From: Psychroflexus longus
GTDB lineage: Bacteria; Bacteroidota; Bacteroidia; Flavobacteriales; Flavobacteriaceae
Reading direction: 5' to 3'
Assembly: GCF_020164595.1 (NCBI RefSeq)
Contig: NZ_JAIQZE010000001.1
Location: forward strand, 1 to 64,000
DNA: 64,000 nucleotides
Shown here: positions 1 to 64,000 of the stretch, piece after piece
Layout: each line of letters opens with the position of its first letter
Numbering within the stretch: position 1 is the first letter of the stretch
The notes under the pieces: model-generated
Database searches by the model: none
What the model saw: the letters and a program-made list of their open reading frames with translations, nothing else
What the model was told of the DNA's origin: nothing
Program-made: the position numbers and the translations under genes

Positions 1-2
1 AA

Positions 3-359
3 GAACCTTTAATCCATCATTCAGATAGAGGACTACAATACTGCTCAAATGACTATCAAGAAATGTTAGACAAAAACAACATAAAAACAAGTATGACAGA
101 AAAATATGATCCTTATGAAAATGCAATCGCAGAGAGAATCAATGGTATACTTAAACAAGAGTTCAACATTGCTAAAAACATAAAGGATATGACATTAAAG
201 AAAAAGCTTATCGCTGATGCAGTCAGTATTTACAATAATCTCAGACCACATTTATCTAATCATATGTTAACTCCGATGGAAATGCACAAGCAAAACAAAC
301 TCAAAAGAAAATCGTATAAATCAAAAAACCTTAACGATGCTAGCATCGTTAAGGTTTAA
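3..359 (+). CDS. IS3-family transposase (OrfB, rve integrase core), 5'-truncated by window edge
   Basis: The reading frame is open from base 3, so the true start lies upstream of the window. The visible part is the C-terminal half of the DDE integrase core: HHSDRG holds the second catalytic Asp and NAIAER the catalytic Glu, with exactly 35 residues between them (the D-D-35-E signature). The tail motif YNNLRPHLSNHMLTPMEMH matches the usual YNxxRPHxxLxxxTPxxxH end of IS3 OrfB. The enzyme cuts and joins the IS ends. The last ten codons lie in a perfect 32-bp palindrome (326-357), so the C-terminal residues NDASIVKV are probably a by-product of a hairpin rather than part of the fold. Confidence 0.9.
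   Translation, partial: EPLIHHSDRGLQYCSNDYQEMLDKNNIKTSMTEKYDPYENAIAERINGILKQEFNIAKNIKDMTLKKKLIADAVSIYNNLRPHLSNHMLTPMEMHKQNKLKRKSYKSKNLNDASIVKV
326..357. terminator. Perfect 32-bp palindrome at transposase 3' end
   Basis: Bases 326-357 are a perfect palindrome (arm AAACCTTAACGATGCT and its complement) covering the last codons of the transposase; the stop codon starts in its final bases. There is no U-tract after it, but an extended hairpin could end transcription or block read-through across the IS end in both directions. Confidence 0.65.
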
Positions 360-419
360 ATTATAAATTTAATGGCTAATAATCTGTATCGGTTATTTAG
401 GACGAGACAAAACTGAAGA

Positions 420-1337
420 TTAATTTTGAGCAGGAAACGTTGAATCCAGATAATCTGGAATACCATTACCGTTAGAATCAGGTAATGGTAAGATCAAATT
501 TCCTTGAGCATCAAAATCAATTTCTTCTCTAGTTGGAACACCATCACCATCATCGTCACCATCTGCGTAATTAGGAACTCTATCCTCGTCAGTGTCGTCA
601 TCATTGACTCTTCTATTTTCATTTACGTCCTCCATCCATGTAGGTACGCCATCACGATCGTGATCTGACTCTATGGATTTATACAACTGAATATTAAATA
701 CAATTGGCTCATACGCACTAATGCCAGAACCAGCTGGTGGAGAAGCAAAATAAGCAATACCGGAAGGAATAAAAACAGATCCAATGCCAAAATTGTCATC
801 AAAAGTTACAGTACCATCAGCATTTTCAACAACTCCTGTAGAACCTCTAAACTCATCCATAACTTCATAAAATCCAACTATATTGTTTGTCAGATCAAAC
901 CAAACAGGATTTGGAGAGTTATCAAAAACATCTTTTTCAGTAATTGAAAAACCCTTGTAAGTTACCAAAACTGAATCTGCAAAGGTTGGTTTTCTTACAG
1001 ACTCTGCTCCTTCTCTTATTTGTAAATAATATAAAGTATAATCTACTTCCCGTTGTGTAACGGTTTTTGACTTAAGGAACTCAGATTCCATGACTGGTTG
1101 CTTATCTGTATCTCCTTCTTCTATCTCCCTGAAGACAATATTTTGAAAGTTTGAATTTTGAGAATTTTCTTCAAACACATAATAATGAGTTTCTAAAAAG
1201 GTCTCAATCTGCTCCATATTTTCAACCTTTACCTCCTCAACATCTCTTGTAACTACGTCAGCCGGACCATCATCATCATTACTGCATGCAATCACTGTAA
1301 AAAAGATAAAAATTAAAACTAGATTTTGTATTTTCAT
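420..1337 (-). CDS. FKBP-type peptidyl-prolyl isomerase-like lipoprotein with acidic TSP3-like tail
   Basis: A lipoprotein signal peptide ends in the lipobox VIAC (Cys18) followed by SNDDD, so the protein should be lipidated and carried to a membrane. Residues about 100-230 read as an FKBP-like fold: ADSVLVTYKGF, VFDNSPNPVWFDL, GSVFIPSGIAYF and a closing PIVFNIQLY strand. The last 75 residues are Asp/Asn-rich, with DHDRDGVPTWMEDVNENRR, DGDDDGDGVPTREE and DSNGNGIPDYLD resembling calcium-binding thrombospondin type-3 repeats. FKBP lipoproteins in Bacteroidota include gliding and T9SS accessory proteins, but I cannot tie this one to a named member. Isomerase activity is not certain because the active-site residues are poorly conserved. 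An IS element ends just after its stop codon. Confidence 0.75.
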   Translation of the reverse strand: MKIQNLVLIFIFFTVIACSNDDDGPADVVTRDVEEVKVENMEQIETFLETHYYVFEENSQNSNFQNIVFREIEEGDTDKQPVMESEFLKSKTVTQREVDYTLYYLQIREGAESVRKPTFADSVLVTYKGFSITEKDVFDNSPNPVWFDLTNNIVGFYEVMDEFRGSTGVVENADGTVTFDDNFGIGSVFIPSGIAYFASPPAGSGISAYEPIVFNIQLYKSIESDHDRDGVPTWMEDVNENRRVNDDDTDEDRVPNYADGDDDGDGVPTREEIDFDAQGNLILPLPDSNGNGIPDYLDSTFPAQN

Positions 1338-1404
1338 TTAACTGTTATTTTGGTGGCAAGATACGATTTTCTTATATTTTTGTTTGAGATTAAATTTGTT
1401 TTTG

Positions 1405-1791
1405 ATGAGGGTAGATAAATATTTGTGGGCGGTAAGGTACTTTAAAACTAGAAGCATCGCCACCAATGCTTGCAAGAAAGGTCATGTGAAAATAGGAGGC
1501 GAATCTATAAAGCCTTCTAGGAATGTTTATCCTACAGATAAATTGGAAATAAGAAAAAATCAAATCAATTATCAAATTGAAATTTTGGATCTTCCAAAAT
1601 CCAGGGTTGGAGCCAAACTGGTAAATATCTATTGTAATGATATTACTCCGAAAGAGAATTTAGAAAAATTAGATTTATTGAAGTATTCTCAAGATTATTA
1701 CAGAAAGAAAGGAGCCGGCAGACCCACCAAAAAAGATAGAAGGGAACTAGATGATCTCAAAGAGAATGCTAAAGACGATATAGACTTATAA
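1405..1791 (+). CDS. RNA-binding S4 domain protein, HslR/Hsp15-like
   Basis: From the ATG at 1405 (128 aa) the protein starts MRVDKYLWAVRYFKTRSIAT, the classic S4-domain opening, followed by ACKKGHVKIGG and a basic C-terminal tail (KKGAGRPTKKDRR). Hsp15-type proteins bind stalled 50S subunits carrying nascent chain-tRNA and recycle them. A TTG at 1384 would add seven hydrophobic residues not expected in the family, so the internal ATG is preferred. The phosphoribosyltransferase gene follows one base after the stop codon, suggesting an operon. Confidence 0.85.
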   Translation: MRVDKYLWAVRYFKTRSIATNACKKGHVKIGGESIKPSRNVYPTDKLEIRKNQINYQIEILDLPKSRVGAKLVNIYCNDITPKENLEKLDLLKYSQDYYRKKGAGRPTKKDRRELDDLKENAKDDIDL

Positions 1792-1792
1792 A

Positions 1793-2293
1793 ATGAAAAC
1801 AGAACCCACCTTAATTTTATCTGAAGAAGATATCGACATAAAGATTAAAAGGATATCGCTTCAGATTCTTGAAGCATGCATAGATGATGAGTCTATGGTG
1901 GTTGCAGGTATTGAAAAAAATGGATTCATAATGGCTGAGTCAATATTAAAAAATCTCAATAAATTATCTGAACAGTCTATTATTCTTGCCAAGGTTAAAA
2001 TCAACAAGAAAAATCCACTTAATAGTGTCGAAGTCTCGCTAACTCCAACGGAGTATAAAAATAAAAGTGTGATTTTGATTGACGACGTTCTCAATACCGG
2101 TTCTACCTTAATGTTCGCTGCTAAACATTTTCTCGATGTTCCACTAAAACAATTTAAAACTGCTGTTTTGGTGGATAGAAATCACAAAAAATACCCTATT
2201 AAAGTAGACTTCAAAGGGATATCTTTATCGACATCGTTAAATGAAAGTGTGAATGTTGATTTCACTACTCCAGCAAAAGCAGAATTAATTTAG
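1793..2293 (+). CDS. Phosphoribosyltransferase, PyrR-like type I fold
   Basis: This 166-aa protein has the PRPP-binding loop VILIDDVLNTGSTL (about residues 93-106) of type I phosphoribosyltransferases and an N-terminal segment VVAGIEKNGFIMAESI like the hydrophobic core of PyrR/uracil PRTases. It probably acts in nucleobase salvage or pyrimidine gene regulation, but the residues do not decide between the two. It is coupled to the S4-protein gene upstream (one-base gap), and its stop codon overlaps that of the convergent shikimate kinase gene by four bases. The symbol is left empty because PyrR function is not shown. Confidence 0.8.
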   Translation: MKTEPTLILSEEDIDIKIKRISLQILEACIDDESMVVAGIEKNGFIMAESILKNLNKLSEQSIILAKVKINKKNPLNSVEVSLTPTEYKNKSVILIDDVLNTGSTLMFAAKHFLDVPLKQFKTAVLVDRNHKKYPIKVDFKGISLSTSLNESVNVDFTTPAKAELI

Positions 2294-2820
2294 GTATTCT
2301 CATTAAGCAGACCAAGTAATTCACTTAGGCTTTCATTGACGTTCTTTCCGGTCAAATCTAAAACATGATCTGCGAGAAAATAAAATTGTTGACGTTCAAA
2401 TAAATGCTTTCTCACAAATTCTTCGAATTCAGATTCGTCTTGGTAGTGAGCTATTAGAGGACGCTTTAATTTCTGATGATATAACTTAGAAACGAGCTCA
2501 TTAAGCTGAAGTTTTAAATAAACAGAAATAGTATTACTAGCTCCTACAATTTCTTTCATGTTATTTCCATAAACCGGAGTTCCTCCACCCAATGATAAAA
2601 CTATATCTACATCTCTTGAAAGAATCTCTTTTAGATAATAAGATTCTTGTTTCCGGAAATAGATTTCACCTTTTGTTTTAAATAATTCTGGGATGCTTAA
2701 ACCTTCCTTATTCTCAATGTAAGTGTCTAAATCGAAAAAAATAAACTTCAAGGAATCTGCCAAAACCCGCCCAAGAGTTGACTTTCCAACTCCCATATAT
2801 CCCAACAAAACTACTTTCAT
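2290..2820 (-). CDS. aroK: Shikimate kinase
   Basis: Shikimate kinase phosphorylates shikimate at the 3-hydroxyl with ATP, the fifth step of aromatic amino-acid synthesis. The P-loop is GYMGVGKSTLG (residues 7-17), the shikimate-binding Asp lies in FFDLDTYIE, and the Walker-B-like stretch is VLSLGGGTPVY. The Arg-rich lid LKRPLI follows at about residue 119. Length (176 aa) is normal. The gene is convergent with, and overlaps by four bases, the phosphoribosyltransferase gene. Its promoter must lie in the 100-bp gap shared with the divergent tRNA operon. Confidence 0.95.
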   Translation of the reverse strand: MKVVLLGYMGVGKSTLGRVLADSLKFIFFDLDTYIENKEGLSIPELFKTKGEIYFRKQESYYLKEILSRDVDIVLSLGGGTPVYGNNMKEIVGASNTISVYLKLQLNELVSKLYHQKLKRPLIAHYQDESEFEEFVRKHLFERQQFYFLADHVLDLTGKNVNESLSELLGLLNENT

Positions 2821-2872
2821 AAATTACAACTTTGAACAAATTAAAAATGTTTCAAATTTAATTTATTTTTGC

Positions 2873-2902
2873 TTGAAATAACGAACTAAGATATTATATT
2901 TG
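2873..2902 (+). promoter_or_regulatory. Bacteroidota-type promoter of the tRNA cluster
   Basis: TTG (2873-2875), 19 bases, then TATATTTG (2895-2902) fits the Bacteroidota consensus TTG...TAnnTTTG. Start of transcription about seven bases later would lie some 15 bases before the first tRNA-Lys, as expected for a short tRNA leader. Confidence 0.65.
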
Positions 2903-2923
2903 CACCCGCAAAAAGACGCAAAA

Positions 2924-2996
2924 GATCTGGTAGCTCAGTTGGTAGAGCATCTCCCTTTTAAGGAGAGGGTCCTGGGTTCGAGCCCCAGCCAGATCA
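2924..2996 (+). tRNA. tRNA-Lys(TTT), copy 1
   Basis: A 73-nt cloverleaf: acceptor GATCTGG pairs with CCAGATC, D-arm with AGCTCAGTTGGTAGAGC, anticodon loop CTTTTAA (anticodon TTT), T-arm with GGTTCGAGCCCC, discriminator A. CCA is not encoded. It is identical to the second copy 61 bases downstream. Confidence 0.98.
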
Positions 2997-3005
2997 CTCT
3001 TATAT

Positions 3006-3022
3006 CCCGTGCTTGGCACGGG
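3006..3022 (+). terminator. Hairpin between the tRNA-Lys copies
   Basis: CCCGTGC (3006-3012), loop TTG, GCACGGG (3016-3022), followed by TATTTTATT. It looks like a weak intrinsic terminator or a processing stem after the first tRNA-Lys. Confidence 0.55.
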
Positions 3023-3057
3023 TATTTTATTAAAACAAAGTTCTTACAAATATTTTA

Positions 3058-3130
3058 GATCTGGTAGCTCAGTTGGTAGAGCATCTCCCTTTTAAGGAGA
3101 GGGTCCTGGGTTCGAGCCCCAGCCAGATCA
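3058..3130 (+). tRNA. tRNA-Lys(TTT), copy 2
   Basis: This copy is base-for-base identical to the first tRNA-Lys over all 73 nt, with anticodon TTT and discriminator A. It is a recent or homogenised tandem duplication. No separate strong promoter is visible in the 61-bp spacer. Confidence 0.98.
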
Positions 3131-3298
3131 CTTTACAAAATTTGTTTTGTTAGGTGATTCAAAACTACTAGAGTTATTCTAAATCAAAGAATATCCTTGA
3201 CAATTCATTTTTAAATCAACTCGTTTCCTTCTAATTTATAACTATTAATAATCTTAATATCGAATCAGAGATTTAAAAGTTATATTTGGTTACTAAAT

Positions 3299-3382
3299 GC
3301 CCAGGTGCTGGAACTGGTAGACAGGCATGGTTGAGGGCCATGTGTCCATTAGGGCGTGCGGGTTCGACTCCCGCTCTGGGCA
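3299..3382 (+). tRNA. tRNA-Leu(GAG)
   Basis: An 84-nt class II tRNA: acceptor GCCCAGG pairs with TCTGGGC, anticodon stem CATGG/CCATG encloses TTGAGGG (anticodon GAG), a long variable arm TGTCCATTAGGGCGT follows, then the T-arm GCGGGTTCGACTCCCGC and discriminator A. CCA is not encoded. The 168 bases between it and the second tRNA-Lys hold no gene I can support. Confidence 0.97.
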
Positions 3383-3633
3383 CTTTTAAATTTCAGCTTT
3401 AATTGAATTTTTCTTTCCAAGTTTTTTAAATCAAAGTCATTTCAAAAATCTTATTTAATCTTCTATTGTTTCATTAATACTGGAATTTAGTAACACAGGA
3501 TAATTAAAACCGTCGCATCCTTCATTTTTTTATAGGTATTGAAAGAATCAAAAAAATATTATCTCTAACTTTGTTGCTTACATGTGACTTTATAATTAGA
3601 AAAATATAGTCCTATCCCCTAAACATATAATCT

Positions 3634-4320
3634 ATGATTGATATAAAAAATAAAACTGCATTTGTAACTGGATCTAGCCGAGGTATAGGTCAACAAATTG
3701 TTGTTGGCTTGGCAAATTTGGGTTGTAACATAATTGTGCATGGTAGAAAAAAGGAAAACTGCAATAAAACCTTAGAATTCTTAAAACCTTACAATGTGAA
3801 GGTAAATGTAGTTCATGGGGAGTTATCTGAAGAAAAAAGCATTAATGACGTTATTAAACAAGTTAAGAACCTTAATGTAAAAGTAGATATCTTATACAAC
3901 AACGCAGCGATTATGACGAGCTATAAAGAAGATTTTTGGAGCCATAGTTGGGAGGAATGGATGGAAAGCATGAAGACGAATGTTTTAAGTGTTTACGCTC
4001 TGAGTAGTGCCTTTATTCCTGGAATGGTGGAAAATGGCTTTGGCAGAGTTATCAACTTAGTTTCTGGAATTAAAGATCAACCAGAGTTACTCCCGTATAG
4101 CGTTTCGAAATGGGCTGCATCCAAAATAACTATTGACCTTGCAGTAAAATTTGAAGGAACAGGTGTTAGGATTAATTCTTTAGATCCCCAATGGATATCT
4201 ACAAACTTAGGTGGCGAATTTGCCGATCATTCTGTGGAGGAAGTTTTACCAGGTGCGCTTAAGCCGGTTTTAATTGATGATGATGGCCCAAACGGTGAAA
4301 CCTTTTCGGCAATTGACTAA
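3634..4320 (+). CDS. Short-chain dehydrogenase/reductase (SDR)
   Basis: A classical SDR: NAD(P)-binding TGSSRGIG (residues 12-19), structural NNAA (about 90-93), catalytic Ser in INLVSG and YSVSK (about 151-155) with Tyr and Lys. At 228 aa it is slightly shorter than the usual 245-250, and the C-terminal substrate loop is compact. It reduces or oxidises a hydroxyl/keto group; the substrate cannot be read from the sequence. The gene stands alone, preceded by 250 bases without an evident gene after tRNA-Leu. Confidence 0.85.
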   Translation: MIDIKNKTAFVTGSSRGIGQQIVVGLANLGCNIIVHGRKKENCNKTLEFLKPYNVKVNVVHGELSEEKSINDVIKQVKNLNVKVDILYNNAAIMTSYKEDFWSHSWEEWMESMKTNVLSVYALSSAFIPGMVENGFGRVINLVSGIKDQPELLPYSVSKWAASKITIDLAVKFEGTGVRINSLDPQWISTNLGGEFADHSVEEVLPGALKPVLIDDDGPNGETFSAID

Positions 4321-4401
4321 AAGAATTACTAACCTTAACATTCTTAATCCAATCTCGAGCTGAATTTATTATTGTAAAAATAAACCCTTTTCTAAATCAT
4401 T

Positions 4402-5172
4402 TTGAAAAAGCCCTTTCAAGTCATCTTGAATCTGTTTCCTAGACCCTTCCTAATACGATTGAGTCTATTTCTGAAACCATTATTGGTTTTCTTGTATCGT
4501 GGAGATAAATTTAAAGATCCAATTGATGGTAAAACATTTTCAAAATTCTTGCCTTATGGGTATGAGAAAAAAAGATCCAATGTCTTGAGTCCATCTACGT
4601 TGTCTTTAGAGAGACATCGATTATTATGGCTTTACCTTCAAAAGAAAACAGATTTCTTTAAAAGTGAACATAAAGTTTTACATTTTGCACCAGAACAGGC
4701 ATTTTACAAACGATTCAGGAATCTCTCCAACTTAGATTATACAACTACAGATTTGAACTCTCCAATTGCTGACGTAAAAGCAGATATATGTAGTTTGCCT
4801 TTTGGAGATAACATGTTTGACACCATTATATGCAATCATGTTCTAGAGCATATAAAAAATGACACAAAAGCTATGCAAGAGCTATACAGGGTCCTTAAAC
4901 CTGGCGGCATGGCTATACTTCAAATTCCACAAGACCTCAGTAGAGAAACAACCTTTGAAGACGATACAATTATAGATCCAAAGAAACGAGCCAAAATTTT
5001 TGGTCAATACGATCACCTAAGAATTTATGGTAAAGATTATTTCGATAAATTAAGATCAATAGGTTTTAAAGTTGAGGAGGTCGATCTCACTTCGGAATTA
5101 GATGAATCGCAAATTGACTATTATCGCCTTCAAAAGGGAGAAATAATACCAGTCTGCTTTAAACCTATTTAA
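4402..5172 (+). CDS. SAM-dependent class I methyltransferase (type 11)
   Basis: An N-terminal hydrophobic basic segment (residues 1-33) precedes a methyltransferase fold: VLHFAPEQAFYKRF replaces the usual glycine-rich motif I, then DICSLPFGDNMFDTIICNHVLEHI (motifs II-III) and LYRVLKPGGMAILQIP. No ATG is available: an in-frame TAA lies nine bases before the TTG at 4402 and the next ATG is inside the conserved domain, so TTG is the likely start. The target is unknown. The stop codon overlaps that of the convergent apbE gene by four bases. Confidence 0.8.
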   Translation: MKKPFQVILNLFPRPFLIRLSLFLKPLLVFLYRGDKFKDPIDGKTFSKFLPYGYEKKRSNVLSPSTLSLERHRLLWLYLQKKTDFFKSEHKVLHFAPEQAFYKRFRNLSNLDYTTTDLNSPIADVKADICSLPFGDNMFDTIICNHVLEHIKNDTKAMQELYRVLKPGGMAILQIPQDLSRETTFEDDTIIDPKKRAKIFGQYDHLRIYGKDYFDKLRSIGFKVEEVDLTSELDESQIDYYRLQKGEIIPVCFKPI

Positions 5173-6170
5173 AATTCTTCTACCGAATCTTGAAGGTCCT
5201 CGGAGATAAATGTCTTCTGGTTTCCATCCTTATCAGAGTAGATTAAAATTACCTTCAAGATTTCATTAGTTTTCAGAAATTTTTTGGACTCCACAAATCC
5301 CATCGCCATAAAAGCAGTAGCGAATGCATCTGCATCTGTACAAGAATCGGCAATGACTGATGCTGATAAAACATCAGATTTTTGTGACTTGCCAGTTTTG
5401 GGATTGATAGTGTGAACATATTTCTGACCAGTCGTTGAATCTATTCGAAATTTTCTGTAATTCCCAGAAGTGGCCAAGGATTGATCAAAAAGATTAACTC
5501 CATATTCCAATTCCCTTGATCCATCTTCTAAGGGCAGTTCGATTCCTATTTTCCATGGACTTTGGTTATCCAAATTCTGCCCTTTAACTGAAACTTCACC
5601 TCCAATTTCAACAAGGAAATTTTCCACCTCTTTAGACTCAATGAAATCGGCAAAGACGTCTACTGTATAACCCTTGGCAATCGCATTGAAATCTAAGTAG
5701 GAAATTGAAGAATCAAAAGTTATTTTAGAGTCGTTTGTTAGATGGATTTTGTCAAAACCAATCAACCGATGAAGAGAGTCAATTTCTTTATCTGTAACTA
5801 TATCTGAATAGCCTCCAGGCCCAAAACCATAGGCATTGACAAGAACACCTACACTTGGATCAAAAAAACCATCTGTAGCTAAAAAAATGCGTTGAGAAGC
5901 TTTAAAAACTTTTTGGAAATGGGTATCAACCACGATTGTGGTGTCTCCTGAATTAATTTTAGAAATGTCGGAATCCTCAATGTAAGTACTCATCGAAGAG
6001 TTTATCACCTTTAGTATTGAATCAATTTCTGAAGGTCGAATGGTCGCATCAGAAAAGTATTTTATCGAATAAGTAGTTCCTAAAGCATTTCCTTGTAGCG
6101 TTTTGACTTCAGCTAAATCATTACAAGAGATTAAGACTAAAAAGCTTAAAAGTAATAGGATAGACTTCAT
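5169..6170 (-). CDS. apbE: FAD:protein FMN transferase, lipoprotein
   Basis: ApbE cuts FAD and attaches FMN through a phosphoester bond to Thr residues of target proteins, notably NqrB and NqrC. A lipobox (LVLISC, Cys16) anchors it on the outer face of a membrane. Typical motifs are GTTYSIKY near the N-terminus, FDPSVGVLVNAYGFGP, DFNAIAKGYTVD, VEIGGEV, SLATSGNYRKF, HTINPKTG and SCTDADAFATAFMAMG (the Mg2+/FAD-binding end). Its start overlaps the stop of the small gene behind nqrF by four bases, so it is translationally coupled to the Nqr locus, in line with its role in maturing the pump. Confidence 0.95.
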   Translation of the reverse strand: MKSILLLLSFLVLISCNDLAEVKTLQGNALGTTYSIKYFSDATIRPSEIDSILKVINSSMSTYIEDSDISKINSGDTTIVVDTHFQKVFKASQRIFLATDGFFDPSVGVLVNAYGFGPGGYSDIVTDKEIDSLHRLIGFDKIHLTNDSKITFDSSISYLDFNAIAKGYTVDVFADFIESKEVENFLVEIGGEVSVKGQNLDNQSPWKIGIELPLEDGSRELEYGVNLFDQSLATSGNYRKFRIDSTTGQKYVHTINPKTGKSQKSDVLSASVIADSCTDADAFATAFMAMGFVESKKFLKTNEILKVILIYSDKDGNQKTFISEDLQDSVEEF

Positions 6171-6526
6171 TTGATTTCAATTAAACCTGAATAGTTCAAA
6201 ACGTAATCTTCTTCTGAATCTACAGGCAATTCGTAACTAATAGAATTTGCAATTCCTACACCAGCATAAAAAGTTTTGGCCTCAAAGGTAAATGCGTGTT
6301 TAGAAACCTTCTGCAAAAGTTCTTCGTCATATAAGACAGGATTATCGGGGTATGTAACAGCTCTTACAACTACAAACACCATTTTTTTTGCTTTTGTAGC
6401 TACAAACTGAGGATTTTTGGATTTTTTGCTATTAACAGCTAAGAACTCATATCCCAAATCTTCCAAGTCTTTACCAACAACATTCATGGCAAGATTATGC
6501 AGTTGTTGTTCTGTAAGTAATCCCAT
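6167..6526 (-). CDS. Conserved small protein of the nqr-apbE locus
   Basis: This 119-aa soluble-looking protein has no signal peptide, membrane segment or cysteine cluster. From memory, homologues sit between nqrF and apbE in many Bacteroidota and are often named as an Nqr subunit F by position only; nothing in this sequence resembles NqrF. The ATG at 6526 is preferred over a TTG at 6550, which lies inside the terminator-like hairpin after nqrF. The gene overlaps apbE by four bases. A role in Nqr assembly or flavin delivery is inferred from position alone. Confidence 0.7.
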   Translation of the reverse strand: MGLLTEQQLHNLAMNVVGKDLEDLGYEFLAVNSKKSKNPQFVATKAKKMVFVVVRAVTYPDNPVLYDEELLQKVSKHAFTFEAKTFYAGVGIANSISYELPVDSEEDYVLNYSGLIEIK

Positions 6527-6541
6527 TTTAAAAGATATAAA

Positions 6542-6572
6542 AAAACCCAAACAGATTTAATGTTTGGGTTTT
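6542..6572 (-). terminator. Terminator or attenuator after nqrF
   Basis: AAAACCCAAACA (6542-6553), 7-nt loop, TGTTTGGGTTTT (6561-6572): a perfect 12-bp stem just after the nqrF stop, ending in T-rich sequence in either direction. It could limit transcription into the small gene and apbE. Confidence 0.75.
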
Positions 6573-6589
6573 GGATAGTAAATTAAAGG

Positions 6590-7879
6590 TTATCCTCCGA
6601 AATCATCAAATCTGATATTTTCATCGGCCATTCCAAAGTCTTCTCCCATTTTCTGAACAGCTTGGTTCATCAATGGAGGTCCACAGAAATATAATTCAAT
6701 ATCTTCTGGTTCTTCATGATGGCTTAAATAGTTATCAATAACACATTGATGAATAAAACCAACAAAACCATCACCTTCTCCATCTAAACCGTCTTTAACT
6801 TTCCAGTTATCTTCTTCCTGTGGCTCAGATAAAGCTAAATAAAATTTAAAGTTAGGGAAATCTCTTTCCAAGGCTCTGAAGTGTTCAGTATAAAATAATT
6901 CACGCTTGGAACGACCACCGTACCAGAATGTAACTTTTCTTCCCGTCTTTAAAGTTCTGAAAAGGTGATATAAATGAGAACGCATAGGAGCCATTCCGGC
7001 ACCACCACCAACATACAGCATTTCTGCTTCACTTTCGTTGATGAAGAACTCACCATAAGGACCTGATATAGTTACCTTATCACCTGCTTTACAACCAAAT
7101 ATATATGAGGATGCAACTCCTGGATTCACATCCATCCAGTCACCTTTAGATTTATCAAAAGGTGGAGTTGCTATACGAACATTCAGCATAACACGCTTCC
7201 CTTCTGCAGGGTAAGAAGCCATAGAATAAGCTCTTTCAACTGTTTCAGGATTTTTCATCACTAAAGGCCACAGTTTAAATGTATCCCATTCAGTTTTGAA
7301 TTTATCTTTTTCATCAGGATGTTCTTCTGGGTGAGCGGTGATGTCCATATCCTCGAATTTTACTTCACAGGGAGGTACTTCAATTTGGATGTAACCACCA
7401 GCTCTGTAGTCCATATCTTCAGGAATTTCAACAATAAACTCCTTAATGAATGAGGCTACATTATAATTTGAAACTACAGTAGCTTCCCATTTTTTTATAC
7501 CAAACACCTCTTCTGGTATTTCGATTTTCATGTCTTGTTTTACCTTAACCTGACATCCTAATCTCCATCCTTCAGCAATTTCTTTTCTTGAAAAGTGAGG
7601 TTCTTCAGTAGGTAAAATTGAGCCACCACCTTCTGTTACGATACATTTACACTGAATACAAGTTCCACCACCTCCACAAGCTGAAGGCAAGAATAATTTG
7701 TTATCACTTAATGTATTTAATAAGGTTGAACCTGATCCAACTTCTAAATCTTCTTCACCATTTACATTAATCTTAACTGGACCCGAAGGCGATAATTTTG
7801 ATTTTGCTGTAAGTAATATTACAACCAATAATAAAATTAAAGTTAAGAATACTGCAACACTCGCTAATATAACTGTCAT
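6590..7879 (-). CDS. nqrF: Na+-translocating NADH:quinone reductase subunit F
   Basis: NqrF takes electrons from NADH through FAD to a 2Fe-2S cluster and starts the pump. One N-terminal membrane helix (residues 2-24) is followed by a plant-type ferredoxin domain with Cys68, Cys74, Cys77 and Cys109 ([13 protein letters not shown]), then a ferredoxin reductase domain: FAD motif RAYSMAS, NAD motif [12 protein letters not shown] and the terminal CGPPLM. The C-terminus FDDFGG is typical. Length 429 aa is a little above the usual 407. It is the last subunit gene of nqrABCDEF and is followed by a hairpin. Confidence 0.97.
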
Positions 7880-7891
7880 AATCCTCTGTGT

Positions 7892-8506
7892 TTATAATTT
7901 AATTCCCATAAAACTCATAAATCCAATCGCCATCAATCCTGTAATGATAAATGTTATTCCAAGACCTTTCAAAGGGGCTGGAACGTTGGAATAAGCTATT
8001 TTTTCTCTAATCGCAGCAATAGCAAGAATTGCTAAAAACCAACCTATACCACTACCTAAGCCATAAACCGCTGCGCCTTCAATTCCACTAAAATCTTTTT
8101 GCTGCATAAATAATGATCCTCCTAAAATAGCGCAGTTTACTGCAATAAGCGGTAAAAAGATACCAAGTGAACCATAAAGTGCTGGTGCATATTTTTCAAC
8201 AATCATCTCTACAAGCTGGACCATTGATGCAATTACAGCTATAAACATGATAAAGCTAAGAAAGCTCAAATCTACGTCGGCGAATTCAGGCCCTAACCAA
8301 GTTAATGCACCGGATTGCAACAGGTAATTATCTAAAAGATAGTTGACAGGCACTGTAATAAGTAGTACAAATATAACAGCTGCACCAAGTCCAACCGCCG
8401 TTTTTACTGTTTTTGAAACAGCTAAGTAAGAGCACATGCCTAAGAAATAGGCAAAAATCATATTTTCTATGAAAATACTTTTAACAAATAAGTTTACTAA
8501 ATCCAT
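7892..8506 (-). CDS. nqrE: Na+-translocating NADH:quinone reductase subunit E
   Basis: An integral membrane subunit with six predicted helices. Cys in FLGMCSYLA (helix 1) and Cys in [10 protein letters not shown] (helix 4) correspond to the pair that, with two Cys of NqrD, hold the intramembrane iron-sulfur centre. Length 204 aa is normal. It lies 12 bases after nqrF's start on the reverse strand and 13 bases from nqrD, within the same transcript. Confidence 0.97.
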
Positions 8507-8519
8507 CTATGAGGTTTAT

Positions 8520-9269
8520 TTAATTTTCTTCAATTAATTTTCTATTTCTAGCTCTCTGTATCCAAATAAGGACTCCTACCACTATAAGGGCCATTGGCGA
8601 TAATAAGAAAAATCCATTATCCTCATACCCTAAAGCATATAAACCGGTTGACTCTGCCATGGTAACACCTTTGTGACCTAAGACTTCATAACCTAGCAAC
8701 TTACCAGAACCGAATAACTCTCTAAAGAAAGCAACAATTATAAGAATAAGTCCATACCCTGCTGCATTACCGATTCCATCCAAAAAGGATTTATAAACTC
8801 CATTACCAAGTGCAAATGCTTCCAGTCTACCCATGATAATACAATTAGTAATAATCAGACCAATGAATATAGAAAGTTGTTTACTAACATCAAATGCATA
8901 AGCTTTCAAAATTTGATCAACTAAAATTACCATAGAGGCAACAACTACTAATTGAACTATAATTCGGATTCTGCTTGGGATAGAATTCCTAAGAAGAGAT
9001 ATAATTACATTACTAAATGCCATTACAAAAACAACGGCTAAAGACATAACAATAGCTGGCTTAAGCTGAACTGTAATTGCTAATGCTGAACAAATGCCTA
9101 AAACTTGAACTGTTATAGGGTTGTTGTCATCCAAAGGATCCTTTAATATCTTTCGATTAGCCTTTGATAAGAAATGTTCTTTTTCCTCAGAACTTGATAA
9201 GAAAAGCAGCATTTCGCTTTTCTTTTTTTCTTCTTCAGTTTGAGGCTTTTGATTTGTTTCTAAGCTCAT
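8520..9269 (-). CDS. nqrD: Na+-translocating NADH:quinone reductase subunit D, N-terminally extended
   Basis: The membrane partner of NqrE, with six helices and the matching cysteines in [10 protein letters not shown] and ITNCIIMGR. The protein is 249 aa, about 40 longer than the usual 210: residues 1-40 form a charged, Glu/Lys-rich extension ([21 protein letters not shown]) before the normal start region near [10 protein letters not shown]. There is no in-frame ATG at the canonical position, so the extension is probably real. The nqrC stop-to-nqrD start gap is two bases. Confidence 0.95.
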
Positions 9270-9271
9270 AA

Positions 9272-9997
9272 TTATCTTGTTACAACTTTAATTTCCTGAC
9301 GCTTTTTGAAAAAAGGCAAATAATTTTTCAATCTTTTTTCAATCATTTCTGTTACACCATCACCTGTGATAGTAGCACCAGATATAGAATCTACCTTATT
9401 GTCATCTTTATTGTTTCCACCACTGTATCCTTTTACAACACTTACACCAACTAAATCTCCGTTTTCATTAAAAATCTTTTCATCTACGAAACGTTGTTGA
9501 AACCAGTCAGTAGTAATTTCTGCTCCAAGACCAGCAGTTTCACCTTTATGGTCAAAAATAACGCCCTTTATTGTGTTTGCATCATCCTTTAAGGCTATAT
9601 AACCCCAAATAGCGTCCCATAATCCATTACCTCTCATGGGAGCAATATAATAATCTGAACCATCATAATTGGCCAAGTATATTGGAAAAGATTGCTCTTC
9701 AATTGGTTTTGAAAGTTCTTTCGCTAAATCAACCTCAAAGGCATCTACATCTTCTTTTTCTTCACCTTCATGATCTAAAGTGATCTGCTGAGTAATGTAC
9801 TTATTGAATAGTGTTTCAGCATTTTCTCTATCTGTTTCGATACCTACAGTAGATAATATATTTTGCATTTTTTCTTTACGAACATTTTCTTTTTGAAGCG
9901 GACTTAATGTTGTTGATGTGAATGATAATGTCACGGCAACAATTACAACCATCGCAATGGCAAAAATAAATGTGTATGCGTTACTATTTTTATTCAT
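9272..9997 (-). CDS. nqrC: Na+-translocating NADH:quinone reductase subunit C
   Basis: NqrC carries one N-terminal membrane helix (residues 9-28) and a periplasmic FMN-binding domain. The flavinylation motif is intact near the C-terminus: DSISGATIT, where the Thr of SGAT receives FMN from ApbE. The conserved [10 protein letters not shown] segment is also present. Length 241 aa is normal. It sits two bases from nqrB and nqrD and is certainly co-transcribed. Confidence 0.97.
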
Positions 9998-9998
9998 A

Positions 9999-11171
9999 TT
10001 ATGCTGTTTTAACTGATTTCATGTCTAACCGTTTCTTTCTTTTCTTGATGTTACCTTCAATTACATAATGGTCGATTGTCGGTGCAAAGACATTCAACAA
10101 CAAGATCGATAACATAATACCTTCTGGATATGCTGGATTCAATGTTCTAATTAAGATAGCTGTTAAGCCAATTAGAATACCATAAATCCATTTACCTTTC
10201 ATAGTCTGGGCAGCACTCACCGGATCTGTTGCCATAAAAACAATTCCAAAAGCAAATCCTCCTACAATTAGATGATTGTACCATGGGAAGTTGGTCAAAC
10301 CATTTCCTTCCACACCCATTGATGGCAAAGCATTTAAAAGTAAGCCCATAGCTGCAGCACCGATTATACCACTTAATATAATTCTCCAGTCTCCGACTTT
10401 AGTCAATATCAATATCAAAGCACCAGCAACAATACAAAGTGTCGATGTTTCTGCAATAGAACCCGGTATAACGCCTGTAAACATTTCCGCGGCATTGTAA
10501 GTCACTTCTTTATTTGCAGCTAGTGAACCTAAAATGGTTTCACCAGAAATGCCATCCACATTCGAAGCCTCGCTAACCCATATTTTGTTCCCAGACATAT
10601 AAGTTGGGTAAGCAAAGAAAGCAAAAGCTCTTGCAGTTAAAGCTGGATTCAGGATATTCATCCCAGTTCCTCCAAAAGCTTCCTTACCAATCAAGACAGC
10701 GAATATAACTGATAATGCAACCATCCATAATGGAATGTCAACTGGCATAATCATTGGAATAAGCAATCCAGTAACTAAATATCCTTCATTAACCTCATGC
10801 CCTCTCATTATCGCAAAAGCAAACTCTAATCCTAAACCTACAGCATAGGATACTACAATCATTGGAACTATTTTATAAGCTCCATGCAAAAATGCTTCAA
10901 GAAATGCAGGATTTTCTCCTAGCTGAGTGAAGTGTTGGTAACCTGTATTCCACATCCCAAAAATTAATGCAGGAATTAAAGCTAACACAACTGTTATCAT
11001 CGTCCTCTTCAAATCTACCGCATCTCTAATGTGTGCACCTTTTTTAGTTGTATGATCAGGTACAAATAAGAAAGTGTCAAGTGCATTTATTGCTGGACGG
11101 TACTTTTCTAATTTATTACCTGGCTCAAAAGGCTCTTTAATTTGATCAATTTTCTGTCTAATCCAATTCAT
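9999..11171 (-). CDS. nqrB: Na+-translocating NADH:quinone reductase subunit B
   Basis: The largest membrane subunit, with about ten predicted helices and the cofactor-rich core of the sodium pump; in Vibrio it holds riboflavin and a covalent FMN on Thr. The family segment here reads NVDGISGETILGS (codons gat ggc att tct ggt gaa acc), so the expected SGAT is SGET: the Thr acceptor is kept, but the Ala before it is Glu. GTGMNILNPALTARAF and MATDPVSA are conserved. Length 390 aa is slightly under the Vibrio protein. The ApbE gene is present downstream. Confidence 0.95.
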   Translation of the reverse strand: MNWIRQKIDQIKEPFEPGNKLEKYRPAINALDTFLFVPDHTTKKGAHIRDAVDLKRTMITVVLALIPALIFGMWNTGYQHFTQLGENPAFLEAFLHGAYKIVPMIVVSYAVGLGLEFAFAIMRGHEVNEGYLVTGLLIPMIMPVDIPLWMVALSVIFAVLIGKEAFGGTGMNILNPALTARAFAFFAYPTYMSGNKIWVSEASNVDGISGETILGSLAANKEVTYNAAEMFTGVIPGSIAETSTLCIVAGALILILTKVGDWRIILSGIIGAAAMGLLLNALPSMGVEGNGLTNFPWYNHLIVGGFAFGIVFMATDPVSAAQTMKGKWIYGILIGLTAILIRTLNPAYPEGIMLSILLLNVFAPTIDHYVIEGNIKKRKKRLDMKSVKTA

Positions 11172-11184
11172 AGTTATTATAAAT

Positions 11185-12534
11185 TTATCCTACTTCAGTT
11201 ATCATTAAATCTAAACCATTGCGTATAATTTCTTGCGCTTCGATTTTAGATGTATTCGTATATTCTACTAGTGCAAAATCTTCTGGTACTACTTCATAAA
11301 TTCCTAAATTTTCCATTTTCTCAATATCTCCAGCCATGCAAGCTTTTATAAGTTGCATAGGCAAAATATCCATCGGCATCATCTCTTCCATTTCGCCTGT
11401 CACTACAAGCGCTCTTTCTTCCCCGTTTAGATTAGTATTTACATCATACTTTTTGTTTGGAAACAACCAAGACAATGAAGTTTTTGATGCGGAGTGAATA
11501 TCATTGTCTTTAAAAGGCACCCAACCAAACATCCTGTATTCATTACCCTCAGGGATTACAGTAAGCGTGTTGGAAAAGAAATTGATGTAGCCATCGCTTT
11601 CTACCTTTTCACCTGTTAATACATTACCACTAATTATTCTAGAGTTTTCTTCAAAATCAGTTAAGAATGATTTTACTTCAGAACCTATAATAGTTTTAAA
11701 ATATTTTCTGTTATTTTCATTGACTGCAGATCCAGTGACTATGACTGTTCTTTCAGCATTGTATTTTCCAGTCTTAAACTGCTCACCAATAATCGCAACA
11801 TCTTCAGGATTGATGGTCCAAACACGTTCCCCCCTATTCATAGGTTCAGTTTCGTGAATCAATGTTCCAACATTACCAGCAGGATGAGGTCCTGAAATTG
11901 TGATTAGTTCAACATTTTGAACATCTTTCAGGAAACTTGCCGACTGCTTATCTACTCCTAAGTAAACTTTGCCACCAGTCAGTTTTGTAAGTGCATTAAT
12001 ACCGATCTGAAAATGTTCAGCTTTGTCTTTTAAAACCATTTCATAAGATGCTGATAGAGGAGCTGTATCATATGCTGATATATAAATTGCTTTTGGAGTA
12101 TCATCAGCATTAGCTGGAATATTATATGGTCTTTGGTTTAGAAAAATTCCTAAACCAGTTGAAAAAATTCTTTCTTTAACCAATGAAGACTCAGACTCCA
12201 AAGGATTCATTGATCCAAAGTCTTTGTATTCAATATTATCGTCTGCTTCGATTATAACTTCTAAAATTTTCCTCTTTGCCCCACGCTTTATTTCTTTAAG
12301 AACACCACTCACAGGAGAAACAACTCTCGTCTTATCGGAGTATTTTGAGAAAAAAACTTCATCGCCTGCTTTAATCTTTGCACCTTCCTTTAAAACCAAC
12401 TTTGGTACCAAAGAGTGAAAATTTGAAGGCCTTAAAGCAACAGTTTTTGATTTCTGTGCTTGTTCAATTGAATTTTTAGCTTCACCTTTTAGATTCAGCT
12501 TCAAACCCTTTTTAATTTTTACGTCTATGGGCAT
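11185..12534 (-). CDS. nqrA: Na+-translocating NADH:quinone reductase subunit A
   Basis: The peripheral cytoplasmic subunit thought to help bind ubiquinone. The N-terminus IKKGLKLNLKGEA and the following biotinyl/lipoyl-like segment (VLKEGAKIKAGDEVFF, SPVSGVLKEIKRG) are diagnostic, as are YISAYDTAPL and TISGPHPAGNVGTLIH. Length 449 aa is normal. It is the first gene of the nqr operon; the 106-bp gap to the divergent DUF5103 gene must hold both promoters. Confidence 0.97.
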   Translation of the reverse strand: MPIDVKIKKGLKLNLKGEAKNSIEQAQKSKTVALRPSNFHSLVPKLVLKEGAKIKAGDEVFFSKYSDKTRVVSPVSGVLKEIKRGAKRKILEVIIEADDNIEYKDFGSMNPLESESSLVKERIFSTGLGIFLNQRPYNIPANADDTPKAIYISAYDTAPLSASYEMVLKDKAEHFQIGINALTKLTGGKVYLGVDKQSASFLKDVQNVELITISGPHPAGNVGTLIHETEPMNRGERVWTINPEDVAIIGEQFKTGKYNAERTVIVTGSAVNENNRKYFKTIIGSEVKSFLTDFEENSRIISGNVLTGEKVESDGYINFFSNTLTVIPEGNEYRMFGWVPFKDNDIHSASKTSLSWLFPNKKYDVNTNLNGEERALVVTGEMEEMMPMDILPMQLIKACMAGDIEKMENLGIYEVVPEDFALVEYTNTSKIEAQEIIRNGLDLMITEVG

Positions 12535-12640
12535 CTTTAAATAAAATTTTATTTGGTTTGCAAATTTAATAATTTAACTTACATTCCTAAAGCAAACAAA
12601 TCTTATAGTTCTATTATTTATAATTAATCTAAACAACTAA

Positions 12641-13930
12641 ATGAGCTTAATAAATATAAGGCTTAGCAATGTTATTAAAAAGTTTATCCTCCTTATTTTA
12701 ATAACTTTTACAAGTTCTTCAATAAAAGGTCAGGAGGTTTACGAGACTTTACCTCCAGATTTCATCAAAACCATAGAATTCTTTGGATCGACTGATGAGT
12801 TTAGTGGTACACCCATCATATCAATTAATGAGACTCTAAATCTCAAATTTGATGATTTGACTGCAGCTGAAAATGATTATTACTATGAAATCGAACATTA
12901 CAATTTTGACTGGACCCCTTCCAAGCTTTCCAAAAATGAATATCTGGAGGGGTTCGATAACATCAGATTATTCAATTTTGTAAATTCATTTACCACTTTT
13001 CAGCCATACACGCATTATGAACTAAGTTTTCCAAATGAGAACACACGGGGTCTAAAGGTTAGTGGTAATTATATGCTCAAGATCTTCAACTCCAATAAAG
13101 AACTATTATTCTCAAGAAAATTTATTGTCTATGAAAATCTGGTTAATGTTGATATCACCATAAGAAGATCAAGAAATCTTACTTACTTAGATAAAAAACA
13201 AGTTGTTAATTTTGAAGTAGGAAGAGATGAATTTGTTTTCAGAAATCCTGAACAGACTGTCAACACAATCGTTGTTCAAAACAATGATTTCAATACAGCG
13301 ATTTACGATTTAAAACCTCAGTTCACTCAGGGAAACAGGCTTATTTATAGATACGATGAAGAATCCTCTTTTTGGGGCGGTAATGAGTATTTGAACTTCG
13401 ACAACAAAGATATAAGACAAGGAACACTTAGAATAGAGCGTGTAGAACTCGACGATTTATACAACTCATTTTTATATCCAAATTTTGTAAGAGCAGGAAA
13501 TGCTTACACGTTTTATCCTGATATAAACGGTGCTTTCAGAATTAATGCGATTCAAGGTAATGATGTCGATATTGAATCTGAGTATGCCAAAGTCCATTTT
13601 ACTTTACAAAACTCAAAAGACCTGGAAGGTGGTGAGATTCACCTTTATGGAAGGTTCAATAACTACGTTTTAGATGATAGTACGTTGATGAAATCTCTTG
13701 AGACCCAACCAAATATTTTAACTAACGAACTTTTATTAAAACAAGGTTTCTATAATTATAAGTATGTTTATCTCGATAAGAACGGAAATTTCAAAGAAGG
13801 TTTCATTAGCGGAGACCACGACGTCACAGAAAATGATTATCAGGTCATAGTCTACTATCGCGAGATAGGAGCTAGATTTGACAGAATCATTGGTACAGGT
13901 TTTGGGAATAGTGAAAGCATCATTAATTAA
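12641..13930 (+). CDS. DUF5103 protein, predicted type IX secretion system plug
   Basis: An N-terminal signal peptide (hydrophobic stretch about residues 13-27, ending SIKGQ) precedes an exported beta-rich protein with the family hallmarks YYYEIEHYNFDWTPS, YTHYELSFPNENT and a C-terminal QGFYNYKYVYLDKNG. DUF5103 proteins include the plug that closes the SprA translocon on its periplasmic side in Flavobacterium (family knowledge). The length of 429 aa fits. The gene is transcribed alone, divergent from nqrA. The assignment rests on remembered family motifs, not on a search. Confidence 0.8.
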   Translation: MSLINIRLSNVIKKFILLILITFTSSSIKGQEVYETLPPDFIKTIEFFGSTDEFSGTPIISINETLNLKFDDLTAAENDYYYEIEHYNFDWTPSKLSKNEYLEGFDNIRLFNFVNSFTTFQPYTHYELSFPNENTRGLKVSGNYMLKIFNSNKELLFSRKFIVYENLVNVDITIRRSRNLTYLDKKQVVNFEVGRDEFVFRNPEQTVNTIVVQNNDFNTAIYDLKPQFTQGNRLIYRYDEESSFWGGNEYLNFDNKDIRQGTLRIERVELDDLYNSFLYPNFVRAGNAYTFYPDINGAFRINAIQGNDVDIESEYAKVHFTLQNSKDLEGGEIHLYGRFNNYVLDDSTLMKSLETQPNILTNELLLKQGFYNYKYVYLDKNGNFKEGFISGDHDVTENDYQVIVYYREIGARFDRIIGTGFGNSESIIN

Positions 13931-14027
13931 GGCTTCTTAACAAGTATTAATAAAAGCTTACCACCTCAAATTTTAAAAATGATTTATTAGCTTTATATTT
14001 ACGTTAATTAAAAATAATATAATAATT

Positions 14028-15653
14028 ATGGGAAAAGGTTATTTTCAAGTGCCAACCGCTATAAACGAACCAATAAAATCTTATGCACCTGGTTCTCCTG
14101 AAAGAGAATCTGTTGAAAAGATGTATAATAAGATATATAGTGAAAAGGCAGAAGTTCCTTTATATATAGGTAAGGAAGAAATCAAAACAGGAAACACTAA
14201 AAGCATAAGACCTCCGCACGATCATCAACATGAAGTCGGAGTTTATCATAATGCTGAAGAAGAACATGTAGAAAGAGCCATTGACACTGCTTTGGAAGCT
14301 AGAAAAGAATGGGCAAAGTTACCATGGGAGCAAAGAGCTGCTGTCTTTCTAAAAGCTGCAGATCTTATCGCTGGACCCTACAGAGACAGAATGAACGCAA
14401 CGACCATGATTGGTCAATCTAAAACCGTTTTTCAAGCCGAAATTGATTCTGCCTGTGAAATCTGTGATTTCCTAAGATTCAACGTTGAATACATGTCAGA
14501 AATTTACAGAGAGCAACCTGAATCTGCTGATAATGAGTGGAATAGATTAGAACACAGACCTCTTGAAGGATTTGTATATGCCATTACCCCTTTCAATTTT
14601 ACAGCTATTGCTGGTAATTTACCATCAAGTGCTGCTTTAATGGGGAATGTTGCTGTATGGAAACCTAGTGATAGTCAAATGCTTTCAGCTCAGGTGATTA
14701 TGGAAGTATTTAAAGAAGCAGGTCTACCTGATGGTGTTATTAACATGATTATAGGTGACCCTGTAATGATTACTGACAAAATTCTAGCAAGAAAAGAATT
14801 TGCTGGAATCCATTTTACTGGAAGTACAAATGTATTCAAAGGCATTTGGGCTAAAATTGGTGAAAACATTCATAACTATAATACTTATCCAAGAATAGTT
14901 GGAGAAACTGGCGGTAAAGACTTTATAGTAGCTCACAAATCAGCTGATGCTCAAGTCGTTGCAACAGCATTACTAAGAGGTGCATTTGAATTTCAAGGTC
15001 AAAAATGTAGCGCTGCTTCAAGATCTTATGTTTCAAGTAGTCTTTGGCCAAGTGTAAAAGAACGTTTGGTGAAAGACGTAAAGTCGATTAAAATGGGACC
15101 AACTGGAGATTTTAGCAATTTTATGGGAGCCGTCATTCATGAACAGTCTTTTGATAAGTTATCAGAATACATTGAAAGAGCTAAGAAAAGTGATGATGCC
15201 GAAATAATTGTCGGTGGAAATTGTGATAAGTCGACAGGTTATTTTGTTGAACCTACAGTAATCGTTACTACAAATCCTAAATATGAAACAATGGTTGAAG
15301 AATTATTTGGACCAGTTTTAACGCTTTATGTTTACGATGATGATAAATATGAAGAAACGCTCCATCTAGTTGACAACACAAGTCAATACGGATTGACTGG
15401 TTCTATCATTTCTACAGATCGTTATGCTGCTTCAGTTGCAACTGATATTCTGCAAAATTCTGCAGGTAATTTCTATATTAATGACAAGTGTACAGGAGCT
15501 GTAGTTGGTCGACAGCCATTTGGAGGTGCTAGAAATAGTGGTACTAACGATAAAGCTGGATCTAAGTTTAATTTATTAAGATGGTCATCACCAAGATTGA
15601 TCAAAGAAACTTTTGTTCCTGCAACAGATTATACTTATCCACACATGAAATAG
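14028..15653 (+). CDS. pruA: L-glutamate gamma-semialdehyde dehydrogenase
   Basis: Second step of proline breakdown: oxidises glutamate semialdehyde (delta-1-pyrroline-5-carboxylate) to glutamate with NAD. The ALDH catalytic Glu lies in VGETGGKDF and the catalytic Cys in FQGQKCSAASR; the cofactor loop FTGSTNVFK and the N-terminal start GKGYFQVPTAINEPI are typical of the 540-aa single-domain PruA of Bacteroidota. No proline dehydrogenase gene is adjacent. A strong bidirectional hairpin follows the stop codon. Confidence 0.95.
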   Translation: MGKGYFQVPTAINEPIKSYAPGSPERESVEKMYNKIYSEKAEVPLYIGKEEIKTGNTKSIRPPHDHQHEVGVYHNAEEEHVERAIDTALEARKEWAKLPWEQRAAVFLKAADLIAGPYRDRMNATTMIGQSKTVFQAEIDSACEICDFLRFNVEYMSEIYREQPESADNEWNRLEHRPLEGFVYAITPFNFTAIAGNLPSSAALMGNVAVWKPSDSQMLSAQVIMEVFKEAGLPDGVINMIIGDPVMITDKILARKEFAGIHFTGSTNVFKGIWAKIGENIHNYNTYPRIVGETGGKDFIVAHKSADAQVVATALLRGAFEFQGQKCSAASRSYVSSSLWPSVKERLVKDVKSIKMGPTGDFSNFMGAVIHEQSFDKLSEYIERAKKSDDAEIIVGGNCDKSTGYFVEPTVIVTTNPKYETMVEELFGPVLTLYVYDDDKYEETLHLVDNTSQYGLTGSIISTDRYAASVATDILQNSAGNFYINDKCTGAVVGRQPFGGARNSGTNDKAGSKFNLLRWSSPRLIKETFVPATDYTYPHMK

Positions 15654-15668
15654 TTTAGACTAAGTCAT

Positions 15669-15714
15669 AAATATAAAATCCCTCAAAATTCATAATTTGA
15701 GGGATTTTATATTT
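15669..15714. terminator. Bidirectional terminator between pruA and rsmG
   Basis: A perfect 19-bp stem (15669-15687 with 15696-15714, core ATCCCTC/GAGGGAT) with A-rich and T-rich flanks on both sides serves both convergent genes. Confidence 0.9.
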
Positions 15715-15751
15715 AGTGTTAATCCTCTCTAATGTGGGAAGATATGATTAA

Positions 15752-16381
15752 TCAACCTCTATATTTCATTGGTAAATAGACTACTTTTTTGGTATCAAAA
15801 AAATCTTGCTCAAAGATTTCTGACAATTCAAATATCTCAACAGTTCGATAAGGTTTCAACTCTTCGGTTAAATCTCCTCCTTTAAGGTATAAGATTCCAT
15901 TTTTACGACCATGCTTGGATTCTTTAGCAATTTTACCTTTTACCCAGTGAACGAAACTTGGCATAACAGCTACTGCCCTACTAACTATAAAATCAAAATC
16001 ACCAGAAATATTTTCAACACGATCGTTGATGGCCGTTACATTTTTAAGTTCCAATGTATCAACCACTTCTTCTACAACTTTTATTTTCTTTCCTATACTA
16101 TCCACCAGGGTAAACTGAGTTTCAGGAAACATAATAGCTAAAGGTATACCTGGGAAACCTCCACCAGTACCGACATCCAAAACCTTAGATCCAGGTAAAA
16201 AACTTTGAACTTTAGCAATACCAAGACTATGTAGTACATGGCGTATATAAATTTCATCAATATCTTTCCTGGAGACGACATTAATTTTTTGATTCCAATC
16301 CTTGTAAACTTCTGCTATTTTTTCAAATTGCTTTAATTGTAGTTCATCAAGATCGGTAAAGTAACGTTTTATTAATTCCAC
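15752..16381 (-). CDS. rsmG: 16S rRNA (guanine527-N7)-methyltransferase
   Basis: RsmG methylates G527 of 16S rRNA using SAM. The SAM site is VLDVGTGGGFPGIPLA, followed by LVDSIGKKIKVVEEV and VSRAVAVMPSF. The open frame reaches an ATG at 16441, but homologues begin MELI-x-YF; here GTG at 16381 encodes the first residue of VELIKRYFTDLDELQ, giving 209 aa, the normal size, so GTG is preferred. The 20 residues upstream (MHFDSFDDNNCYFRSRKFKT) look non-functional. It is convergent with pruA. Confidence 0.93.
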   Translation of the reverse strand: MELIKRYFTDLDELQLKQFEKIAEVYKDWNQKINVVSRKDIDEIYIRHVLHSLGIAKVQSFLPGSKVLDVGTGGGFPGIPLAIMFPETQFTLVDSIGKKIKVVEEVVDTLELKNVTAINDRVENISGDFDFIVSRAVAVMPSFVHWVKGKIAKESKHGRKNGILYLKGGDLTEELKPYRTVEIFELSEIFEQDFFDTKKVVYLPMKYRG

Positions 16382-16550
16382 TGTTTTAAATTTTCTAGAG
16401 CGAAAATAGCAGTTATTATCATCAAATGAATCAAAATGCATCTTGATTATTTTTAATCAAATTGCGACAACAAAAAAGATTTTAGCAATTAAACTTCCCT
16501 AAATCGAAAACAATTAGTGATCATCCAAAGCACCGGTGTATATAAATTTT

Positions 16551-16558
16551 TATATTTG
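16551..16558 (+). promoter_or_regulatory. Probable -7 element of the desaturase gene
   Basis: TATATTTG matches TAnnTTTG exactly, 18 bases before the preferred ATG at 16577. No good -33 TTG lies at the usual distance, so the match is suggestive only. Confidence 0.4.
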
Positions 16559-16576
16559 TTTTATATAACTTTGACG

Positions 16577-17671
16577 ATGACAAATCCAACAATCAAATTC
16601 TCGAGAAAAGATCCTCAGAAATTCTTTAAGACACTTAACAAAAGAGTAAATAACTACTTTAACGAAAATGGCGTGAAGAAAACTGGTAACTGGAAATTGC
16701 ATATTAAGACAATTTTCATGTTCAGTTTATTTTTAACCCCCTATTTCTTGATTCTATTTTTAGACGTTTCCGGTTGGTGGAAATTATTATTTACCATGTT
16801 GATGGGAGTTGGCATGGCCGGTGTAGGAATGAATGTTATGCATGATGGAAATCATGGTACTTATTCTAAAAAGAAATGGGTTAATAAATTTATGGGAAGT
16901 TCTATTTATATTCTGGCGGGTAATGTTTACAACTGGCAAGTACAACATAATGTGCTTCACCATACTTATACCAACATTCATGGTCATGATGAGGATATAG
17001 ACGCTGGAGGAATCATCAGGTTTTCAAAACATGCCAAGTGGAAGCGTTTTCACAAGTTTCAACATATTTATTCAGTTTTTCTTTATGGGTTATTGACTTT
17101 CAACTGGTCACTTACATCAGATTTTAAACAAACGAGAAGTTACCTGAAGCGCCAACTTTCCTATGGAAAAATGCCTAGCAAATGGAAGCAATGGAGCTTA
17201 TTGGCTGTGACTAAAGCCTTATACCTGTCCATATGGATTATCATACCTATACTAATAGGAATTGTATGGTGGAAAGTTCTATTAGGTTTTTTCATCATGC
17301 ATTATACAGCTGGTTTGATTTTGAGCATCATATTTCAATTAGCTCACATGGTTGAAGAAAATGATATGCCAATGCCAAATGAAGTTGGTGAGATGAAAAA
17401 TACATGGGCAATTCACCAATTGTTTACAACTGCAAATTTTGCGACAAGTAACAAATTAATGAGTTGGTTTAGTGGTGGTTTAAATCATCAAGTCGAACAT
17501 CACATATTTCCTAATATCAGCCACATTCACTATGGTAAAATAAGCAAGATTGTAAAAGAAACAGCCAAAGAATTCGATCTTCCTTATAATGAGTATGAAT
17601 CAACAAGAGAAGCTATAAAATCGCACTTTAGACATCTACGCATGCTTGGAAGTGAGCCACAATTATCATAA
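16577..17671 (+). CDS. Membrane fatty acid desaturase (acyl-lipid/acyl-CoA front-end type)
   Basis: The three histidine boxes of di-iron membrane desaturases are present: HDGNH, HNVLHHTYTNIHGHD and QVEHH. Four hydrophobic stretches (about residues 45-85 and 195-245) fit the family topology. It introduces a double bond into fatty acyl chains, probably adjusting membrane fluidity. QxxHH in the third box and the overall pattern resemble linoleoyl-CoA/delta-6-like desaturases of Bacteroidota, but the position specificity is unknown. The ATG at 16577 (364 aa) is preferred over a GTG at 16517, whose 20-residue extension is unlike the family. Confidence 0.88.
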   Translation: MTNPTIKFSRKDPQKFFKTLNKRVNNYFNENGVKKTGNWKLHIKTIFMFSLFLTPYFLILFLDVSGWWKLLFTMLMGVGMAGVGMNVMHDGNHGTYSKKKWVNKFMGSSIYILAGNVYNWQVQHNVLHHTYTNIHGHDEDIDAGGIIRFSKHAKWKRFHKFQHIYSVFLYGLLTFNWSLTSDFKQTRSYLKRQLSYGKMPSKWKQWSLLAVTKALYLSIWIIIPILIGIVWWKVLLGFFIMHYTAGLILSIIFQLAHMVEENDMPMPNEVGEMKNTWAIHQLFTTANFATSNKLMSWFSGGLNHQVEHHIFPNISHIHYGKISKIVKETAKEFDLPYNEYESTREAIKSHFRHLRMLGSEPQLS

Positions 17672-17683
17672 CTTAATAATTAC

Positions 17684-18868
17684 ATGATCCAATTATCAGA
17701 TAAAATTCAAAAACTTGAAACTTCTGCAACCTTGGCTATGGCAGCAAAAGCCAGAGAATTAAAAGCCGAAGGTAAAGATATAATAGGCCTCAGTTTAGGC
17801 GAGCCAGATTTCAATACTCCAGATTTCATAAAGGAATCTGCCATTACTGCTATTAATGATAATTATAACTCATACACCCCTGTAGACGGTTATGAAGATC
17901 TAAAAAAAGCAATCCAAGGAAAATTCAAAAGGGACAATAATCTTGACTATGGATTGAATCAGATAGTGGTTTCTACAGGAGCTAAACAATCGTTATATAA
18001 TGTTGCATCTGTATTGTTGAATCCGGGAGATGAAGTTATTCTCCCTTGTCCTTACTGGGTCAGCTACAGTGATATTGTCAAATTAAATGGAGGTATTCCA
18101 GTTGAAGTTCAAACAGATATAGATCAAGATTTTAAAATGACTCCTGATCAGCTGAAATCAGCTATTACCTCAAAAACTAAAATGATTTGGTACAGTTCAC
18201 CCTGTAATCCAAGTGGTTCTGTTTATTCTAAAGATGAATTGAAAGCACTAGCTGAAGTTCTAAAAGATTATCCTGACGTCATCATTGTCAGTGATGAAAT
18301 CTACGAGCATATCAATTTTGGGAGCGAACGTTTTTCTATGGCTGAAATACCAGAAATGTATGACAGGACTGTGACTGTCAACGGAGTTTCAAAAGCTTTT
18401 GCGATGACAGGTTGGAGAATTGGTTACATAGGTGCTCCAGAAAAAATAGCAAATGCTTGTAAGAAATTACAAGGCCAAGTCACAAGTGGTGCAAACTGTA
18501 TAGCACAGCGCGCTGTGATAACAGCTCTTGAAGCACCATTGGATAAAATTCAATTCATGATCGATAAATTCAAATCAAGGAGAAAGCTGATTCTAGATTT
18601 GATTGAAACTATTCCAGGTTTTGAGTGCAATGAACCCAAAGGAGCTTTTTATGTATTTCCTAACGTTTCTTCCTTTTTTGGAAAGACTTATAATGGAAAA
18701 CTTATTGAAAATGCAACTGATTTCTCGATGTTTTTATTGGAAGTAGCCAATGTAGCTACAGTCACTGGAGAAGCTTTTGGAAATCCAGATTGTATACGGA
18801 TATCCTACGCAGCTAGCGAATCTGATATAGAAGAAGCTATGGAAAGAATCAAAAAATCAATAAGTTAA
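17684..18868 (+). CDS. Pyridoxal-phosphate aspartate/aromatic aminotransferase (class I)
   Basis: A fold-type I aminotransferase: GLSLGEPDFNTP near the N-terminus, SSPCNPSG, SDEIYEH and the PLP-lysine motif VSKAFAMTGWRIGY. Closest in pattern to the bacterial aspartate aminotransferase of the Thermus type (subgroup I-gamma), which moves amino groups between aspartate or other amino acids and 2-oxoglutarate. Length 394 aa is normal. It follows the desaturase gene by 12 bases. Its last five codons and stop lie inside a hairpin shared with the convergent channel gene. Confidence 0.9.
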   Translation: MIQLSDKIQKLETSATLAMAAKARELKAEGKDIIGLSLGEPDFNTPDFIKESAITAINDNYNSYTPVDGYEDLKKAIQGKFKRDNNLDYGLNQIVVSTGAKQSLYNVASVLLNPGDEVILPCPYWVSYSDIVKLNGGIPVEVQTDIDQDFKMTPDQLKSAITSKTKMIWYSSPCNPSGSVYSKDELKALAEVLKDYPDVIIVSDEIYEHINFGSERFSMAEIPEMYDRTVTVNGVSKAFAMTGWRIGYIGAPEKIANACKKLQGQVTSGANCIAQRAVITALEAPLDKIQFMIDKFKSRRKLILDLIETIPGFECNEPKGAFYVFPNVSSFFGKTYNGKLIENATDFSMFLLEVANVATVTGEAFGNPDCIRISYAASESDIEEAMERIKKSIS

Positions 18869-18883
18869 ACTTATTGATTTTTT
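18851..18883. terminator. Bidirectional terminator shared by two stop codons
   Basis: AAAAAATCAATAAGT (18851-18865), loop TAA, then ACTTATTGATTTTTT (18869-18883), a perfect 15-bp stem. The loop is the aminotransferase stop codon; the right arm encodes the end of the MscS protein, so both coding regions run into the terminator. Confidence 0.85.
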
Positions 18884-19716
18884 TCTTTTATAATGTATTC
18901 TCCTCCCTGATATACGACTCTTTGAGGCATTGATATTTCGAGCCCTGCTATATCGAGAGCTTTCTTTACAGACTCCATCTGTTCCCAAAACACGGGCCAG
19001 TATAATTGTGAGTCTACCCAGCATCTTGCTACAATGCGCATTTCTGATTCAAGAAATTCTTCCAACCAGACATCTGGCTCTGGATCGGTTTCTATTTGTT
19101 TATGAGATTTCAAAGCTTCTAGGACAACCTCTCGTATTTGATCAATATCGGTTTTATAAGTGAATCGCAGTTCTAAATCTATTCGTCTGGTAGGTTCCAT
19201 AGTTCGATTATCTACGTCGCTATTTGCCACATTGCCATTAGGCATTGTTATAATTCTCCCGTCAAAGGTTTTGATTCTCGTGTAAAGAATATCAATTTTC
19301 GCCACATGCCCTTTGTGTTGATTAACTTTGACTAAATCACCAACTTTAAAAGGTTTAAAGACTAAGATCAAAACACCCCCTGCAAAATTAGCTAAGCTTC
19401 CTTGAAGAGCAAGACCTATTGCTATTCCTGCTGCTCCAAAGATAGCAAGGAAGGATGTTGCCTTGACTCCTAAAATTGAACCGATCAATGTAAATAATAA
19501 TCCATAAAGTATGAAAACAGATAAACTTTCTACAAAGGTCTTGAGGGACAATTCAACTTTTGATTTTTTTAAAGTTGCTTTCAAGAGCCTCATAATTAAT
19601 TTAATAATGAGTATTCCCAGTATAAACACTACAAGCGAATACAAAATCTTAGGCCCTAAACTCACAAGCGTTTCTTTAAAAAAACTCTTAAGTGAGTCAA
19701 TAAATGATGTATCCAT
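18871..19716 (-). CDS. Small-conductance mechanosensitive channel (MscS family)
   Basis: Three N-terminal membrane helices (about residues 20-110) end in the pore-lining helix GAAGIAIGLALQGSLANFAGG with the Gly/Ala packing pattern of MscS TM3, followed by the beta domain (FKVGDLVKVN, GHVAKIDILYTRIKTFDGR, PNGNVANS) and the alpha-beta cytoplasmic cage. It opens under membrane tension to release solutes on osmotic downshock. Length 281 aa matches E. coli MscS (286). It is a single gene, convergent with the aminotransferase. Confidence 0.93.
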   Translation of the reverse strand: MDTSFIDSLKSFFKETLVSLGPKILYSLVVFILGILIIKLIMRLLKATLKKSKVELSLKTFVESLSVFILYGLLFTLIGSILGVKATSFLAIFGAAGIAIGLALQGSLANFAGGVLILVFKPFKVGDLVKVNQHKGHVAKIDILYTRIKTFDGRIITMPNGNVANSDVDNRTMEPTRRIDLELRFTYKTDIDQIREVVLEALKSHKQIETDPEPDVWLEEFLESEMRIVARCWVDSQLYWPVFWEQMESVKKALDIAGLEISMPQRVVYQGGEYIIKEKNQ

Positions 19717-19863
19717 ATTCTGAATTGTATTTTTGGATAAGGTAATTATTAATATTTATAATCTGTCAGTTTTTACCGTTCGATTCAAATTGTTAAAAAT
19801 TGAAACTTATATTCTTAATCTTCATAGATAAAACTTATTCCTTTTTTAAATTCAAAGTAAAAA

Positions 19864-20529
19864 ATGAATACTTTAAAAATTACTCACATCGAAAAAATCA
19901 CGCCTGACGTTTTACAGATCAGAACTAAAAAACCATCTGATTTAGTATTTAAACCTGGTCAGGCTACAGAACTTTTCATTAATCAAGAAGGCTGGAAAGA
20001 AGAAGGCAGACCTTTCACATTCACCAGTCTTCCAGAAAATAATTATTTAGAATTTGTCATCAAAACTTATCCTGATCACAACGGAGTCACGGAAAAGTTG
20101 TTGGACTTAAAGGCAGGGGATGAATTACTGCAAACCGATGTCTTTGGTAATATTTATTTTAGAGAAGAAGGGACATTTATAGCTGGTGGTGCAGGCCTAA
20201 CGCCCCTAATTGCAATCCTAAGAAACAGAAATAAAAATGGTAATAAGAATGAAAATAACAAACTCATCTTCGCCAATAAAACCGAAGCAGATATCATTTT
20301 GAAAGATGAATTAGAGGAAATGCTAGGAAATAATTTTATAAATATTCTATCTAGAGAAAAAACGAAGGAGTATGATCACGGTCAAATAGATCAAACTTTC
20401 TTGAAAAAGCATATTCTTAATTTACAACAAAAATTCTACATCTGTGGTCCAGAACCAATGATAGAAAGTGTAGTTAACGACTTAAGGGAACTCGGCGTAG
20501 AGGATGAAAACATTATTGTGGAAGAATAA
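19864..20529 (+). CDS. Ferredoxin/flavodoxin-NADP reductase-like flavoprotein
   Basis: A 221-aa FAD/NAD(P) oxidoreductase of the ferredoxin-NADP reductase fold: FAD-binding RPFTFTS, pyrophosphate-binding GGAGLTPLIAILRNR and the C-terminal YICGPEPM. It has no iron-sulfur or haem domain, so it must pass electrons between NAD(P)H and a separate carrier. The partner is not visible; the adjacent sterol-desaturase-like di-iron enzyme would need an electron donor, but that link is only an inference from position. Confidence 0.85.
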   Translation: MNTLKITHIEKITPDVLQIRTKKPSDLVFKPGQATELFINQEGWKEEGRPFTFTSLPENNYLEFVIKTYPDHNGVTEKLLDLKAGDELLQTDVFGNIYFREEGTFIAGGAGLTPLIAILRNRNKNGNKNENNKLIFANKTEADIILKDELEEMLGNNFINILSREKTKEYDHGQIDQTFLKKHILNLQQKFYICGPEPMIESVVNDLRELGVEDENIIVEE

Positions 20530-20555
20530 ATAAATAAAACCTTTCATTACTATCA

Positions 20556-20583
20556 AAAAAGCCTCGATTATACGAGGCTTTTT
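20556..20583 (+). terminator. Intrinsic terminator
   Basis: AAAAAGCCTCG (20556-20566), loop ATTATA, CGAGGCTTTTT (20573-20583), after the flavin reductase gene; a strong stem with a T-tract. Confidence 0.9.
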
Positions 20584-20686
20584 ATTTGGATTTAATCGAA
20601 AGCTGCAATCAAGATCATTTTAAATTTTAGTAAAAGACTAAATTTGATATTTTTTTTCTAAATTTAGTATCAGAATAATTATTATA

Positions 20687-21499
20687 ATGACAGAATTTCT
20701 AACTTTTTTTGAAGAAATGCCAATTTGGATGAAGCTAGGTTGGGTAGTTGGCGTTTTAGGAGTCTTTTGGATCTTAGAAGGTTACTACACCTTATCAATC
20801 GTAAAATATAAGAAAATAAAGCACGCCGGAGTTAACTTTATATTCCTGTTATTTACAATGATCATCAACGTTGGTTTTGGAGCACTTACGCTTGGAGTTT
20901 TTTATTGGATTGAGGTCAACCAATTTGGGTTGTTAAATAGCATTGATCTACCGATTATCGTCGAATTGCTATTAGCTCTAATTGCTTTAGACTTTATAGC
21001 ACAATACGGGGTGCATTATTTGCTGCACAAAGTCAAATGGATGTGGCGACTCCACATCATCCACCACAGCGATACGAAAGTAGATGTCACCACAGGCACA
21101 AGACACCATCCGTTGGACTTTACCATAAGAGAAACATTTGCCCTCATTGCCGTACTGATTATGGGAATGCCCATCGCCTACTATCTGTTCTACAGGGTTT
21201 TAAGTGTTTTTTTTACATACTTCACTCACGCCAATATCAACCTTGGCAAAACAGATAAGATTCTCAGTTACCTTTTTGTAACACCTAATCTACACAAGTT
21301 TCACCACCACAAAGAAATGCCCTGGACTGACACCAATTTTGGAAATATGTTTTCCATTTGGGATAGAATTTTCGGGACCTACATATACGATGACCCCAAC
21401 AAAATCGAATATGGATTGGATATCGTTGATGATATCAAAGATGAAGACATTTTATACCAATTAAAAATTCCATTCAACAAAAGCATCAAAACTAAGTAA
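20687..21499 (+). CDS. Sterol desaturase / fatty acid hydroxylase family membrane di-iron enzyme
   Basis: Four membrane helices and the eight-histidine pattern of the fatty acid hydroxylase superfamily: HYLLH, HIIHH, a histidine-rich RHHPLDF and, near the end, HKFHHH. WMWRLHIIHHSD and SIWDRIFGTY are typical. Enzymes of this family oxidise C-H bonds of sterols, carotenoids or fatty acids; the substrate cannot be assigned. Length 270 aa is normal. Two structured intergenic elements lie in the gap that follows. Confidence 0.88.
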   Translation: MTEFLTFFEEMPIWMKLGWVVGVLGVFWILEGYYTLSIVKYKKIKHAGVNFIFLLFTMIINVGFGALTLGVFYWIEVNQFGLLNSIDLPIIVELLLALIALDFIAQYGVHYLLHKVKWMWRLHIIHHSDTKVDVTTGTRHHPLDFTIRETFALIAVLIMGMPIAYYLFYRVLSVFFTYFTHANINLGKTDKILSYLFVTPNLHKFHHHKEMPWTDTNFGNMFSIWDRIFGTYIYDDPNKIEYGLDIVDDIKDEDILYQLKIPFNKSIKTK

Positions 21500-21543
21500 G
21501 CAAATATTGTCTGACTTGTACATTAACTTCTCGATAATCATTT

Positions 21544-21618
21544 GGCGCATAATCGGGCTATCACTTGAAGTAACCCCAAAGCTTTGGGGTTACGCGCTTT
21601 TCGTTATATCCCTATGCC
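21544..21618 (+). repeat. Structured intergenic element A with 24-bp palindrome core
   Basis: The ends GGCGCATAATCGGGCTATC and TTCGTTATATCCCTATGCC flank a perfect 24-bp palindrome at 21570-21593 (arm GTAACCCCAAAG). The layout, a CGGGCTWT end, a variable hairpin and an ATCCCTA end, recurs in elements B, C and D of this window. From memory such elements are scattered in Bacteroidota genomes. It starts 45 bases after the sterol-desaturase gene in the same orientation. Confidence 0.65.
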
Positions 21619-21757
21619 TTGACACATTACACATCAATAGAAAATATTCTATTTTTAGAATAAATCGAAAAAGCTAAGGAAAGTAACTCGCAAAATTAAA
21701 CTCTGGGGTTTTAATCAATCCACCTAAGTTTGGTTTATAGTAAATTCATCGATAAAG

Positions 21758-21836
21758 CCTTGCGTAAGGAATGCGAATGGAAATCCCGCAGTCCCAAGGG
21801 CGTAAGGGACGAGGAATTGAAAAGGGCACCCCGACC
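21758..21836 (-). repeat. Structured intergenic element D
   Basis: On the minus strand it reads GGGCCTTTTC-like end (GCCCTTTTCAATTCCTCGTC), a hairpin GTCCC/GGGAC (21791-21795 with 21806-21810), then CTGCGGGATTTCC and ATTCCTTACGCA. This aligns with element B (CTTTTC..AA..TCCTCGTCC ... CTGCAGGCTTTCC ... ATCCTTAACGCA). It lies in the 3' flank of the E1 gene. Confidence 0.65.
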
Positions 21837-21839
21837 CCG

Positions 21840-21870
21840 CCCTCCCCAATGCTCTGGGGATTGGGGAGGG
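21840..21870 (-). terminator. GC-rich hairpin after the E1 gene
   Basis: CCCTCCCCAAT (21840-21850) and ATTGGGGAGGG (21860-21870) form a perfect 11-bp GC-rich stem 16 bases past the E1 stop. It stands out in AT-rich DNA and could end the paa/2-oxoacid dehydrogenase transcript or be part of element D. The whole 21500-21885 gap holds no gene I can support. Confidence 0.6.
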
Positions 21871-21885
21871 GGCACGCCAAAATAA

Positions 21886-23940
21886 TTAGTAATCTAAAAG
21901 CTCTTGTATTTTGGCTTTTACCTTTTCGGTACTTGGGATCATGGTTTCTTCCAAAATGGAATTTAGGGGAATGGCCGGCATATTTTCGGAGCCTATCGTA
22001 ATTACTGGCGCATCCAGGTATTGAAAGCACTTTTCCTGAATCTTCCCGCTCAATGCTCTGGCAAACGAATTATTGGATGGTTCCTCGGTCACAACCAAAC
22101 ATTTCTTGCATTTTTTGACTGACTTCATGATGGTTTCCTCATCCAAAGGATGGAGCGTCCTAAGGTCCACAACTTCAATTTGGTCTTGCAAACCGAGTTC
22201 CTGTGAGGCATTCATTGCCCAGTGCACTCCCATTCCATAAGTGATGATGCTTAGTGTTTCCTTGTCGTCCTGAGGCCAGATTTCCTGCAATACCCAGGCT
22301 TTGCCAAATGGAAGCACATAATCTTCTGCAGGTTCTATGCTAGTGGCCCCTTTGGTACCGGGGACTTTGCTCCAGTATAAGCCTTTGTGTTCAAAAATAA
22401 CCACGGGATTTGGATCGTGGTAAGCGGCTTTCATCAGACCTTTTAAATCTGCACCATTGCTGGGGTAAGCTATTTTGAGACCACGTATATTGGTGACTAC
22501 ACTTTCCACTGAAGAGGAATGGTAAGGACCACCGCTACCGTATGCACCAATAGGCACACGCAAAATCATGGATACTGGCCATTTTCCGTTGGACAAATAA
22601 CAACTGCGACTCACTTCTGTAAACAACTGATTGAGTCCAGGCCAGATGTAATCTGCAAACTGAACCTCAACAATTGGCTTAAGACCAACGGCAGACATTC
22701 CCACCGTAGAACCCACGATAAAGGCCTCCTGTATTGGCGTATTGAAAACCCGATGGTCTCCGAATTTTTGAGCCAAAGTGGCTGCCTCTCGGAACACACC
22801 TCCTAACCTACCGCCCACATCCTGACCGTAGAGTAAACATTCTTTGTAGTTGGTCATCAACTCTTCAATAGCGAACAAGGCACAATCGACCATGACAACT
22901 TTTTCTGCACCTTCTGGGGAGCGTTCGCCTCGTTCCTCTGTGATAGGAGTTGGAGCAAAATCATGCGTAAATAGATCCTCTGGTGTGGGATCTTTAGCTT
23001 GTAATGCTTCCTGATATTCTTTTTCTACAACTGCTTTGGCTGCTTTTTCAATAGCTTCCAATTCATCTTCAGTAAAGTCATTATCAAGAAGTTGTTTTTT
23101 TAATTTCGGATAGGGATCTCTAATTTTAGACTCCTCGAGATCATCCCTGTAAAATTCCATTCGTACACCCGATGTATGGTGATTGAGAAGCGGACACTTG
23201 GCATGCACCAAAAATGGTCTGCGCTCAGTTCTCACCGTCTCCACAACCTTTTTAAATTCTGAGTATGACTCAATAAAATCGGTTCCATCAATACTGATGG
23301 CTTCCAGGCCGTGAAAGCCTTTGGCATATTCATACGCATCCTGAGCTCTCGTTTCTTCAGCATTAGCAGATATATCCCATTCGTTGTCCTGTACTACATA
23401 AATAATCGGCAATTGCTTAAGAGCGGCCATCTGTAAGGCCTCTGCAATTTCACCTTCAGTCATGGAAGCGTCTCCAAGGGAGCAAACAGTTATTGGTAAT
23501 TCTGATTTATTAATTTCGAATTGTGAAGTATTTTCTTTGTACTTCATGCCCATCGCCGCACCGGTGGCGGGAATCGCCTGCATACCGGTGGCCGAGCTTT
23601 GATGTGGAATTTTTGGTTTGTCGTCATCCTTTAAGCTTGGGTGTGAATAGTAGGTTCGCCCCGCAGAAAATGGATCGTCTTTTTTAGCTAAAAGCTGTAG
23701 CATCAAATCTTTAGGCTGCATGCCAATCGCTAGCAAAATCGAATCATCACGGTAGTAAGGATACACATAATCTTGGGGTTTCAATTGCATACCCACCGCC
23801 GTTTGGATCACTTCGTGTCCTCGAGATGTGGCATGCACGTATTTCGAAACCACCTTGAAATTATCTTCGTAAAGTTCTGTCATCGCCTTAGCGGTGACTA
23901 GGTTGGTAAATGCTTTTTTGAAAATATCTTTAGAAATCAT
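21886..23940 (-). CDS. 2-oxoacid dehydrogenase E1, fused alpha and beta subunits (branched-chain type)
   Basis: Thiamine-diphosphate enzyme that decarboxylates a 2-oxo acid and passes the acyl group to E2 lipoyl. Residues about 1-330 are E1-alpha (TPP motif starting GDASMTEGEIAEALQ and ending VVQDNEW) and about 345-684 are E1-beta (GQDVGGRLGGVFREA, QEAFIVGSTVGM, FADYIWPGLNQ, GSGGPYHSSS). The branched-chain pattern suggests substrates from valine, leucine or isoleucine, but aromatic 2-oxo acids are possible given the paa context. ATG 23940 is used; a TTG lies two codons earlier. An AATT heptad array begins five bases upstream of the ATG. Confidence 0.92.
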   Translation of the reverse strand: MISKDIFKKAFTNLVTAKAMTELYEDNFKVVSKYVHATSRGHEVIQTAVGMQLKPQDYVYPYYRDDSILLAIGMQPKDLMLQLLAKKDDPFSAGRTYYSHPSLKDDDKPKIPHQSSATGMQAIPATGAAMGMKYKENTSQFEINKSELPITVCSLGDASMTEGEIAEALQMAALKQLPIIYVVQDNEWDISANAEETRAQDAYEYAKGFHGLEAISIDGTDFIESYSEFKKVVETVRTERRPFLVHAKCPLLNHHTSGVRMEFYRDDLEESKIRDPYPKLKKQLLDNDFTEDELEAIEKAAKAVVEKEYQEALQAKDPTPEDLFTHDFAPTPITEERGERSPEGAEKVVMVDCALFAIEELMTNYKECLLYGQDVGGRLGGVFREAATLAQKFGDHRVFNTPIQEAFIVGSTVGMSAVGLKPIVEVQFADYIWPGLNQLFTEVSRSCYLSNGKWPVSMILRVPIGAYGSGGPYHSSSVESVVTNIRGLKIAYPSNGADLKGLMKAAYHDPNPVVIFEHKGLYWSKVPGTKGATSIEPAEDYVLPFGKAWVLQEIWPQDDKETLSIITYGMGVHWAMNASQELGLQDQIEVVDLRTLHPLDEETIMKSVKKCKKCLVVTEEPSNNSFARALSGKIQEKCFQYLDAPVITIGSENMPAIPLNSILEETMIPSTEKVKAKIQELLDY

Positions 23941-23944
23941 GATC

Positions 23945-23986
23945 AATTTTAAATTTTAAATTATGAATTTTTAATTCATAATTTGG
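23945..23986. repeat. Heptad array, module 1 left (AATT + 3)
   Basis: AATT occurs at 23945, 23952, 23959, 23966, 23973 and 23980, exactly every 7 bases, with spacers TTA, TTA, ATG, TTT, CAT, TGG. The array fills the gap between the four-helix-bundle gene and the E1 start codon and overlaps the end of the bundle gene. Confidence 0.9.
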
Positions 23987-24323
23987 ATTTGATTGTTTTG
24001 ATAATTGAAGTTAGTAAGCGAATAATCTCTTCACAATCTTTGATGTGAGTATTTACCTCTATATTCACTAATTCACTTTTATCCAAAAGCTGCAGCCAGT
24101 AGACTGTTTCTCTTGCCTCTTTAGATGCAATCGATAACTTATGGACAAAATCAATTCGACTTTGAGCTGCTTCTGACTCAGCGATATTGGCTCCTATACT
24201 GGTCCCGCTTCTCAATATCTGTTTTGAAATTATAAACTCTTTTTGATCTTGCATCATTTTAAACAACAGTATAATCTTCAACGAAAATTCAAAGCTTTTA
24301 TCTTTTACTATGTTTGATTTCAT
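23976..24323 (-). CDS. Four-helix-bundle protein (S23/TIGR02436-like), module 1
   Basis: A 115-aa all-helical protein of the family named from proteins encoded in 23S rRNA intervening sequences and related to the DGR accessory protein Avd. The signature SKQILRSGTSIGANIAESEAAQS, then DFVHKLSIASKEARETVYWLQLL is complete. Family members are small, basic and proposed to bind nucleic acid; the function here is unknown. It separates the E2 and E1 genes of one enzyme complex, in the same orientation, and is bracketed by AATT heptad arrays on both sides. It is only distantly similar to the two other copies in this window, arguing against a recent duplication. Confidence 0.88.
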   Translation of the reverse strand: MKSNIVKDKSFEFSLKIILLFKMMQDQKEFIISKQILRSGTSIGANIAESEAAQSRIDFVHKLSIASKEARETVYWLQLLDKSELVNIEVNTHIKDCEEIIRLLTSIIKTIKSKL

Positions 24324-24331
24324 TACAGACC

Positions 24332-24377
24332 AATTAAGTTATTGTCATTTAAAATTTAGAATTCAAAATTCAAAATT
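24332..24377. repeat. Heptad array, module 1 right (AATT + 3)
   Basis: AATT at 24353, 24360, 24367 and 24374, CATT at 24346 and AATT at 24332, all in one 7-base phase. It ends directly at the E2 stop codon. AATT is its own complement, so both module 1 arrays show the same word. Confidence 0.88.
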
Positions 24378-25700
24378 TTATTTTTTTTCTTTCTCCAAAT
24401 AATCCGCTATTCTCCTTAGAAAACTTCCGGCTAAAAAGCCATCTACAATACGGTGATCGAAGGAGAGTGATAAATACATCATTTGTCGGATTTCAATTTT
24501 ATCACCGTCTTCATATTCAATAACCTCAGCTCTTTTTTTGATGATGCCCGTCGCTAGAATCGCCGCCTCTGGCTGATTGATAATCGGCGTTCCCATCAAG
24601 CTCCCAAAGGTGCCTACATTGGAAATGGTAAAGGTGCTGCCTTTGGTTTCTTCGCTGGTAAGCTTATTATCTCTCGCTTTTTGGGCTAGTAAATTCACGT
24701 TTTTCGCTAATGCTTTCAAATCTTTTTGATCTGAATTCCGAACTACAGGTACGATCAAATTTCCACTAGGTAGAGCCGTAGCCATGCCGATATGAATATC
24801 CTCTTTCACAATGATCTCGTTTCCGTCCAAAGAGGAATTGATCATGGGGTAATCCTGAATCGCCTTGGTCACTGCCTGAATGAAAAGTGGAGTAAAGGTG
24901 AGCTTCTCACCGGTCTTTTCCTGAAATGTTTTCTTATTGGCATTTCTCCAGTTGACCAGATTAGTCATGTCTGCCTCCACATAAGCGGTAACGTGTGGAG
25001 AGGTATGCTTGGAAAACACCATGTGGTCTGCAATCATCTGTCGCATGCGATCCATTTCCACACGTTTGCCTTTTCCTTTGTCAAATTGTAAATCGGGCAC
25101 TTGAAAACCAGATGCGTGCTGAGTCGGTTCGGGTTGAGCAAATTGAGCGGGTCTGCCCGCATCAATATAGTTAAATATGTCAGATTTTTGGAGTCGATCG
25201 TTTGCCCCCGACGCTGGAATTCTCGCCAGTTCTTCATAGCTGATGTGATGATCTTTTGCTATTTTTTCGACAAGTGGTGAATAAAACTGATCTCCTCTAT
25301 CACTTGGCTTCCACTCTACCTTAGAAACATATTTTGATGTTTCACTCGATTGTGATTTTGGTTTTTCGGGTCGGGGCTTAGTTGATGAAATTTTATTGGT
25401 CTCTTGTTTAATTTGCTTTTCAGTATTTGCTTCTGATATTGATTCTACATCATCCATAGCTTCAATTAGTGCAATTGTTTCACCAATTTTAACTATATCA
25501 TTGGCTTGATACTTCTTTTCGATAAGTCTCCCTGAAAAAGGTGCCGGCACTTCATTATCCACTTTATCTGTCCCTACTTCTATTAAGATATCACCTTTTT
25601 GAAAAGTATCTCCTTCGTTCACCATCCAGTTCAGAATAGTTCCCTCAGTAATACTTTCTCCCATTTTAGGAAGTTTAAACTCTTTAGCTTTTTCACTCAT
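24378..25700 (-). CDS. 2-oxoacid dehydrogenase E2 (dihydrolipoyl acyltransferase)
   Basis: E2 carries the swinging lipoyl arm and transfers the acyl group to CoA. One lipoyl domain (residues about 6-80; Lys in VGTDKVDNEV), a peripheral-subunit-binding segment (PLVEKIAKDHHISYEELARIPASGANDRLQKSDI) and a catalytic domain ending in SFDHRIVDG with His and Asp of the active site. Length 440 aa is normal for a branched-chain E2. It forms a complex with the E1 encoded downstream; no dihydrolipoamide dehydrogenase gene is in the window. Confidence 0.93.
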   Translation of the reverse strand: MSEKAKEFKLPKMGESITEGTILNWMVNEGDTFQKGDILIEVGTDKVDNEVPAPFSGRLIEKKYQANDIVKIGETIALIEAMDDVESISEANTEKQIKQETNKISSTKPRPEKPKSQSSETSKYVSKVEWKPSDRGDQFYSPLVEKIAKDHHISYEELARIPASGANDRLQKSDIFNYIDAGRPAQFAQPEPTQHASGFQVPDLQFDKGKGKRVEMDRMRQMIADHMVFSKHTSPHVTAYVEADMTNLVNWRNANKKTFQEKTGEKLTFTPLFIQAVTKAIQDYPMINSSLDGNEIIVKEDIHIGMATALPSGNLIVPVVRNSDQKDLKALAKNVNLLAQKARDNKLTSEETKGSTFTISNVGTFGSLMGTPIINQPEAAILATGIIKKRAEVIEYEDGDKIEIRQMMYLSLSFDHRIVDGFLAGSFLRRIADYLEKEKK

Positions 25701-25772
25701 AATTTCTTCAATCTAGCTTTTTCTCTTTTCTAATATCTTACCAAGACGCTAAGTTTTTCTTTGTTTTCTAGC

Positions 25773-25797
25773 CACTCATCACTACCCAGTAATCTCT
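25773..25797. repeat. Short, decayed heptad array (CACT)
   Basis: CACT at 25773 and 25780, CAGT at 25787 and CTCT at 25794 keep a 7-base step and end at the paaY stop codon. There is no four-helix-bundle gene beside it and no clear mate array towards E2, so this may be a relic or chance. Confidence 0.35.
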
Positions 25798-26398
25798 AAT
25801 TAATACCGCTCTTAAATTCATTCAACGTCTTATAGAAATCTTCCTGTACAGGCCGGTTTTCTGGGATTTCTCGAAGTGGCTGTACTTCTTCTAAGCTTTC
25901 ATGACAGTCAGCTGGCAGCTGCTGATACAATAGCGTACCTGCTGTTTTCCAGGCTATCATTTCATCAGAAACTTCCTTGATAATTTTACCCGGGTTTCCT
26001 ACTACTAAACTGCGGCTGGATATTTTGGTTTCCGCTTTCACAAACGCCAAAGCACCAATAATACATTCGTCGCCAATTTCGGCGTCATCCATGATCACGG
26101 AGTTCATACCGATAAGGCAATTTTCTCCAAGATTTGCTCCATGAATAATAGCTCCATGACCTACATGCGCCCCTTTCTTAAGTGTTATGCTTTTGCCCGG
26201 AAACATATGTACCGTACAGTTTTCCTGCACATTCACTCCATCTTCCAAAATAATCTCACCCCAATCTCCGCGAATAGCCGCTCCAGGTCCAATATAACAA
26301 TCCTTGCCAATAATGACGTTGCCTGTTACTGCAGCCAACGGATGCACAAAGCTGGATTCATGTACGACTGGTATATGGTTTTTGAATTTGTAGATCAT
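25796..26398 (-). CDS. paaY: PaaY-type gamma-carbonic anhydrase-like hexapeptide protein
   Basis: A left-handed beta-helix protein built of hexapeptide repeats (VTGNVIIGKDCYIGPGAAIRGDWGEIILEDGVNVQENC) with histidines placed as in metal-binding gamma-carbonic anhydrases (VHMFPG, GHGAIIHGA). PaaY is a thioesterase that removes dead-end CoA esters such as 2-hydroxycyclohepta-1,4,6-triene-1-formyl-CoA formed by the phenylacetate pathway. Length 200 aa and the paa context support the name. Confidence 0.88.
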   Translation of the reverse strand: MIYKFKNHIPVVHESSFVHPLAAVTGNVIIGKDCYIGPGAAIRGDWGEIILEDGVNVQENCTVHMFPGKSITLKKGAHVGHGAIIHGANLGENCLIGMNSVIMDDAEIGDECIIGALAFVKAETKISSRSLVVGNPGKIIKEVSDEMIAWKTAGTLLYQQLPADCHESLEEVQPLREIPENRPVQEDFYKTLNEFKSGIN

Positions 26399-26448
26399 GA
26401 AATTTCTGCTTTTGCGGAAATCTCTTCCCGCACATTCAAATAATAATA

Positions 26449-26763
26449 TTATTTCAATCTTGATCTTGATAAATCAAGGTTCCAGTTATCTGATAAATTA
26501 GACCAACTTGGATTCATTTCTTCTATTAAATTTATCTTCCATGCTCTGTTCCATTTTTTAAACCTTTTTTCTCTTGTAGAAGCTTCGACTGAACTATCAA
26601 ATTCTTCAAAGTATACCAGTTTATTACAATTGTATCTTGCCGTAAAAGATCTTGGATATGTTTTTAGTTTATGCCCTTTTATTCGCTCATCAAGATCATT
26701 TGTAACCCCAATATAAAGCACAGTATTATTTTTATTGGTTATGATATAAACGTAATGACTCAT
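26449..26763 (-). CDS. Small GIY-YIG nuclease-domain protein
   Basis: A 104-aa stand-alone GIY-YIG domain: YVYIITNKNNTVLYIGVTNDLDERI carries the YVY...YIG motif and the catalytic Arg; Tyr and Glu follow in LVYFEEFDSSVEASTREKRFKKWNR. Such proteins are widespread and of unknown role, perhaps DNA repair or degradation. It lies between paaY and the enoyl-CoA hydratase gene in the same orientation and is not part of phenylacetate catabolism. Two adjacent ATGs are possible; the second (26763) is used. Confidence 0.85.
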   Translation of the reverse strand: MSHYVYIITNKNNTVLYIGVTNDLDERIKGHKLKTYPRSFTARYNCNKLVYFEEFDSSVEASTREKRFKKWNRAWKINLIEEMNPSWSNLSDNWNLDLSRSRLK

Positions 26764-26839
26764 CATTCTTCAGTTTTTGTCAAAATTTAAAGTAATGATT
26801 TCATAAAATAGACATCCGCATGCGCGAATGTAAATCTCT

Positions 26840-27592
26840 CTATTTAAACCGCTTCAGCTTCTCCTTCGTAAAAGAACTTAACACTAACTTTCCACTGATT
26901 TTCGCACGTTCTTTTAACAACTCATCCCAGTCTTCAGTTCCTCGCCAAAACATTTGTTTCATTTGCTTGACAGCTTCAGGATTATATTCGCATAAATTTT
27001 TTGCAAATTCTGCTATAGCAATATCCAAATCTTCTGTAGAATCGTAAACATTTGCATATAAACCTTTGCCTTTTGCCCATTCTGCTGTATAGAATGTGTT
27101 GGCATCTATTGCAATCTGGGACATTCCACTAACACCCAATTTACGTTCAACGGCAGGACCAACAACAAAAGGACCTATTCCAAGATTCAATTCACTCAAC
27201 TTGATAGCAGCGTATTTGGTAGCCATGCAATAATCCATAGAAGAGGCAAGGCCTACGCCACCGCCAACAGTTTTACCTTGAACACGCCCAATAATAAATT
27301 TTGGACATTTACGCATGGCGTTGATTACATTGGCAAATCCACTAAAGAACTTTTCTCCAGTTTGCTCATCGTTAATAGAAATCAATTCTTTAAAACTGGC
27401 TCCGGCACAAAACGTTCGATCACCTCCAGATTTTAAGACCACCACCAAAACGTCATCATCATGACCTACTTTGGTGATGGTATCAGCTAATTGAGCTAGA
27501 ATATCACTCGGTAATGAATTATGTGCAGGATGAAAAAATTCTATCGTCGCAATTTTGTCTTTTATGTCTTTTTTTACGTAAGGTTTCGTCAT
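26840..27592 (-). CDS. Enoyl-CoA hydratase/isomerase of the paa cluster
   Basis: A crotonase-fold protein of 250 aa: oxyanion-hole segments FCAGASFKEL and QGKTVGGGVGLASSMDY, then IKLSELNLGIGPFVVG. It probably hydrates an unsaturated CoA intermediate of phenylacetate breakdown (PaaF-like, 2,3-dehydroadipyl-CoA), but the equivalent of the usual catalytic Glu pair is not fully clear, so the symbol is left empty. It starts a second transcript whose promoter has nearly the same operator as paaE. Confidence 0.85.
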   Translation of the reverse strand: MTKPYVKKDIKDKIATIEFFHPAHNSLPSDILAQLADTITKVGHDDDVLVVVLKSGGDRTFCAGASFKELISINDEQTGEKFFSGFANVINAMRKCPKFIIGRVQGKTVGGGVGLASSMDYCMATKYAAIKLSELNLGIGPFVVGPAVERKLGVSGMSQIAIDANTFYTAEWAKGKGLYANVYDSTEDLDIAIAEFAKNLCEYNPEAVKQMKQMFWRGTEDWDELLKERAKISGKLVLSSFTKEKLKRFK

Positions 27593-27629
27593 AATTTATA
27601 GTATTTCTCAATCGTTTTCGGGTCATGTT

Positions 27630-27660
27630 CAAAACTAATGATTGTTAGTATCATTCGCAA
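27630..27660 (-). promoter_or_regulatory. Promoter/operator 2 of the paa regulon
   Basis: The 20 bases at 27630-27649 match operator 1 (39984-40003) at 18 of 20 positions. The inverted repeat is ACTAAT-gatt-GTTAGT. On the minus strand TAGTTTTG (27637-27630) fits TAnnTTTG and TTG (27660-27658) lies 20 bases upstream, so the operator covers the -7 box, as for a repressor. Confidence 0.7.
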
Positions 27661-27719
27661 TTGGATTATTTTAAATTTAGTAGTTTTACACCTAATCTAA
27701 CCTTTTTAAAACTTTATAA

Positions 27720-28535
27720 ATGAAAACCCTCCCAATACTATTGTTTGTGTTTTTGCTTGTGTCTGCTTCTGCTTATTCTCAAGATCCAGATGAAACCTAT
27801 ATAATTGCTAAAGGCTGTAAAAATGCAGAGGGAAACATGGAGCTGAAAGATTGTTTTTCGAAAAAGGTTTCGAATTTGTTTACACGCAGCGTAGGGAGAA
27901 AATTTAGAAATGAACTCAAACCAGGAATCAACAAATTCAACCTAGCTTTTGAGGTACAAAAAGATAAATCTGTTCATTTAGTTCATTTAAACTCAAATAA
28001 TCCTGTTATTAAAAAGGAATTTGAAAACACATTGAATAAACTTAAAATAATAGAACCTGGTATTCAAGATGGTAAACCCATCAATGCTACCATTAATTTA
28101 CCTGTTGTTATTAAAACAAATACTACTGGTGTTGAGGCTAATCATAAGATGAGTAAAGTAACCGATAAAAATGATTATAAAGGCAACGAAAGGATTTATC
28201 CCAGCATTGATATTTATTGCAAATATGAAGATGAAGAAAAAGCATTTAATAGTTACAGTAACTATATGCTAAACTTTCTTTTTAATAAAATTGAACCTGA
28301 TCAAATAAACACCTTTTTAAACCCTGGGATGAATTTCTTTGAAATTAAAATTCTTTACAATAAAGATGACACAATAACTAAAATAGTATCAAATAGTGGC
28401 AACTCAAAGCTTGATACTATTTTTAAAAAGAACGTCGTTGAGGTTTTTCATGAATCTAAATTTAAAAGTCCCCGTAAAGACAATGTGTCCTACTCTGGTG
28501 AAATGGTGTTTTACATTTTCTATATGAAAAGCTAG
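27720..28535 (+). CDS. Secreted protein of unknown function with two similar TonB_C-like halves
   Basis: A signal peptide (MKTLPILLFVFLLVSASAYSQ) is followed by two segments of similar layout: about residues 50-135 (ELKPGINKFNLAFEVQKDKS, DGKPINATINLPVVI) and 185-271 (FLNPGMNFFEIKILYNKDDT, SGEMVFYIFY). Each has PGxNxF, a strand with KD, a TNS/SNS turn, a helix and a final beta pair, reminiscent of the C-terminal domain of TonB. No proline-rich or membrane part of TonB is present, so it is not an energy transducer. It is the only plus-strand gene within the paa region and splits it in two. Confidence 0.6.
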   Translation: MKTLPILLFVFLLVSASAYSQDPDETYIIAKGCKNAEGNMELKDCFSKKVSNLFTRSVGRKFRNELKPGINKFNLAFEVQKDKSVHLVHLNSNNPVIKKEFENTLNKLKIIEPGIQDGKPINATINLPVVIKTNTTGVEANHKMSKVTDKNDYKGNERIYPSIDIYCKYEDEEKAFNSYSNYMLNFLFNKIEPDQINTFLNPGMNFFEIKILYNKDDTITKIVSNSGNSKLDTIFKKNVVEVFHESKFKSPRKDNVSYSGEMVFYIFYMKS

Positions 28536-28566
28536 ATTTAAATTATAAGACTTATGAATAGCAATT

Positions 28567-28608
28567 AAAAAAATGCTGTCTAAATTCGATTTAGACAGCA
28601 TTTTTTTT
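28567..28608. terminator. Strong bidirectional terminator
   Basis: AAATGCTGTCTAAA (28571-28584), loop TTCGA, TTTAGACAGCATTT (28590-28603), extended by A and T runs on both sides. It serves the plus-strand secreted-protein gene and the convergent paaZ. Confidence 0.95.
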
Positions 28609-28614
28609 GAGATT

Positions 28615-31125
28615 TTAAATCAACCCAAACTGTTCAAAATGATGATTAAAATGCTTTCTGTTTAAAAGCTTCCACTCAAAACTTGTCAATTCTCCAAAAA
28701 CTGCATTCTTTGTAACTGCATCCGGATGTTCTCTAAAATAAACTTCATAAGCCTCATAAGACTCCAATAAAGCTTTTTTAGCCTCCTCTAGAGTGCTATG
28801 ATTTAAGGCTTCAAGTTCATTTTCCTTCATCAAAGGCATCTTATAACCGTGTGGCATTTTTTCGTAGTTGTATAAGGTTTCCTGAACTTTCTCTAAATGC
28901 TCTTCAGGTGTGGCAATTTCAAAATTGGATATGTCTCCTGTAGCTATCCTCAAACTCATTTCCAAATGCTCCAGCATATGTTGTGGCGTCATCATCCCCC
29001 ATTTCGCCTGACTTTCTTCTGAAAGTGATTTTAACTTACTATCAATAAAATCCTTATCCACTTCATAAAAGGTTTCTTGTTTTTTCTGAACCATGGTCAA
29101 AATAGTCGCAATGGCCACCAGCTTGTCCTCTTCTTCTACCGCCTCCACATCAAAGACTTCCACATACCATTTCACAATGCCGCTTGGTAATTCCTTTCCT
29201 TTTTGATCGCGATCCACTTTCTCTTTGCAAGTTAATCGGACATTTATAGTATCATTGTGATATAGCGGTCTTAGAAATCGAATTTCTTCTAAACCGTAAT
29301 TAGCCGCGACAGGACCTTTATTTGGATAAACAAACAATCCAGCTGCTGCTGAAATTATGAAATAACCATGAGCAGTTCGCTGCTCAAAAATACTGCCTTC
29401 CAAAGAAGTGATATCCGTATGCGCATAAAAGTGATCCCAGGTTAAGTTTCCGAAGTTGATAATATCTGTGTCGGTTAAGGTTCGGTTATGCGTTTTTAAG
29501 GACATTCCGGGCTGTATGTCTTCCCAATGGTAAGCAAATGGATGCTTTTCGGCGTCTTTGTAGTTTGCTTTCGGCTGATAAATGCCAGTGATTTCAGTTA
29601 AAGTGGTTGGACTTCCCTGAATCGCGCAACGCTGCATAAAGTGCTTGATCCCGCGTTTTCCACCCATTTCTTCTCCACCACCGGCTCGGCCAGGACCACC
29701 GTGAACCAAATTAGGTAAAGGGGCACCATGACCTGTACTTTGCTTGGCAGATTCCCGATTAATGGACATGATTCTTCCGTGATGCGACGCCGATTTTATG
29801 GTATATTCAGTTGCAATCCGATCATCATTAGTGAAAATTGAACTTACCAAAGAACCTCTTCCTTTTTTAGAAAGCTGAATCGCTTCTTCTAAATTTTTAT
29901 AAGGCATCAGTGTGCTTACAGGCCCAAAGGCTTCGGTAATGTGAGCAGCTTCATTTATGAAAGGCTTATCCTCTCTCATCAAAATGGGTTTGATAAAAGC
30001 TCCTTTTTCAAATTCAGCATTAATGGTTTCTGCCGAGTCAAAATCGCCATAAACGATTTCTGCAGTTTTTGAAATCTCTCCGACTGCTTTTTTTACGGCT
30101 TCTACTTGTTGTTTATCAATAAGACTTCCCATTCGGACTTCCTTCAGTCTTGGATCTCCCAATGTCACTTTATCCAAAGCTTTTCCTAAGGCAATTTGGA
30201 CATCTTCAATGAGAGATTCTGGAACAATCGCTCGACGAATCGCCGTACATTTCTGACCGCATTTCACTGTCATTTCATTTCTAACCTCTCTTATAAATAA
30301 ATCGAATTCAGGGGTGCCTGGAACTGCATCTTCTCCCAAAATACAAGCATTCAGAGAATCTGCTTCCATGGTAAATGGAACAGATTCTTCAAGCAATCTT
30401 GGATGATTTTTAAGCATTCGTCCAGTTGCGGCAGAACCTGTAAACGTGACAATGTCCTGTGATTCGACACTATCCAAAATGTTTTTCTCCGTGCCTGAAA
30501 TCAGTTGCAAAGTACCTTCTGGCAAAATGCCTGAAGCGATGATTTCTTTGACGACGGCTTCAGTCAAATACGCCGACTGTGGGGCTGGCAGAACGACAGC
30601 TGGCACTCCAGCCATCCAGTTGACCGCACATTTTTCCAGCATTCCCCACACAGGAAAATTGAAGGCATTGATGTGAACCGCAACACCTTCTTTGGGTACC
30701 AAAATATGATGCGCCATAAACCGGCCACCACGAGACAAATCAATAGGGTCACCTTCTACATCAAAGGGCTGATTGGGAAACAACTTCCTTAAAGACGCAT
30801 TGGCAAACAAATTTCCAAAACCGCCATCAATATCAAACCAAGAATCCATCTTTGTAGCCCCAGTACGATAGCTCAATTCATAAAATGCTCTTTTTTTCTT
30901 CTGTAGATAGAATGCTAAAGATTTCAGCATATTTCCACGTTCCTGAAACGTCATTTGTCGCAAGGTTTCACCCTTTTCACGACCGTAAGCCAAAACTTCA
31001 GGAATATCGAAACCTGCAACAGTTATATTTGTAAAATGTTCTCCAGTAATGGAATCAAAAATAGGTTTTCCCTTCCCCCTTCCTTCCTTCCATTGGCCTT
31101 GTATGTAACTTTGTGTGGTTTGCAT
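28615..31125 (-). CDS. paaZ: PaaZ bifunctional oxepin-CoA hydrolase / aldehyde dehydrogenase with extra C-terminal DinB-like domain
   Basis: PaaZ opens the seven-membered ring of oxepin-CoA and oxidises the resulting semialdehyde to 3-oxo-5,6-dehydrosuberyl-CoA. Residues 1-510 are the NADP aldehyde dehydrogenase (Cys in VKCGQKCTAIRR, Glu in FTMEADSLN); about 525-680 are the MaoC-type R-hydratase (FGNLTWDHFYAHTD with Asp and His). Canonical PaaZ ends near 681. Here 155 further residues follow: WGMMTPQHMLEHL, a helical stretch and FGELTSFEWKLLNRKHFNHH, which resemble the histidine pattern of DinB/DUF1569 proteins. No stop or frameshift separates the parts, so it is a true fusion. Confidence 0.93.
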   Translation of the reverse strand: MQTTQSYIQGQWKEGRGKGKPIFDSITGEHFTNITVAGFDIPEVLAYGREKGETLRQMTFQERGNMLKSLAFYLQKKKRAFYELSYRTGATKMDSWFDIDGGFGNLFANASLRKLFPNQPFDVEGDPIDLSRGGRFMAHHILVPKEGVAVHINAFNFPVWGMLEKCAVNWMAGVPAVVLPAPQSAYLTEAVVKEIIASGILPEGTLQLISGTEKNILDSVESQDIVTFTGSAATGRMLKNHPRLLEESVPFTMEADSLNACILGEDAVPGTPEFDLFIREVRNEMTVKCGQKCTAIRRAIVPESLIEDVQIALGKALDKVTLGDPRLKEVRMGSLIDKQQVEAVKKAVGEISKTAEIVYGDFDSAETINAEFEKGAFIKPILMREDKPFINEAAHITEAFGPVSTLMPYKNLEEAIQLSKKGRGSLVSSIFTNDDRIATEYTIKSASHHGRIMSINRESAKQSTGHGAPLPNLVHGGPGRAGGGEEMGGKRGIKHFMQRCAIQGSPTTLTEITGIYQPKANYKDAEKHPFAYHWEDIQPGMSLKTHNRTLTDTDIINFGNLTWDHFYAHTDITSLEGSIFEQRTAHGYFIISAAAGLFVYPNKGPVAANYGLEEIRFLRPLYHNDTINVRLTCKEKVDRDQKGKELPSGIVKWYVEVFDVEAVEEEDKLVAIATILTMVQKKQETFYEVDKDFIDSKLKSLSEESQAKWGMMTPQHMLEHLEMSLRIATGDISNFEIATPEEHLEKVQETLYNYEKMPHGYKMPLMKENELEALNHSTLEEAKKALLESYEAYEVYFREHPDAVTKNAVFGELTSFEWKLLNRKHFNHHFEQFGLI

Positions 31126-31173
31126 GATATTTTAATTAATGATCTTTTATTAAATTTAAATGAGCTTCAATTC

Positions 31174-32379
31174 TTAACTCGCATTCTCAATCACAGCTGC
31201 GTAACCTTGTCCAACTCCTACACACATGGTAACAAGTGCATATTTTTTATTAGTCATTTTAAGCTCCAAAGCAGCCGAATAAGCAAGCCTTGCTCCAGTA
31301 ACCCCGAGTGGATGACCAATCGCAATCGCGCCCCCGTTAGGGTTAATTCGTGGATCGTCGTCTTTCAATCCCCAGGCGCGGATACAAGCTAAGGATTGAG
31401 CTGCAAAGGCTTCATTCAATTCAATCACATCCATATCTTCCATTTTCAAACCTGCTTTTGCCAAAGCCTTATTGGACGCTTCCACAGGCCCAATACCCAT
31501 AATTCTTGGTTCAACCCCAACCACAGCAGAACTCAAAATTTTAGCCATCGGATTCAAATTATATTTTTCAACTGCTTTTTGTGAAGCCACAATCGTAGCT
31601 GCAGCACCATCATTGAGGCCTGACGAATTTCCGGCTGTCACGCTTCCGTCTTTTCTAAATGCCGGACGTAGCTTAGCCAAAACTTCCAGCTTGGTTTGTG
31701 GTTTCACAAACTCATCCTGAACAAACACCAAATCATTCTGCTTTCGTCGTGGAATATTTACAGCGACAATTTCTCTGGCCAATCGGCCGTTTTCCTGAGC
31801 TTTCGAAGCTTTCATCTGAGAATGATAAGCAAAGGCGTCCTGGTCTTCACGCGAAATTTTGTGGATATCGACCAGATTTTCAGCCGTCACACCCATACCA
31901 TCCGTTCCATATTGTTCGTGCATTTTTGGATTCACAAACCGCCACCCAAAGCTAGTATCGTACATTTTGGAATCATTTCCGTAAGCCGATGAAGCTTTAG
32001 AAATAGCGTAAGGACCACGTGTCATGTGCTCAACTCCACCAGCGATAAATAAATCGCCATCCCCTGCTTTTATAGCTCGGTTGGCGTGAATAATCGCTGA
32101 CAGTCCACTACTGCAAAGTCGATTTACCGTTTCTCCTGGCACAGAGTGAGGCAATCCCGCCAAAAGTGAGCACATTCTAGCCACGTTTCGGTTGTCTTCC
32201 CCCGCCTGATTGGCACATCCCAATATCACATCATCAAAAGCTTCTTTGGGAATAGATGAATTTCTACTTACGATTTCTTTGATGACCAAGGCCCCCAAAT
32301 CGTCAGCTCTCACTGGTGAAAGCTTCCCTTTATAATTTCCAATTGGCGTTCGAATTCCGTCGATTATAAATGCATCCAT
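31174..32379 (-). CDS. paaJ: 3-oxoadipyl-CoA / 3-oxo-5,6-dehydrosuberyl-CoA thiolase
   Basis: The thiolase that performs the final CoA-dependent cleavages, releasing acetyl-CoA and succinyl-CoA. Active-site Cys lies in VNRLCSSGLSAI, His in GGAIAIGHPLGVTGAR and the second Cys in CVGVGQGYA. The start AFIIDGIRTPIGNYKGKLS and SRTPIG-like motif, plus GGVEHMTRGPY, are typical of PcaF/PaaJ. Length 401 aa is normal. It lies between paaZ and paaI in the paa operon. Confidence 0.93.
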   Translation of the reverse strand: MDAFIIDGIRTPIGNYKGKLSPVRADDLGALVIKEIVSRNSSIPKEAFDDVILGCANQAGEDNRNVARMCSLLAGLPHSVPGETVNRLCSSGLSAIIHANRAIKAGDGDLFIAGGVEHMTRGPYAISKASSAYGNDSKMYDTSFGWRFVNPKMHEQYGTDGMGVTAENLVDIHKISREDQDAFAYHSQMKASKAQENGRLAREIVAVNIPRRKQNDLVFVQDEFVKPQTKLEVLAKLRPAFRKDGSVTAGNSSGLNDGAAATIVASQKAVEKYNLNPMAKILSSAVVGVEPRIMGIGPVEASNKALAKAGLKMEDMDVIELNEAFAAQSLACIRAWGLKDDDPRINPNGGAIAIGHPLGVTGARLAYSAALELKMTNKKYALVTMCVGVGQGYAAVIENAS

Positions 32380-32400
32380 GTCTTGTATTTTGTTATTTTG

Positions 32401-32541
32401 GGCGTTAACAGGCTTTTCGTTTCAAGTCCTCGTCCGGTGATGGCTTTCGCAAACTTTCCCATGAGCTCCTTTCAGTCGCTTTGGCAAAGCTGTTTCAGCA
32501 CAACACCAATCCTGCAGGCTTTCCACTACAATCCTTAACGC
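32401..32541 (+). repeat. Structured intergenic element B
   Basis: The ends GGCGTTAACAGGCTTTTCG and TTTCCACTACAATCCTTAACG are partly inverted (GGCGTTAA...TTAACGC) and enclose about 100 bases with a small GCTTTG/CAAAGC hairpin. It matches element D over both ends and belongs to the same family as A and C. It fills the paaI-paaJ gap. Confidence 0.65.
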
Positions 32542-32565
32542 AAATTTGTTTTAAATTTAATGTTT

Positions 32566-32982
32566 TTAGTCATCATTTAAGTCCCACTCTTTTGAGGTTC
32601 TGTACACAACTCCTTTGAAAAGCGCTACTAACTGATCTTCTTTTTTAACCTCTACGACATGAAAACCAAGTTTATTTTTTGTCACTTCCACACTGGATTC
32701 GGCGGTGATATAATCGCCTTCTTCCAAGGCTTCAATATGATTGATAGAGGTTTCGATAGACACTGCATATTTTCCATGAGTATTCGCTGCAAAACCAAAA
32801 GCGGTATCTGCCAAAGCATAGGTGATACCTCCATGAGCTTTCTGCATGGAATTGAGCATCTCCGGTCTTACTTTCAGTCCCACTTTACACTTACCTAAAC
32901 TCACCTCCAAAATCTCAATTCCCAGCCAACTGCTGAAGGGATCTTGTGAGAGCATTTTTTGAGGTATTAGGTTGTAGGACAT
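32566..32982 (-). CDS. paaI: PaaI hotdog-fold acyl-CoA thioesterase
   Basis: PaaI hydrolyses stalled hydroxyphenylacetyl-CoA-type esters and so frees CoA. The hotdog core has MQKAHGGITYALADTAFGFAANTHG (Gly and Asp of the active site on the long helix) and AVSIETSINHIEAL. The ATG at 32982 gives MSYNLIPQKMLSQDPF; its first seven codons lie in the TAGG heptad array of module 2. A second ATG at 32952 (MLSQDPF) would avoid the array and still leave the complete fold, so the start may have been displaced by the insertion. Confidence 0.9.
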   Translation of the reverse strand: MSYNLIPQKMLSQDPFSSWLGIEILEVSLGKCKVGLKVRPEMLNSMQKAHGGITYALADTAFGFAANTHGKYAVSIETSINHIEALEEGDYITAESSVEVTKNKLGFHVVEVKKEDQLVALFKGVVYRTSKEWDLNDD

Positions 32983-32999
32983 AGGGTTTAGGTATAAAG
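32961..32999. repeat. Heptad array, module 2 left (TAGG + 3)
   Basis: TAGG at 32968, 32975, 32982 and 32989, each 7 bases apart, with GAGG at 32961 and AAAG at 32996 in phase. Spacers are TTG, ACA, GTT, TAT. The array runs into the first codons of paaI. Confidence 0.92.
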
Positions 33000-33007
33000 T
33001 TTAGTTG

Positions 33008-33385
33008 TTATTTACTTATTCTTTTAAAAATTGAAGCACGTAAGCCGCTTATCATTTTTACCATCTCAACCAAGTGTTCTCGATTTGCTTCATTTTCTTC
33101 CTGACTAATATAATTTCTCCGGACAGCTTTAGTACTACAAGCGACACATTCATGTAAGCTGTGATAAGCATTGCCAAGGTAATTATGAAATTGTTTATCT
33201 GTTCCGGCAGAACCTTCTGCTATGTTTAAAGCAATAGAGTCACCGGCTCTCCTGAACTGAGAAGTCAATTCGAAACGTTCTTCTTTCGGAAAATCTTTTG
33301 TCTGTTGATGAACAACTTCTCCAAAATCCATTGCCTTTTGATAAACTTTAAAATCCTCAAATTTAAAATGAAACTTAGATTTCAT
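33008..33385 (-). CDS. Four-helix-bundle protein (S23/TIGR02436-like), module 2
   Basis: A 125-aa helical protein: FEDFKVYQKAMDFGEVVHQ, FELTSQFRRAGDSIALNIAEG and HNYLGNAYHSLHECVACS are the classic 23S-rRNA-intervening-sequence protein pattern (the commoner subtype, with FxDLxVWQKA-like start). It is bracketed by TAGG arrays on the left and CCTA arrays on the right and sits between paaH and paaI in operon orientation. The catabolic pathway does not need it. Function unknown; nucleic-acid binding is inferred from the family. Confidence 0.93.
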   Translation of the reverse strand: MKSKFHFKFEDFKVYQKAMDFGEVVHQQTKDFPKEERFELTSQFRRAGDSIALNIAEGSAGTDKQFHNYLGNAYHSLHECVACSTKAVRRNYISQEENEANREHLVEMVKMISGLRASIFKRISK

Positions 33386-33401
33386 AACTCGATTATTTAT
33401 T

Positions 33402-33454
33402 CCTACTACCTAACACCTACCTCCTATTACCTAGAACCTAAAACCTCCCTCCTT
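33402..33454. repeat. Heptad array, module 2 right (CCTA + 3)
   Basis: CCTA at 33402, 33409, 33416, 33423, 33430 and 33437, without a single phase slip, then CCTC at 33444 and CCTT at 33451. CCTA is the complement of TAGG on the left side. The array overlaps the stop and last codons of paaH (EGGRF). Confidence 0.95.
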
Positions 33455-34610
33455 CTTTCGCCATTTTCCTCAACAACGGGCTACATCTATATCGATCCTC
33501 TCTGTAGGTGTCGTAAAGATGATCCATCTGTTCAACACACCAGTCAATGCCTTTTTTATTAGCCCATTTCAAAAGTCCTTTTGGATAGTTGACTCCCTTA
33601 GTCATAGCCAAATCAATATCTTTAGCAGTAGCGATATTTAAGAATAAAGCATCTGCGGCTTCATTGATAAGCATAGCTAACACCCGATCAAATATCTGTT
33701 GACCCATTTCACGGTCTTTGACAGGCGCTATTTTTTGTGCATTTTCTCTATAATCATAAAACCCTTTGCCTGACTTTCGACCTAAATAGCCTGCCTCCGC
33801 AAAGCGCTTTTGGGTAAATGATGGCTTGTACCGTGGGTCGTAGTAAAAAGCTTCAAAAACAGTTTCGGTAACGGTATAATTGACGTCGTTTCCGATAAAG
33901 TCCATCAACTGAAAAGGCCCCATTTTAAATCCGCCAAATTCTTTCATCGCCCAATCAATTGTTGCAAAACCTGCTTCGCCTTCAGGGACACCTGCAAAAC
34001 GCTCTTCGTAAATTCTAAGTGCTTCTCCGTAAAATGGTCGAGCTACCCGATTCACAATAAATCCAGGAGTGTCTTTAGCCTTAACCGGCACTTTTTTCCA
34101 GTCTTGCATAATTGAAAATACCTTATCAAAAACATCAGAAGAAGTTTGCACAGCAGGTACAATTTCTACCAAAGGCATCAATGGTGCTGGATTGAAAAAG
34201 TGAACACCAATGCATCGCTCTGGTTTTTGTAAAGCTGAAGCAATCGAAGCAATGGACAAAGACGACGTATTGCTGGCAATAATGGCTTCATCACTTTGGT
34301 AACTTTCCAACTCTTTAAACACCTTTTGCTTGATCTCCAGATTTTCAATAATAGCTTCTATGGTCAAATCTGCATCAGCAAGATCCTTCAAATTTTCTAC
34401 ATAACTGATGTTTCCCTGTATTCTGTTTTTTTTCTGGTCATCAATACGCCCTTTTTCAATTAACCGACTCAGAATTTTCTCCAAAGCCTGTTTAGCTTTA
34501 TCAAGTGCTTCTGCTTTGGTATCGTAAAGCTTCACCTGGCAACCTGCCGTTGCTGCTACCTGCGCTATGCCGCTTCCCATGGTTCCGCTTCCTATTATGG
34601 CTATGTTCAT
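33438..34610 (-). CDS. paaH: 3-hydroxyadipyl-CoA dehydrogenase
   Basis: Oxidises 3-hydroxyadipyl-CoA to 3-oxoadipyl-CoA with NAD. Rossmann motif IIGSGTMGSGIAQVAA (residues 4-19), catalytic His in GVHFFNPAPLMPLVEIV, then DTPGFIVNRVARP. Two 3-hydroxyacyl-CoA dehydrogenase C-terminal domains are present (about 185-285 and 300-385), as in PaaH and unlike the 282-aa butyryl enzymes. The last codons coincide with the CCTA heptad array of module 2, so the C-terminal EGGRF may be altered from the ancestral end. Confidence 0.93.
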   Translation of the reverse strand: MNIAIIGSGTMGSGIAQVAATAGCQVKLYDTKAEALDKAKQALEKILSRLIEKGRIDDQKKNRIQGNISYVENLKDLADADLTIEAIIENLEIKQKVFKELESYQSDEAIIASNTSSLSIASIASALQKPERCIGVHFFNPAPLMPLVEIVPAVQTSSDVFDKVFSIMQDWKKVPVKAKDTPGFIVNRVARPFYGEALRIYEERFAGVPEGEAGFATIDWAMKEFGGFKMGPFQLMDFIGNDVNYTVTETVFEAFYYDPRYKPSFTQKRFAEAGYLGRKSGKGFYDYRENAQKIAPVKDREMGQQIFDRVLAMLINEAADALFLNIATAKDIDLAMTKGVNYPKGLLKWANKKGIDWCVEQMDHLYDTYREDRYRCSPLLRKMAKEGGRF

Positions 34611-34622
34611 ATTGTAATTAAC

Positions 34623-34667
34623 GATTTTATTAGATTGTTGATTAACGATTGTTGATTTATTTCGATT
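34623..34667. repeat. Heptad array, module 3 left (GATT + 3)
   Basis: GATT at 34633, 34640, 34647 and 34654 in strict 7-base steps; further GATT at 34623 and 34664 are each ten bases away. It fills the gap between the bundle gene's end and the paaH start codon. Confidence 0.88.
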
Positions 34668-35028
34668 TAATATTGAGTTTTGCAGTAGAAGTTTTAATAC
34701 TGATCACAAATATGGATATCAGTTCATTATTTTCTTTCAATAATTTATCTAATGAGTCAGTATCCGATGTTAAGTTTGCTCCCTTTTGAATTTTCAGATT
34801 AATCAAACATTCCCTTAATTCCTTTAAACAAATTTTCATTTTATGAAGAAAGTCTCTTATAGACTCAGCGCTTCTTGCTTCGCCGTAATTCAAAGCTGAA
34901 GAACTAGCAGATCTTATTAACTGTTTGGTCAAATATTCTCCTTCAAAATTATTCTTGACAGTTTTACAAAATAAAATAGAATCGATTGAAAATTGGATCA
35001 GTCTATCTTCTAACTCAACTGGTTTCAT
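34657..35028 (-). CDS. Four-helix-bundle protein (S23/TIGR02436-like), module 3
   Basis: A 123-aa helical protein with LTKQLIRSASSSALNYGEARSAES and DFLHKMKICLKELRECLINLK, the subtype shared with module 1 but clearly divergent from it. It sits between paaG and paaH, in operon orientation, between a GATT array (left) and an AATC array (right). The C-terminal codons enter the left array. Function unknown. The three copies differ so much that each was probably acquired independently. Confidence 0.88.
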   Translation of the reverse strand: MKPVELEDRLIQFSIDSILFCKTVKNNFEGEYLTKQLIRSASSSALNYGEARSAESIRDFLHKMKICLKELRECLINLKIQKGANLTSDTDSLDKLLKENNELISIFVISIKTSTAKLNIKSK

Positions 35029-35071
35029 ACTTAAAAGATTTATGTTTAACTTATTTAAGCATTGATTAAAA

Positions 35072-35138
35072 AATCAGCAATCTCCTACCATCAATCTCCA
35101 ATCGTTAATCTGAAATCTTTAATCTCAAATACTCAATT
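35072..35138. repeat. Heptad array, module 3 right (AATC + 3)
   Basis: AATC at 35072, 35079, 35093, 35100, 35107, 35114 and 35121, TACC in the 35086 slot, AATA at 35128 and AATT at 35135, all in one 7-base phase. AATC is the complement of GATT on the left. The array ends at the paaG stop codon. Confidence 0.95.
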
Positions 35139-35920
35139 TATTTTCCTCTAAACTTCGCCTCTCTCTTTTCCATAAATGCGGACACACCTTCTTCATAATC
35201 ATTTGTATTGGCGGCGGCGATTTGATATTCAGACTCTAAAGCGAGTTGGTCTTCAAGTGAATTATTGAAGGACTTGTTCAGTGCTTTTTTGGTATAGGCC
35301 AAAGCTTTGGTGGGCATTTTGGCTAATTTTTCTGCTAACTTCTTTACTTCTTCTTGGTAAGTTTCGGCTGAATAATATTTGTAAATCATGCCCATACGTT
35401 CCGCTTCAACCGCATCTACTTTGTCACCCAGCATGGCTAAAGCGGATGCTCTTTGGAAACCAACTAGTCTTGGCAGAAAAAAAGTGCCTGCAGAATCGGG
35501 GATCAATCCAATTTTTGAAAAGGCCTGAATAAAACTAGCTTGTTCGCTGGCAACAACGATATCACAAGCTAAAGCGATGTTGGCTCCTGCTCCTGCAGCT
35601 ACACCGTTAACAGAAGCAATGACAGGTTTTTCGATATTTCTGATTCTCGTAATGATAGGATTGTAATGGTCATCTAATATTTTTTTGAATCCAGGATGCT
35701 GATCCGGATCTGTAATTTCCTGTATGTCCTGACCTGCACAAAAGGCTTTGCCTTCACCAGTTAAAACAATAGCTCTCACCTCATCATTACGGATACAATC
35801 GTCTAGTGTTTTTTGCAAAGAAAAAGCCATTTCCCGATTGAAACTATTGAATTTGTTGGGTCTATTGAATTTTATGTAAGCAACTTGATTTTGAATAGTG
35901 AGTAATATACTGGAATCCAT
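35138..35920 (-). CDS. paaG: 1,2-epoxyphenylacetyl-CoA isomerase (oxepin-CoA forming)
   Basis: A crotonase-family protein that converts ring-1,2-epoxyphenylacetyl-CoA to oxepin-CoA. Oxyanion-hole motifs AFCAGQDIQEI and VNGVAAGAGANIALACDIV, the catalytic Asp in KIGLIPDSAGTFFLPR and the C-terminal trimerisation helices are present. Length 260 aa matches E. coli PaaG (262). It lies in the paa operon after paaD, with element C in the gap. Confidence 0.92.
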   Translation of the reverse strand: MDSSILLTIQNQVAYIKFNRPNKFNSFNREMAFSLQKTLDDCIRNDEVRAIVLTGEGKAFCAGQDIQEITDPDQHPGFKKILDDHYNPIITRIRNIEKPVIASVNGVAAGAGANIALACDIVVASEQASFIQAFSKIGLIPDSAGTFFLPRLVGFQRASALAMLGDKVDAVEAERMGMIYKYYSAETYQEEVKKLAEKLAKMPTKALAYTKKALNKSFNNSLEDQLALESEYQIAAANTNDYEEGVSAFMEKREAKFRGK

Positions 35921-36059
35921 AGTTTTGAATTTTTAGTGATTTTGAATGCGAAAAGTTACGAAATTAGGATTTAAATTAATCTTTAAGTAAGTTAGACTCT
36001 CAATCGATAAATCAAATTGATCTCTAATCCTAGTCTTGAAAAAATAACATTTGAAGTAA

Positions 36060-36140
36060 GCTTCGGTTAGGGATTGAGGCACTTGTTGGAGCTCTTCCTG
36101 TTTTTGCAACAGGAAAGCGACTGCCGAAAGCCCGACCCTC
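36060..36140 (-). repeat. Structured intergenic element C
   Basis: On the minus strand it reads GGTCGGGCTTTCGGCAGTCG, a hairpin TTCCTG/CAGGAA (36095-36100 with 36110-36115), then CTCAATCCCTAACCGAAG. The GGGCTTTC start and ATCCCTAAC end match the family of A, B and D. It lies about 30 bases past the paaD stop codon. Confidence 0.65.
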
Positions 36141-36172
36141 ATTTTTAAATGGGGGTAACCGCCAAAACAAGC

Positions 36173-36673
36173 TTAGATTAAACATTTAAAATAATCGAAA
36201 GTTTCTTCGCAGTCCTCACATTTGAACATCGCCTTGCAGGCTGTGGATGCAAACTGACTTACCAATCTCGTGTTTTTAGATTCGCATTGCGGGCAAGGTA
36301 TTACTCGCTTATTGCCAAGTAGAGCATCTTTATCTGAGGTAGCATCCATAGGTGGGGCAATCCCGTAATCCTTGAGTGCTTTTTTGCCTTCATCGGTCAT
36401 CCAGTCTGTGGTCCATGCGGGAGACAAAATAAGCTTAACCTCAGGCTTATAGCCGTGTTTTGCAAGTTCGGTTTTGATATCGTCACCAATCACATCCATG
36501 GCTGGACAACCGCTATAAGTAGGGGTTATTTCAACTTTTGCCACTTGGTTAGGCAGCACTGTTGCGGAACGAACTACGCCTAAATCAATTATAGACAATA
36601 CGGGAATTTCTGGATCGGGAACCGATTTCAGTATAGTGTACAGTTCTGTTGCTATGTCTGCTTCTTGCGTCAT
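36173..36673 (-). CDS. paaD: Phenylacetyl-CoA epoxidase subunit PaaD
   Basis: A MIP18/DUF59 protein thought to help mature the iron centre of the PaaABC epoxidase. The N-terminal domain has VPDPEIPVLSIIDLG and TPTYSGCPAMDVI; the C-terminus is a zinc-ribbon-like module with CPQC, TACKAMFKCEDC and a final C (residues about 130-165). Length 166 aa is normal. Its ATG is five bases from an AGTT heptad array. Confidence 0.93.
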   Translation of the reverse strand: MTQEADIATELYTILKSVPDPEIPVLSIIDLGVVRSATVLPNQVAKVEITPTYSGCPAMDVIGDDIKTELAKHGYKPEVKLILSPAWTTDWMTDEGKKALKDYGIAPPMDATSDKDALLGNKRVIPCPQCESKNTRLVSQFASTACKAMFKCEDCEETFDYFKCLI

Positions 36674-36678
36674 AAATT

Positions 36679-36703
36679 AGTTAATAGTTGACAGTTATTA
36701 GTA
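36679..36703. repeat. Gene-less heptad array, left part (AGTT + 3)
   Basis: AGTT at 36679, 36686 and 36693 and AGTA at 36700, exactly 7 apart, directly upstream of the paaD start. There is no four-helix-bundle gene in the paaC-paaD gap. Confidence 0.7.
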
Positions 36704-36742
36704 GCTTTAATATTCTATATGCCACTTTAGTATTAAACATCG

Positions 36743-36788
36743 CACTTCTGACTTTAAGTATCTACAGCCTAACCTCTCAAATCTAATC
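36743..36788. repeat. Gene-less heptad array, right part (degenerate AACT)
   Basis: CACT at 36743 and GACT at 36750 are followed, in the same 7-base phase, by weaker forms (AGTA, ACAG, AACC, CAAA, AATC) up to the paaC stop. AACT is the complement of AGTT on the left, as in the complete modules, but the match is much decayed. Confidence 0.4.
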
Positions 36789-37543
36789 TACCACTTCATA
36801 CCTGGATAGGTTCTCTGCATGTACTGCATGTCTGATAAAATAAAACCCATATGCTCTGTGTGAATTCCATTTTTACCACCTTTCTGAAAATATTTTGTAT
36901 CTGGAATATCTAGTGTTGCTTCTTTAAGGAGTGAGGTAATGGCAGCGTAATAACTGTCTTTTAAGTTTGTGGTATCTACACCATAACCAGCTTTTGAGAC
37001 TGCTTTGTCATTATCTGTCATATGAAATAATTCATCGGTATACACCCACAAATCATCAATAGCCTGCTGAGCTTTTTGTTTGCTTTCTTCGGTTCCATCA
37101 CCTAGTCTTTTGAGCCAGTCTCCAGAAAAACGTTTATGATAAGAAACCTCCTTCAAACTCTTTTTAGCAATCGCTTGAAAATTGACATTTTTGGAATTTT
37201 CTAACTCTTTTAAAAGCATGAAATGAAAAACATCAAAAAAATATTGTCTAACAATGACGTAAGCAAAATCCGTGTTGGGCTGTTCTACCAAAAGCACATT
37301 TTTATACTCGCGCTCTGTTCTTAGAAAAGCAACATCATCTTCAGTTATGTCTTTCGGTGAAAGCTCGGCTACGTACTGGTAATAACTTCTAGTCTGACCA
37401 AGTAAATCCAGAGCCATATTAGTCATGGCAATATCAGTCTCCAAAGTCGGACCATGTCCACAGAGTTCGGAAATTCTCTGACCTAAAATCAAAGAATTAT
37501 CGGCAATCCCGTAGATATATTGAATTAAATTTTCGTTCGTCAT
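36788..37543 (-). CDS. paaC: Phenylacetyl-CoA epoxidase structural subunit PaaC
   Basis: The catalytically inactive ferritin-like partner of PaaA in the epoxidase core. Helical throughout; YGIADNSLILGQRISELCGHGPTLETDIAMTNMALDLLGQ at the N-terminus and AKKSLKEVSYHKRFSGDWLKRLGDG are diagnostic. The C-terminus HMGFILSDMQYMQRTYPG is also typical. Length 251 aa is normal. Confidence 0.95.
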   Translation of the reverse strand: MTNENLIQYIYGIADNSLILGQRISELCGHGPTLETDIAMTNMALDLLGQTRSYYQYVAELSPKDITEDDVAFLRTEREYKNVLLVEQPNTDFAYVIVRQYFFDVFHFMLLKELENSKNVNFQAIAKKSLKEVSYHKRFSGDWLKRLGDGTEESKQKAQQAIDDLWVYTDELFHMTDNDKAVSKAGYGVDTTNLKDSYYAAITSLLKEATLDIPDTKYFQKGGKNGIHTEHMGFILSDMQYMQRTYPGMKW

Positions 37544-37582
37544 TTACTTAAATCTTTAAAATTAAAACAGCCTGATTATCAG

Positions 37583-37870
37583 TTACATGTGTTCAATATC
37601 GTCTGGCAACTCATAAAAGGTCGGATGACGGTATGCCTTATCCGCAGCAGGTTCAAACATTTCTCCGTTATCATCTGGGTTGGATGCTTTTATATTTTTG
37701 GATTCTACTACCCAGATACTCACACCCTCACTGCGTCTTGTGTAAACATCTCTTGCGTTTTTGAGCGCCATATCTGGGTCTGGAGCGTGTAAACTCCCGA
37801 AATGACGGTGCTCTAATCCATTTTTACTTCTTACGAAAACTTCCCAAAGTGGCCAGTTTTTTTTTGACAT
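37583..37870 (-). CDS. paaB: Phenylacetyl-CoA epoxidase subunit PaaB
   Basis: A 95-aa bridging subunit of the epoxidase: WPLWEVFVRSKNGLEHRHFGSLHA, DPDMALKNARDVYTRRSEG and VSIWVVES are the family core. It links PaaAC heterodimers into the active complex. It lies 28 bases from paaA. Confidence 0.96.
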   Translation of the reverse strand: MSKKNWPLWEVFVRSKNGLEHRHFGSLHAPDPDMALKNARDVYTRRSEGVSIWVVESKNIKASNPDDNGEMFEPAADKAYRHPTFYELPDDIEHM

Positions 37871-37898
37871 TGAATTTTATTTTAAAAATTAAAGCTTT

Positions 37899-38867
37899 CT
37901 ATACTGCTTCTTTTACTTCTTTATCAGCTTGCTTATCTGCGTAAGCAATAGCTGCGTCTCTTACCCACTCTCCATTATCCCAGGCATTCTTTCTGGCTGA
38001 AATACGCTCTTTATTGCACATTCCGTGACCTTTTACGACTTGCCAAAACTCTTCCCAATCGATATCACCAAAGTTATAGTGGCCAGTTTCATTGTTGTAT
38101 TTCAAATTTTCATCTGGCACTTTAAGTCCGAGGATATCGGCTTGAGGAACCGTTTGGTCAATAAATTGCTGACGCAACTCATCATTAGTTTTACGCTTGA
38201 GTTTCCATTTCATGGACTGCTCTGTATGGGTAGATTCATCATCTGTAGGACCAAGCATCATTAAAGATGGCCACCACCAACGATTCAATGCATCTTGCGC
38301 CATGTCTTTTTGCTCTTGAGTTCCGTTGCAAAGCGTCATCATAATTTCATAACCTTGTCTTTGGTGAAAACTTTCTTCCTTACAGACCCTTACCATTGCT
38401 CTTGCGTAAGGTCCAAAAGATGTACTACACAATGGCACCTGGTTGATAATCGCTGCACCATCGACTAACCAGCCGATCGCACCTATGTCTGCCCACGTAA
38501 GTGTTGGATAATTAAAAATACTTGAATATTTAGCTTTTCCAGAATGCAACTGATCGTAAAGTTCCTCTCTGGAAATTCCTAGAGTCTCACAAGCCGAATA
38601 AAGGTATAAACCATGCCCGGCTTCGTCTTGAACTTTAGCTAGAAGCGCTACTTTTCTTCTTAAAGATGGCGCTCTTGTAATCCAGTTTCCTTCTGGCAGC
38701 ATCCCGACAATTTCGGAGTGTGCGTGTTGTGAAATCTGGCGGATATGTGTTTTTCTATATTTCTCCGGCATCCAGTCTTTTGGCTCGATTTTTTCATCAC
38801 GAGCAATTTTTGCTTCAAAAATATCTTCTAAGCTTTTCATCTGTTCTTTTTCTTTCATATTTTCCAT
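37899..38867 (-). CDS. paaA: Phenylacetyl-CoA epoxidase catalytic subunit PaaA
   Basis: The di-iron oxygenase subunit that epoxidises the ring of phenylacetyl-CoA with O2. Iron ligands are in [19 protein letters not shown] and [30 protein letters not shown] and [21 protein letters not shown] are conserved. Length 322 aa is normal. The ATG at 38867 is used; a second Met two codons in is also possible. Confidence 0.96.
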
Positions 38868-38891
38868 AGTAGCTTATTTTTTCAAATTTTA

Positions 38892-39965
38892 TTAAACGTC
38901 AAAATCTACAGTTACTTTATCTGTAGTTGGTACAGATTGACAACTCAGTACCAGATTTTGAGCAACTTCTTCTTTTTCTAAAGCGTAATTTACTTTCATT
39001 TCTACATTACCTTCCATCACACGACATTTACAAGTACTGCAAACGCCCCCTTTGCAAGCAAAAGGTAAATCTGCTCCTGCAGCCAAAGCAGCATCTAACA
39101 GGTTGTCATAGTCTTTGGTCATGGCAAAATGAAACTCTTTACCACCATCCAAAATGGTGATTTGAGTCCCGTCTTTTCGTTTAGCCAAAGCTTCTTCTGT
39201 TCGCCTTTTGTCTTCTTCTGAAAGTCCAGAAACAAATAATTCAAAATGAATATTGTTTTCATTCAAACCTAGAGAAGTTAATTCATCACGAATCATGAAA
39301 ATCATTTGCTCTGGGCCGCAAATAAATACATCACTTACCTCATCGATATCAAAGACTGAATTGGCTAATGTCTGTACCTTTTCAGGAGTAAATCTTCCGT
39401 TTAGCAATTCAATATCACGCTGTTCTCGAGTTAAAAAATAGAAAATTTCAAATCTCCCGAAGTAGCGATTTCTGATTTGTTCAATTTCCTCTTTGAAGAT
39501 AATGGATTTAGCATTCTTATTCAAATAAAACAGCTTACAATTTGCATTCGGCTCTTTGGCTAAATGCGTTTTTATCATCGACAAAATTGGCGTGATCCCA
39601 CTTCCCGCAGCAAAAAACAAGTAAGTCTTGTCTGTATCTTGTTGAGCATCAACACCAAACTCACCGCTTGGAGGCATCACTTCCAAAATATCATTAGCCT
39701 TCAACTCTTGATTCACATATGTTGAAAATTTCCCTTCGAAAATCTGTTTAACGGCAACTTTCCATTCATCATCAACAGGACTTGAACATAAAGAATAAGA
39801 TCTCCTAATGTCTTCCCCATTAATGTCTTTTTTCAAAGTCAAGTGCTGACCTTGATGGTACATAAAATCAGATTTTAAATCTTCTGGGATATCAAAAGTA
39901 ATCACAGAACAATCTTCTGTTTCTTTATAGACATCCTTTACTTTAATCGGAAAAAAACTCGGCAT
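38892..39965 (-). CDS. paaE: Phenylacetyl-CoA epoxidase reductase PaaE
   Basis: Delivers electrons from NADPH to PaaA. Ferredoxin reductase part: FAD motif RRSYSLCSSP, nucleotide-binding AAGSGITPILSMIK and FICGPEQM. C-terminal plant-type 2Fe-2S domain: FACKGGVCSTCKCRV and LSCQSVP supply the four cysteines. Length 357 aa is normal. It is the first gene of the operon, directly behind operator 1. Confidence 0.96.
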   Translation of the reverse strand: MPSFFPIKVKDVYKETEDCSVITFDIPEDLKSDFMYHQGQHLTLKKDINGEDIRRSYSLCSSPVDDEWKVAVKQIFEGKFSTYVNQELKANDILEVMPPSGEFGVDAQQDTDKTYLFFAAGSGITPILSMIKTHLAKEPNANCKLFYLNKNAKSIIFKEEIEQIRNRYFGRFEIFYFLTREQRDIELLNGRFTPEKVQTLANSVFDIDEVSDVFICGPEQMIFMIRDELTSLGLNENNIHFELFVSGLSEEDKRRTEEALAKRKDGTQITILDGGKEFHFAMTKDYDNLLDAALAAGADLPFACKGGVCSTCKCRVMEGNVEMKVNYALEKEEVAQNLVLSCQSVPTTDKVTVDFDV

Positions 39966-39983
39966 TTATTAATAGTTTAATAA

Positions 39984-40005
39984 CAAAACTAACGTTTGTT
40001 AGTTT
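39984..40005 (-). promoter_or_regulatory. Promoter/operator 1 of the paa regulon
   Basis: AAACTAAC (39986-39993), gttt, GTTAGTTT (39998-40005) is a perfect 8-bp inverted repeat. On the minus strand TAGTTTTG (39991-39984) fits the -7 consensus TAnnTTTG and overlaps the repeat. It lies 18 bases before the paaE ATG. A TetR-type repressor is the natural ligand; the candidate is the gene at 45670-46233. Confidence 0.75.
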
Positions 40006-40057
40006 AAAATTCGAAAAATTGGTGTTAAATTATTTTAGCTGGTAAAACCTCTACAAG

Positions 40058-40618
40058 TTATGAGTAATATTCGACTTTAGCTTCTATCGAGGACTTGCGC
40101 TCACCTTCTTCAAGCTCACCATTATATTTTCCCATGTAAAAAAATCCCAAACAAGATTCTCCTTCATTTAAATTGAAGAAGTCACTCACTAAGTCTTTAT
40201 AAGATGGTGAGCTCCAGTAAGCTCCAATATTAAGCTCAGTGCAAGCCAGCCACATGTTTTGAACTGCCATGGCGACAGCGGAAACCTCTTCCCATTCAGG
40301 CGGTTTACCTTTTGGGCTTCTTTGCATGCAGATCGCGATTACTGAATGAGATTCCTCAAACTTAGAAACTATTTTTTTCCTTTTGAAGGATGATGGCTTC
40401 CCCTCTAGTTCAGCATTTTTATCGGCCAGAAAATTCGCTAATTTCAATTTACTATCGCCCTGTATAACTTTAAAACGCCATGGTTCAGTCTTTTTATGAT
40501 TGGGAGCCCAATTGGCTGTTGCAAGAATTTTATCAAGTTCATCCTTCAAGATAGGTTCATCGTTGTATTGTTTTGGAAAAACAGATCGCCTTTTTTCTAT
40601 AAGTTCGAATATATCCAT
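40058..40618 (-). CDS. Nitroreductase-family FMN oxidoreductase
   Basis: A 186-aa flavoprotein: ELIEKRRSVFPKQYNDEPI, ILATANWAPNHKKTEPWRFKVIQG (FMN-binding Arg and Asn pattern) and a central NMWLACTELNIGAYWSSP. Family members reduce nitro compounds, quinones or flavins with NAD(P)H; the natural substrate is unknown. It is three bases from the aminotransferase gene upstream and so is probably its operon partner. It ends 93 bases before the paaE start. Confidence 0.88.
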   Translation of the reverse strand: MDIFELIEKRRSVFPKQYNDEPILKDELDKILATANWAPNHKKTEPWRFKVIQGDSKLKLANFLADKNAELEGKPSSFKRKKIVSKFEESHSVIAICMQRSPKGKPPEWEEVSAVAMAVQNMWLACTELNIGAYWSSPSYKDLVSDFFNLNEGESCLGFFYMGKYNGELEEGERKSSIEAKVEYYS

Positions 40619-40621
40619 GAT

Positions 40622-41770
40622 TTAGTTTTTAAACACTTCTAAAATAGCCTCTTTAATTCTCTTTCTGTCTTTATCATTTAGATTTGATCCCGAAGGTAGA
40701 CATAAGCCTCTTTCAAATAATTCCTCAGCAACTTTTCCACCGTAATAAGGCATATGTGCAAAGACCGGCTGCAAATGCATAGGTTTCCAAAGTGGCCGAC
40801 TTTCAATATTATGAGTTTCGAGATGCAATCGCATTTGTTCTCTATCAATGCCATTGGTCTTAATTGGATCTATAGTGATTGCTGACAACCAATGATTACT
40901 GAAATAGTCATCTGATGGCTCAGTTAAAACTTCTACTCCATCAATTTCAGAAAAAATAGTCTCATAAAACTGATGCATTTCTCGCCTCAAGGCCACATGC
41001 TTGTCCAAAACCAGCATTTGACCGCGACCAATACCAGCAGAAATATTGCTCATTCTGTAATTGAACCCAATTTCGGAATGCTGATAATGCGGCGCCTGAT
41101 CCCTGGCCTGAGTTGAATAAAAAACCGTTTTCTCTTTAGAAGCTTTATTATTGCTGACCAAAGCCCCGCCGCCAGAAGTGGTGATAATTTTATTGCCATT
41201 GAACGATAAGGCGGCAAACTCACCAAAGGTTCCGCAAGATTTTGATTTGTAGGTAGATCCTAAAGATTCTGCGGCATCTTCCACAATTGGAATATTATAT
41301 TTTGAGGCGACTTCATGAACCTCATCTACCATGTAAGGCATGCCGTACAAATGAACGGGAATAATTGCTTTTGGTCTTTTACCCTTAGAGATTCTATCTT
41401 TTATTGCTTTCTCAAGAGCTTTTGGACAAATATTCCAGGTTTGAGGCTCACTATCAACAAAAACAGGTGTTGCGCCTTGATACATAATAGGATTGGCAGA
41501 ACCACTAAAGGTAAAACTCTGGCAAATCACTTCGTCTCCTGCTTTAACACCTAATTGAACTAAAGCTAAATGAATTGCGGCTGTTCCACTACTCAAAACA
41601 GCAACTTCTTTATCTTGATCTATGTATTCCTTCAAATCAGATTCAAATCCGTTGACGTTAGGCCCTAAAGGAGCAATCCAATTTTCTTCAAAGGCTTTGT
41701 TGACAAATTCTTGTTCTTGACCGCCCATGTGAGGTGAGGATAACCATATTTTTGATAATTCTGAAGACAT
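40622..41770 (-). CDS. DegT/DnrJ/EryC1 sugar-nucleotide aminotransferase
   Basis: A PLP enzyme of sugar-nucleotide biosynthesis. The cofactor lysine lies in FNGNKIITTSGGGALV; VEDAAESLGSTYKSK holds the PLP-binding Asp, and the start KIWLSSPHMGGQEQEFV and FNYRMSNISAGIGRGQ are typical of the family. The pattern is close to PglE-type enzymes that make UDP-4-amino sugars (bacillosamine). The neighbouring PglC-like sugar transferase supports a role in glycan or glycoprotein assembly, though no dehydratase or acetyltransferase is present here. Confidence 0.88.
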   Translation of the reverse strand: MSSELSKIWLSSPHMGGQEQEFVNKAFEENWIAPLGPNVNGFESDLKEYIDQDKEVAVLSSGTAAIHLALVQLGVKAGDEVICQSFTFSGSANPIMYQGATPVFVDSEPQTWNICPKALEKAIKDRISKGKRPKAIIPVHLYGMPYMVDEVHEVASKYNIPIVEDAAESLGSTYKSKSCGTFGEFAALSFNGNKIITTSGGGALVSNNKASKEKTVFYSTQARDQAPHYQHSEIGFNYRMSNISAGIGRGQMLVLDKHVALRREMHQFYETIFSEIDGVEVLTEPSDDYFSNHWLSAITIDPIKTNGIDREQMRLHLETHNIESRPLWKPMHLQPVFAHMPYYGGKVAEELFERGLCLPSGSNLNDKDRKRIKEAILEVFKN

Positions 41771-41780
41771 TCAAATAAGA

Positions 41781-42347
41781 TTAGTGATAGAATGGTAAAA
41801 GTATTGTTTTTAAAAGTATTTTTAAGTCAGTTGTAAATGAAACCCTTTGATAATACTCTAGATTTAACTTCACTTTTTGAGGAAATAAAACAGTGTCATT
41901 ATGAGCCAGTGGATCTTCCTTTTCAGCAAGCAGTTGTTCTTCATTGACAAATTTTAATGACGCATATCCGGTAATCCCAGGTTTTAATTGAAGTATTAAT
42001 CGATCCTCACCTTTTAATTTATCGTAATAACCTGGAATATCTGGTCTTGGTCCCACTAGACTCATGTCACCTTTGAGCACATTCAATAACTGAGGCAACT
42101 CGTCAATTTTTGTTTTTCGAAGTAATTTCAAAAAATAATGGGATTGACTGTTTTCCTTGATCGTTTTAAATTTATAGACCGTAAAAAACTCACCATATTG
42201 ACCGACGCGCTTTTGAAAAAAAATTGGACTGGACTTATGAATTAAAAGAAGTATAATCCAGATTAAAATCAGAAATGGTGACAAAAATAGGAGTCCGAAA
42301 AAACTCAGAATGAAATCAAATATTGGCTTTACAAGTTTCAAATACAT
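41781..42347 (-). CDS. Bacterial sugar transferase, PglC-like phosphoglycosyl transferase
   Basis: A monotopic phosphoglycosyl transferase of 188 aa that moves a sugar phosphate to undecaprenyl phosphate. One N-terminal re-entrant hydrophobic helix (residues 5-32, with LSPFLI), then QKRVGQYGEFFTVYKFKTI, LRKTKIDELPQLLNVLKGDMSLVGPRPD (catalytic Asp-Glu) and LKPGITGYASLKF. It is the short form without extra membrane helices. ATG 42347 is used because the 15 upstream residues are not family-like. It starts the operon with the aminotransferase and nitroreductase. Confidence 0.92.
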   Translation of the reverse strand: MYLKLVKPIFDFILSFFGLLFLSPFLILIWIILLLIHKSSPIFFQKRVGQYGEFFTVYKFKTIKENSQSHYFLKLLRKTKIDELPQLLNVLKGDMSLVGPRPDIPGYYDKLKGEDRLILQLKPGITGYASLKFVNEEQLLAEKEDPLAHNDTVLFPQKVKLNLEYYQRVSFTTDLKILLKTILLPFYH

Positions 42348-42381
42348 GAGCCTAAAATAAACAAAGCTTTTTACAAATAAC

Positions 42382-42410
42382 AAAGGCCTCAATATAAGAT
42401 TGAAGCCTTT
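42382..42410 (-). terminator. Terminator after the T9SS cargo gene
   Basis: AAAGGCCTCAAT (42382-42393), 5-nt loop, ATTGAAGCCTTT (42399-42410): a 12-bp stem with one mismatch, T-rich on the minus-strand 3' side. Confidence 0.75.
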
Positions 42411-42432
42411 GATCTAAATATTTTAGTTCAAC

Positions 42433-45400
42433 TTAATTTTTGATAAAACGTCTTGTTGTTATTCCATTTTCAGTTTTAATTTTGACAAGATAAAGTCCTG
42501 TATTTAATGCAGATACGTCCAATTGAATTCCTTTATCAGTAGTAATAAAATCTGAATTCATTTTTTGACCGAGCATGGAAAAGAGTTCTACTTCAGAAAT
42601 TGAAGAGTCGCCACTAACGTCAAGATTTAAAATATCACTTGCTGGATTAGGATAAAGTCTTACTGAATTCACCAGATTAAATTCATCCTGTGCCAAAGTT
42701 ACCGGATTAAGCATCAATTGAAACCTTGTTTGATCATCGCTTCCTTCCATAGAACTATCTACTGTGAAATTATAAGAAAAATCATCAGTGACTTCGACTT
42801 CTTCCTGGAGATAATTGTCAATCAGGATGAGTTTTTTGTCTTCTGGTAAATAATCAGAATAGAAAGCAAGTGTGTATTCGTTTTGTTTAAAATTAGCCAT
42901 AGCTAACTGAATCTTTTCGTCGTTTTCAGGAAACTTTCTTTTATCTATTGACAAAATCTTCTCGTTGAAGATTACCATATTTTCACCTGGATTGATTAAT
43001 TTATAAGCATCTTCATCTGAAGGAGAAGTTGTAAATTCATTTGAAAATCTAAGACCAACAGCATCAGCTTCCATTGATCCATTGACAAAATCCTGAGTTT
43101 TATAAAGCCTGATGTTTACATATGCTAATTCAGACGTCGATAGAATTTGTGGTTGCGTTTCGCTAGAGACGATAGCGTTTGGTGAAAACGTCAAACTTGG
43201 CGAATTCGCTGATGAGTTGTTTTTTACAAAAAATGCCTGACCCGGAATCAAAAACTTGCTGGCTTCGGAAGAAGAAGGGTCTGGAGCAGAACCATCCAAA
43301 GCTACCGTCACATAACCTCCTTTTCCACTCTCACTACCTAATCCAACTTCCCATACATAAATTTCGTCAATAAGGTCTGTTCTTACCACTTGAGAAAAAT
43401 CAACCACTGCCTGATAAGGATTGGCTACAAAGCTGAAATTATCAGCTGTCGGTGATAAAGCAGGTAGCTGAACACCGGTTGATAAATCCCCTGAGAGCAT
43501 ATTTCCTTTAGATACTAAAGTTGTATTCGAAGGACCAGCTTCATTATTAGTTAAATCTACTCCCCTATCACCTCTTACCATGATTCTGTAGGGTTTTCCA
43601 GCCTCCAGTTCACCATAAGCAGATGTGACTGCTTCCCATGCCTCTCCGTTTGAAGGATTTTCTATTTGATTATCATAAACAAATAAAGAAGGATTGTTGG
43701 TGCTAGTTGGATCGAAGCCATTAGCAATTCCTCCCACACCTGTTATATGTGTATTTTTCTGCCATGAATTGACAAAAGATTGCCCACCTACTGGTGAACT
43801 CAATAATCTGAATGCTCTCTTTGCAGGAATAAAACGCTCTACAGTAATATCTCCAATAATATTAGAAGTCGTAGAATGTAACAATTGCGCACTACCTGCA
43901 GCATCACTTTTGAAGGTTAAATTGCCGTTTACACTAAGATTTCCCGTAACATTCAAAGTATTTGTGCTTGTTATTTCAACTGTTGCTTCACTTAAGACTT
44001 GAAAATCATTTGAAGTTAAGTTCTGATTTAGTGTCAAATTACCGTTAACAATTAAGATATCATCTTGATCAGTAGAAATATTTATTGGCGTCTCTGGACT
44101 CCAGGCTCCATTCTCGTAGATATAATCGAAAGGTTTGCTTATAATTTCACCATCAATTTTTACGTCATCAATTCTAAATTGTCCACCACCAGTAGTTGAT
44201 CTGGAACCATTGTCCCATCCTTTTATCCTGACAATAACTTCAGATAAATTATCAAAGCCAGTCAAAGATGCACTGAAAATAATAGGATTGTTATCAGCTG
44301 CATTAAAAGTTTCTACTTCTGTACCATTCACTTCTACAGTAATTGCTGAAGGACCGTTCCCTGTCACTTTCCATTCAAAAGAAATATTTGTAAGATTTGC
44401 TCTGAATCCTGTATCTGGTTTTAATGTAAAAAAGAAATTTTTAGCAACATCTGGTGACATTGCACCCCAACCGGTATTTCCTTGTGCATACGGTATGCCC
44501 GAGCCAGACCATGTGCCAGTTGTACCATAAATTAAACTATTTTCTGAAATTCCAAAGTTACTTAAGGTTGCATTGCCAGGACTGTAGGTTGGATTTGGTG
44601 AGTCATCTGTAAACTCATAAAGAATAAAAGCATCTCCCAAAACACTTCCATCCAAATAAACTCCTGTAGTATATGAACCTCCACCTAAAATCTCCAGTAC
44701 ATCTGTATAATTGGAAACTATCAGACCTTGTTTGAGCCTGACATAAATACTGGACGCAGACCCGTTATATCCAGGGAAAATTATCTGATCTGAATAAGTT
44801 CCGTTTTGTGTTTGAGAAATCTCAAAATCAGAGCCTGTAGGAAGTTGAATTATAACATCTGTTCCATCTAAATTATTACCTGTTATAGAAAATTCTTGAG
44901 AAACAGATGGACCGTCATTTTCTGGATAAACAAAACCACTTAAAGAAACTACCGATGCCTTTAAGCTAGGATCACTTGTTCCGACTGGAGCAATACCAAA
45001 TCCCTCCAATCCATTTACGCCGCTAGGGTCAGTATTTACAGTTTCAAAACGTGTGCTTGGATCTGTAAAACCACCTGTATCTCCTGTAGTTATACCTTCT
45101 TTCAATCTAATATTTTGATCGGCAGTTGAGACACCTTTACCAGACCAAGATGACCCTGGGTCGGTACCAGGTGATCCAAAGACATCTGTTGTTATTCCAT
45201 TATACTGAACAACTAAAGCATCGTTGCCGTTAAATGTGAAGCTATTTAAAACAAACCTTACTGAATTTGCATCTGCTGCTACCTGCATATCTGAAGTTCC
45301 TATTATTAAAACTTCATTAACGGCCAGTGTACCAGTATTGATAGTTACAGCAGCAGTAGGCGCTGCTCCATTAGTACCTTGTTGAATTATAAGATTACTT

Positions 45401-45564
45401 GTAGTAAAATCAAGAACTGCTCCAGTATTGTTCCAAATCTCAATTCCCTTTGGAAAGGTTCCTGAATCAGTGTCAACATATTGACTTATGATTTGACAAT
45501 AACCATTAAAACCGAACATTAAAAAAAGTAAAACCAAGGATGATTTAAGTAAAGTTGTTTTCAT
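42433..45564 (-). CDS. Large secreted protein with T9SS type A sorting domain
   Basis: A 1043-aa exported protein. Signal peptide MKTTLLKSSLVLLFLMFGFNGYCQ; the N-terminal part (IEIWNNTGAVLDFTTSN, VNEVLIIGTSDM) resembles a lamin-tail-like domain, followed by Gly/Ser/Thr/Asn-rich beta sandwich regions (residues about 200-700). The last 75 residues form a T9SS type A CTD: LYPNPASDILNLDV, SMLGQKMNS, LNTGLYLVKIKTENG, RRFIKN. The type IX system exports it across the outer membrane. The enzyme or adhesive function is not clear. ATG 45564 is chosen because it begins the signal peptide. Confidence 0.88.
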   Translation of the reverse strand: MKTTLLKSSLVLLFLMFGFNGYCQIISQYVDTDSGTFPKGIEIWNNTGAVLDFTTSNLIIQQGTNGAAPTAAVTINTGTLAVNEVLIIGTSDMQVAADANSVRFVLNSFTFNGNDALVVQYNGITTDVFGSPGTDPGSSWSGKGVSTADQNIRLKEGITTGDTGGFTDPSTRFETVNTDPSGVNGLEGFGIAPVGTSDPSLKASVVSLSGFVYPENDGPSVSQEFSITGNNLDGTDVIIQLPTGSDFEISQTQNGTYSDQIIFPGYNGSASSIYVRLKQGLIVSNYTDVLEILGGGSYTTGVYLDGSVLGDAFILYEFTDDSPNPTYSPGNATLSNFGISENSLIYGTTGTWSGSGIPYAQGNTGWGAMSPDVAKNFFFTLKPDTGFRANLTNISFEWKVTGNGPSAITVEVNGTEVETFNAADNNPIIFSASLTGFDNLSEVIVRIKGWDNGSRSTTGGGQFRIDDVKIDGEIISKPFDYIYENGAWSPETPINISTDQDDILIVNGNLTLNQNLTSNDFQVLSEATVEITSTNTLNVTGNLSVNGNLTFKSDAAGSAQLLHSTTSNIIGDITVERFIPAKRAFRLLSSPVGGQSFVNSWQKNTHITGVGGIANGFDPTSTNNPSLFVYDNQIENPSNGEAWEAVTSAYGELEAGKPYRIMVRGDRGVDLTNNEAGPSNTTLVSKGNMLSGDLSTGVQLPALSPTADNFSFVANPYQAVVDFSQVVRTDLIDEIYVWEVGLGSESGKGGYVTVALDGSAPDPSSSEASKFLIPGQAFFVKNNSSANSPSLTFSPNAIVSSETQPQILSTSELAYVNIRLYKTQDFVNGSMEADAVGLRFSNEFTTSPSDEDAYKLINPGENMVIFNEKILSIDKRKFPENDEKIQLAMANFKQNEYTLAFYSDYLPEDKKLILIDNYLQEEVEVTDDFSYNFTVDSSMEGSDDQTRFQLMLNPVTLAQDEFNLVNSVRLYPNPASDILNLDVSGDSSISEVELFSMLGQKMNSDFITTDKGIQLDVSALNTGLYLVKIKTENGITTRRFIKN

Positions 45565-45669
45565 AAATAATTGATTTGGAATAAAATGTAGAATCAAAAC
45601 TACAATTTTAACTTATTAAAACATAAATTGAAGATCATTAAAATATCAATTTATGCAAAAAAACTCGAA

Positions 45670-46233
45670 TTACTTTATAACGCCATAAAGAAGAATTTGT
45701 GTGATCTCATTTTTTAGTTGTTGTCCATCAATACCACTTCGTTTTCTATACCAGGAGTGCAAAGTTCTGAGCGTAGATAGGAGTGAAAACATAATAACCT
45801 CAACGTTTTTAGATTTTAATTCTCCATTTTCAACTCCTTCAGAAATGATTTTTCGCAGATCTTCTTCGTAAGCATTTCGAAGTTTCAAAAAGGTTTGATA
45901 GTGTTCACCTTCCAAGTGAACCCAATCGTTATTTACAATAGCGATTGCTTCAGGATTTTGTAAAGTAATATCAATGTGATGATTGATCACTGCTTCCAAC
46001 CGGGTTTTGGAGTCCGCATCAATTTGTTTGACGAGTTCCATTTCATCAGTAAAATATTGAGCCACTCCGAGAGCAATTTCTGCAAGAATTTCTTCTTTGG
46101 AGCTGATGTGGTTATAAAGACTGGCCGCTTTAAAGTCCATTACTTTTGCCAAATCGCGCATACTTACGGATTTATAACCCCGCTCTCTGAACAGCGTTTT
46201 GGCAAACTTTATAATTTCTTGTCTTCGGGTCAT
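45670..46233 (-). CDS. TetR-family regulator, candidate repressor of the paa genes
   Basis: N-terminal helix-turn-helix domain (residues 1-50: FAKTLFRERGYKSVSMRDLAKVMDFKAASLYNHISSKEEIL) and an all-helical ligand domain to residue 187. TetR proteins bind inverted repeats and release them when a small ligand binds; PaaR-type members sense phenylacetyl-CoA. The perfect 20-bp operator before paaE and its near copy before the enoyl-CoA hydratase suit such a regulator, but the gene is 5.7 kb away and in a housekeeping operon, so the link is an inference. Its start overlaps the GSCFA stop codon by four bases. Confidence 0.85.
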   Translation of the reverse strand: MTRRQEIIKFAKTLFRERGYKSVSMRDLAKVMDFKAASLYNHISSKEEILAEIALGVAQYFTDEMELVKQIDADSKTRLEAVINHHIDITLQNPEAIAIVNNDWVHLEGEHYQTFLKLRNAYEEDLRKIISEGVENGELKSKNVEVIMFSLLSTLRTLHSWYRKRSGIDGQQLKNEITQILLYGVIK

Positions 46234-47192
46234 AACTTTGGAAATCTCATAAAAGGATATTTCTGAGTCAACTCCTTTTTAAATTTATACTGATAAGCTT
46301 TCAACTTTTCGAAAGCTTCTCCTTTACTTTCAGATTGCCGGTGAGCAAAAGATTTTTGGAGTTTCTCTACTTTAGTCATATCAAGATAAATAGCTTGGGA
46401 AATAAAGTTCATTTTGAACCTTTCCCAAATCAAATCCACGGCTAAAGCATTAGGGTGAATTAAATCCCGGTCATAAAACCGATAATCCCTCAATTCATCC
46501 ATCATTAATTCATAAGAAGGAAAATAACTCAACTTTTTAGATGTTTTTTCCTCCAAAATCAAGTGCAAAGCTGTCAATAAATGCGATTTACTTCTATTAT
46601 TTTCTATAATCCCATCCTTGATGTGCCTCACCGGAGAAACCGTAAAAACAAGCTTGACATCAGGTTGAATATTTTCAAAACTGTTGACCAATCGCTTCAA
46701 GATTTTCTTAAGATCAGTTATCGAAGTGAGTTGCTTTTCAAAGCGGTCCTGAGGTAGTTTATGGCAATTCGCAACGCCCTGTTGAGTTGATCTATGCCTG
46801 TAAATAAAAGAAGTTCCCAGAGTAATAATAATATGGGTCGCTTGTTCGCTCGCTACTTTAAGTTCTTTTTTTGCTGAATTTAATACTGCTAAGATTTCAG
46901 CTGAAGAATTCCTACTTAATCTTGAATGTGCAAAAAAGGAATGCCACTTTTCATTGTGTTGAAAAACATCATCTTCAGTAAAATCCTCATCATTAACAGC
47001 TTTTTCAACCACATTTAAAATTGCTTCCGGATGAAATAAAATTCCGAAGGGACTACTGGTGACTTTAAATTTGAAAAAATCTAACTTACTACTGATGTGT
47101 TCAGCAAAACATGACCCTAAACACAATAGACTTGAGTTGTAATCTATAGGATGAGATGATATATTTACAGGAACTTCAGTAGTCAGTTTCAT
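46230..47192 (-). CDS. GSCFA-domain protein
   Basis: A 320-aa cytoplasmic protein with the family hallmark LCLGSCFAEHISSKL (residues 23-37), followed by HSRLSRNSS and VFTVSPVRHIKDG, SHLLTALHLIL and DLIHPNALAVDLIWERF. The GxS and DxxH elements place it near SGNH hydrolases, so an esterase-like activity is plausible but not demonstrated. It lies one base from alaS and overlaps the TetR gene, forming a three-gene operon. Confidence 0.88.
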   Translation of the reverse strand: MKLTTEVPVNISSHPIDYNSSLLCLGSCFAEHISSKLDFFKFKVTSSPFGILFHPEAILNVVEKAVNDEDFTEDDVFQHNEKWHSFFAHSRLSRNSSAEILAVLNSAKKELKVASEQATHIIITLGTSFIYRHRSTQQGVANCHKLPQDRFEKQLTSITDLKKILKRLVNSFENIQPDVKLVFTVSPVRHIKDGIIENNRSKSHLLTALHLILEEKTSKKLSYFPSYELMMDELRDYRFYDRDLIHPNALAVDLIWERFKMNFISQAIYLDMTKVEKLQKSFAHRQSESKGEAFEKLKAYQYKFKKELTQKYPFMRFPKL

Positions 47193-47193
47193 A

Positions 47194-49824
47194 TTATCCG
47201 GCCGTTAACTTCTGCTCGACTATGGATTCTGCGGTTTCGAGAGCTTTTGGAATTCCAGCAGAATTTTTCCCGCCAGCGGTGGCGAAAAAAGCCTGACCTC
47301 CTCCTCCTCCCTGGATATGTTTACCAAGGGATTTAATGATTTTTCCTGCATTCCAATTTTCAGATTCGACCAAAGATTTGGAGATATAACAGGCTAAAAG
47401 TGCCTTATCATTTGCTTCAGATCCCAAAACAATAAAAACTTTGTCCTGCTCTCCACCAATTTGAAACGCCAAATCCTTCATTGCCCCGGCATCCAGATCA
47501 ACTTTCTTGGCCACAAAATGGATTCCGTCAATATCTTTTAGCTGGGTTTGAAGTTCAGATTTAATTTGCTTCAGCTTCAATTGATTCAATTGCTCAACTT
47601 CTCGTTTCAACTGTTGGTTCTCTTCTTGAAGGGATTCTACTGACTTTAATATATCCTGCGGCTGATTCAGAATAGATTTTACTGAATCCAAAAGTTGAGA
47701 TTCTTTGTTTAAAAAGGTCTTGGCAGCTTCAGAAGTAATCGCTTCAATACGGCGGATTCCAGAAGCCACAGAAGATTCATTTTTGATGATAAAATGCCAA
47801 AGTTTTGCTGTGTTATTAACGTGAGTTCCCCCACATAATTCCATTGAATTTCCAAATTGCACCATTCTTACTTTATCGCCATATTTCTCGCCGAAGAGAG
47901 CAATCGCCCCTTTTTCAATAGCTTTATCGTAGGAAATTTCCCGTTCTTCTTCAAAGGCAATTGATTCTTCAATTCTGGAGTTAACTAGATATTTTACAGC
48001 ATTAAGTTCTTGTTCGGTTAATTTGGAGAAATGAGAGAAATCAAATCTTAAATATTCAGAATTGACCATAGAGCCTTTTTGCTCTACATGAGTGCCCAGA
48101 ACTTCTCGCAATGCCTGATGAAGCAAATGTGTAGCGGTGTGATTAGCTGCCGTTTTTTGCCTAAGAGCAACATTAACTACTGCTTTGAATTCCTCATCTA
48201 AAGATGACGGCAAAGTCTTGGAAAAATGAATGATTTGATTGTTTTCCTTTTTGGTGTCGATAATGTAAATTTTGCTACCGTCATTGGACTCTATACAACC
48301 TTGGTCACCAACTTGGCCTCCGCCTTCAGGGTAAAATGGAGTTTTATTAAAAACCAACTGATACTGTTCACCGTCTTTTTTGGAAGTGACTTTTCTATAC
48401 TTTACAAGCTTGACTTCAGCTTCAGTCTGGTCATATCCTACGAAGTCACTTTTGTTTTCCTGAACTAACACTACCCAATCTTCAGAACTTGTCTGCGCAG
48501 CATCTTTGGATCTTTTCTTTTGCTTTGCCAATTCTTTTTGGAAGGCATCAAAATCTAATTGATAGCCTTTTTCACTTAAAATCAAACTAGTCAAATCGAT
48601 GGGGAATCCAAATGTGTCATAAAGTTCAAAAGCCTTTTCACCACTGATGGTTTTAGAAGCAGATTCTTTCATCAGGTTATCAAGTAAGCCGAGACCTTGT
48701 TCCAAAGTTTTTAAAAAAGATTTTTCCTCTTCACGTATAACGTTTTTGCAAAGCTCAGCTTGAGATTTAATTTCTGGGAAAGCTTCGCCCATCTGTTTGG
48801 ACAACACATTGACGAGTTGGTAAATGAATGCAGTTTTTGCATTCAAAAAAGTGAAACCGTATCGGATCGCTCTGCGTAATATCCTACGAATCACATAACC
48901 TGCACCTGTATTACTCGGCAATTGACCATCAGCGATTGCAAATGCTACTGCTCTAACGTGGTCTGCAATCACTCTTATGGCGATATCAATATCTTCTGAT
49001 TTACCATATGATTCGCCTGTAATTCTTTCTATTTCTTTAATAATTGGTGTAAATACATCCGTATCATAATTGGAAGTTTTATTCTGTATTACCATACATA
49101 AGCGTTCAAAACCCATCCCTGTATCGATGTGCTTAGACGGAAGCATTTCCAAACTTCCATTTGCTTTTCTATTGTATTGAATAAAAACTAAATTCCAGAT
49201 TTCCACCACTTGAGGGTGATCTTGGTTCACAAGGTCTTTACCTGGAGTTTTAGCTTTTTCCTTATCAGATCTGATATCAACGTGAATTTCGGATGCAGGA
49301 CCACAGGGACCCTGATCTCCCATCTCCCAAAAGTTATCGTTTTTATTGCCAAGAAGAATCTTGTCCTCATCGACCAAGGCTTTCCAAAATTCATACGCCT
49401 CAGTATCCTTTTGAAGCCCATCCGTTTTATCTCCTTCAAAAATAGTGACATATAAGTTATTTTTATCTATTTTCAGAACTTCCGTCAAAAACTCCCAGGC
49501 CCACTCTATAGCTTCTTTTTTAAAATAATCCCCAAAACTCCAGTTGCCTAACATTTCGAACATCGTGTGATGATAGGTGTCTTTTCCTACTTCTTCAAGA
49601 TCATTATGTTTTCCGCTTACACGCAGGCATTTTTGTGAATTAGTTACTCTGGTAGATTCTGGCTCTGTATTTCCTAAAAAGTAAGATTTAAACTGATTCA
49701 TCCCTGCATTTGTAAACATAAGCGTTGGATCATCTTTTAGAACGATAGGCGCAGAATTTACTTTGGTGTGAGATTTGCTCTCAAAAAAATCTAAAAATTG
49801 ACGTCGAAGAAGAATTGATTTCAT
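47194..49824 (-). CDS. alaS: Alanyl-tRNA synthetase
   Basis: Charges tRNA-Ala. Aminoacylation domain at the N-terminus ([34 protein letters not shown]), tRNA-recognition region to about 460, editing domain with zinc-binding HTATHLLH (about 570) and CGGTHV (about 665), and a C-terminal coiled coil plus DHHA1 domain ending [16 protein letters not shown]. Length 876 aa is normal. First gene of an operon with the GSCFA and TetR genes. Confidence 0.98.
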
Positions 49825-49934
49825 AAAGTCTGAAGTGGATTTATTTTAAAGTGTTTCAATTTTAAGCTATATTTGTAGGTTACAAAATAGTTTTTTGACA
49901 CCTAATAGGTGCAAAAATACTATAAAATTAAAGA

Positions 49935-50909
49935 ATGAGTAAAGTAAAATACTACTACGATAGTGAAACTTTATCCTATCGCAAAATTGAGCCAAAGAAG
50001 GGTAAAAACCTTGCGTTAGGGGTATTATTCCTAGTTGGAATAGTTGCTATGAGTTTCGTATTAGCATTGGTATATCTCAATATTCCAAATGTTGAAACCC
50101 CTAAGGAAAAAGCCTACAAGAGAGAAATTGAAAACATGAGATTTCAATATGAACTATTGAACAAACGCATGGAAGAAGTCGTGGGGGTTTTGGAAAATGT
50201 AGAAGACAGAGATAACAACATCTATAGAGTATATTTTGAAGCGAATCCTATTACTGAAGAACAGCGAAGATCAGGGTTTGGTGGTGTAAATCGATATAAA
50301 AACTTAGAAGGTTATGAAAATTCTGAAATTATAACTGAAACTACAAAGAACCTTGATAAACTATCGAAAAGACTTGTTATCCAATCCAGGTCCCTTGATG
50401 AGATAGCCACCTTAGCCAAAAACAAAGAAGCCCTCTTAGCCTCAATCCCAGCCATACAGCCCGTTAAGAATGATGATTTAAAACGCATGGCTTCAGGTTT
50501 TGGCAGACGAATGCACCCCATTTTGAAATATCCAAAAATGCATAACGGGATGGATTTCTCTGCTCCCACGAGTACGGAAGTTTTCGCCACAGGTAATGCT
50601 ACAGTTAAAAAAGCAAGGCGATCTAGTGGTTTCGGTAATTTAATTGTTCTTGATCATGGCTTTGGATATGAGACTTATTATGCTCATTTAAACGAATTTA
50701 AGGTAAAGCCTGGTCAGAAAGTAAAACGTGGCGAAATCATTGGTTATGTAGGTAACACTGGTCTTTCTACTGCGCCACATTTGCATTACGAAGTTCACAA
50801 AAATGGGAAAGTAGTAAACCCTATTAATTTCTACCATGGAGATTTAACTGCCGAAGAATATGACATAATGTTAAATCAGTCTGCTCTAGAAAATCAATCT
50901 CTAGACTAA
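49935..50909 (+). CDS. M23-family peptidoglycan endopeptidase, membrane-anchored
   Basis: One N-terminal membrane helix (about residues 27-48) anchors a periplasmic protein with a helical/coiled segment (55-170) and a C-terminal LytM-type domain: MHNGMDFSAPTSTEV (zinc His and Asp), HGFGYETYYAHL and APHLHYEVHKNG (zinc-binding HxH). All zinc ligands are present, so it is probably an active D,D- or D,L-endopeptidase used in wall growth. The MerR gene starts at its stop codon. Confidence 0.93.
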   Translation: MSKVKYYYDSETLSYRKIEPKKGKNLALGVLFLVGIVAMSFVLALVYLNIPNVETPKEKAYKREIENMRFQYELLNKRMEEVVGVLENVEDRDNNIYRVYFEANPITEEQRRSGFGGVNRYKNLEGYENSEIITETTKNLDKLSKRLVIQSRSLDEIATLAKNKEALLASIPAIQPVKNDDLKRMASGFGRRMHPILKYPKMHNGMDFSAPTSTEVFATGNATVKKARRSSGFGNLIVLDHGFGYETYYAHLNEFKVKPGQKVKRGEIIGYVGNTGLSTAPHLHYEVHKNGKVVNPINFYHGDLTAEEYDIMLNQSALENQSLD

Positions 50910-51238
50910 TGGAACATCGTCTCGGAGACAAACTCTATTATTCTATCGGAGAAGTCGCAAAGGCTTTTAACGTTAATCCATCTTTAATAAGATTTTGGGA
51001 AAAAGAATTTGATGAAATTAAGCCAAAAAAAAACGCTAAAGGAAACAGAAAGTTCTCACAAGATGATCTCAAAACCATAGAGTTCATTTATCATTTGGTT
51101 AAAGAACGTGGTTTTACATTAGAAGGTGCAAAGACACATTTACGAGAGGACAAAAAAGAAATACTTTCAAAATTTGAATTGATAAGCAAATTGAAAGGCA
51201 TAAAATCTGAACTTATCTCAATCAAAAATCAACTTTAA
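50909..51238 (+). CDS. MerR-family regulator
   Basis: A 109-aa winged-helix protein: KLYYSIGEVAKAFNVNPSLIRFWEKEFDEIKPKKNAKGNRKFS is a MerR DNA-binding domain with the RFWE form common in Bacteroidota, followed by a short dimerisation helix (FIYHLVKERGFTLEGAKTHLRE). There is no sensor domain, so it does not respond to metal or drugs directly. It overlaps the peptidase stop codon by one base; a role in envelope-gene control is possible from context only. Confidence 0.9.
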   Translation: MEHRLGDKLYYSIGEVAKAFNVNPSLIRFWEKEFDEIKPKKNAKGNRKFSQDDLKTIEFIYHLVKERGFTLEGAKTHLREDKKEILSKFELISKLKGIKSELISIKNQL

Positions 51239-51247
51239 TAAAAAAAA

Positions 51248-51847
51248 ATGAAAAAGTGGTTAATTCCAGTAATCGTCATCGTTGTTGTAGTATTCGGCTT
51301 ATACAGCTGGACCAAAGGTTTCAACAATACTGCTGTCACAATGCAAGAAGAAGCAAAAACAGCATGGAGTAATGTGGAAAGCGCTTATCAACGTAGAAAT
51401 GATCTTATAGGCAATCTTGTCAAAACCGTGCAGGGTGCTGCAGATTTTGAGAGAAATACGTTGACTGAAGTTATTGAAGCTAGGGCTAAAGCTACCTCCG
51501 TAAACATCAACGCTGATAATCTTACACAGGAAAATATTCAACAATATGAGCAAGCGCAAGGTGGATTAAATTCAGCATTATCTAGATTATTAGTAAGTGT
51601 AGAACGTTATCCTGATTTGAAATCTAATCAAAATTTCATGAATCTTCAAACTCAACTAGAAGGCACCGAGAACAGAATCAACGTAGAAAGAAATCGCTAC
51701 AACTCGGCTGTTGGCATTTATAATACCCACTTGAAAAAATTTCCTAATTCTATTTTTGCAGGATGGTTTGGATTTGAAGAAATGTCCAGATACTCTGCCG
51801 ATGAAGGTTCTGAAAATGCTCAGGAAGTAGAATTCGATTTTAATTAA
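51248..51847 (+). CDS. lemA: LemA-family protein
   Basis: One N-terminal membrane helix (residues 4-22) and a helical bundle with VESAYQRRNDLIGNLVKTVQGAADFERNTLTEVIEARAKA and ERNRYNSAVGIYNTHLKKFPNSIFAGWFGF. The invariant YNxxVxxYN...FP pattern is clear. LemA proteins span the cytoplasmic membrane; their role is poorly known. In Bacteroidota they are encoded, as here, just before TPM-domain proteins. Confidence 0.95.
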   Translation: MKKWLIPVIVIVVVVFGLYSWTKGFNNTAVTMQEEAKTAWSNVESAYQRRNDLIGNLVKTVQGAADFERNTLTEVIEARAKATSVNINADNLTQENIQQYEQAQGGLNSALSRLLVSVERYPDLKSNQNFMNLQTQLEGTENRINVERNRYNSAVGIYNTHLKKFPNSIFAGWFGFEEMSRYSADEGSENAQEVEFDFN

Positions 51848-51858
51848 AATACAAGCCC

Positions 51859-52293
51859 ATGAAAGTATCTGATTTTATAAGCCCAGAAGATGAAAAAGAA
51901 ATTATTGAAGCCATAAAGGAAGCAGAACTTAATACTTCTGGTGAAATACGGGTGCATATTGAACATGAATGCTCTGGCGATAGATTTGATCATGCTTTGG
52001 AAATTTTTGAAAAACTGGAGATGCACAAAACAAAACTTTCCAACGGAGTTTTGATTTACGTATCGATAGATGACCATCAACTCGTCATTTTAGGTGATAA
52101 AGGCATAAACGATGTCGTACCCAAAGATTTTTGGGAAAGCACTAAGGATGAAATCATCCATCAGTTCAAAAAAGAAAATTACAAGCAAGGCTTAATCAAT
52201 GGAATTTTGGAAGCTGGTAAACAACTCAAGCAGCATTTTCCTTATCAGTCTGATGATACGAACGAACTGGATAACGAAATTTCAAAAGGATAA
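51859..52293 (+). CDS. TPM-domain protein (short, soluble)
   Basis: A 144-aa TPM domain without signal peptide or membrane helix: EDEKEIIEAIKEAELNTSGEIRVHIEHECSGD, VLIYVSIDDHQLVILGDKGIND and a helix with QFKKENYKQGLINGILEAG. It appears cytoplasmic and follows lemA by 11 bases. TPM domains have been linked to repair of photosystem II in plants and to envelope functions in bacteria; no bacterial reaction is known. Confidence 0.88.
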   Translation: MKVSDFISPEDEKEIIEAIKEAELNTSGEIRVHIEHECSGDRFDHALEIFEKLEMHKTKLSNGVLIYVSIDDHQLVILGDKGINDVVPKDFWESTKDEIIHQFKKENYKQGLINGILEAGKQLKQHFPYQSDDTNELDNEISKG

Positions 52294-52296
52294 TTT

Positions 52297-53103
52297 ATGA
52301 CCGTATTACAAAGACTATTTTTATTTACAACACTTTGTGTTTTAAGCTTTGGAAACAATGGCTTTGCACAGCTTAGTATACCAGATAAACCTTCCAAGGA
52401 AATTGCCGTTTATGATAGTGCTGACTTGCTTAAAGATAATGAAGAAAAGCAACTTAGACTGAAACTAGAAACTTACGCTGATACAACCTCCACACAAATA
52501 GTAATTGCTACCATCAAATCTTTGAATGGAGAATATATAGGAACATATGCGCCTGACTGGGCTCAAAAATGGGGAATCGGACAAAAAGAGGAAGATAATG
52601 GACTTTTAATATTGATTTCGAAAACGGATAGTAAAATTTGGATTACGACTGGTTATGGGTTGGAGCAATACTTAACAGATGCTACAACTAAAACTATAAT
52701 TGACAATTTTATTCTTCCAGAATTCAGAAAAGGAAATTATTACGAAGGTTTAGATCAAGGTACCACAGCAATTTTTGAAGTTCTTGCGGGACGATTTGAT
52801 GCTTCAGAAATCCAAAATAACCCTAATGAAAGCACATGGCCTTTTGCCATTTTCCCGATACTCATCTTTATAGTCATTTTTATCCTTGTGAGAAAAAGAA
52901 ATAAAGGTGACGGCCCAGGTAATGGAAACAATAGACGAGGTCCTGACTTACTTGACTTTCTTATCCTTGGCAGCATGGGAAGAAGCATGGGTGGTGGTAG
53001 CTTTGGCAGTGGATCCTCTGGAGGCTTTGGCGGAGGCGGAGGCTTTGGTGGTGGATTTGGCGGAGGCGGCTTTGGCGGAGGCGGTGCTGGCGGAAGCTGG
53101 TAA
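52297..53103 (+). CDS. TPM-domain membrane protein with glycine-rich tail
   Basis: Signal peptide (residues 1-24), a periplasmic TPM domain (about 30-170; VYDSADLLKDNEEKQL, STQIVIATIKSLNGE, YAPDWAQKWGIGQKEEDNGLLILIS), one membrane helix (about 182-200), a basic loop and a 50-residue tail of Gly/Ser/Phe (GGGGFGGGFGGGGFGGGGAG) that ends GGSW. This layout is the standard LemA partner (YgcG-like). The low-complexity DNA of the tail also creates overlapping false open frames. Confidence 0.92.
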   Translation: MTVLQRLFLFTTLCVLSFGNNGFAQLSIPDKPSKEIAVYDSADLLKDNEEKQLRLKLETYADTTSTQIVIATIKSLNGEYIGTYAPDWAQKWGIGQKEEDNGLLILISKTDSKIWITTGYGLEQYLTDATTKTIIDNFILPEFRKGNYYEGLDQGTTAIFEVLAGRFDASEIQNNPNESTWPFAIFPILIFIVIFILVRKRNKGDGPGNGNNRRGPDLLDFLILGSMGRSMGGGSFGSGSSGGFGGGGGFGGGFGGGGFGGGGAGGSW

Positions 53104-53147
53104 ATTTCCTAGCCTGTAAAAGAGTAAATTATCTTGTTGCTTAAGTG

Positions 53148-53175
53148 AATTTCAAATTTGATATTTCAGACTTGA
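53148..53175. repeat. Gene-less heptad-like run (AATTTCA type)
   Basis: AATTTCA, AATTTGA, TATTTCA and GACTTGA follow one another at 7-base steps in the convergent gap after the TPM gene; the phase then slips. It resembles the AATT arrays but has no four-helix-bundle gene. Confidence 0.4.
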
Positions 53176-53256
53176 GAATTTCAAATTTCATTCTCTTGTT
53201 CGAATAATGTATTTCAAGTCAATTTATCGAATTAAAAATTCAGACCTGATTCTTTT

Positions 53257-56031
53257 TTAATTAAATCGCATTCTTGATGCATTTGGATCTTTCCCGCCAA
53301 ATTTGCTAAACTTATAAGTAAAGCTCAACATGAAGTAACGTTCTAAGATCAGCTGATCTGTGTCTTGAACAAAATCATCACCCGTTTGTCTTCGGGTACC
53401 AATATTTTGATCTAGTAAATCGTAAACTTTAAATTTTAAAGTGGCATTATCTTTAAGTAATTGATAGCCTAAACTCATGTTCCATTGCAAGGATGTAGAT
53501 CTAAAATCTGCAGCAACATTACCGTATTTAAAATAAGTAATATCATTACCAAACACGACATTTTTCGGCCAGTAAGTTGTCGCTTCCAAAGAAAAATTCA
53601 AATTGGTAAATTCCTCATTTCTGTTAGCATTTATATTGTACTTCCTAAGGTTATAATCTATACCAACGGTAGGATTTAAAGTTATCACCTCACCTTTTTC
53701 ATAAGTCAATCCTAGACCAGGAGAAACGACATAATTTTCACTTTCAAATTGTTGCCCGTTTGTAAAACCTAGGGTCTTGGCATATTGGCCAGAAAGATTT
53801 CCTCTCAATCTATAAGTATCTTTATTTTCAGCTTTAAATTGTTTACTGTAGTAAAAACTTGCATTTGCATCCTGACCACCGCTTATATTGTCAAAGGTTG
53901 TCGTTCTCAATAAATCCTCATCTGTTACAGAGACAGAAACCACTTGATCTTGCACATAGCCATAAGACATATAAAACCCATAGCCTGATCTTGACTTAAA
54001 ATCAAAATTATTAAAACTGATATTTACATTCTGATTAAAAGATGGTTTCAAATTAGGATTCCCTTCAATAAAATTGAGAGGATCGGTTTGGATTCGCACT
54101 GGCTGGAGTTGTTGAATGGAAGGAATATTATTACTATTTCTATAATAAATACTAATGCGCTTTGAGCGTTCAAATTCATACCTCAAGTTAGCGCTAGCAA
54201 ATAAATTATTGAAATCATTATTAAATTCCACATTCTGAATCAAGTTCTCAGTCCTTAATTGTGTGTTTAATAAACCTACGTTAAAACCTGTTCTCAATTT
54301 ATCACCTTCATAGCGCAAGCCTACGTTGGGAATATGTATTTCACCTTTAACTTTAAAATTATTGCTCAATTCTGGATTAAAATCTGAATAGGAATTCGTG
54401 TTTTCATCAAAGTCAAAAACACTTCTTTCGTTTTTACTGGATTCAACTTCATAAGAATATTCAATATCCAAGAATAGTTGGTCAGTCATAACGGATCGGT
54501 AGCGAGTTTCAAATTGATACATATCTGAATTATTATCTTCTGATATTAATTGATTTTGTATTTCAGTATTTGGATTATTCCCAAAGGTTTCACGACTGGA
54601 AAAGAAAAAATTATCACTTTCACTCTTATTATTTTCATTCTCCAGAGAAAAGTTCAAGAAAGCACCTCTGCTTCCAAATTTTCTGGTGACGGATAAATCA
54701 TTACTAAAAGTAGTATTCAAATTTTCGTTACGATTTTCAGTTTCAGAAGTATTGATAAGGTTCTGGTTATCATCTAAGGATTCAGATAAGCTTGAGCTCT
54801 GTGTAGTTCCTTTATTAATATTGATCGAAGGTCTTATGTTTATTCTTGTTAAGGTGTCTGGCTTAAATGAGAAATTAACATTCCCTCTGTGAGAATCATT
54901 ATCTCTAGTTGAATTACTTTCAGAATTGGTGAAAAATGTACGGTCTGGTAAGATGTTCTCTCTTCTGGTTGAAGTTCTAGTATCAGTATTATTACTACCG
55001 AAAAAATAGTCTGAAGAGACCTCATATTTTTCATTCCATTCATTGACAAAATTCAAACCAGCAGTTTCAGACTTAGTTATTCCATTTTTGTTATTTCCAA
55101 AACTTAATCCGTTTATTCCGAAGCTTCCAGTGCTCGATCTGGTAATGGTTCTCGCCCTTCGACCCATGGCATCAAAAACTTCATCAAAGGTGAAACCACT
55201 ACTATTTATGTTATTTGAACTTGCCAACACACTCAACCGCAAGTCATCTTTAAAATAATTACCAATCCCACTCATTTCATACCTATCATCTGTTCCCCCG
55301 CCTATGGTAGCTCTAGAAAAATAACCCTTGTTTTTATCTTCGTCTATAGTAATATTGATGGTTTTATTTTCAGAATCTCCTTCTTCTCCTGTGAATTCCT
55401 GAGACTGAGTTTTTGTGTCTACTACCTGAATCTTATTGATGATTTCTTTGGGTAGATTTTTTGTAGCAATTTTGGGATCATTTCCAAAAAATTCTTTGCC
55501 ATTCACCAATATTCTCTGGACTGGTTTACCATTTACTGTGATATTTCCTGCAGCATCCACTTCTACACCAGGCAGTTGCTTCAGTGTTTCTTCCAGATTA
55601 GCATCTGGTCGCGTTTTAAACGAAGCGGCATTAAACTCAAGCGTATCTTTTTTGATGGTGATCGGAGAACGATTGACATTGACTATTACTTCATCAAGGT
55701 TGCTCGCCAGCTCTTTCAGCTGAATGTTTCCCAAGTCAATTTTATTAGTTGTAAGATCAATTAACCTAGAGTAAGCTTGCATTCCGGTATAGCTAATATT
55801 AAGTCTGGAGCTAGCCTCTTTAGTTTTGAAGAGAAGCTCAAAATTTCCAGAATTATTCGATATCGTATAATTCAGCAAAGTTGAATCTTTTGGACTTTCT
55901 ATAAAAATGGTCGCAGAGCTTAAACCTTGGGAAGATGTACTGTCCAAGACTTTACCTGTGATAAGGTATTCTTGAGAATTTGAATGTAAGCAAGTAAATA
56001 ATAGGATTGAAAATAGTAAGATTTTCTTCAT
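53257..56031 (-). CDS. TonB-dependent-receptor-like outer membrane beta-barrel protein
   Basis: A 924-aa protein with signal peptide (MKKILLFSILLFTCLHSNSQ), an N-terminal carboxypeptidase-like regulatory domain (YLITGKVLDSTSSQGLSSATI), a plug-like region (LKQLPGVEVDAAGNITVNGKPVQRILVNGKEFFGND, INKIQVVD) and a large C-terminal barrel of alternating strands ending in FMLSFTYKF. It belongs to the outer-membrane beta-barrel group common in Flavobacteria. A TonB box is not evident, so it may not be an importer. The ligand is unknown and no SusD-like partner is present. Confidence 0.88.
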   Translation of the reverse strand: MKKILLFSILLFTCLHSNSQEYLITGKVLDSTSSQGLSSATIFIESPKDSTLLNYTISNNSGNFELLFKTKEASSRLNISYTGMQAYSRLIDLTTNKIDLGNIQLKELASNLDEVIVNVNRSPITIKKDTLEFNAASFKTRPDANLEETLKQLPGVEVDAAGNITVNGKPVQRILVNGKEFFGNDPKIATKNLPKEIINKIQVVDTKTQSQEFTGEEGDSENKTINITIDEDKNKGYFSRATIGGGTDDRYEMSGIGNYFKDDLRLSVLASSNNINSSGFTFDEVFDAMGRRARTITRSSTGSFGINGLSFGNNKNGITKSETAGLNFVNEWNEKYEVSSDYFFGSNNTDTRTSTRRENILPDRTFFTNSESNSTRDNDSHRGNVNFSFKPDTLTRINIRPSININKGTTQSSSLSESLDDNQNLINTSETENRNENLNTTFSNDLSVTRKFGSRGAFLNFSLENENNKSESDNFFFSSRETFGNNPNTEIQNQLISEDNNSDMYQFETRYRSVMTDQLFLDIEYSYEVESSKNERSVFDFDENTNSYSDFNPELSNNFKVKGEIHIPNVGLRYEGDKLRTGFNVGLLNTQLRTENLIQNVEFNNDFNNLFASANLRYEFERSKRISIYYRNSNNIPSIQQLQPVRIQTDPLNFIEGNPNLKPSFNQNVNISFNNFDFKSRSGYGFYMSYGYVQDQVVSVSVTDEDLLRTTTFDNISGGQDANASFYYSKQFKAENKDTYRLRGNLSGQYAKTLGFTNGQQFESENYVVSPGLGLTYEKGEVITLNPTVGIDYNLRKYNINANRNEEFTNLNFSLEATTYWPKNVVFGNDITYFKYGNVAADFRSTSLQWNMSLGYQLLKDNATLKFKVYDLLDQNIGTRRQTGDDFVQDTDQLILERYFMLSFTYKFSKFGGKDPNASRMRFN

Positions 56032-56116
56032 GATAGGATTGATTAGTCAATCCTATGACTCCAAAAACATTTCAACGTTTAATTTAGTTATGGAAAAAAA
56101 TAAATTATTTCTAAAT

Positions 56117-57421
56117 CTACTTCTTCCTCATATATATTGAGATGGGCACTCCTTTAAAATCAAATTCCTGTCTTAGTTTATTTTCAAGAAAACGCTTATA
56201 AGGATCCTTTACATACTGCGGTAGGTTACAGAAAAACGCAAACTGAGGTTGTGGTGTCGGTAACTGAGTGATGAACTTAATCTTCACATACTTCCCTTTC
56301 AAAGCTGGTGGTGGATTTTCAGCGATGATCGGCAACATGATATCATTAAGCAATCTGGTTTTTATCTTTGTGCTTCTGCTTTTATAAACATCTACAGCAG
56401 TTTCAATAGCTTTAAAAATTCGTTGTTTGTTCAATACAGAGATGAATACAATAGGTACGTCTACAAAAGGTGAAATTTCCTGACGAATTTTGGCTTCAAA
56501 TTCTTTCATGGTATTGGTTCCTTTTTCTACCAAATCCCACTTATTTACCAAAATTACAACGCCTTTTCTGTTCTTTTCTGCCAACCAAAAGATACTTTGA
56601 TCCTGGCCTTCAAAACCTCTGGAAGCATCCAAAACAATCATACAAACGTCGGCATTTTCAATTGCTCTTACACTTCGCATTACCGAATAAAACTCAAGGT
56701 CTTCTTTTACTTTAGCCTTTCGTCGAATTCCAGCTGTGTCCACAAGTTTAAAGTCGAAACCAAATCTATTATAACGTGTATCAATCGAGTCTCTCGTCGT
56801 TCCAGCAATATCAGTAACGATATAACGATCTTCGCCTAGCAAAGCATTAATAAATGAGGATTTTCCAGCGTTGGGACGTCCTACGATGGCAAATTTTGGT
56901 AAATCTTCATCCACCTCAATCTCGCGTTCTGGAAGTTTTTCAACAATCGCATCCAACAATTCTCCAGTTCCTCCACCACTAGTGGCAGAAATCGAATAGT
57001 ATTCTCCAAGTCCTAAATTATAAAATTCAAGCGCATCAGTTCTATTTTTATTGGAATCTACTTTATTCACGCAGAGCACAACGGGCTTATTCACACGACG
57101 TAGCAATTTTGCCACATCTTCATCCATAGGCGTAATTCCAGAAATTACGTCCACAACAAAAACGATCACATCCGCCTCATCGATAGCCAATTCTACCTGC
57201 TTGTCAATTTCCTTTTCAAACACATCATCACTCCCAACAATATATCCTCCTGTATCGATAAGCGTAAATTCGCGACCATTCCAATCGGATTTTCCATAAT
57301 GTCTGTCACGCGTGACGCCACTTACAGAATCTACAATGGCTTCTCTACGCTTTATCATTCTATTAAAAAGGGTAGATTTTCCTACGTTTGGTCGGCCTAC
57401 AACGGCTACAATGCTATTCAT
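56117..57421 (-). CDS. der: Ribosome biogenesis GTPase Der
   Basis: Two tandem GTPase domains: G1 motifs [12 protein letters not shown] (residues 8-19) and [12 protein letters not shown] (about 181-192), with DTGG / NKVD and DTAG / NKWD for the others. A C-terminal KH-like domain (about 350-434) contacts rRNA. Der acts in late 50S assembly and is essential in most bacteria. Length 434 aa is normal. Confidence 0.97.
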
Positions 57422-57690
57422 TTTGAAATTTTAAATAATTTGCAAAGGTACATTAAATATTTATGCAAACTTTACAAGGTTTTAATTTGCGATTTATTCT
57501 GATTTTGATGAAAGTAGAATTAATGCTCGAAGATACATTGCTTTAACACACTCATCAGATTTATGATCCATATTTAAGTGAAAAAAAAGCCTTCAAGTTA
57601 AAATGTGTTTTAAAGGATCCATAGCTTTAGCAAGTTGAACTTATCACGAAGTTGAAAATTTTATTTAATTTTCGACCCTTAAAGCAATTT

Positions 57691-58197
57691 ATGGCTGAAT
57701 TGATAGACATTAAAGACTTAAATGAGCAACTTCAACTTAAACCGAGTTTCAAAGTTGAAGTTGCTCATTTAAACATAACAGATCAATTTTCAGTTAAAGA
57801 AAATGCTTTAGATAACACTATCCACATAAAATGTTTGGATGAACATGTCTGGTTATCCATTCCAAAATCGGACAGAAAATATTTTTCTCCCAGATTACAC
57901 ATTGAAATTGAACAAAAAGAAGTGTCATGTATTTTACACTGCACTTTTGGTCCGGACCCAGATTTGTGGACCATGTTTATGTTTGTCCACTTTTTTTTGG
58001 GACTATCCTTTACAGGACTTCTCGTTTGGTTTTATACCAATATGACTTTAGATAAGTCTAATACTCTCGTTTACGTTTTAATGGCACTGATTATTATATC
58101 CTGGATAGGCCTTTACATTTTTGCAAGACAAAATAGGCAGAAAGCTACGCCACAGTCCAAACAACTGCTAAAAGCATTGTCTGAATTTATTAGTTAA
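57691..58197 (+). CDS. Small membrane protein of unknown function
   Basis: A 168-aa protein from the ATG at 57691. A soluble N-terminal half (about 1-95, ending CILHCTFGPDPDLWTMFMF) is followed by two membrane helices (about 100-122 and 128-147) and a short basic tail. I do not recognise the family. The gene lies between der and era and points towards era, whose stop codon it overlaps by four bases. The first 30 codons contain a perfect 21-bp inverted repeat (see findings). A TTG at 57652 would extend the protein, with less likely sequence. Confidence 0.7.
   Translation: MAELIDIKDLNEQLQLKPSFKVEVAHLNITDQFSVKENALDNTIHIKCLDEHVWLSIPKSDRKYFSPRLHIEIEQKEVSCILHCTFGPDPDLWTMFMFVHFFLGLSFTGLLVWFYTNMTLDKSNTLVYVLMALIIISWIGLYIFARQNRQKATPQSKQLLKALSEFIS
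57718..57772. repeat. Perfect 21-bp inverted repeat inside a coding region
   Basis: The 21 bases at 57718-57738 (ends TTAAATG...CAACTT) are exactly complementary to 57752-57772, with a 13-nt loop. Both arms are coding (LNEQLQL and VEVAHLN), in different frames. The arms show no T-tract, so it is not a typical terminator. Confidence 0.95.
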
Positions 58198-59087
58198 TTA
58201 TTATCATATCCGAATCTTTTAAGCTGACCGGGGTTATTCCTCCAGTTCTTGTTGACTTTTACGTAGGTCTCCAAATGAATTTTCTTATCAAAAAACTTTT
58301 CCAAATCCTTTCTCGCCTCGGTACCCACACGTTTTATTGCAGACCCTTTATGACCCAGAATAATTGCTTTTTGGGATTCTCTTTCTACCATTATCACACT
58401 TCTGATACGTATAATCGAATCCGATTCTTCAAATTCTTCAGTTTCTACCTCAACACTGTATGGAATTTCTTTTTTGTAATGCATCAAAATCTTTTCACGA
58501 ATTTTTTCATTCACGAAAAAACGTTCGGGTTTATCGGTCAATTGGTCTTTTGGATAAAACGCTGGAGATTCTGGAAGGAGTTCCAGGATTCTATTAAAAA
58601 CTTCGGATACGCCAAAGTTTTCTAAGGCTGATATGGCGAAAATTTCCGCATTAGGAAGTTGTTCCTGCCAGTGCTTTTGTTGTTCCTTTAGTAATTCTTC
58701 ATTCCCCTTATCAATTTTATTCAAAAGCAAAAGAACAGGCATTTCGGCGTGTTGAATTTTTTTGAAAAATGCCTCATCCTTTAAAGCCTTTTCTCCTAGT
58801 TCTACTAAATAAAGAAGAACATCAGCATCCTGAAAAGCGGATTTCACAAAATCCATCATTGAGTTTTGCAACTCGTAAGCAGGCTTCATGATGCCTGGAG
58901 TATCACTAAAAACCATTTGAAAATCTTCTCCGCTTACAATTCCTAATATTCTATGTCTTGTTGTTTGAGCTTTGTTGGTAATGATAGAAAGCTTCTCCCC
59001 TACAAAGGCGTTCATTAAGGTTGACTTTCCTACGTTCGGGTTTCCAATGATGTTGACAAATCCTGCTTTATGTGTTTTAGTTTCGAT
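58194..59087 (-). CDS. era: GTPase Era, start codon not standard
   Basis: Era binds the 3' end of 16S rRNA and aids 30S assembly. The open frame from the first ATG (59015) begins after the P-loop and would be inactive. Reading upstream in frame gives [20 protein letters not shown], the complete G1 motif, up to an in-frame TAG, with no ATG, GTG or TTG. The best candidate is ATC at 59087 (297 aa in total). The rest is normal: SDTPGIMKP, NKID, and a KH domain (VERESQKAIILGHKGSAIK). A -7 box TATTTTTG lies about 30 bases upstream of that ATC. Confidence 0.85.
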   Translation of the reverse strand: METKTHKAGFVNIIGNPNVGKSTLMNAFVGEKLSIITNKAQTTRHRILGIVSGEDFQMVFSDTPGIMKPAYELQNSMMDFVKSAFQDADVLLYLVELGEKALKDEAFFKKIQHAEMPVLLLLNKIDKGNEELLKEQQKHWQEQLPNAEIFAISALENFGVSEVFNRILELLPESPAFYPKDQLTDKPERFFVNEKIREKILMHYKKEIPYSVEVETEEFEESDSIIRIRSVIMVERESQKAIILGHKGSAIKRVGTEARKDLEKFFDKKIHLETYVKVNKNWRNNPGQLKRFGYDNN

Positions 59088-59184
59088 GGTATGTTTTTTT
59101 AGTTTCTACAAAAATAAACAATTCAATGCAACCTATCGGTTTCAAACTTGAGTTGAAACTGTATATTTGCTAAAAATCTATACC

Positions 59185-59709
59185 ATGAAAAAAATCTTTG
59201 TTGCTCTAGTTTTATTATGCTCAATAAATGTAATCGCTCAGTCTGATTTTTCTTATACAGAGTTTCACGAACCTAAATTGAATGTTGGTTACCTCATTTT
59301 AGGAAACTTCGATGTTACTTATGAATATTTGCTAAGTGAAGAGTCGGGCGTAGGAGTTAACTTGATGGTCCCTTTTGATGATTATGTAGAGTGGAATATC
59401 AACTATAACCTTACTGGATATTACCGATTTTATTTTGGAGATAATTATGCAGATGGCTTTTTCGGTGAAATTTTTGCCAATTTGAATGATGTTCGGGACA
59501 CACTTCCCGACCAAAATGGCGGAGAAGTAAGAGATGATGTTACAGACCTAGCCTTAGGCCTTAGCGGTGGTTACAAACTTGTTTCCAGTGGCGGAGTTGT
59601 CTTAGAAGCATTCCTGGGTGGAGGACGAAACCTATTTAACGAATTTAATTCTGAGCGTAACTTTGATTTTGTACTTAGAGCCGGTCTAAATTTGGGTTAC
59701 AGATTTTAA
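59185..59709 (+). CDS. Small outer-membrane beta-barrel-like secreted protein
   Basis: A 174-aa protein: signal peptide MKKIFVALVLLCSINVIAQ, then alternating hydrophobic/polar strands (VGYLILGNFDVTYEYLL, WNINYNLTGYYRFYFG, FGEIFANLN, LALGLSGGYKL, VLEAFLGGGRNLF, FVLRAGLNLGYRF) that end in Phe, as outer membrane barrels do. About 8 strands are expected. Function unknown. A TTG at 59167 could add six residues, but the ATG at 59185 starts the signal peptide. The next gene begins 17 bases later. Confidence 0.78.
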   Translation: MKKIFVALVLLCSINVIAQSDFSYTEFHEPKLNVGYLILGNFDVTYEYLLSEESGVGVNLMVPFDDYVEWNINYNLTGYYRFYFGDNYADGFFGEIFANLNDVRDTLPDQNGGEVRDDVTDLALGLSGGYKLVSSGGVVLEAFLGGGRNLFNEFNSERNFDFVLRAGLNLGYRF

Positions 59710-59726
59710 TATAAACAGTTTTTGTC

Positions 59727-60983
59727 TTGAGCCAAACCGACTTTCAAAAAAACTCCAAGATATTCAGTCTTCTTTTTGAAGGCATCTCCGAAGGAATAAT
59801 TGTGGTGGATGAATCTCAACATGTTGTTGAAATTAATTCAGCGACAATAGATATGTTTGGATATGATAAGAAAGAATTGATTGGACAACATTTAGATGCT
59901 CTTATTCCAAAAAAATACAGAGCAAATCATCACAAACACGTAGATAAATTCATAGACAATTCTGAAAAAAGGCAGATGGGTCATGGAAGAAACCTATATG
60001 GTCTAAAGAAAAATGGTAAAATTTTTCCTGTAGAGGCTGGTCTCAATCCATTTATTTTTGATGGAAAGCGTTATGTCATGTCATTGATAAGTGATATCAC
60101 TGAACGACAAAATCAAAAACTTGAGATTGAAGAACTAAATAAAGATCTTGAGGAAAAAATTGAACAGCGAACTGAAGAGCTGAAGTTAACAATAAACGAG
60201 CTTCAGGATCTCAATTCAAAGCTGGGAAGTGAAATCCTAAAGCGCAAGCAGGCAGAAGCCAAAACCAAAAAGGCACTACAGAAGGAAATAGAACTGAACG
60301 AGTTGAAAACCAAATTTCTGTCCCTTGTTTCGCATGAGTTCAAAACGCCACTTAGCGGTATTCTAACCTCTTCAACATTGGCCAAAAAATATACAGAAAC
60401 CGAACAACAAGATAAAAGAGAAAAGCATCTCAATACCATAAAAAACAAAGTACATTACCTTACTGGAATTCTTAATGACTTTTTATCGATTGAACGCCTA
60501 GAATCTGGAAAAGTCACTTACAAATTTGAAGAGTTTAGCCTTATCACCCTCATTAACGAAGTGATTTATAATGCCAATGTGACTTTAAAAGATGGACAAG
60601 AGATCATTTACCCACGTCATCTGGAAGACATTAGTTTAAGACAAGATAAACATGTCCTGGAATTGATTTTATCCAATTTATTGAGCAATGCTATAAAATA
60701 TTCTTCAGAAGATACTACAATTCATTTTGATGTGGAAACCTCTGATGATCACTTGATCAAATTCAGAATAAAGGATGAAGGAATGGGTATTCCAAAAGAG
60801 GACCAAAAACATATCTTTGAACGTTACTTTAGGGCAGAAAACGCCCTCAATAATCAGGGTACTGGAATAGGTTTGAATATTGCAAAAGTTCATCTTGAAA
60901 ATCTGAACGGTTCCATTTGTTTTGAATCTCAAGAAGGTAAAGGCACCATATTTTATATAGAAATTCCCAAGGTCCATGAGTAA
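59727..60983 (+). CDS. PAS-domain sensor histidine kinase
   Basis: A soluble, membrane-free kinase: PAS domain (residues 10-125; LFEGISEGIIVVDESQHVVEINSA, GYDKKELIGQ), coiled coil (125-190), HisKA box with the phosphorylated His in LVSHEFKTPLSG, and HATPase with NLLSNAIKYSSE, DEGMGIPKE and GTGIGLNIAK. It starts at TTG 59727: an in-frame TAA lies 15 bases upstream and no ATG precedes the PAS core. It overlaps the response regulator by eight bases and surely forms a pair with it. The signal sensed by the PAS domain is unknown. Confidence 0.93.
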   Translation: MSQTDFQKNSKIFSLLFEGISEGIIVVDESQHVVEINSATIDMFGYDKKELIGQHLDALIPKKYRANHHKHVDKFIDNSEKRQMGHGRNLYGLKKNGKIFPVEAGLNPFIFDGKRYVMSLISDITERQNQKLEIEELNKDLEEKIEQRTEELKLTINELQDLNSKLGSEILKRKQAEAKTKKALQKEIELNELKTKFLSLVSHEFKTPLSGILTSSTLAKKYTETEQQDKREKHLNTIKNKVHYLTGILNDFLSIERLESGKVTYKFEEFSLITLINEVIYNANVTLKDGQEIIYPRHLEDISLRQDKHVLELILSNLLSNAIKYSSEDTTIHFDVETSDDHLIKFRIKDEGMGIPKEDQKHIFERYFRAENALNNQGTGIGLNIAKVHLENLNGSICFESQEGKGTIFYIEIPKVHE

Positions 60984-62013
60984 AAAGATTTTATTAATAG
61001 AAGATGATAAGACAGTAAGAGAAAACACTGCAGAACTTCTTGAACTGTCCAATTATAAAGTAGAAACAGCTTCAAATGGAAAAATAGGTGTGGAAAAAGC
61101 TCCTGTTTTTAAGCCTGATGTTGTAGTATGTGATATTATGATGCCAGAAATGGACGGTTACCAGGTCTTGGAAAACCTGTCTAAAGATGACTTCTTAAGA
61201 AAAATACCATTTATTTTTCTCTCAGCTAAAACAGACCATAAAGACGTAAGAAGAGGAATGAATCTTGGTGCTGATGATTATCTAACCAAACCTTTTGAGG
61301 AAGAAGAATTGATAGATGCTATTGAAAGCAGACTTGCAAAAGCAGATATTTTAAATTCATCTCAAACCGAACAAAAAACAGGTTCTAACTTGCAGTCTTT
61401 TGATGCTTTAAAAGAAGTTTTTAAAAGTGAGCCAATCAAAAGCTATGCTGCTGGAGAAACAATTTTTGAAAGTGGAAAGACTTCAAATTCAATCTACCTG
61501 ATTGAAAAAGGGGTAGTAAAAACTTACAAGCTCGACGAAAACGGAAAAGAGCTCATCACTGCAATACATAAAGTAAATGACATTTTTGGAAACTTAAGTT
61601 TCACAAAACAATCTAGTTTTTCTGAATTTGCTTCTGCGATGGAGAACGCTTCACTCTTTGAGATTTCAACAGAAAAAGTCAAAGGTCTATTCAACCAAAA
61701 TCCCCAGGTTATGTTTGAATTTATAGACCAACTTGGCGATCATTTGAGTGAGACCAAGTCTCAATTGATGGACATGGCTTACAGCTCCGTAAGAAAAAAA
61801 ACAGCTCAAAGCATTTTACTATTTTCTGAACGATTGAAAAAAAATAAACTCAGCCAGATTCGAATCTCAAGAGCAGATCTTGCAGCTGTAGCGGGAATAG
61901 CTTCAGAAAGCTTAATACGAACACTTTCTACCTTTAAAAAAGAAGGTATTATTGAAGTAGAAGGAAGAAATATTAAAATAAATGATTTTGAAGCTTTAGA
62001 AAGGATTGTGTAA
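60976..62013 (+). CDS. Response regulator: REC domain fused to a CRP/FNR-type effector
   Basis: Residues 1-120 are a receiver domain (DD at 9-10, phospho-Asp in VVCDIMMPEMDGY, Lys in DDYLTKPFEE). Residues about 150-260 are a cyclic-nucleotide-binding-like barrel (IKSYAAGETIFESGKTSNSIYLIEKGVVKTY) and 270-345 a CRP-type winged helix (ISRADLAAVAGIASESLIRTLSTFKKEGIIEV). The barrel lacks a clear cAMP-binding RxS motif and there are no FNR-type cysteines. Phosphorylation by the kinase encoded upstream probably controls DNA binding. The fusion replaces the usual OmpR or NarL output domains. Confidence 0.92.
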   Translation: MSKKILLIEDDKTVRENTAELLELSNYKVETASNGKIGVEKAPVFKPDVVVCDIMMPEMDGYQVLENLSKDDFLRKIPFIFLSAKTDHKDVRRGMNLGADDYLTKPFEEEELIDAIESRLAKADILNSSQTEQKTGSNLQSFDALKEVFKSEPIKSYAAGETIFESGKTSNSIYLIEKGVVKTYKLDENGKELITAIHKVNDIFGNLSFTKQSSFSEFASAMENASLFEISTEKVKGLFNQNPQVMFEFIDQLGDHLSETKSQLMDMAYSSVRKKTAQSILLFSERLKKNKLSQIRISRADLAAVAGIASESLIRTLSTFKKEGIIEVEGRNIKINDFEALERIV

Positions 62014-62108
62014 AAACTCAATTAAATAGTCCAATAAAAGGGAATCTGATTTTTATCATATTTTGAATTTGACTCTCCATATACATTTGCATTCATAGAA
62101 TTCTACCT

Positions 62109-62900
62109 ATGAATGTAGTATTGCTTTCAGACTTTTCATCTGCATCCAGCCATATGTTGGATTATGCTGGAACGCTTTTTAAAAATCAAAAGGTCAATTT
62201 TACAATTTTACACATCAAAGCACCTTGTGAAAGCGAAAGCTGTAGCGGGAAATGCAGTGTCGTTTTCAATCAAAAATTGAAGAAAGATCGAAATCTTCTA
62301 GAGCTGAACGGCTATCATGTTGACCAAATACAACTAAAATTTATAGAAGGCGCCTATATTGAAAGTATACGCAATGTTATAGCAGAACAACACACAGATT
62401 TAATTATGCTAGGGAACTCAAACAAAGGCGGATACAATACTGGTCTTTTCTTTGATAAAAAAACTTTGGAAATCATTACAAAAGTGAAATGTTCGGTAGT
62501 TTTGGTTCCTGAAGAATCAATTATCAAACTACCACAAAAAGCATTATTACCAACAGATTTCTCCATTACTTCGGATTATAGCATTTTTAATATTTTGACC
62601 TCTCTACCTTTTGTTAACCAAACGCATCTTTCCCTTCTCCCAACCGGCTTAAATAAAACTTTGGGCCCAAACAGAAAACATTCTAAAGAATTAATTTCTA
62701 AAGTAATAAACTCTTTAGAATTTAAAAGTGTGAAAGAAATTTACTCTACTACCAAAGCTTCTTGCATCGAAGGCTTTGATTTGGTTATGGTCATGGCCAA
62801 AAATTTGAGCATTTTTCAGGATTTATTCAGCACTTCCCAAAGCTCGCTTTGTCGTCCAGAAACACCTATTCTATTCCTGCACGATTCCAGGAAGTTATAA
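62109..62900 (+). CDS. Tandem universal stress protein
   Basis: Two UspA-like domains in 263 aa: the first (about 1-138; LLSDFSSASSHMLDYAG, DLIMLGNSNKGGYNTGLFFDKKTLEIITKVKCSVVLVPEES) has the GxSxxG-like ATP-binding pattern in part; the second (142-263) is shorter and degenerate. A CESESCSGKC cysteine run (residues 39-48) is unusual. It follows the two-component pair and is a plausible target or partner in the same stress response, possibly low oxygen, by analogy with other Flavobacteria. Confidence 0.85.
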   Translation: MNVVLLSDFSSASSHMLDYAGTLFKNQKVNFTILHIKAPCESESCSGKCSVVFNQKLKKDRNLLELNGYHVDQIQLKFIEGAYIESIRNVIAEQHTDLIMLGNSNKGGYNTGLFFDKKTLEIITKVKCSVVLVPEESIIKLPQKALLPTDFSITSDYSIFNILTSLPFVNQTHLSLLPTGLNKTLGPNRKHSKELISKVINSLEFKSVKEIYSTTKASCIEGFDLVMVMAKNLSIFQDLFSTSQSSLCRPETPILFLHDSRKL

Positions 62901-62957
62901 GACTTGATATTCGGTTGATTTTTTTTGTTTAATTTCAAAAATCCTAATCAATTGAAC

Positions 62958-64000
62958 ATGAAAATTTATTTACGCTACATTCTTATTTTTCTGATTCTAG
63001 TTATTGCAGGTTACCTGTCCATCAACTTTTTGGTGAGCAAAAGAATTAATACCTTATTATCTGAAGAAAAAAACCTGACCTACTCTAGCATAAGCATTAA
63101 CTCTCTAACTGGTAATTTGGGGCTAGTAGATGTTGATTTTAGCGATGACGGGAAACAGATTTATATCGAGACGATTGATATCGATTTGGACTTAATTCAT
63201 TACATAATTAATAGTAAAATCAAGATTCAAAGCGTTGATGCAGACGGCTTTGATCTAAAAATAATCTCGTCTCCAGATTCTGAAAAAATCTCAAACAAGA
63301 AACTAGACTTCACTCAAATCGATAAGTTGCAATTAAAAAATTCCAAAATTAGAATTAGGAAAGAAAACAAAGCCGCTTTTGAAATTTCAAATTTAAAACT
63401 TGAAATTGAAGACCTACAATGGTCAAGTTTGGAAGATTTCTCATGGCTTGGAAATAAAACTTTGAGAATTGAAGGAGAAGATCTAAGACAAGAACTCGAC
63501 CTCTTACATGATCTTAAAAGTGAAAAGTTTTTATACGATAATGCTAGATTTACCCTTAGCGAATTCAGTATAGAACCGAAATTCAAAAAAAGTAATTATG
63601 TAAAGTATATTGAGACTGAGAAGGATTTGATGTCCTTAAAATCAAAAACCATTCAAGCAAGTGGTTTTGATTTTGAAAACCAGGACAACTTAAAAAGCAT
63701 CGTTTTCAATAAAATCTCAATTGACTCTACCTCCTTCAATATTTACAGGGATAAAACAATTACAGACGACATGTCTATCAAAACTTTGTATAGTGAAAGT
63801 TTAAGAAATTTAAACTTCAAGTTATCTATTGACTCTCTGCTAGTTTCTAACCTAAACCTCACCTACCAGGAATTAATTGATAAAGACCTTAAGCCGGGGC
63901 AGATTCAATTTAATTCTATCCAAGCTGAAATTACAAACATTCATAATTCTTTGAAAGCCGATCATCCAAATATAAAAGTTCAGGCGAATGCAAAGTTTAC
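62958..64000 (+). CDS. AsmA-like/DUF748-like membrane-anchored protein, 3'-truncated by window
   Basis: The frame is open from the ATG at 62958 to the window end (347 complete codons). An N-terminal membrane helix (residues 6-24: ILIFLILVIAGYLSINFLV) is followed by long beta-rich repeats, for instance LTYSSISINSLTGNLGLVDVDFSDDGKQIYIETIDIDLDL, KLQLKNSKIRIRKENK and SLLVSNLNLTYQEL. The pattern of short strands with KxxxxLxxxxI spacing resembles AsmA/DUF748 repeat proteins that bridge the envelope and carry lipids. The assignment is from fold-like pattern only. Confidence 0.65.
   Translation, partial: MKIYLRYILIFLILVIAGYLSINFLVSKRINTLLSEEKNLTYSSISINSLTGNLGLVDVDFSDDGKQIYIETIDIDLDLIHYIINSKIKIQSVDADGFDLKIISSPDSEKISNKKLDFTQIDKLQLKNSKIRIRKENKAAFEISNLKLEIEDLQWSSLEDFSWLGNKTLRIEGEDLRQELDLLHDLKSEKFLYDNARFTLSEFSIEPKFKKSNYVKYIETEKDLMSLKSKTIQASGFDFENQDNLKSIVFNKISIDSTSFNIYRDKTITDDMSIKTLYSESLRNLNFKLSIDSLLVSNLNLTYQELIDKDLKPGQIQFNSIQAEITNIHNSLKADHPNIKVQANAKF

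Follow-up and report, generated by a model that had tools for sequence, protein, structure and literature searches.

Inverted arrays of a short word at a step of 7 nt flank S23/four-helix-bundle genes in Psychroflexus longus and other bacteria

In the window (the whole 64,000-nt stretch of Psychroflexus longus DNA analysed here), three genes for four-helix-bundle proteins each lie between two arrays in which a tetramer recurs at a step of 7 nt, the tetramer being inverted between the two sides and different in each module. What keeps such a word in step on both sides of a gene, and is the word read by the protein encoded between the arrays? The observation of bracketed genes with period-7 arrays is real and general, and the answer concerning the protein is given below at graded strength.

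The three modules of the window

The features are as follows (window coordinates; the strand is given for the genes).

23938..23986, module 1 left array: six AATT at step 7, in the 3' arm of the S23 transcript
23976..24323, minus strand, module 1 S23/four-helix-bundle gene: 115 aa; PF05635 E 7.2e-26, TIGR02436 E 9.8e-31
24332..24384, module 1 right array: 5' arm, a single isolated AATT followed by four that keep step 7
32961..33004, module 2 left array: 3' arm, four exact TAGG at step 7 plus near matches
33008..33385, minus strand, module 2 S23 gene: 125 aa; PF05635 E 1.7e-29
33402..33445, module 2 right array: 5' arm, six CCTA at step 7, from 33402 to 33437
34620..34670, module 3 left array: 3' arm, six GATT, of which four keep step 7 and two deviate by 3
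34657..35028, minus strand, module 3 S23 gene: 123 aa, a divergent member; TIGR02436 E 1.8e-19
35072..35137, module 3 right array: 5' arm, AATC, seven exact copies from 35072 to 35121

In a profile search, all three proteins scored above both curated cut-offs, PF05635 and TIGR02436 (23S_rRNA_IVP), as the initial annotation had proposed by calling the genes S23/TIGR02436-like; the Pfam/TIGR search of these proteins gave nothing beyond IVP/four-helix families and relatives below the cut-offs. The coordinates given there for the words were reproduced when exact word positions were recomputed. In module 1, AATT stands at 23945, 23952, 23959, 23966, 23973 and 23980 on the left (every step 7; lag-7 score, 33/49), where the array overlaps the end of the S23 gene, and on the right at 24332 and, after a gap, at 24353, 24360, 24367 and 24374 (lag-7 score, 34/49). 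In module 2, TAGG stands at 32968, 32975, 32982 and 32989; the start codon (32982) and the first codons of the downstream gene lie within this left array, and the right array reaches the stop codon of the upstream gene (paaH-like, named by eye), which ends at 33438. In module 3, GATT stands at 34623, 34633, 34640, 34647, 34654 and 34664 (steps of 10, 7, 7, 7 and 10), and AATC at 35072, 35079, 35093, 35100, 35107, 35114 and 35121. Thus, the period of 7, which had been called strict, is broken in the left arm of module 3, and two of the right arms have gaps.

A 4-mer present at least five times in eight phased steps was found at 4 places of the 64-kb window at step 7 and at none at steps of 5, 6 and 8-12; none occurred in 12 windows of the same length simulated with a first-order Markov model. 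The maximum lag-7 score was 34/49 in the window versus 26-29 in the 12 simulations. Five places of the window reach at least 29/49 at lag 7, all of them flanks of the three S23 genes, and the sixth flank (left of module 3) stays below that score; each of the other lags from 4 to 15 gave 0-3 such places (note that lag 14 is a multiple of 7).

Periods, words and pairing of the arms

For the survey of the family, 247 S23 hits were reduced to 237 unique ones, of which the 207 that span nearly the full length entered the analysis; most are from Bacteroidota, the others from further phyla. From the scan of genome contigs, the best 80 of 588 confirmed stretches were kept. In 140 of the 207 genes, a flank exceeded the 99th percentile of its shuffles at period 7. 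By lag, 117 upstream and 111 downstream flanks of the 207 were positive at lag 7 (mononucleotide shuffles), 33 and 32 at lag 8, and 9 and 17 at lag 9, with about 2 expected in each case; lags 4, 5, 6, 10 and 11 gave 1-7 flanks each, with hardly any or no enrichment at 6, 10 and 11. No period was assigned to 18 genes, and 4 were assigned 6 or 10; all five cyanobacterial plasmid S23 loci that were fetched were assigned period 7. In 136 of 185 cases, a gene had the same period as its closest relative by protein located at another site (shuffled mean, 106.6; maximum, 132; 1000 shuffles). Columns of the repeat are unevenly constrained: 56/201 arrays exceed 95% of their own null, with about 10 expected. 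Nearly perfect arrays exist (e.g. L232), and some are very long (39 units in L049). The median repeat number per arm is 5 and 5 (75 genes), which fits a pentamer but is no evidence for one, because the counting favours arrays of about five or more units.

The left and right words match as inverted copies, with a similarity of 0.604 versus 0.441 (sd 0.007) in mismatched modules, as the initial annotation had described for the three modules. Among the 102 of 135 period-7 genes that have both arrays, the inverted score is better in 78 and the direct score in 24; inverted words were also found in 41/46 of a named multi-phylum set. Period-8 genes were better inverted in only 15/26, and at period 9 the tendency is towards direct repeats (better inverted in 2/8). 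Some of the direct-repeat cases hold a complete hairpin within each flank. The arms are polar as well: with genes thinned to under 50% identity, G exceeds C in 34 and C exceeds G in 3 of 38 upstream arms, and C exceeds G in 27 and G exceeds C in 10 of 37 downstream arms. The word of the GAATANN class is visible in four species, most clearly in upstream arms, though 4-fold sites in the adjacent gene have nearly saturated (0.23-0.41 vs 0.26 expected); its downstream arms gave weak scores (13-15 of 21).

In predicted RNA folds, the arms pair in all three modules of the window (z of -2.7, -2.1 and -4.4). The variable columns add a weak register-specific pairing, by which 42/65 modules beat the mean of their own shuffles (p 0.0008), 10 of the 65 at p up to 0.05 in the column shuffle. 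Reversing the order of units caused no significant loss of pairing (39 better, 33 worse of 73), and no effect was seen when spacer pairing was tested by identity (0.599 vs 0.582; 27/52). The claim that the variable triplets lack complementarity is only partly correct. Shuffling the unit order had a strong effect (58/72), equally strong on the antisense strand; this effect was discounted because degenerate end units can inflate it. A wobble signature was absent (sense duplex, -26.7; antisense, -28.5 kcal/mol; sense better in 30/78). A strict inverted RNA stem as the sole constraint was rejected on the absence of wobble, the weak spacer pairing and the null reversal control.

Operon setting, replacement and distribution

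Both neighbours were called for 183 of the 207 genes, and the modules lie between co-directional neighbours in sense in 165 and in antisense in 6 (12 mixed); the antisense copies are one octad class (L003, L016 and L017) and three cyanobacterial plasmid copies. Measured from the end of the upstream stop codon, the arrays start at a median of 2 nt earlier, and they stop at a median of 5 nt short of the next start codon, and the modules typically span the whole gap from stop codon to start codon. Relative to column-permuted arrays, ATG is reduced to about 0.35-fold in upstream arms, and CAT is likewise depleted (0.42). Stop codons number 0.767 per heptad in upstream arms versus 0.633 under column permutation, and 68/121 arms have stops in all three frames; the enrichment is only modest, and stop codons in all frames were not adopted as the purpose of period 7.

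Two sites support the replacement of a module at an unchanged position. At one genomic site, three protein classes with three words occur, discordant with the host gene tree; the protein class and its word were replaced as a unit against that tree. Among pairs of copies with 80% identity or more whose four neighbours were all called, 43/49 share both neighbours and 0 of the 49 lie at a clearly different site, and fresh mobility was rejected on this count. For the mobile, independently acquired modules that had been proposed, replacement at two sites is supported and present-day mobility is not. Between modules at different sites, the correlation of word similarity with protein similarity is weak (Mantel rho 0.08; 6/500 permutations as high). 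The recognition code proposed at the outset is an inference, and over long range a code of word and protein is only weak. Since the flanks carry period 7, the words match and word and class travel together, neither of the outcomes named at the outset as speaking against the proposal (flanks no more periodic than shuffles, or words that disagree between sides) was seen; the original interpretation as a whole is partly supported, present-day mobility being the part that is not.

S23/IVP genes occur in 185/247 of the Bacteroidota genomes sampled. With kinship ignored, arrays were found in 4/62 of these genomes without S23 versus 101/185 with S23, and two tested words in 11/62 versus 142/185; within the largest family alone, the arrays were in 9/37 with S23 versus 1/17 without (p 0.14). 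There were 55 lag-7 arrays in 91 kb near S23 genes versus 38 in 707 kb away from them, the latter being solo arrays without S23. A second gene family beside solo arrays was sought in 50 ORFs near 44 arrays and rejected, as nothing recurred except host-gene matches in two locus pairs (L101/L112 and L131/L139). Plasmid carriers comprised 32 records, of which, judged by the genus, at least 21 are cyanobacterial and 4 are from Riemerella; no phage carrier was matched by tblastn with one query protein.

Known repeats and the possible role of S23 proteins

No description of an S23 gene between inverted arrays outside rRNA was found in a full-text literature search, in agreement with the initial annotation, which knew of none. 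The closest known counterparts are the intervening sequences (IVSs) of 23S rRNA: in Coxiella, tandem heptamers lie beside the S23 ORF, the termini form a 28-bp stem, and the IVS is cleaved by RNase III in vitro; the role of IVSs is described as little known (PMC4990558). The modules share with IVSs an S23-family ORF within complementary, stem-forming ends, the tandem heptamers and a parasitic look, but IVSs are RNase III-cleaved inserts of rRNA genes, whereas the present modules lie between protein genes of operons. Complementary ends surround the ORF here as well (arm pairing predicted in 3/3; inverted words in 78/102), and the location is not inside a 23S rRNA gene: blastn of E. coli 23S rRNA against 233 loci gave no match (E 1e-5), and Rfam gave none at the gathering threshold in 23500-36000 of the window. 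The S23 protein of Xanthomonas is a homopentameric toroid (PMC4990558), and the solved relatives 2GSC and 2RLD have five chains.

Cyanobacterial STRR heptanucleotide repeats and the P6b stem of Nostoc trnL (heptad classes TDNGATT and NNTGAGT; PMC4476775, PMC2670836) resemble the present arrays in fixed and variable positions, hairpin-forming inverted arms and location in intergenic regions or RNA loops, but are described, in the accessible parts of these papers, without an S23 gene; the link to S23 is first proposed here. GATT or TGAG at step 7 (at least 4 units) occurs at 3 and 4 of the 135 period-7 S23 genes, and by period all five cyanobacterial plasmid loci carry tandem intergenic heptanucleotides. 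The TAACTGA heptamers of Beggiatoaceae, Cyanobacteria and Bacteroidetes likewise form intergenic arrays in overlapping phyla, and S1, Csp and Csr proteins were proposed as candidate binders, but they have a single fixed word, mostly as direct repeats upstream of start codons (PMC4679880). The text of that paper contains neither 'S23' nor 'four helix' (PMC4679880). Heptads of the AACNGA type occur in the S23 flanks of L203-L205 and L223; TAACNGA is present three times in the flanks of one among the 135 period-7 genes, and an exact tandem TAACTGA pair in none. In Geobacter metallireducens, tandem 7- and 8-nt repeats form opposite-strand pairs at variable distance, but were interpreted as sites of a global regulator (PMC2700814). 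Avd of diversity-generating retroelements is a related four-helix-bundle protein (structural homology of 4DWL and 2GSC has been pointed out) but acts with a reverse transcriptase (PMC10053308). Module 2 gave 26.1 bits against the Avd cut-off of 80, and no match was listed for modules 1 and 3. The modules also differ from insertion sequences and transposons, having IVP-only Pfam matches, module-specific words and 0/49 pairs at new sites. TRAP-type rings wrap RNA with evenly spaced triplets, and their sites are not known to be inverted; we know of no sequence relation between TRAP and S23, and TRAP is of interest as a possible mode, in which one subunit might bind each repeat with a spacer between.

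An explanation has to accommodate the anatomy, the periods, the inversion, the sense orientation, the polarity, the conservation of the word within a class, the joint exchange and the association at the genome level. A mirror-image ladder of words, with its own word for each gene type, suggests that the S23 protein reads the ladder, and a recognition code is what we infer from the sequences. We consider it about an even question whether the modules are RNA-level elements resident in operons and related to IVSs, in which the arms pair and an S23 ring binds the word and controls translation or processing. On this reading, a module, lying in sense from stop codon to the next start codon, would be transcribed with the operon, and its two arms would form a ladder of short helices that encloses the S23 cistron in a loop, each unit being a paired word of 3-5 bases and a mostly unpaired spacer of 2-4 bases (period 7, 8 or 9). 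The S23 ring (five four-helix bundles in a solved relative) would bind the repeated word, each repeat being contacted by one subunit or each arm by a few, and the binding would control translation of S23 itself or processing of the intercistronic RNA. Selection for binding would maintain the word on both sides and leave the spacer free to drift, and a change of word would come mostly with exchange of the entire module, protein and arms together. In favour of this reading also count the predicted pairing of the arms, the period shared with protein relatives at other sites, the heptamers and stem of the rRNA IVS and the five chains of solved S23 relatives. Against it count the missing wobble signature, the weak pairing of variable columns and the null effect of reversal, the direct-repeat cases at periods 7, 8 and 9, the antisense and solo copies, the 18 genes with no assigned period, the weak downstream arms of the GAATANN class and the weak long-range correlation of word and protein.

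The absence of a wobble preference, the little pairing of spacers beside inverted words on both sides, the antisense and solo copies and the exchange as units would also suit an element at the DNA level, in which the arrays are terminal dsDNA binding sites and S23, as an accessory DNA-binding protein, serves replication, maintenance or a rare transposition that a host enzyme carries out; we regard this as unlikely, considering the sense bias of 165 to 6, the 0/49 near-identical pairs at a clearly different site, the match of the three proteins to IVP/four-helix families only (plus relatives below the cut-offs) and the word differing between modules, which means that there is no shared end. That the arrays touch stop and start codons, that ATG is depleted in upstream arms (though CAT too), and that MacGregor proposed translational regulators for the TAACTGA heptamers (PMC4679880) would fit sites of a general RNA-binding protein or of translation coupling in the host, with S23 as a hitchhiking regulator and nothing selfish. 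Words that differ between modules of one genome, the concentration of arrays at S23 genes and the two tested words in 11/62 genomes without versus 142/185 with S23 make such host arrays quite improbable. Neutral slippage, i.e. ordinary tandem repeats growing in spacers beside unimportant genes, could account for the nearly perfect array of L232 and the 39 units of L049, but cannot yield inverted words in both flanks, polarity, uneven column constraint or conservation of the word near saturation; it is disfavoured as very improbable.

Cyanobacterial heptanucleotide repeats, TAACTGA repeats, Nostoc P6b stems and rRNA IVSs may be the same phenomenon. The wider proposal that S23 pentameric rings are the readers of arrays of heptamers, octamers and nonamers, which would make up a hitherto undescribed class of RNA elements, selfish or regulatory, with a class-specific word of 3-5 nt at a fixed step of 7, 8 or 9 nt, of which IVSs, STRRs, P6b stems, TAACTGA repeats and the Geobacter sites would be members or remnants, is put forward tentatively, as somewhat more likely to fail than to hold. 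The arrays provide an immediate hypothesis for the ligand of S23 proteins, and the pairs of word and protein form a natural panel for binding tests. S23 may be a candidate common cause or partner for several orphan families of bacterial repeats, and if the word is a code, it would represent a novel system of nucleic-acid recognition whose specificity can be exchanged.

Anatomy of the S23 modules

A profile search placed all three genes of the window in the S23/23S_rRNA_IVP family (PF05635, TIGR02436):
23976-24323, minus strand, S23 gene between AATT/AATT arrays
33008-33385, minus strand, S23 gene between TAGG/CCTA arrays
34657-35028, minus strand, S23 gene between GATT/AATC arrays

A lag-7 self-match of at least 29/49 was reached at five places in the window, all of them array flanks of these three genes; the sixth S23 flank scored under 29/49. 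Phased 4-mers (at least five of eight steps) were found at four places at step 7, at none at steps 5, 6 and 8-12, and at none in 12 simulated windows. The TAGG array (32960-32982) crosses the start codon of the downstream gene (paaI-like by eye), the first codons of which come from the array, and the orthologs differ in the N-terminal residues there.

The genome of the window contains nine S23 matches, one of which (L006) contains stop codons. Two others, L008 and L009 (G000:C4:42871-43485, octad-flanked), look like halves of one S23 gene split by a small endonuclease-like ORF (GIY-YIG-like by eye), and an intact close copy, L001, adjoins them. S23 was present in 30 of the 40 genomes searched (own included), and many members of the genus carried it at several sites.

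The named loci, which were the best 80 of 588 from a scan of genome contigs, span Bacteroidota, Geobacter, Candidate Phyla, proteobacterial, Clostridia and Planctomycetes bins, and others. With relatives, further stretches and five loci on cyanobacterial plasmids added, the set came to 207 near-full-length S23 genes. With the threshold set at the 99th percentile of mononucleotide shuffles, 117 upstream and 111 downstream flanks exceeded it at lag 7 (at least one flank, 140/207 genes; both flanks, 88/207), 33 and 32 at lag 8, and 9 and 17 at lag 9; the corresponding counts were 3 and 6-7 at lags 4 and 5, 1 and 2 at lag 6, 3 and 7 at lag 10, and 2 and 3 at lag 11. At lag 12, 9 upstream and 17 downstream flanks were over the threshold, more than at lags 6, 10 and 11. 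The assigned period was 7 for 135 genes, 8 for 37, 9 for 13 and another value for four, and 18 had none.

Five TAGs at step 7 were found in 105 of 247 Bacteroidota genomes, and at step 10 in four. Such step-7 arrays occurred in 101/185 genomes with S23 vs 4/62 without (Fisher p = 1e-12, statistics ignoring kinship), and increased with S23 number (4/62, 10/31, 15/32, 30/52, 20/35 and 26/35 genomes, kinship ignored); for the largest family alone the contrast was 9/37 vs 1/17 (p = 0.14). The control pattern, obtained by reading the word in reverse (GAT at step 7), is a step-7 word in its own right, and occurred in 120/185 genomes with S23 and 9/62 without (kinship ignored). Either word was present in 142/185 and 11/62 genomes, respectively, kinship again being ignored; therefore, a few genomes without detected S23 do carry step-7 arrays (for example, G049, G133, G143 and G207).

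Orientation and polarity

Among 183 S23 genes with both neighbours called, 165 were sense between co-directional neighbours, six were antisense and 12 were mixed; for ordinary genes of the named loci, both neighbours were co-directional in 350/521. In the median case, the upstream stop codon ended 2 nt after the array start (quartiles -6, +16; n = 108), and the array end was 5 nt short of the following start codon (quartiles -1, +22; n = 104). The loci L003, L016 and L017 form one octad class with CTGGTCA-type arrays, the sole Bacteroidota class in the sample antisense to both neighbours.

For the 102 period-7 genes with arrays on both sides, the upstream word agreed with the reverse-complemented downstream word at 0.604 (mismatched pairs, 0.441, sd 0.007), and the inverted arrangement fitted better in 78 genes, the direct one in 24. 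Inverted was better in 41/46 of the named multi-phylum set, 15/26 at period 8 and 2/8 at period 9; some direct-fitting cases (loci L031 and L032) carry a complete hairpin on each side. On the coding strand, the upstream arm was G-rich in 97 genes vs 19 (34 vs 3 when thinned to <50% identity) and the downstream arm C-rich in 92 vs 22 (27 vs 10 when thinned).

Co-exchange and within-class conservation of protein and word

The paaG-paaH-paaI operon of the genus (names from reading the flanking genes) has both occupied and empty S23 sites. Empty paaG-paaH junctions (L051, L052, L054) are 2-12 bases long, and in occupied ones the arrays reach from the stop codon to the start codon. At L048 there is an array but no S23 ORF, at L043 there are degraded copies, and at L053 there is neither array nor S23 ORF. 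At paaG-paaH, ten species have an S23 ORF; their S23 proteins fall into three classes, each with its own word (GATT; GAATANN; and, as judged by eye, a TTTCA/TGAAA type), and the classes cut across the PaaH tree. Between L046 and L047, PaaH is 93% identical, S23 is 49% identical and the words differ; between L039 and L045, PaaH is 87% and S23 86% identical and the word is common to both. Around the new module at L047, a broken S23 copy and units of GAATA type persist. At paaH-paaI, L040 and L056 form one class (GAGTT-type word, period 8), and the rest belong to the TAGG class (period 7). S23 modules are swapped as whole units, protein class with word.

In the GAATANN class the word is still visible (arm scores 16-24 of 28 upstream, only 13-15 of 21 downstream), although identity at the 4-fold sites of PaaH is 0.23-0.41, with 0.26 expected at saturation. 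In 33 pairs of copies from the same site with at least 60% identity, the word similarity of the upstream arms covaried with that of the downstream arms (rho = 0.47, p = 0.006). Fresh mobility of the modules is not supported: where all four neighbours were known, 49 pairs had an identity of at least 80%, and none of them was at a clearly different site (both neighbours common to 43, one to four, other neighbour homology in two); at 70-80% identity, 4/45 pairs were. Away from S23, 38 solo arrays were found at lag 7 in 707 kb, vs 55 arrays in 91 kb near S23, and no recurrent new gene family was found among the neighbours of the solo arrays.

Across Bacteroidota, S23 recurs between fadB and fadA and between fadA and an acyl-CoA dehydrogenase gene (L101, L112, L133, L148, L119, L114 and others; the gene identities are guesses based on ORF length and first residues), and beta-oxidation operons look like long-lived S23 homes. 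On the Pseudanabaena plasmid NZ_CP112875.1 (44274-48621; L232), an S23 gene lies between cas6 and cas4, in a locus that also has a type I-D Cas5, and the arrays of this S23 gene are long and nearly perfect (AAAAGCT/AAAAGCC).

Column constraint, pairing and related systems

Mismatches were uneven across the seven columns, 56/201 arrays being above 95% of their own null; the best contiguous four columns had a mismatch of 0.105 (null, 0.142), the remaining three one of 0.362 (null, 0.312). In predicted RNA folds, the arms pair around the gene in all three window modules (z = -2.7, -2.1 and -4.4). Selection on pairing alone is disfavoured: pairing of the spacers between arms is weak, reversing the unit order caused no significant loss of pairing, and no sense-strand wobble advantage was found in arm pairing. 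In 136/185 cases, the period was shared with the closest protein relative from another site (shuffled mean, 106.6; maximum of 1000, 132), and the word-protein correlation across different sites was weak (rho = 0.08; 6/500 permutations as high). Thus, the period of the arrays looks partly set by the protein, and the word looks to change fast yet stay linked to its module.

Each of the solved S23 relatives, 2GSC and 2RLD, contains five chains, and the Xanthomonas protein is a homopentameric toroid according to PMC4990558, which also describes a Coxiella 23S-rRNA IVS that has a 28-bp stem, carries tandem heptamers ahead of its S23 ORF and is cleaved by RNase III in vitro. In CPR bacteria, IVP ORFs are reported in 16S and 23S rRNA insertions (PMC11270868). 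In full-text searches of largely open-access literature, no account was recognised of S23 genes that lie between such arrays anywhere but in rRNA. The cyanobacterial STRR heptanucleotide repeats and Nostoc P6b stems (PMC4476775, PMC2670836), as well as the TAACTGA repeats (PMC4679880) and the paired sites of Geobacter metallireducens (PMC2700814), fit the description of S23 arrays, and we propose that all of these may be one phenomenon; the exact TAACTGA word was not found beside the S23 genes examined. The data on the modules themselves establish their anatomy, orientation, polarity, co-exchange and within-class conservation. Our preferred mechanism is an IVS-like element that works at the RNA level and is read by the S23 ring, in which the module would be co-transcribed, the arms would pair in vivo, and the ring would bind the word arrays, presumably with an effect.
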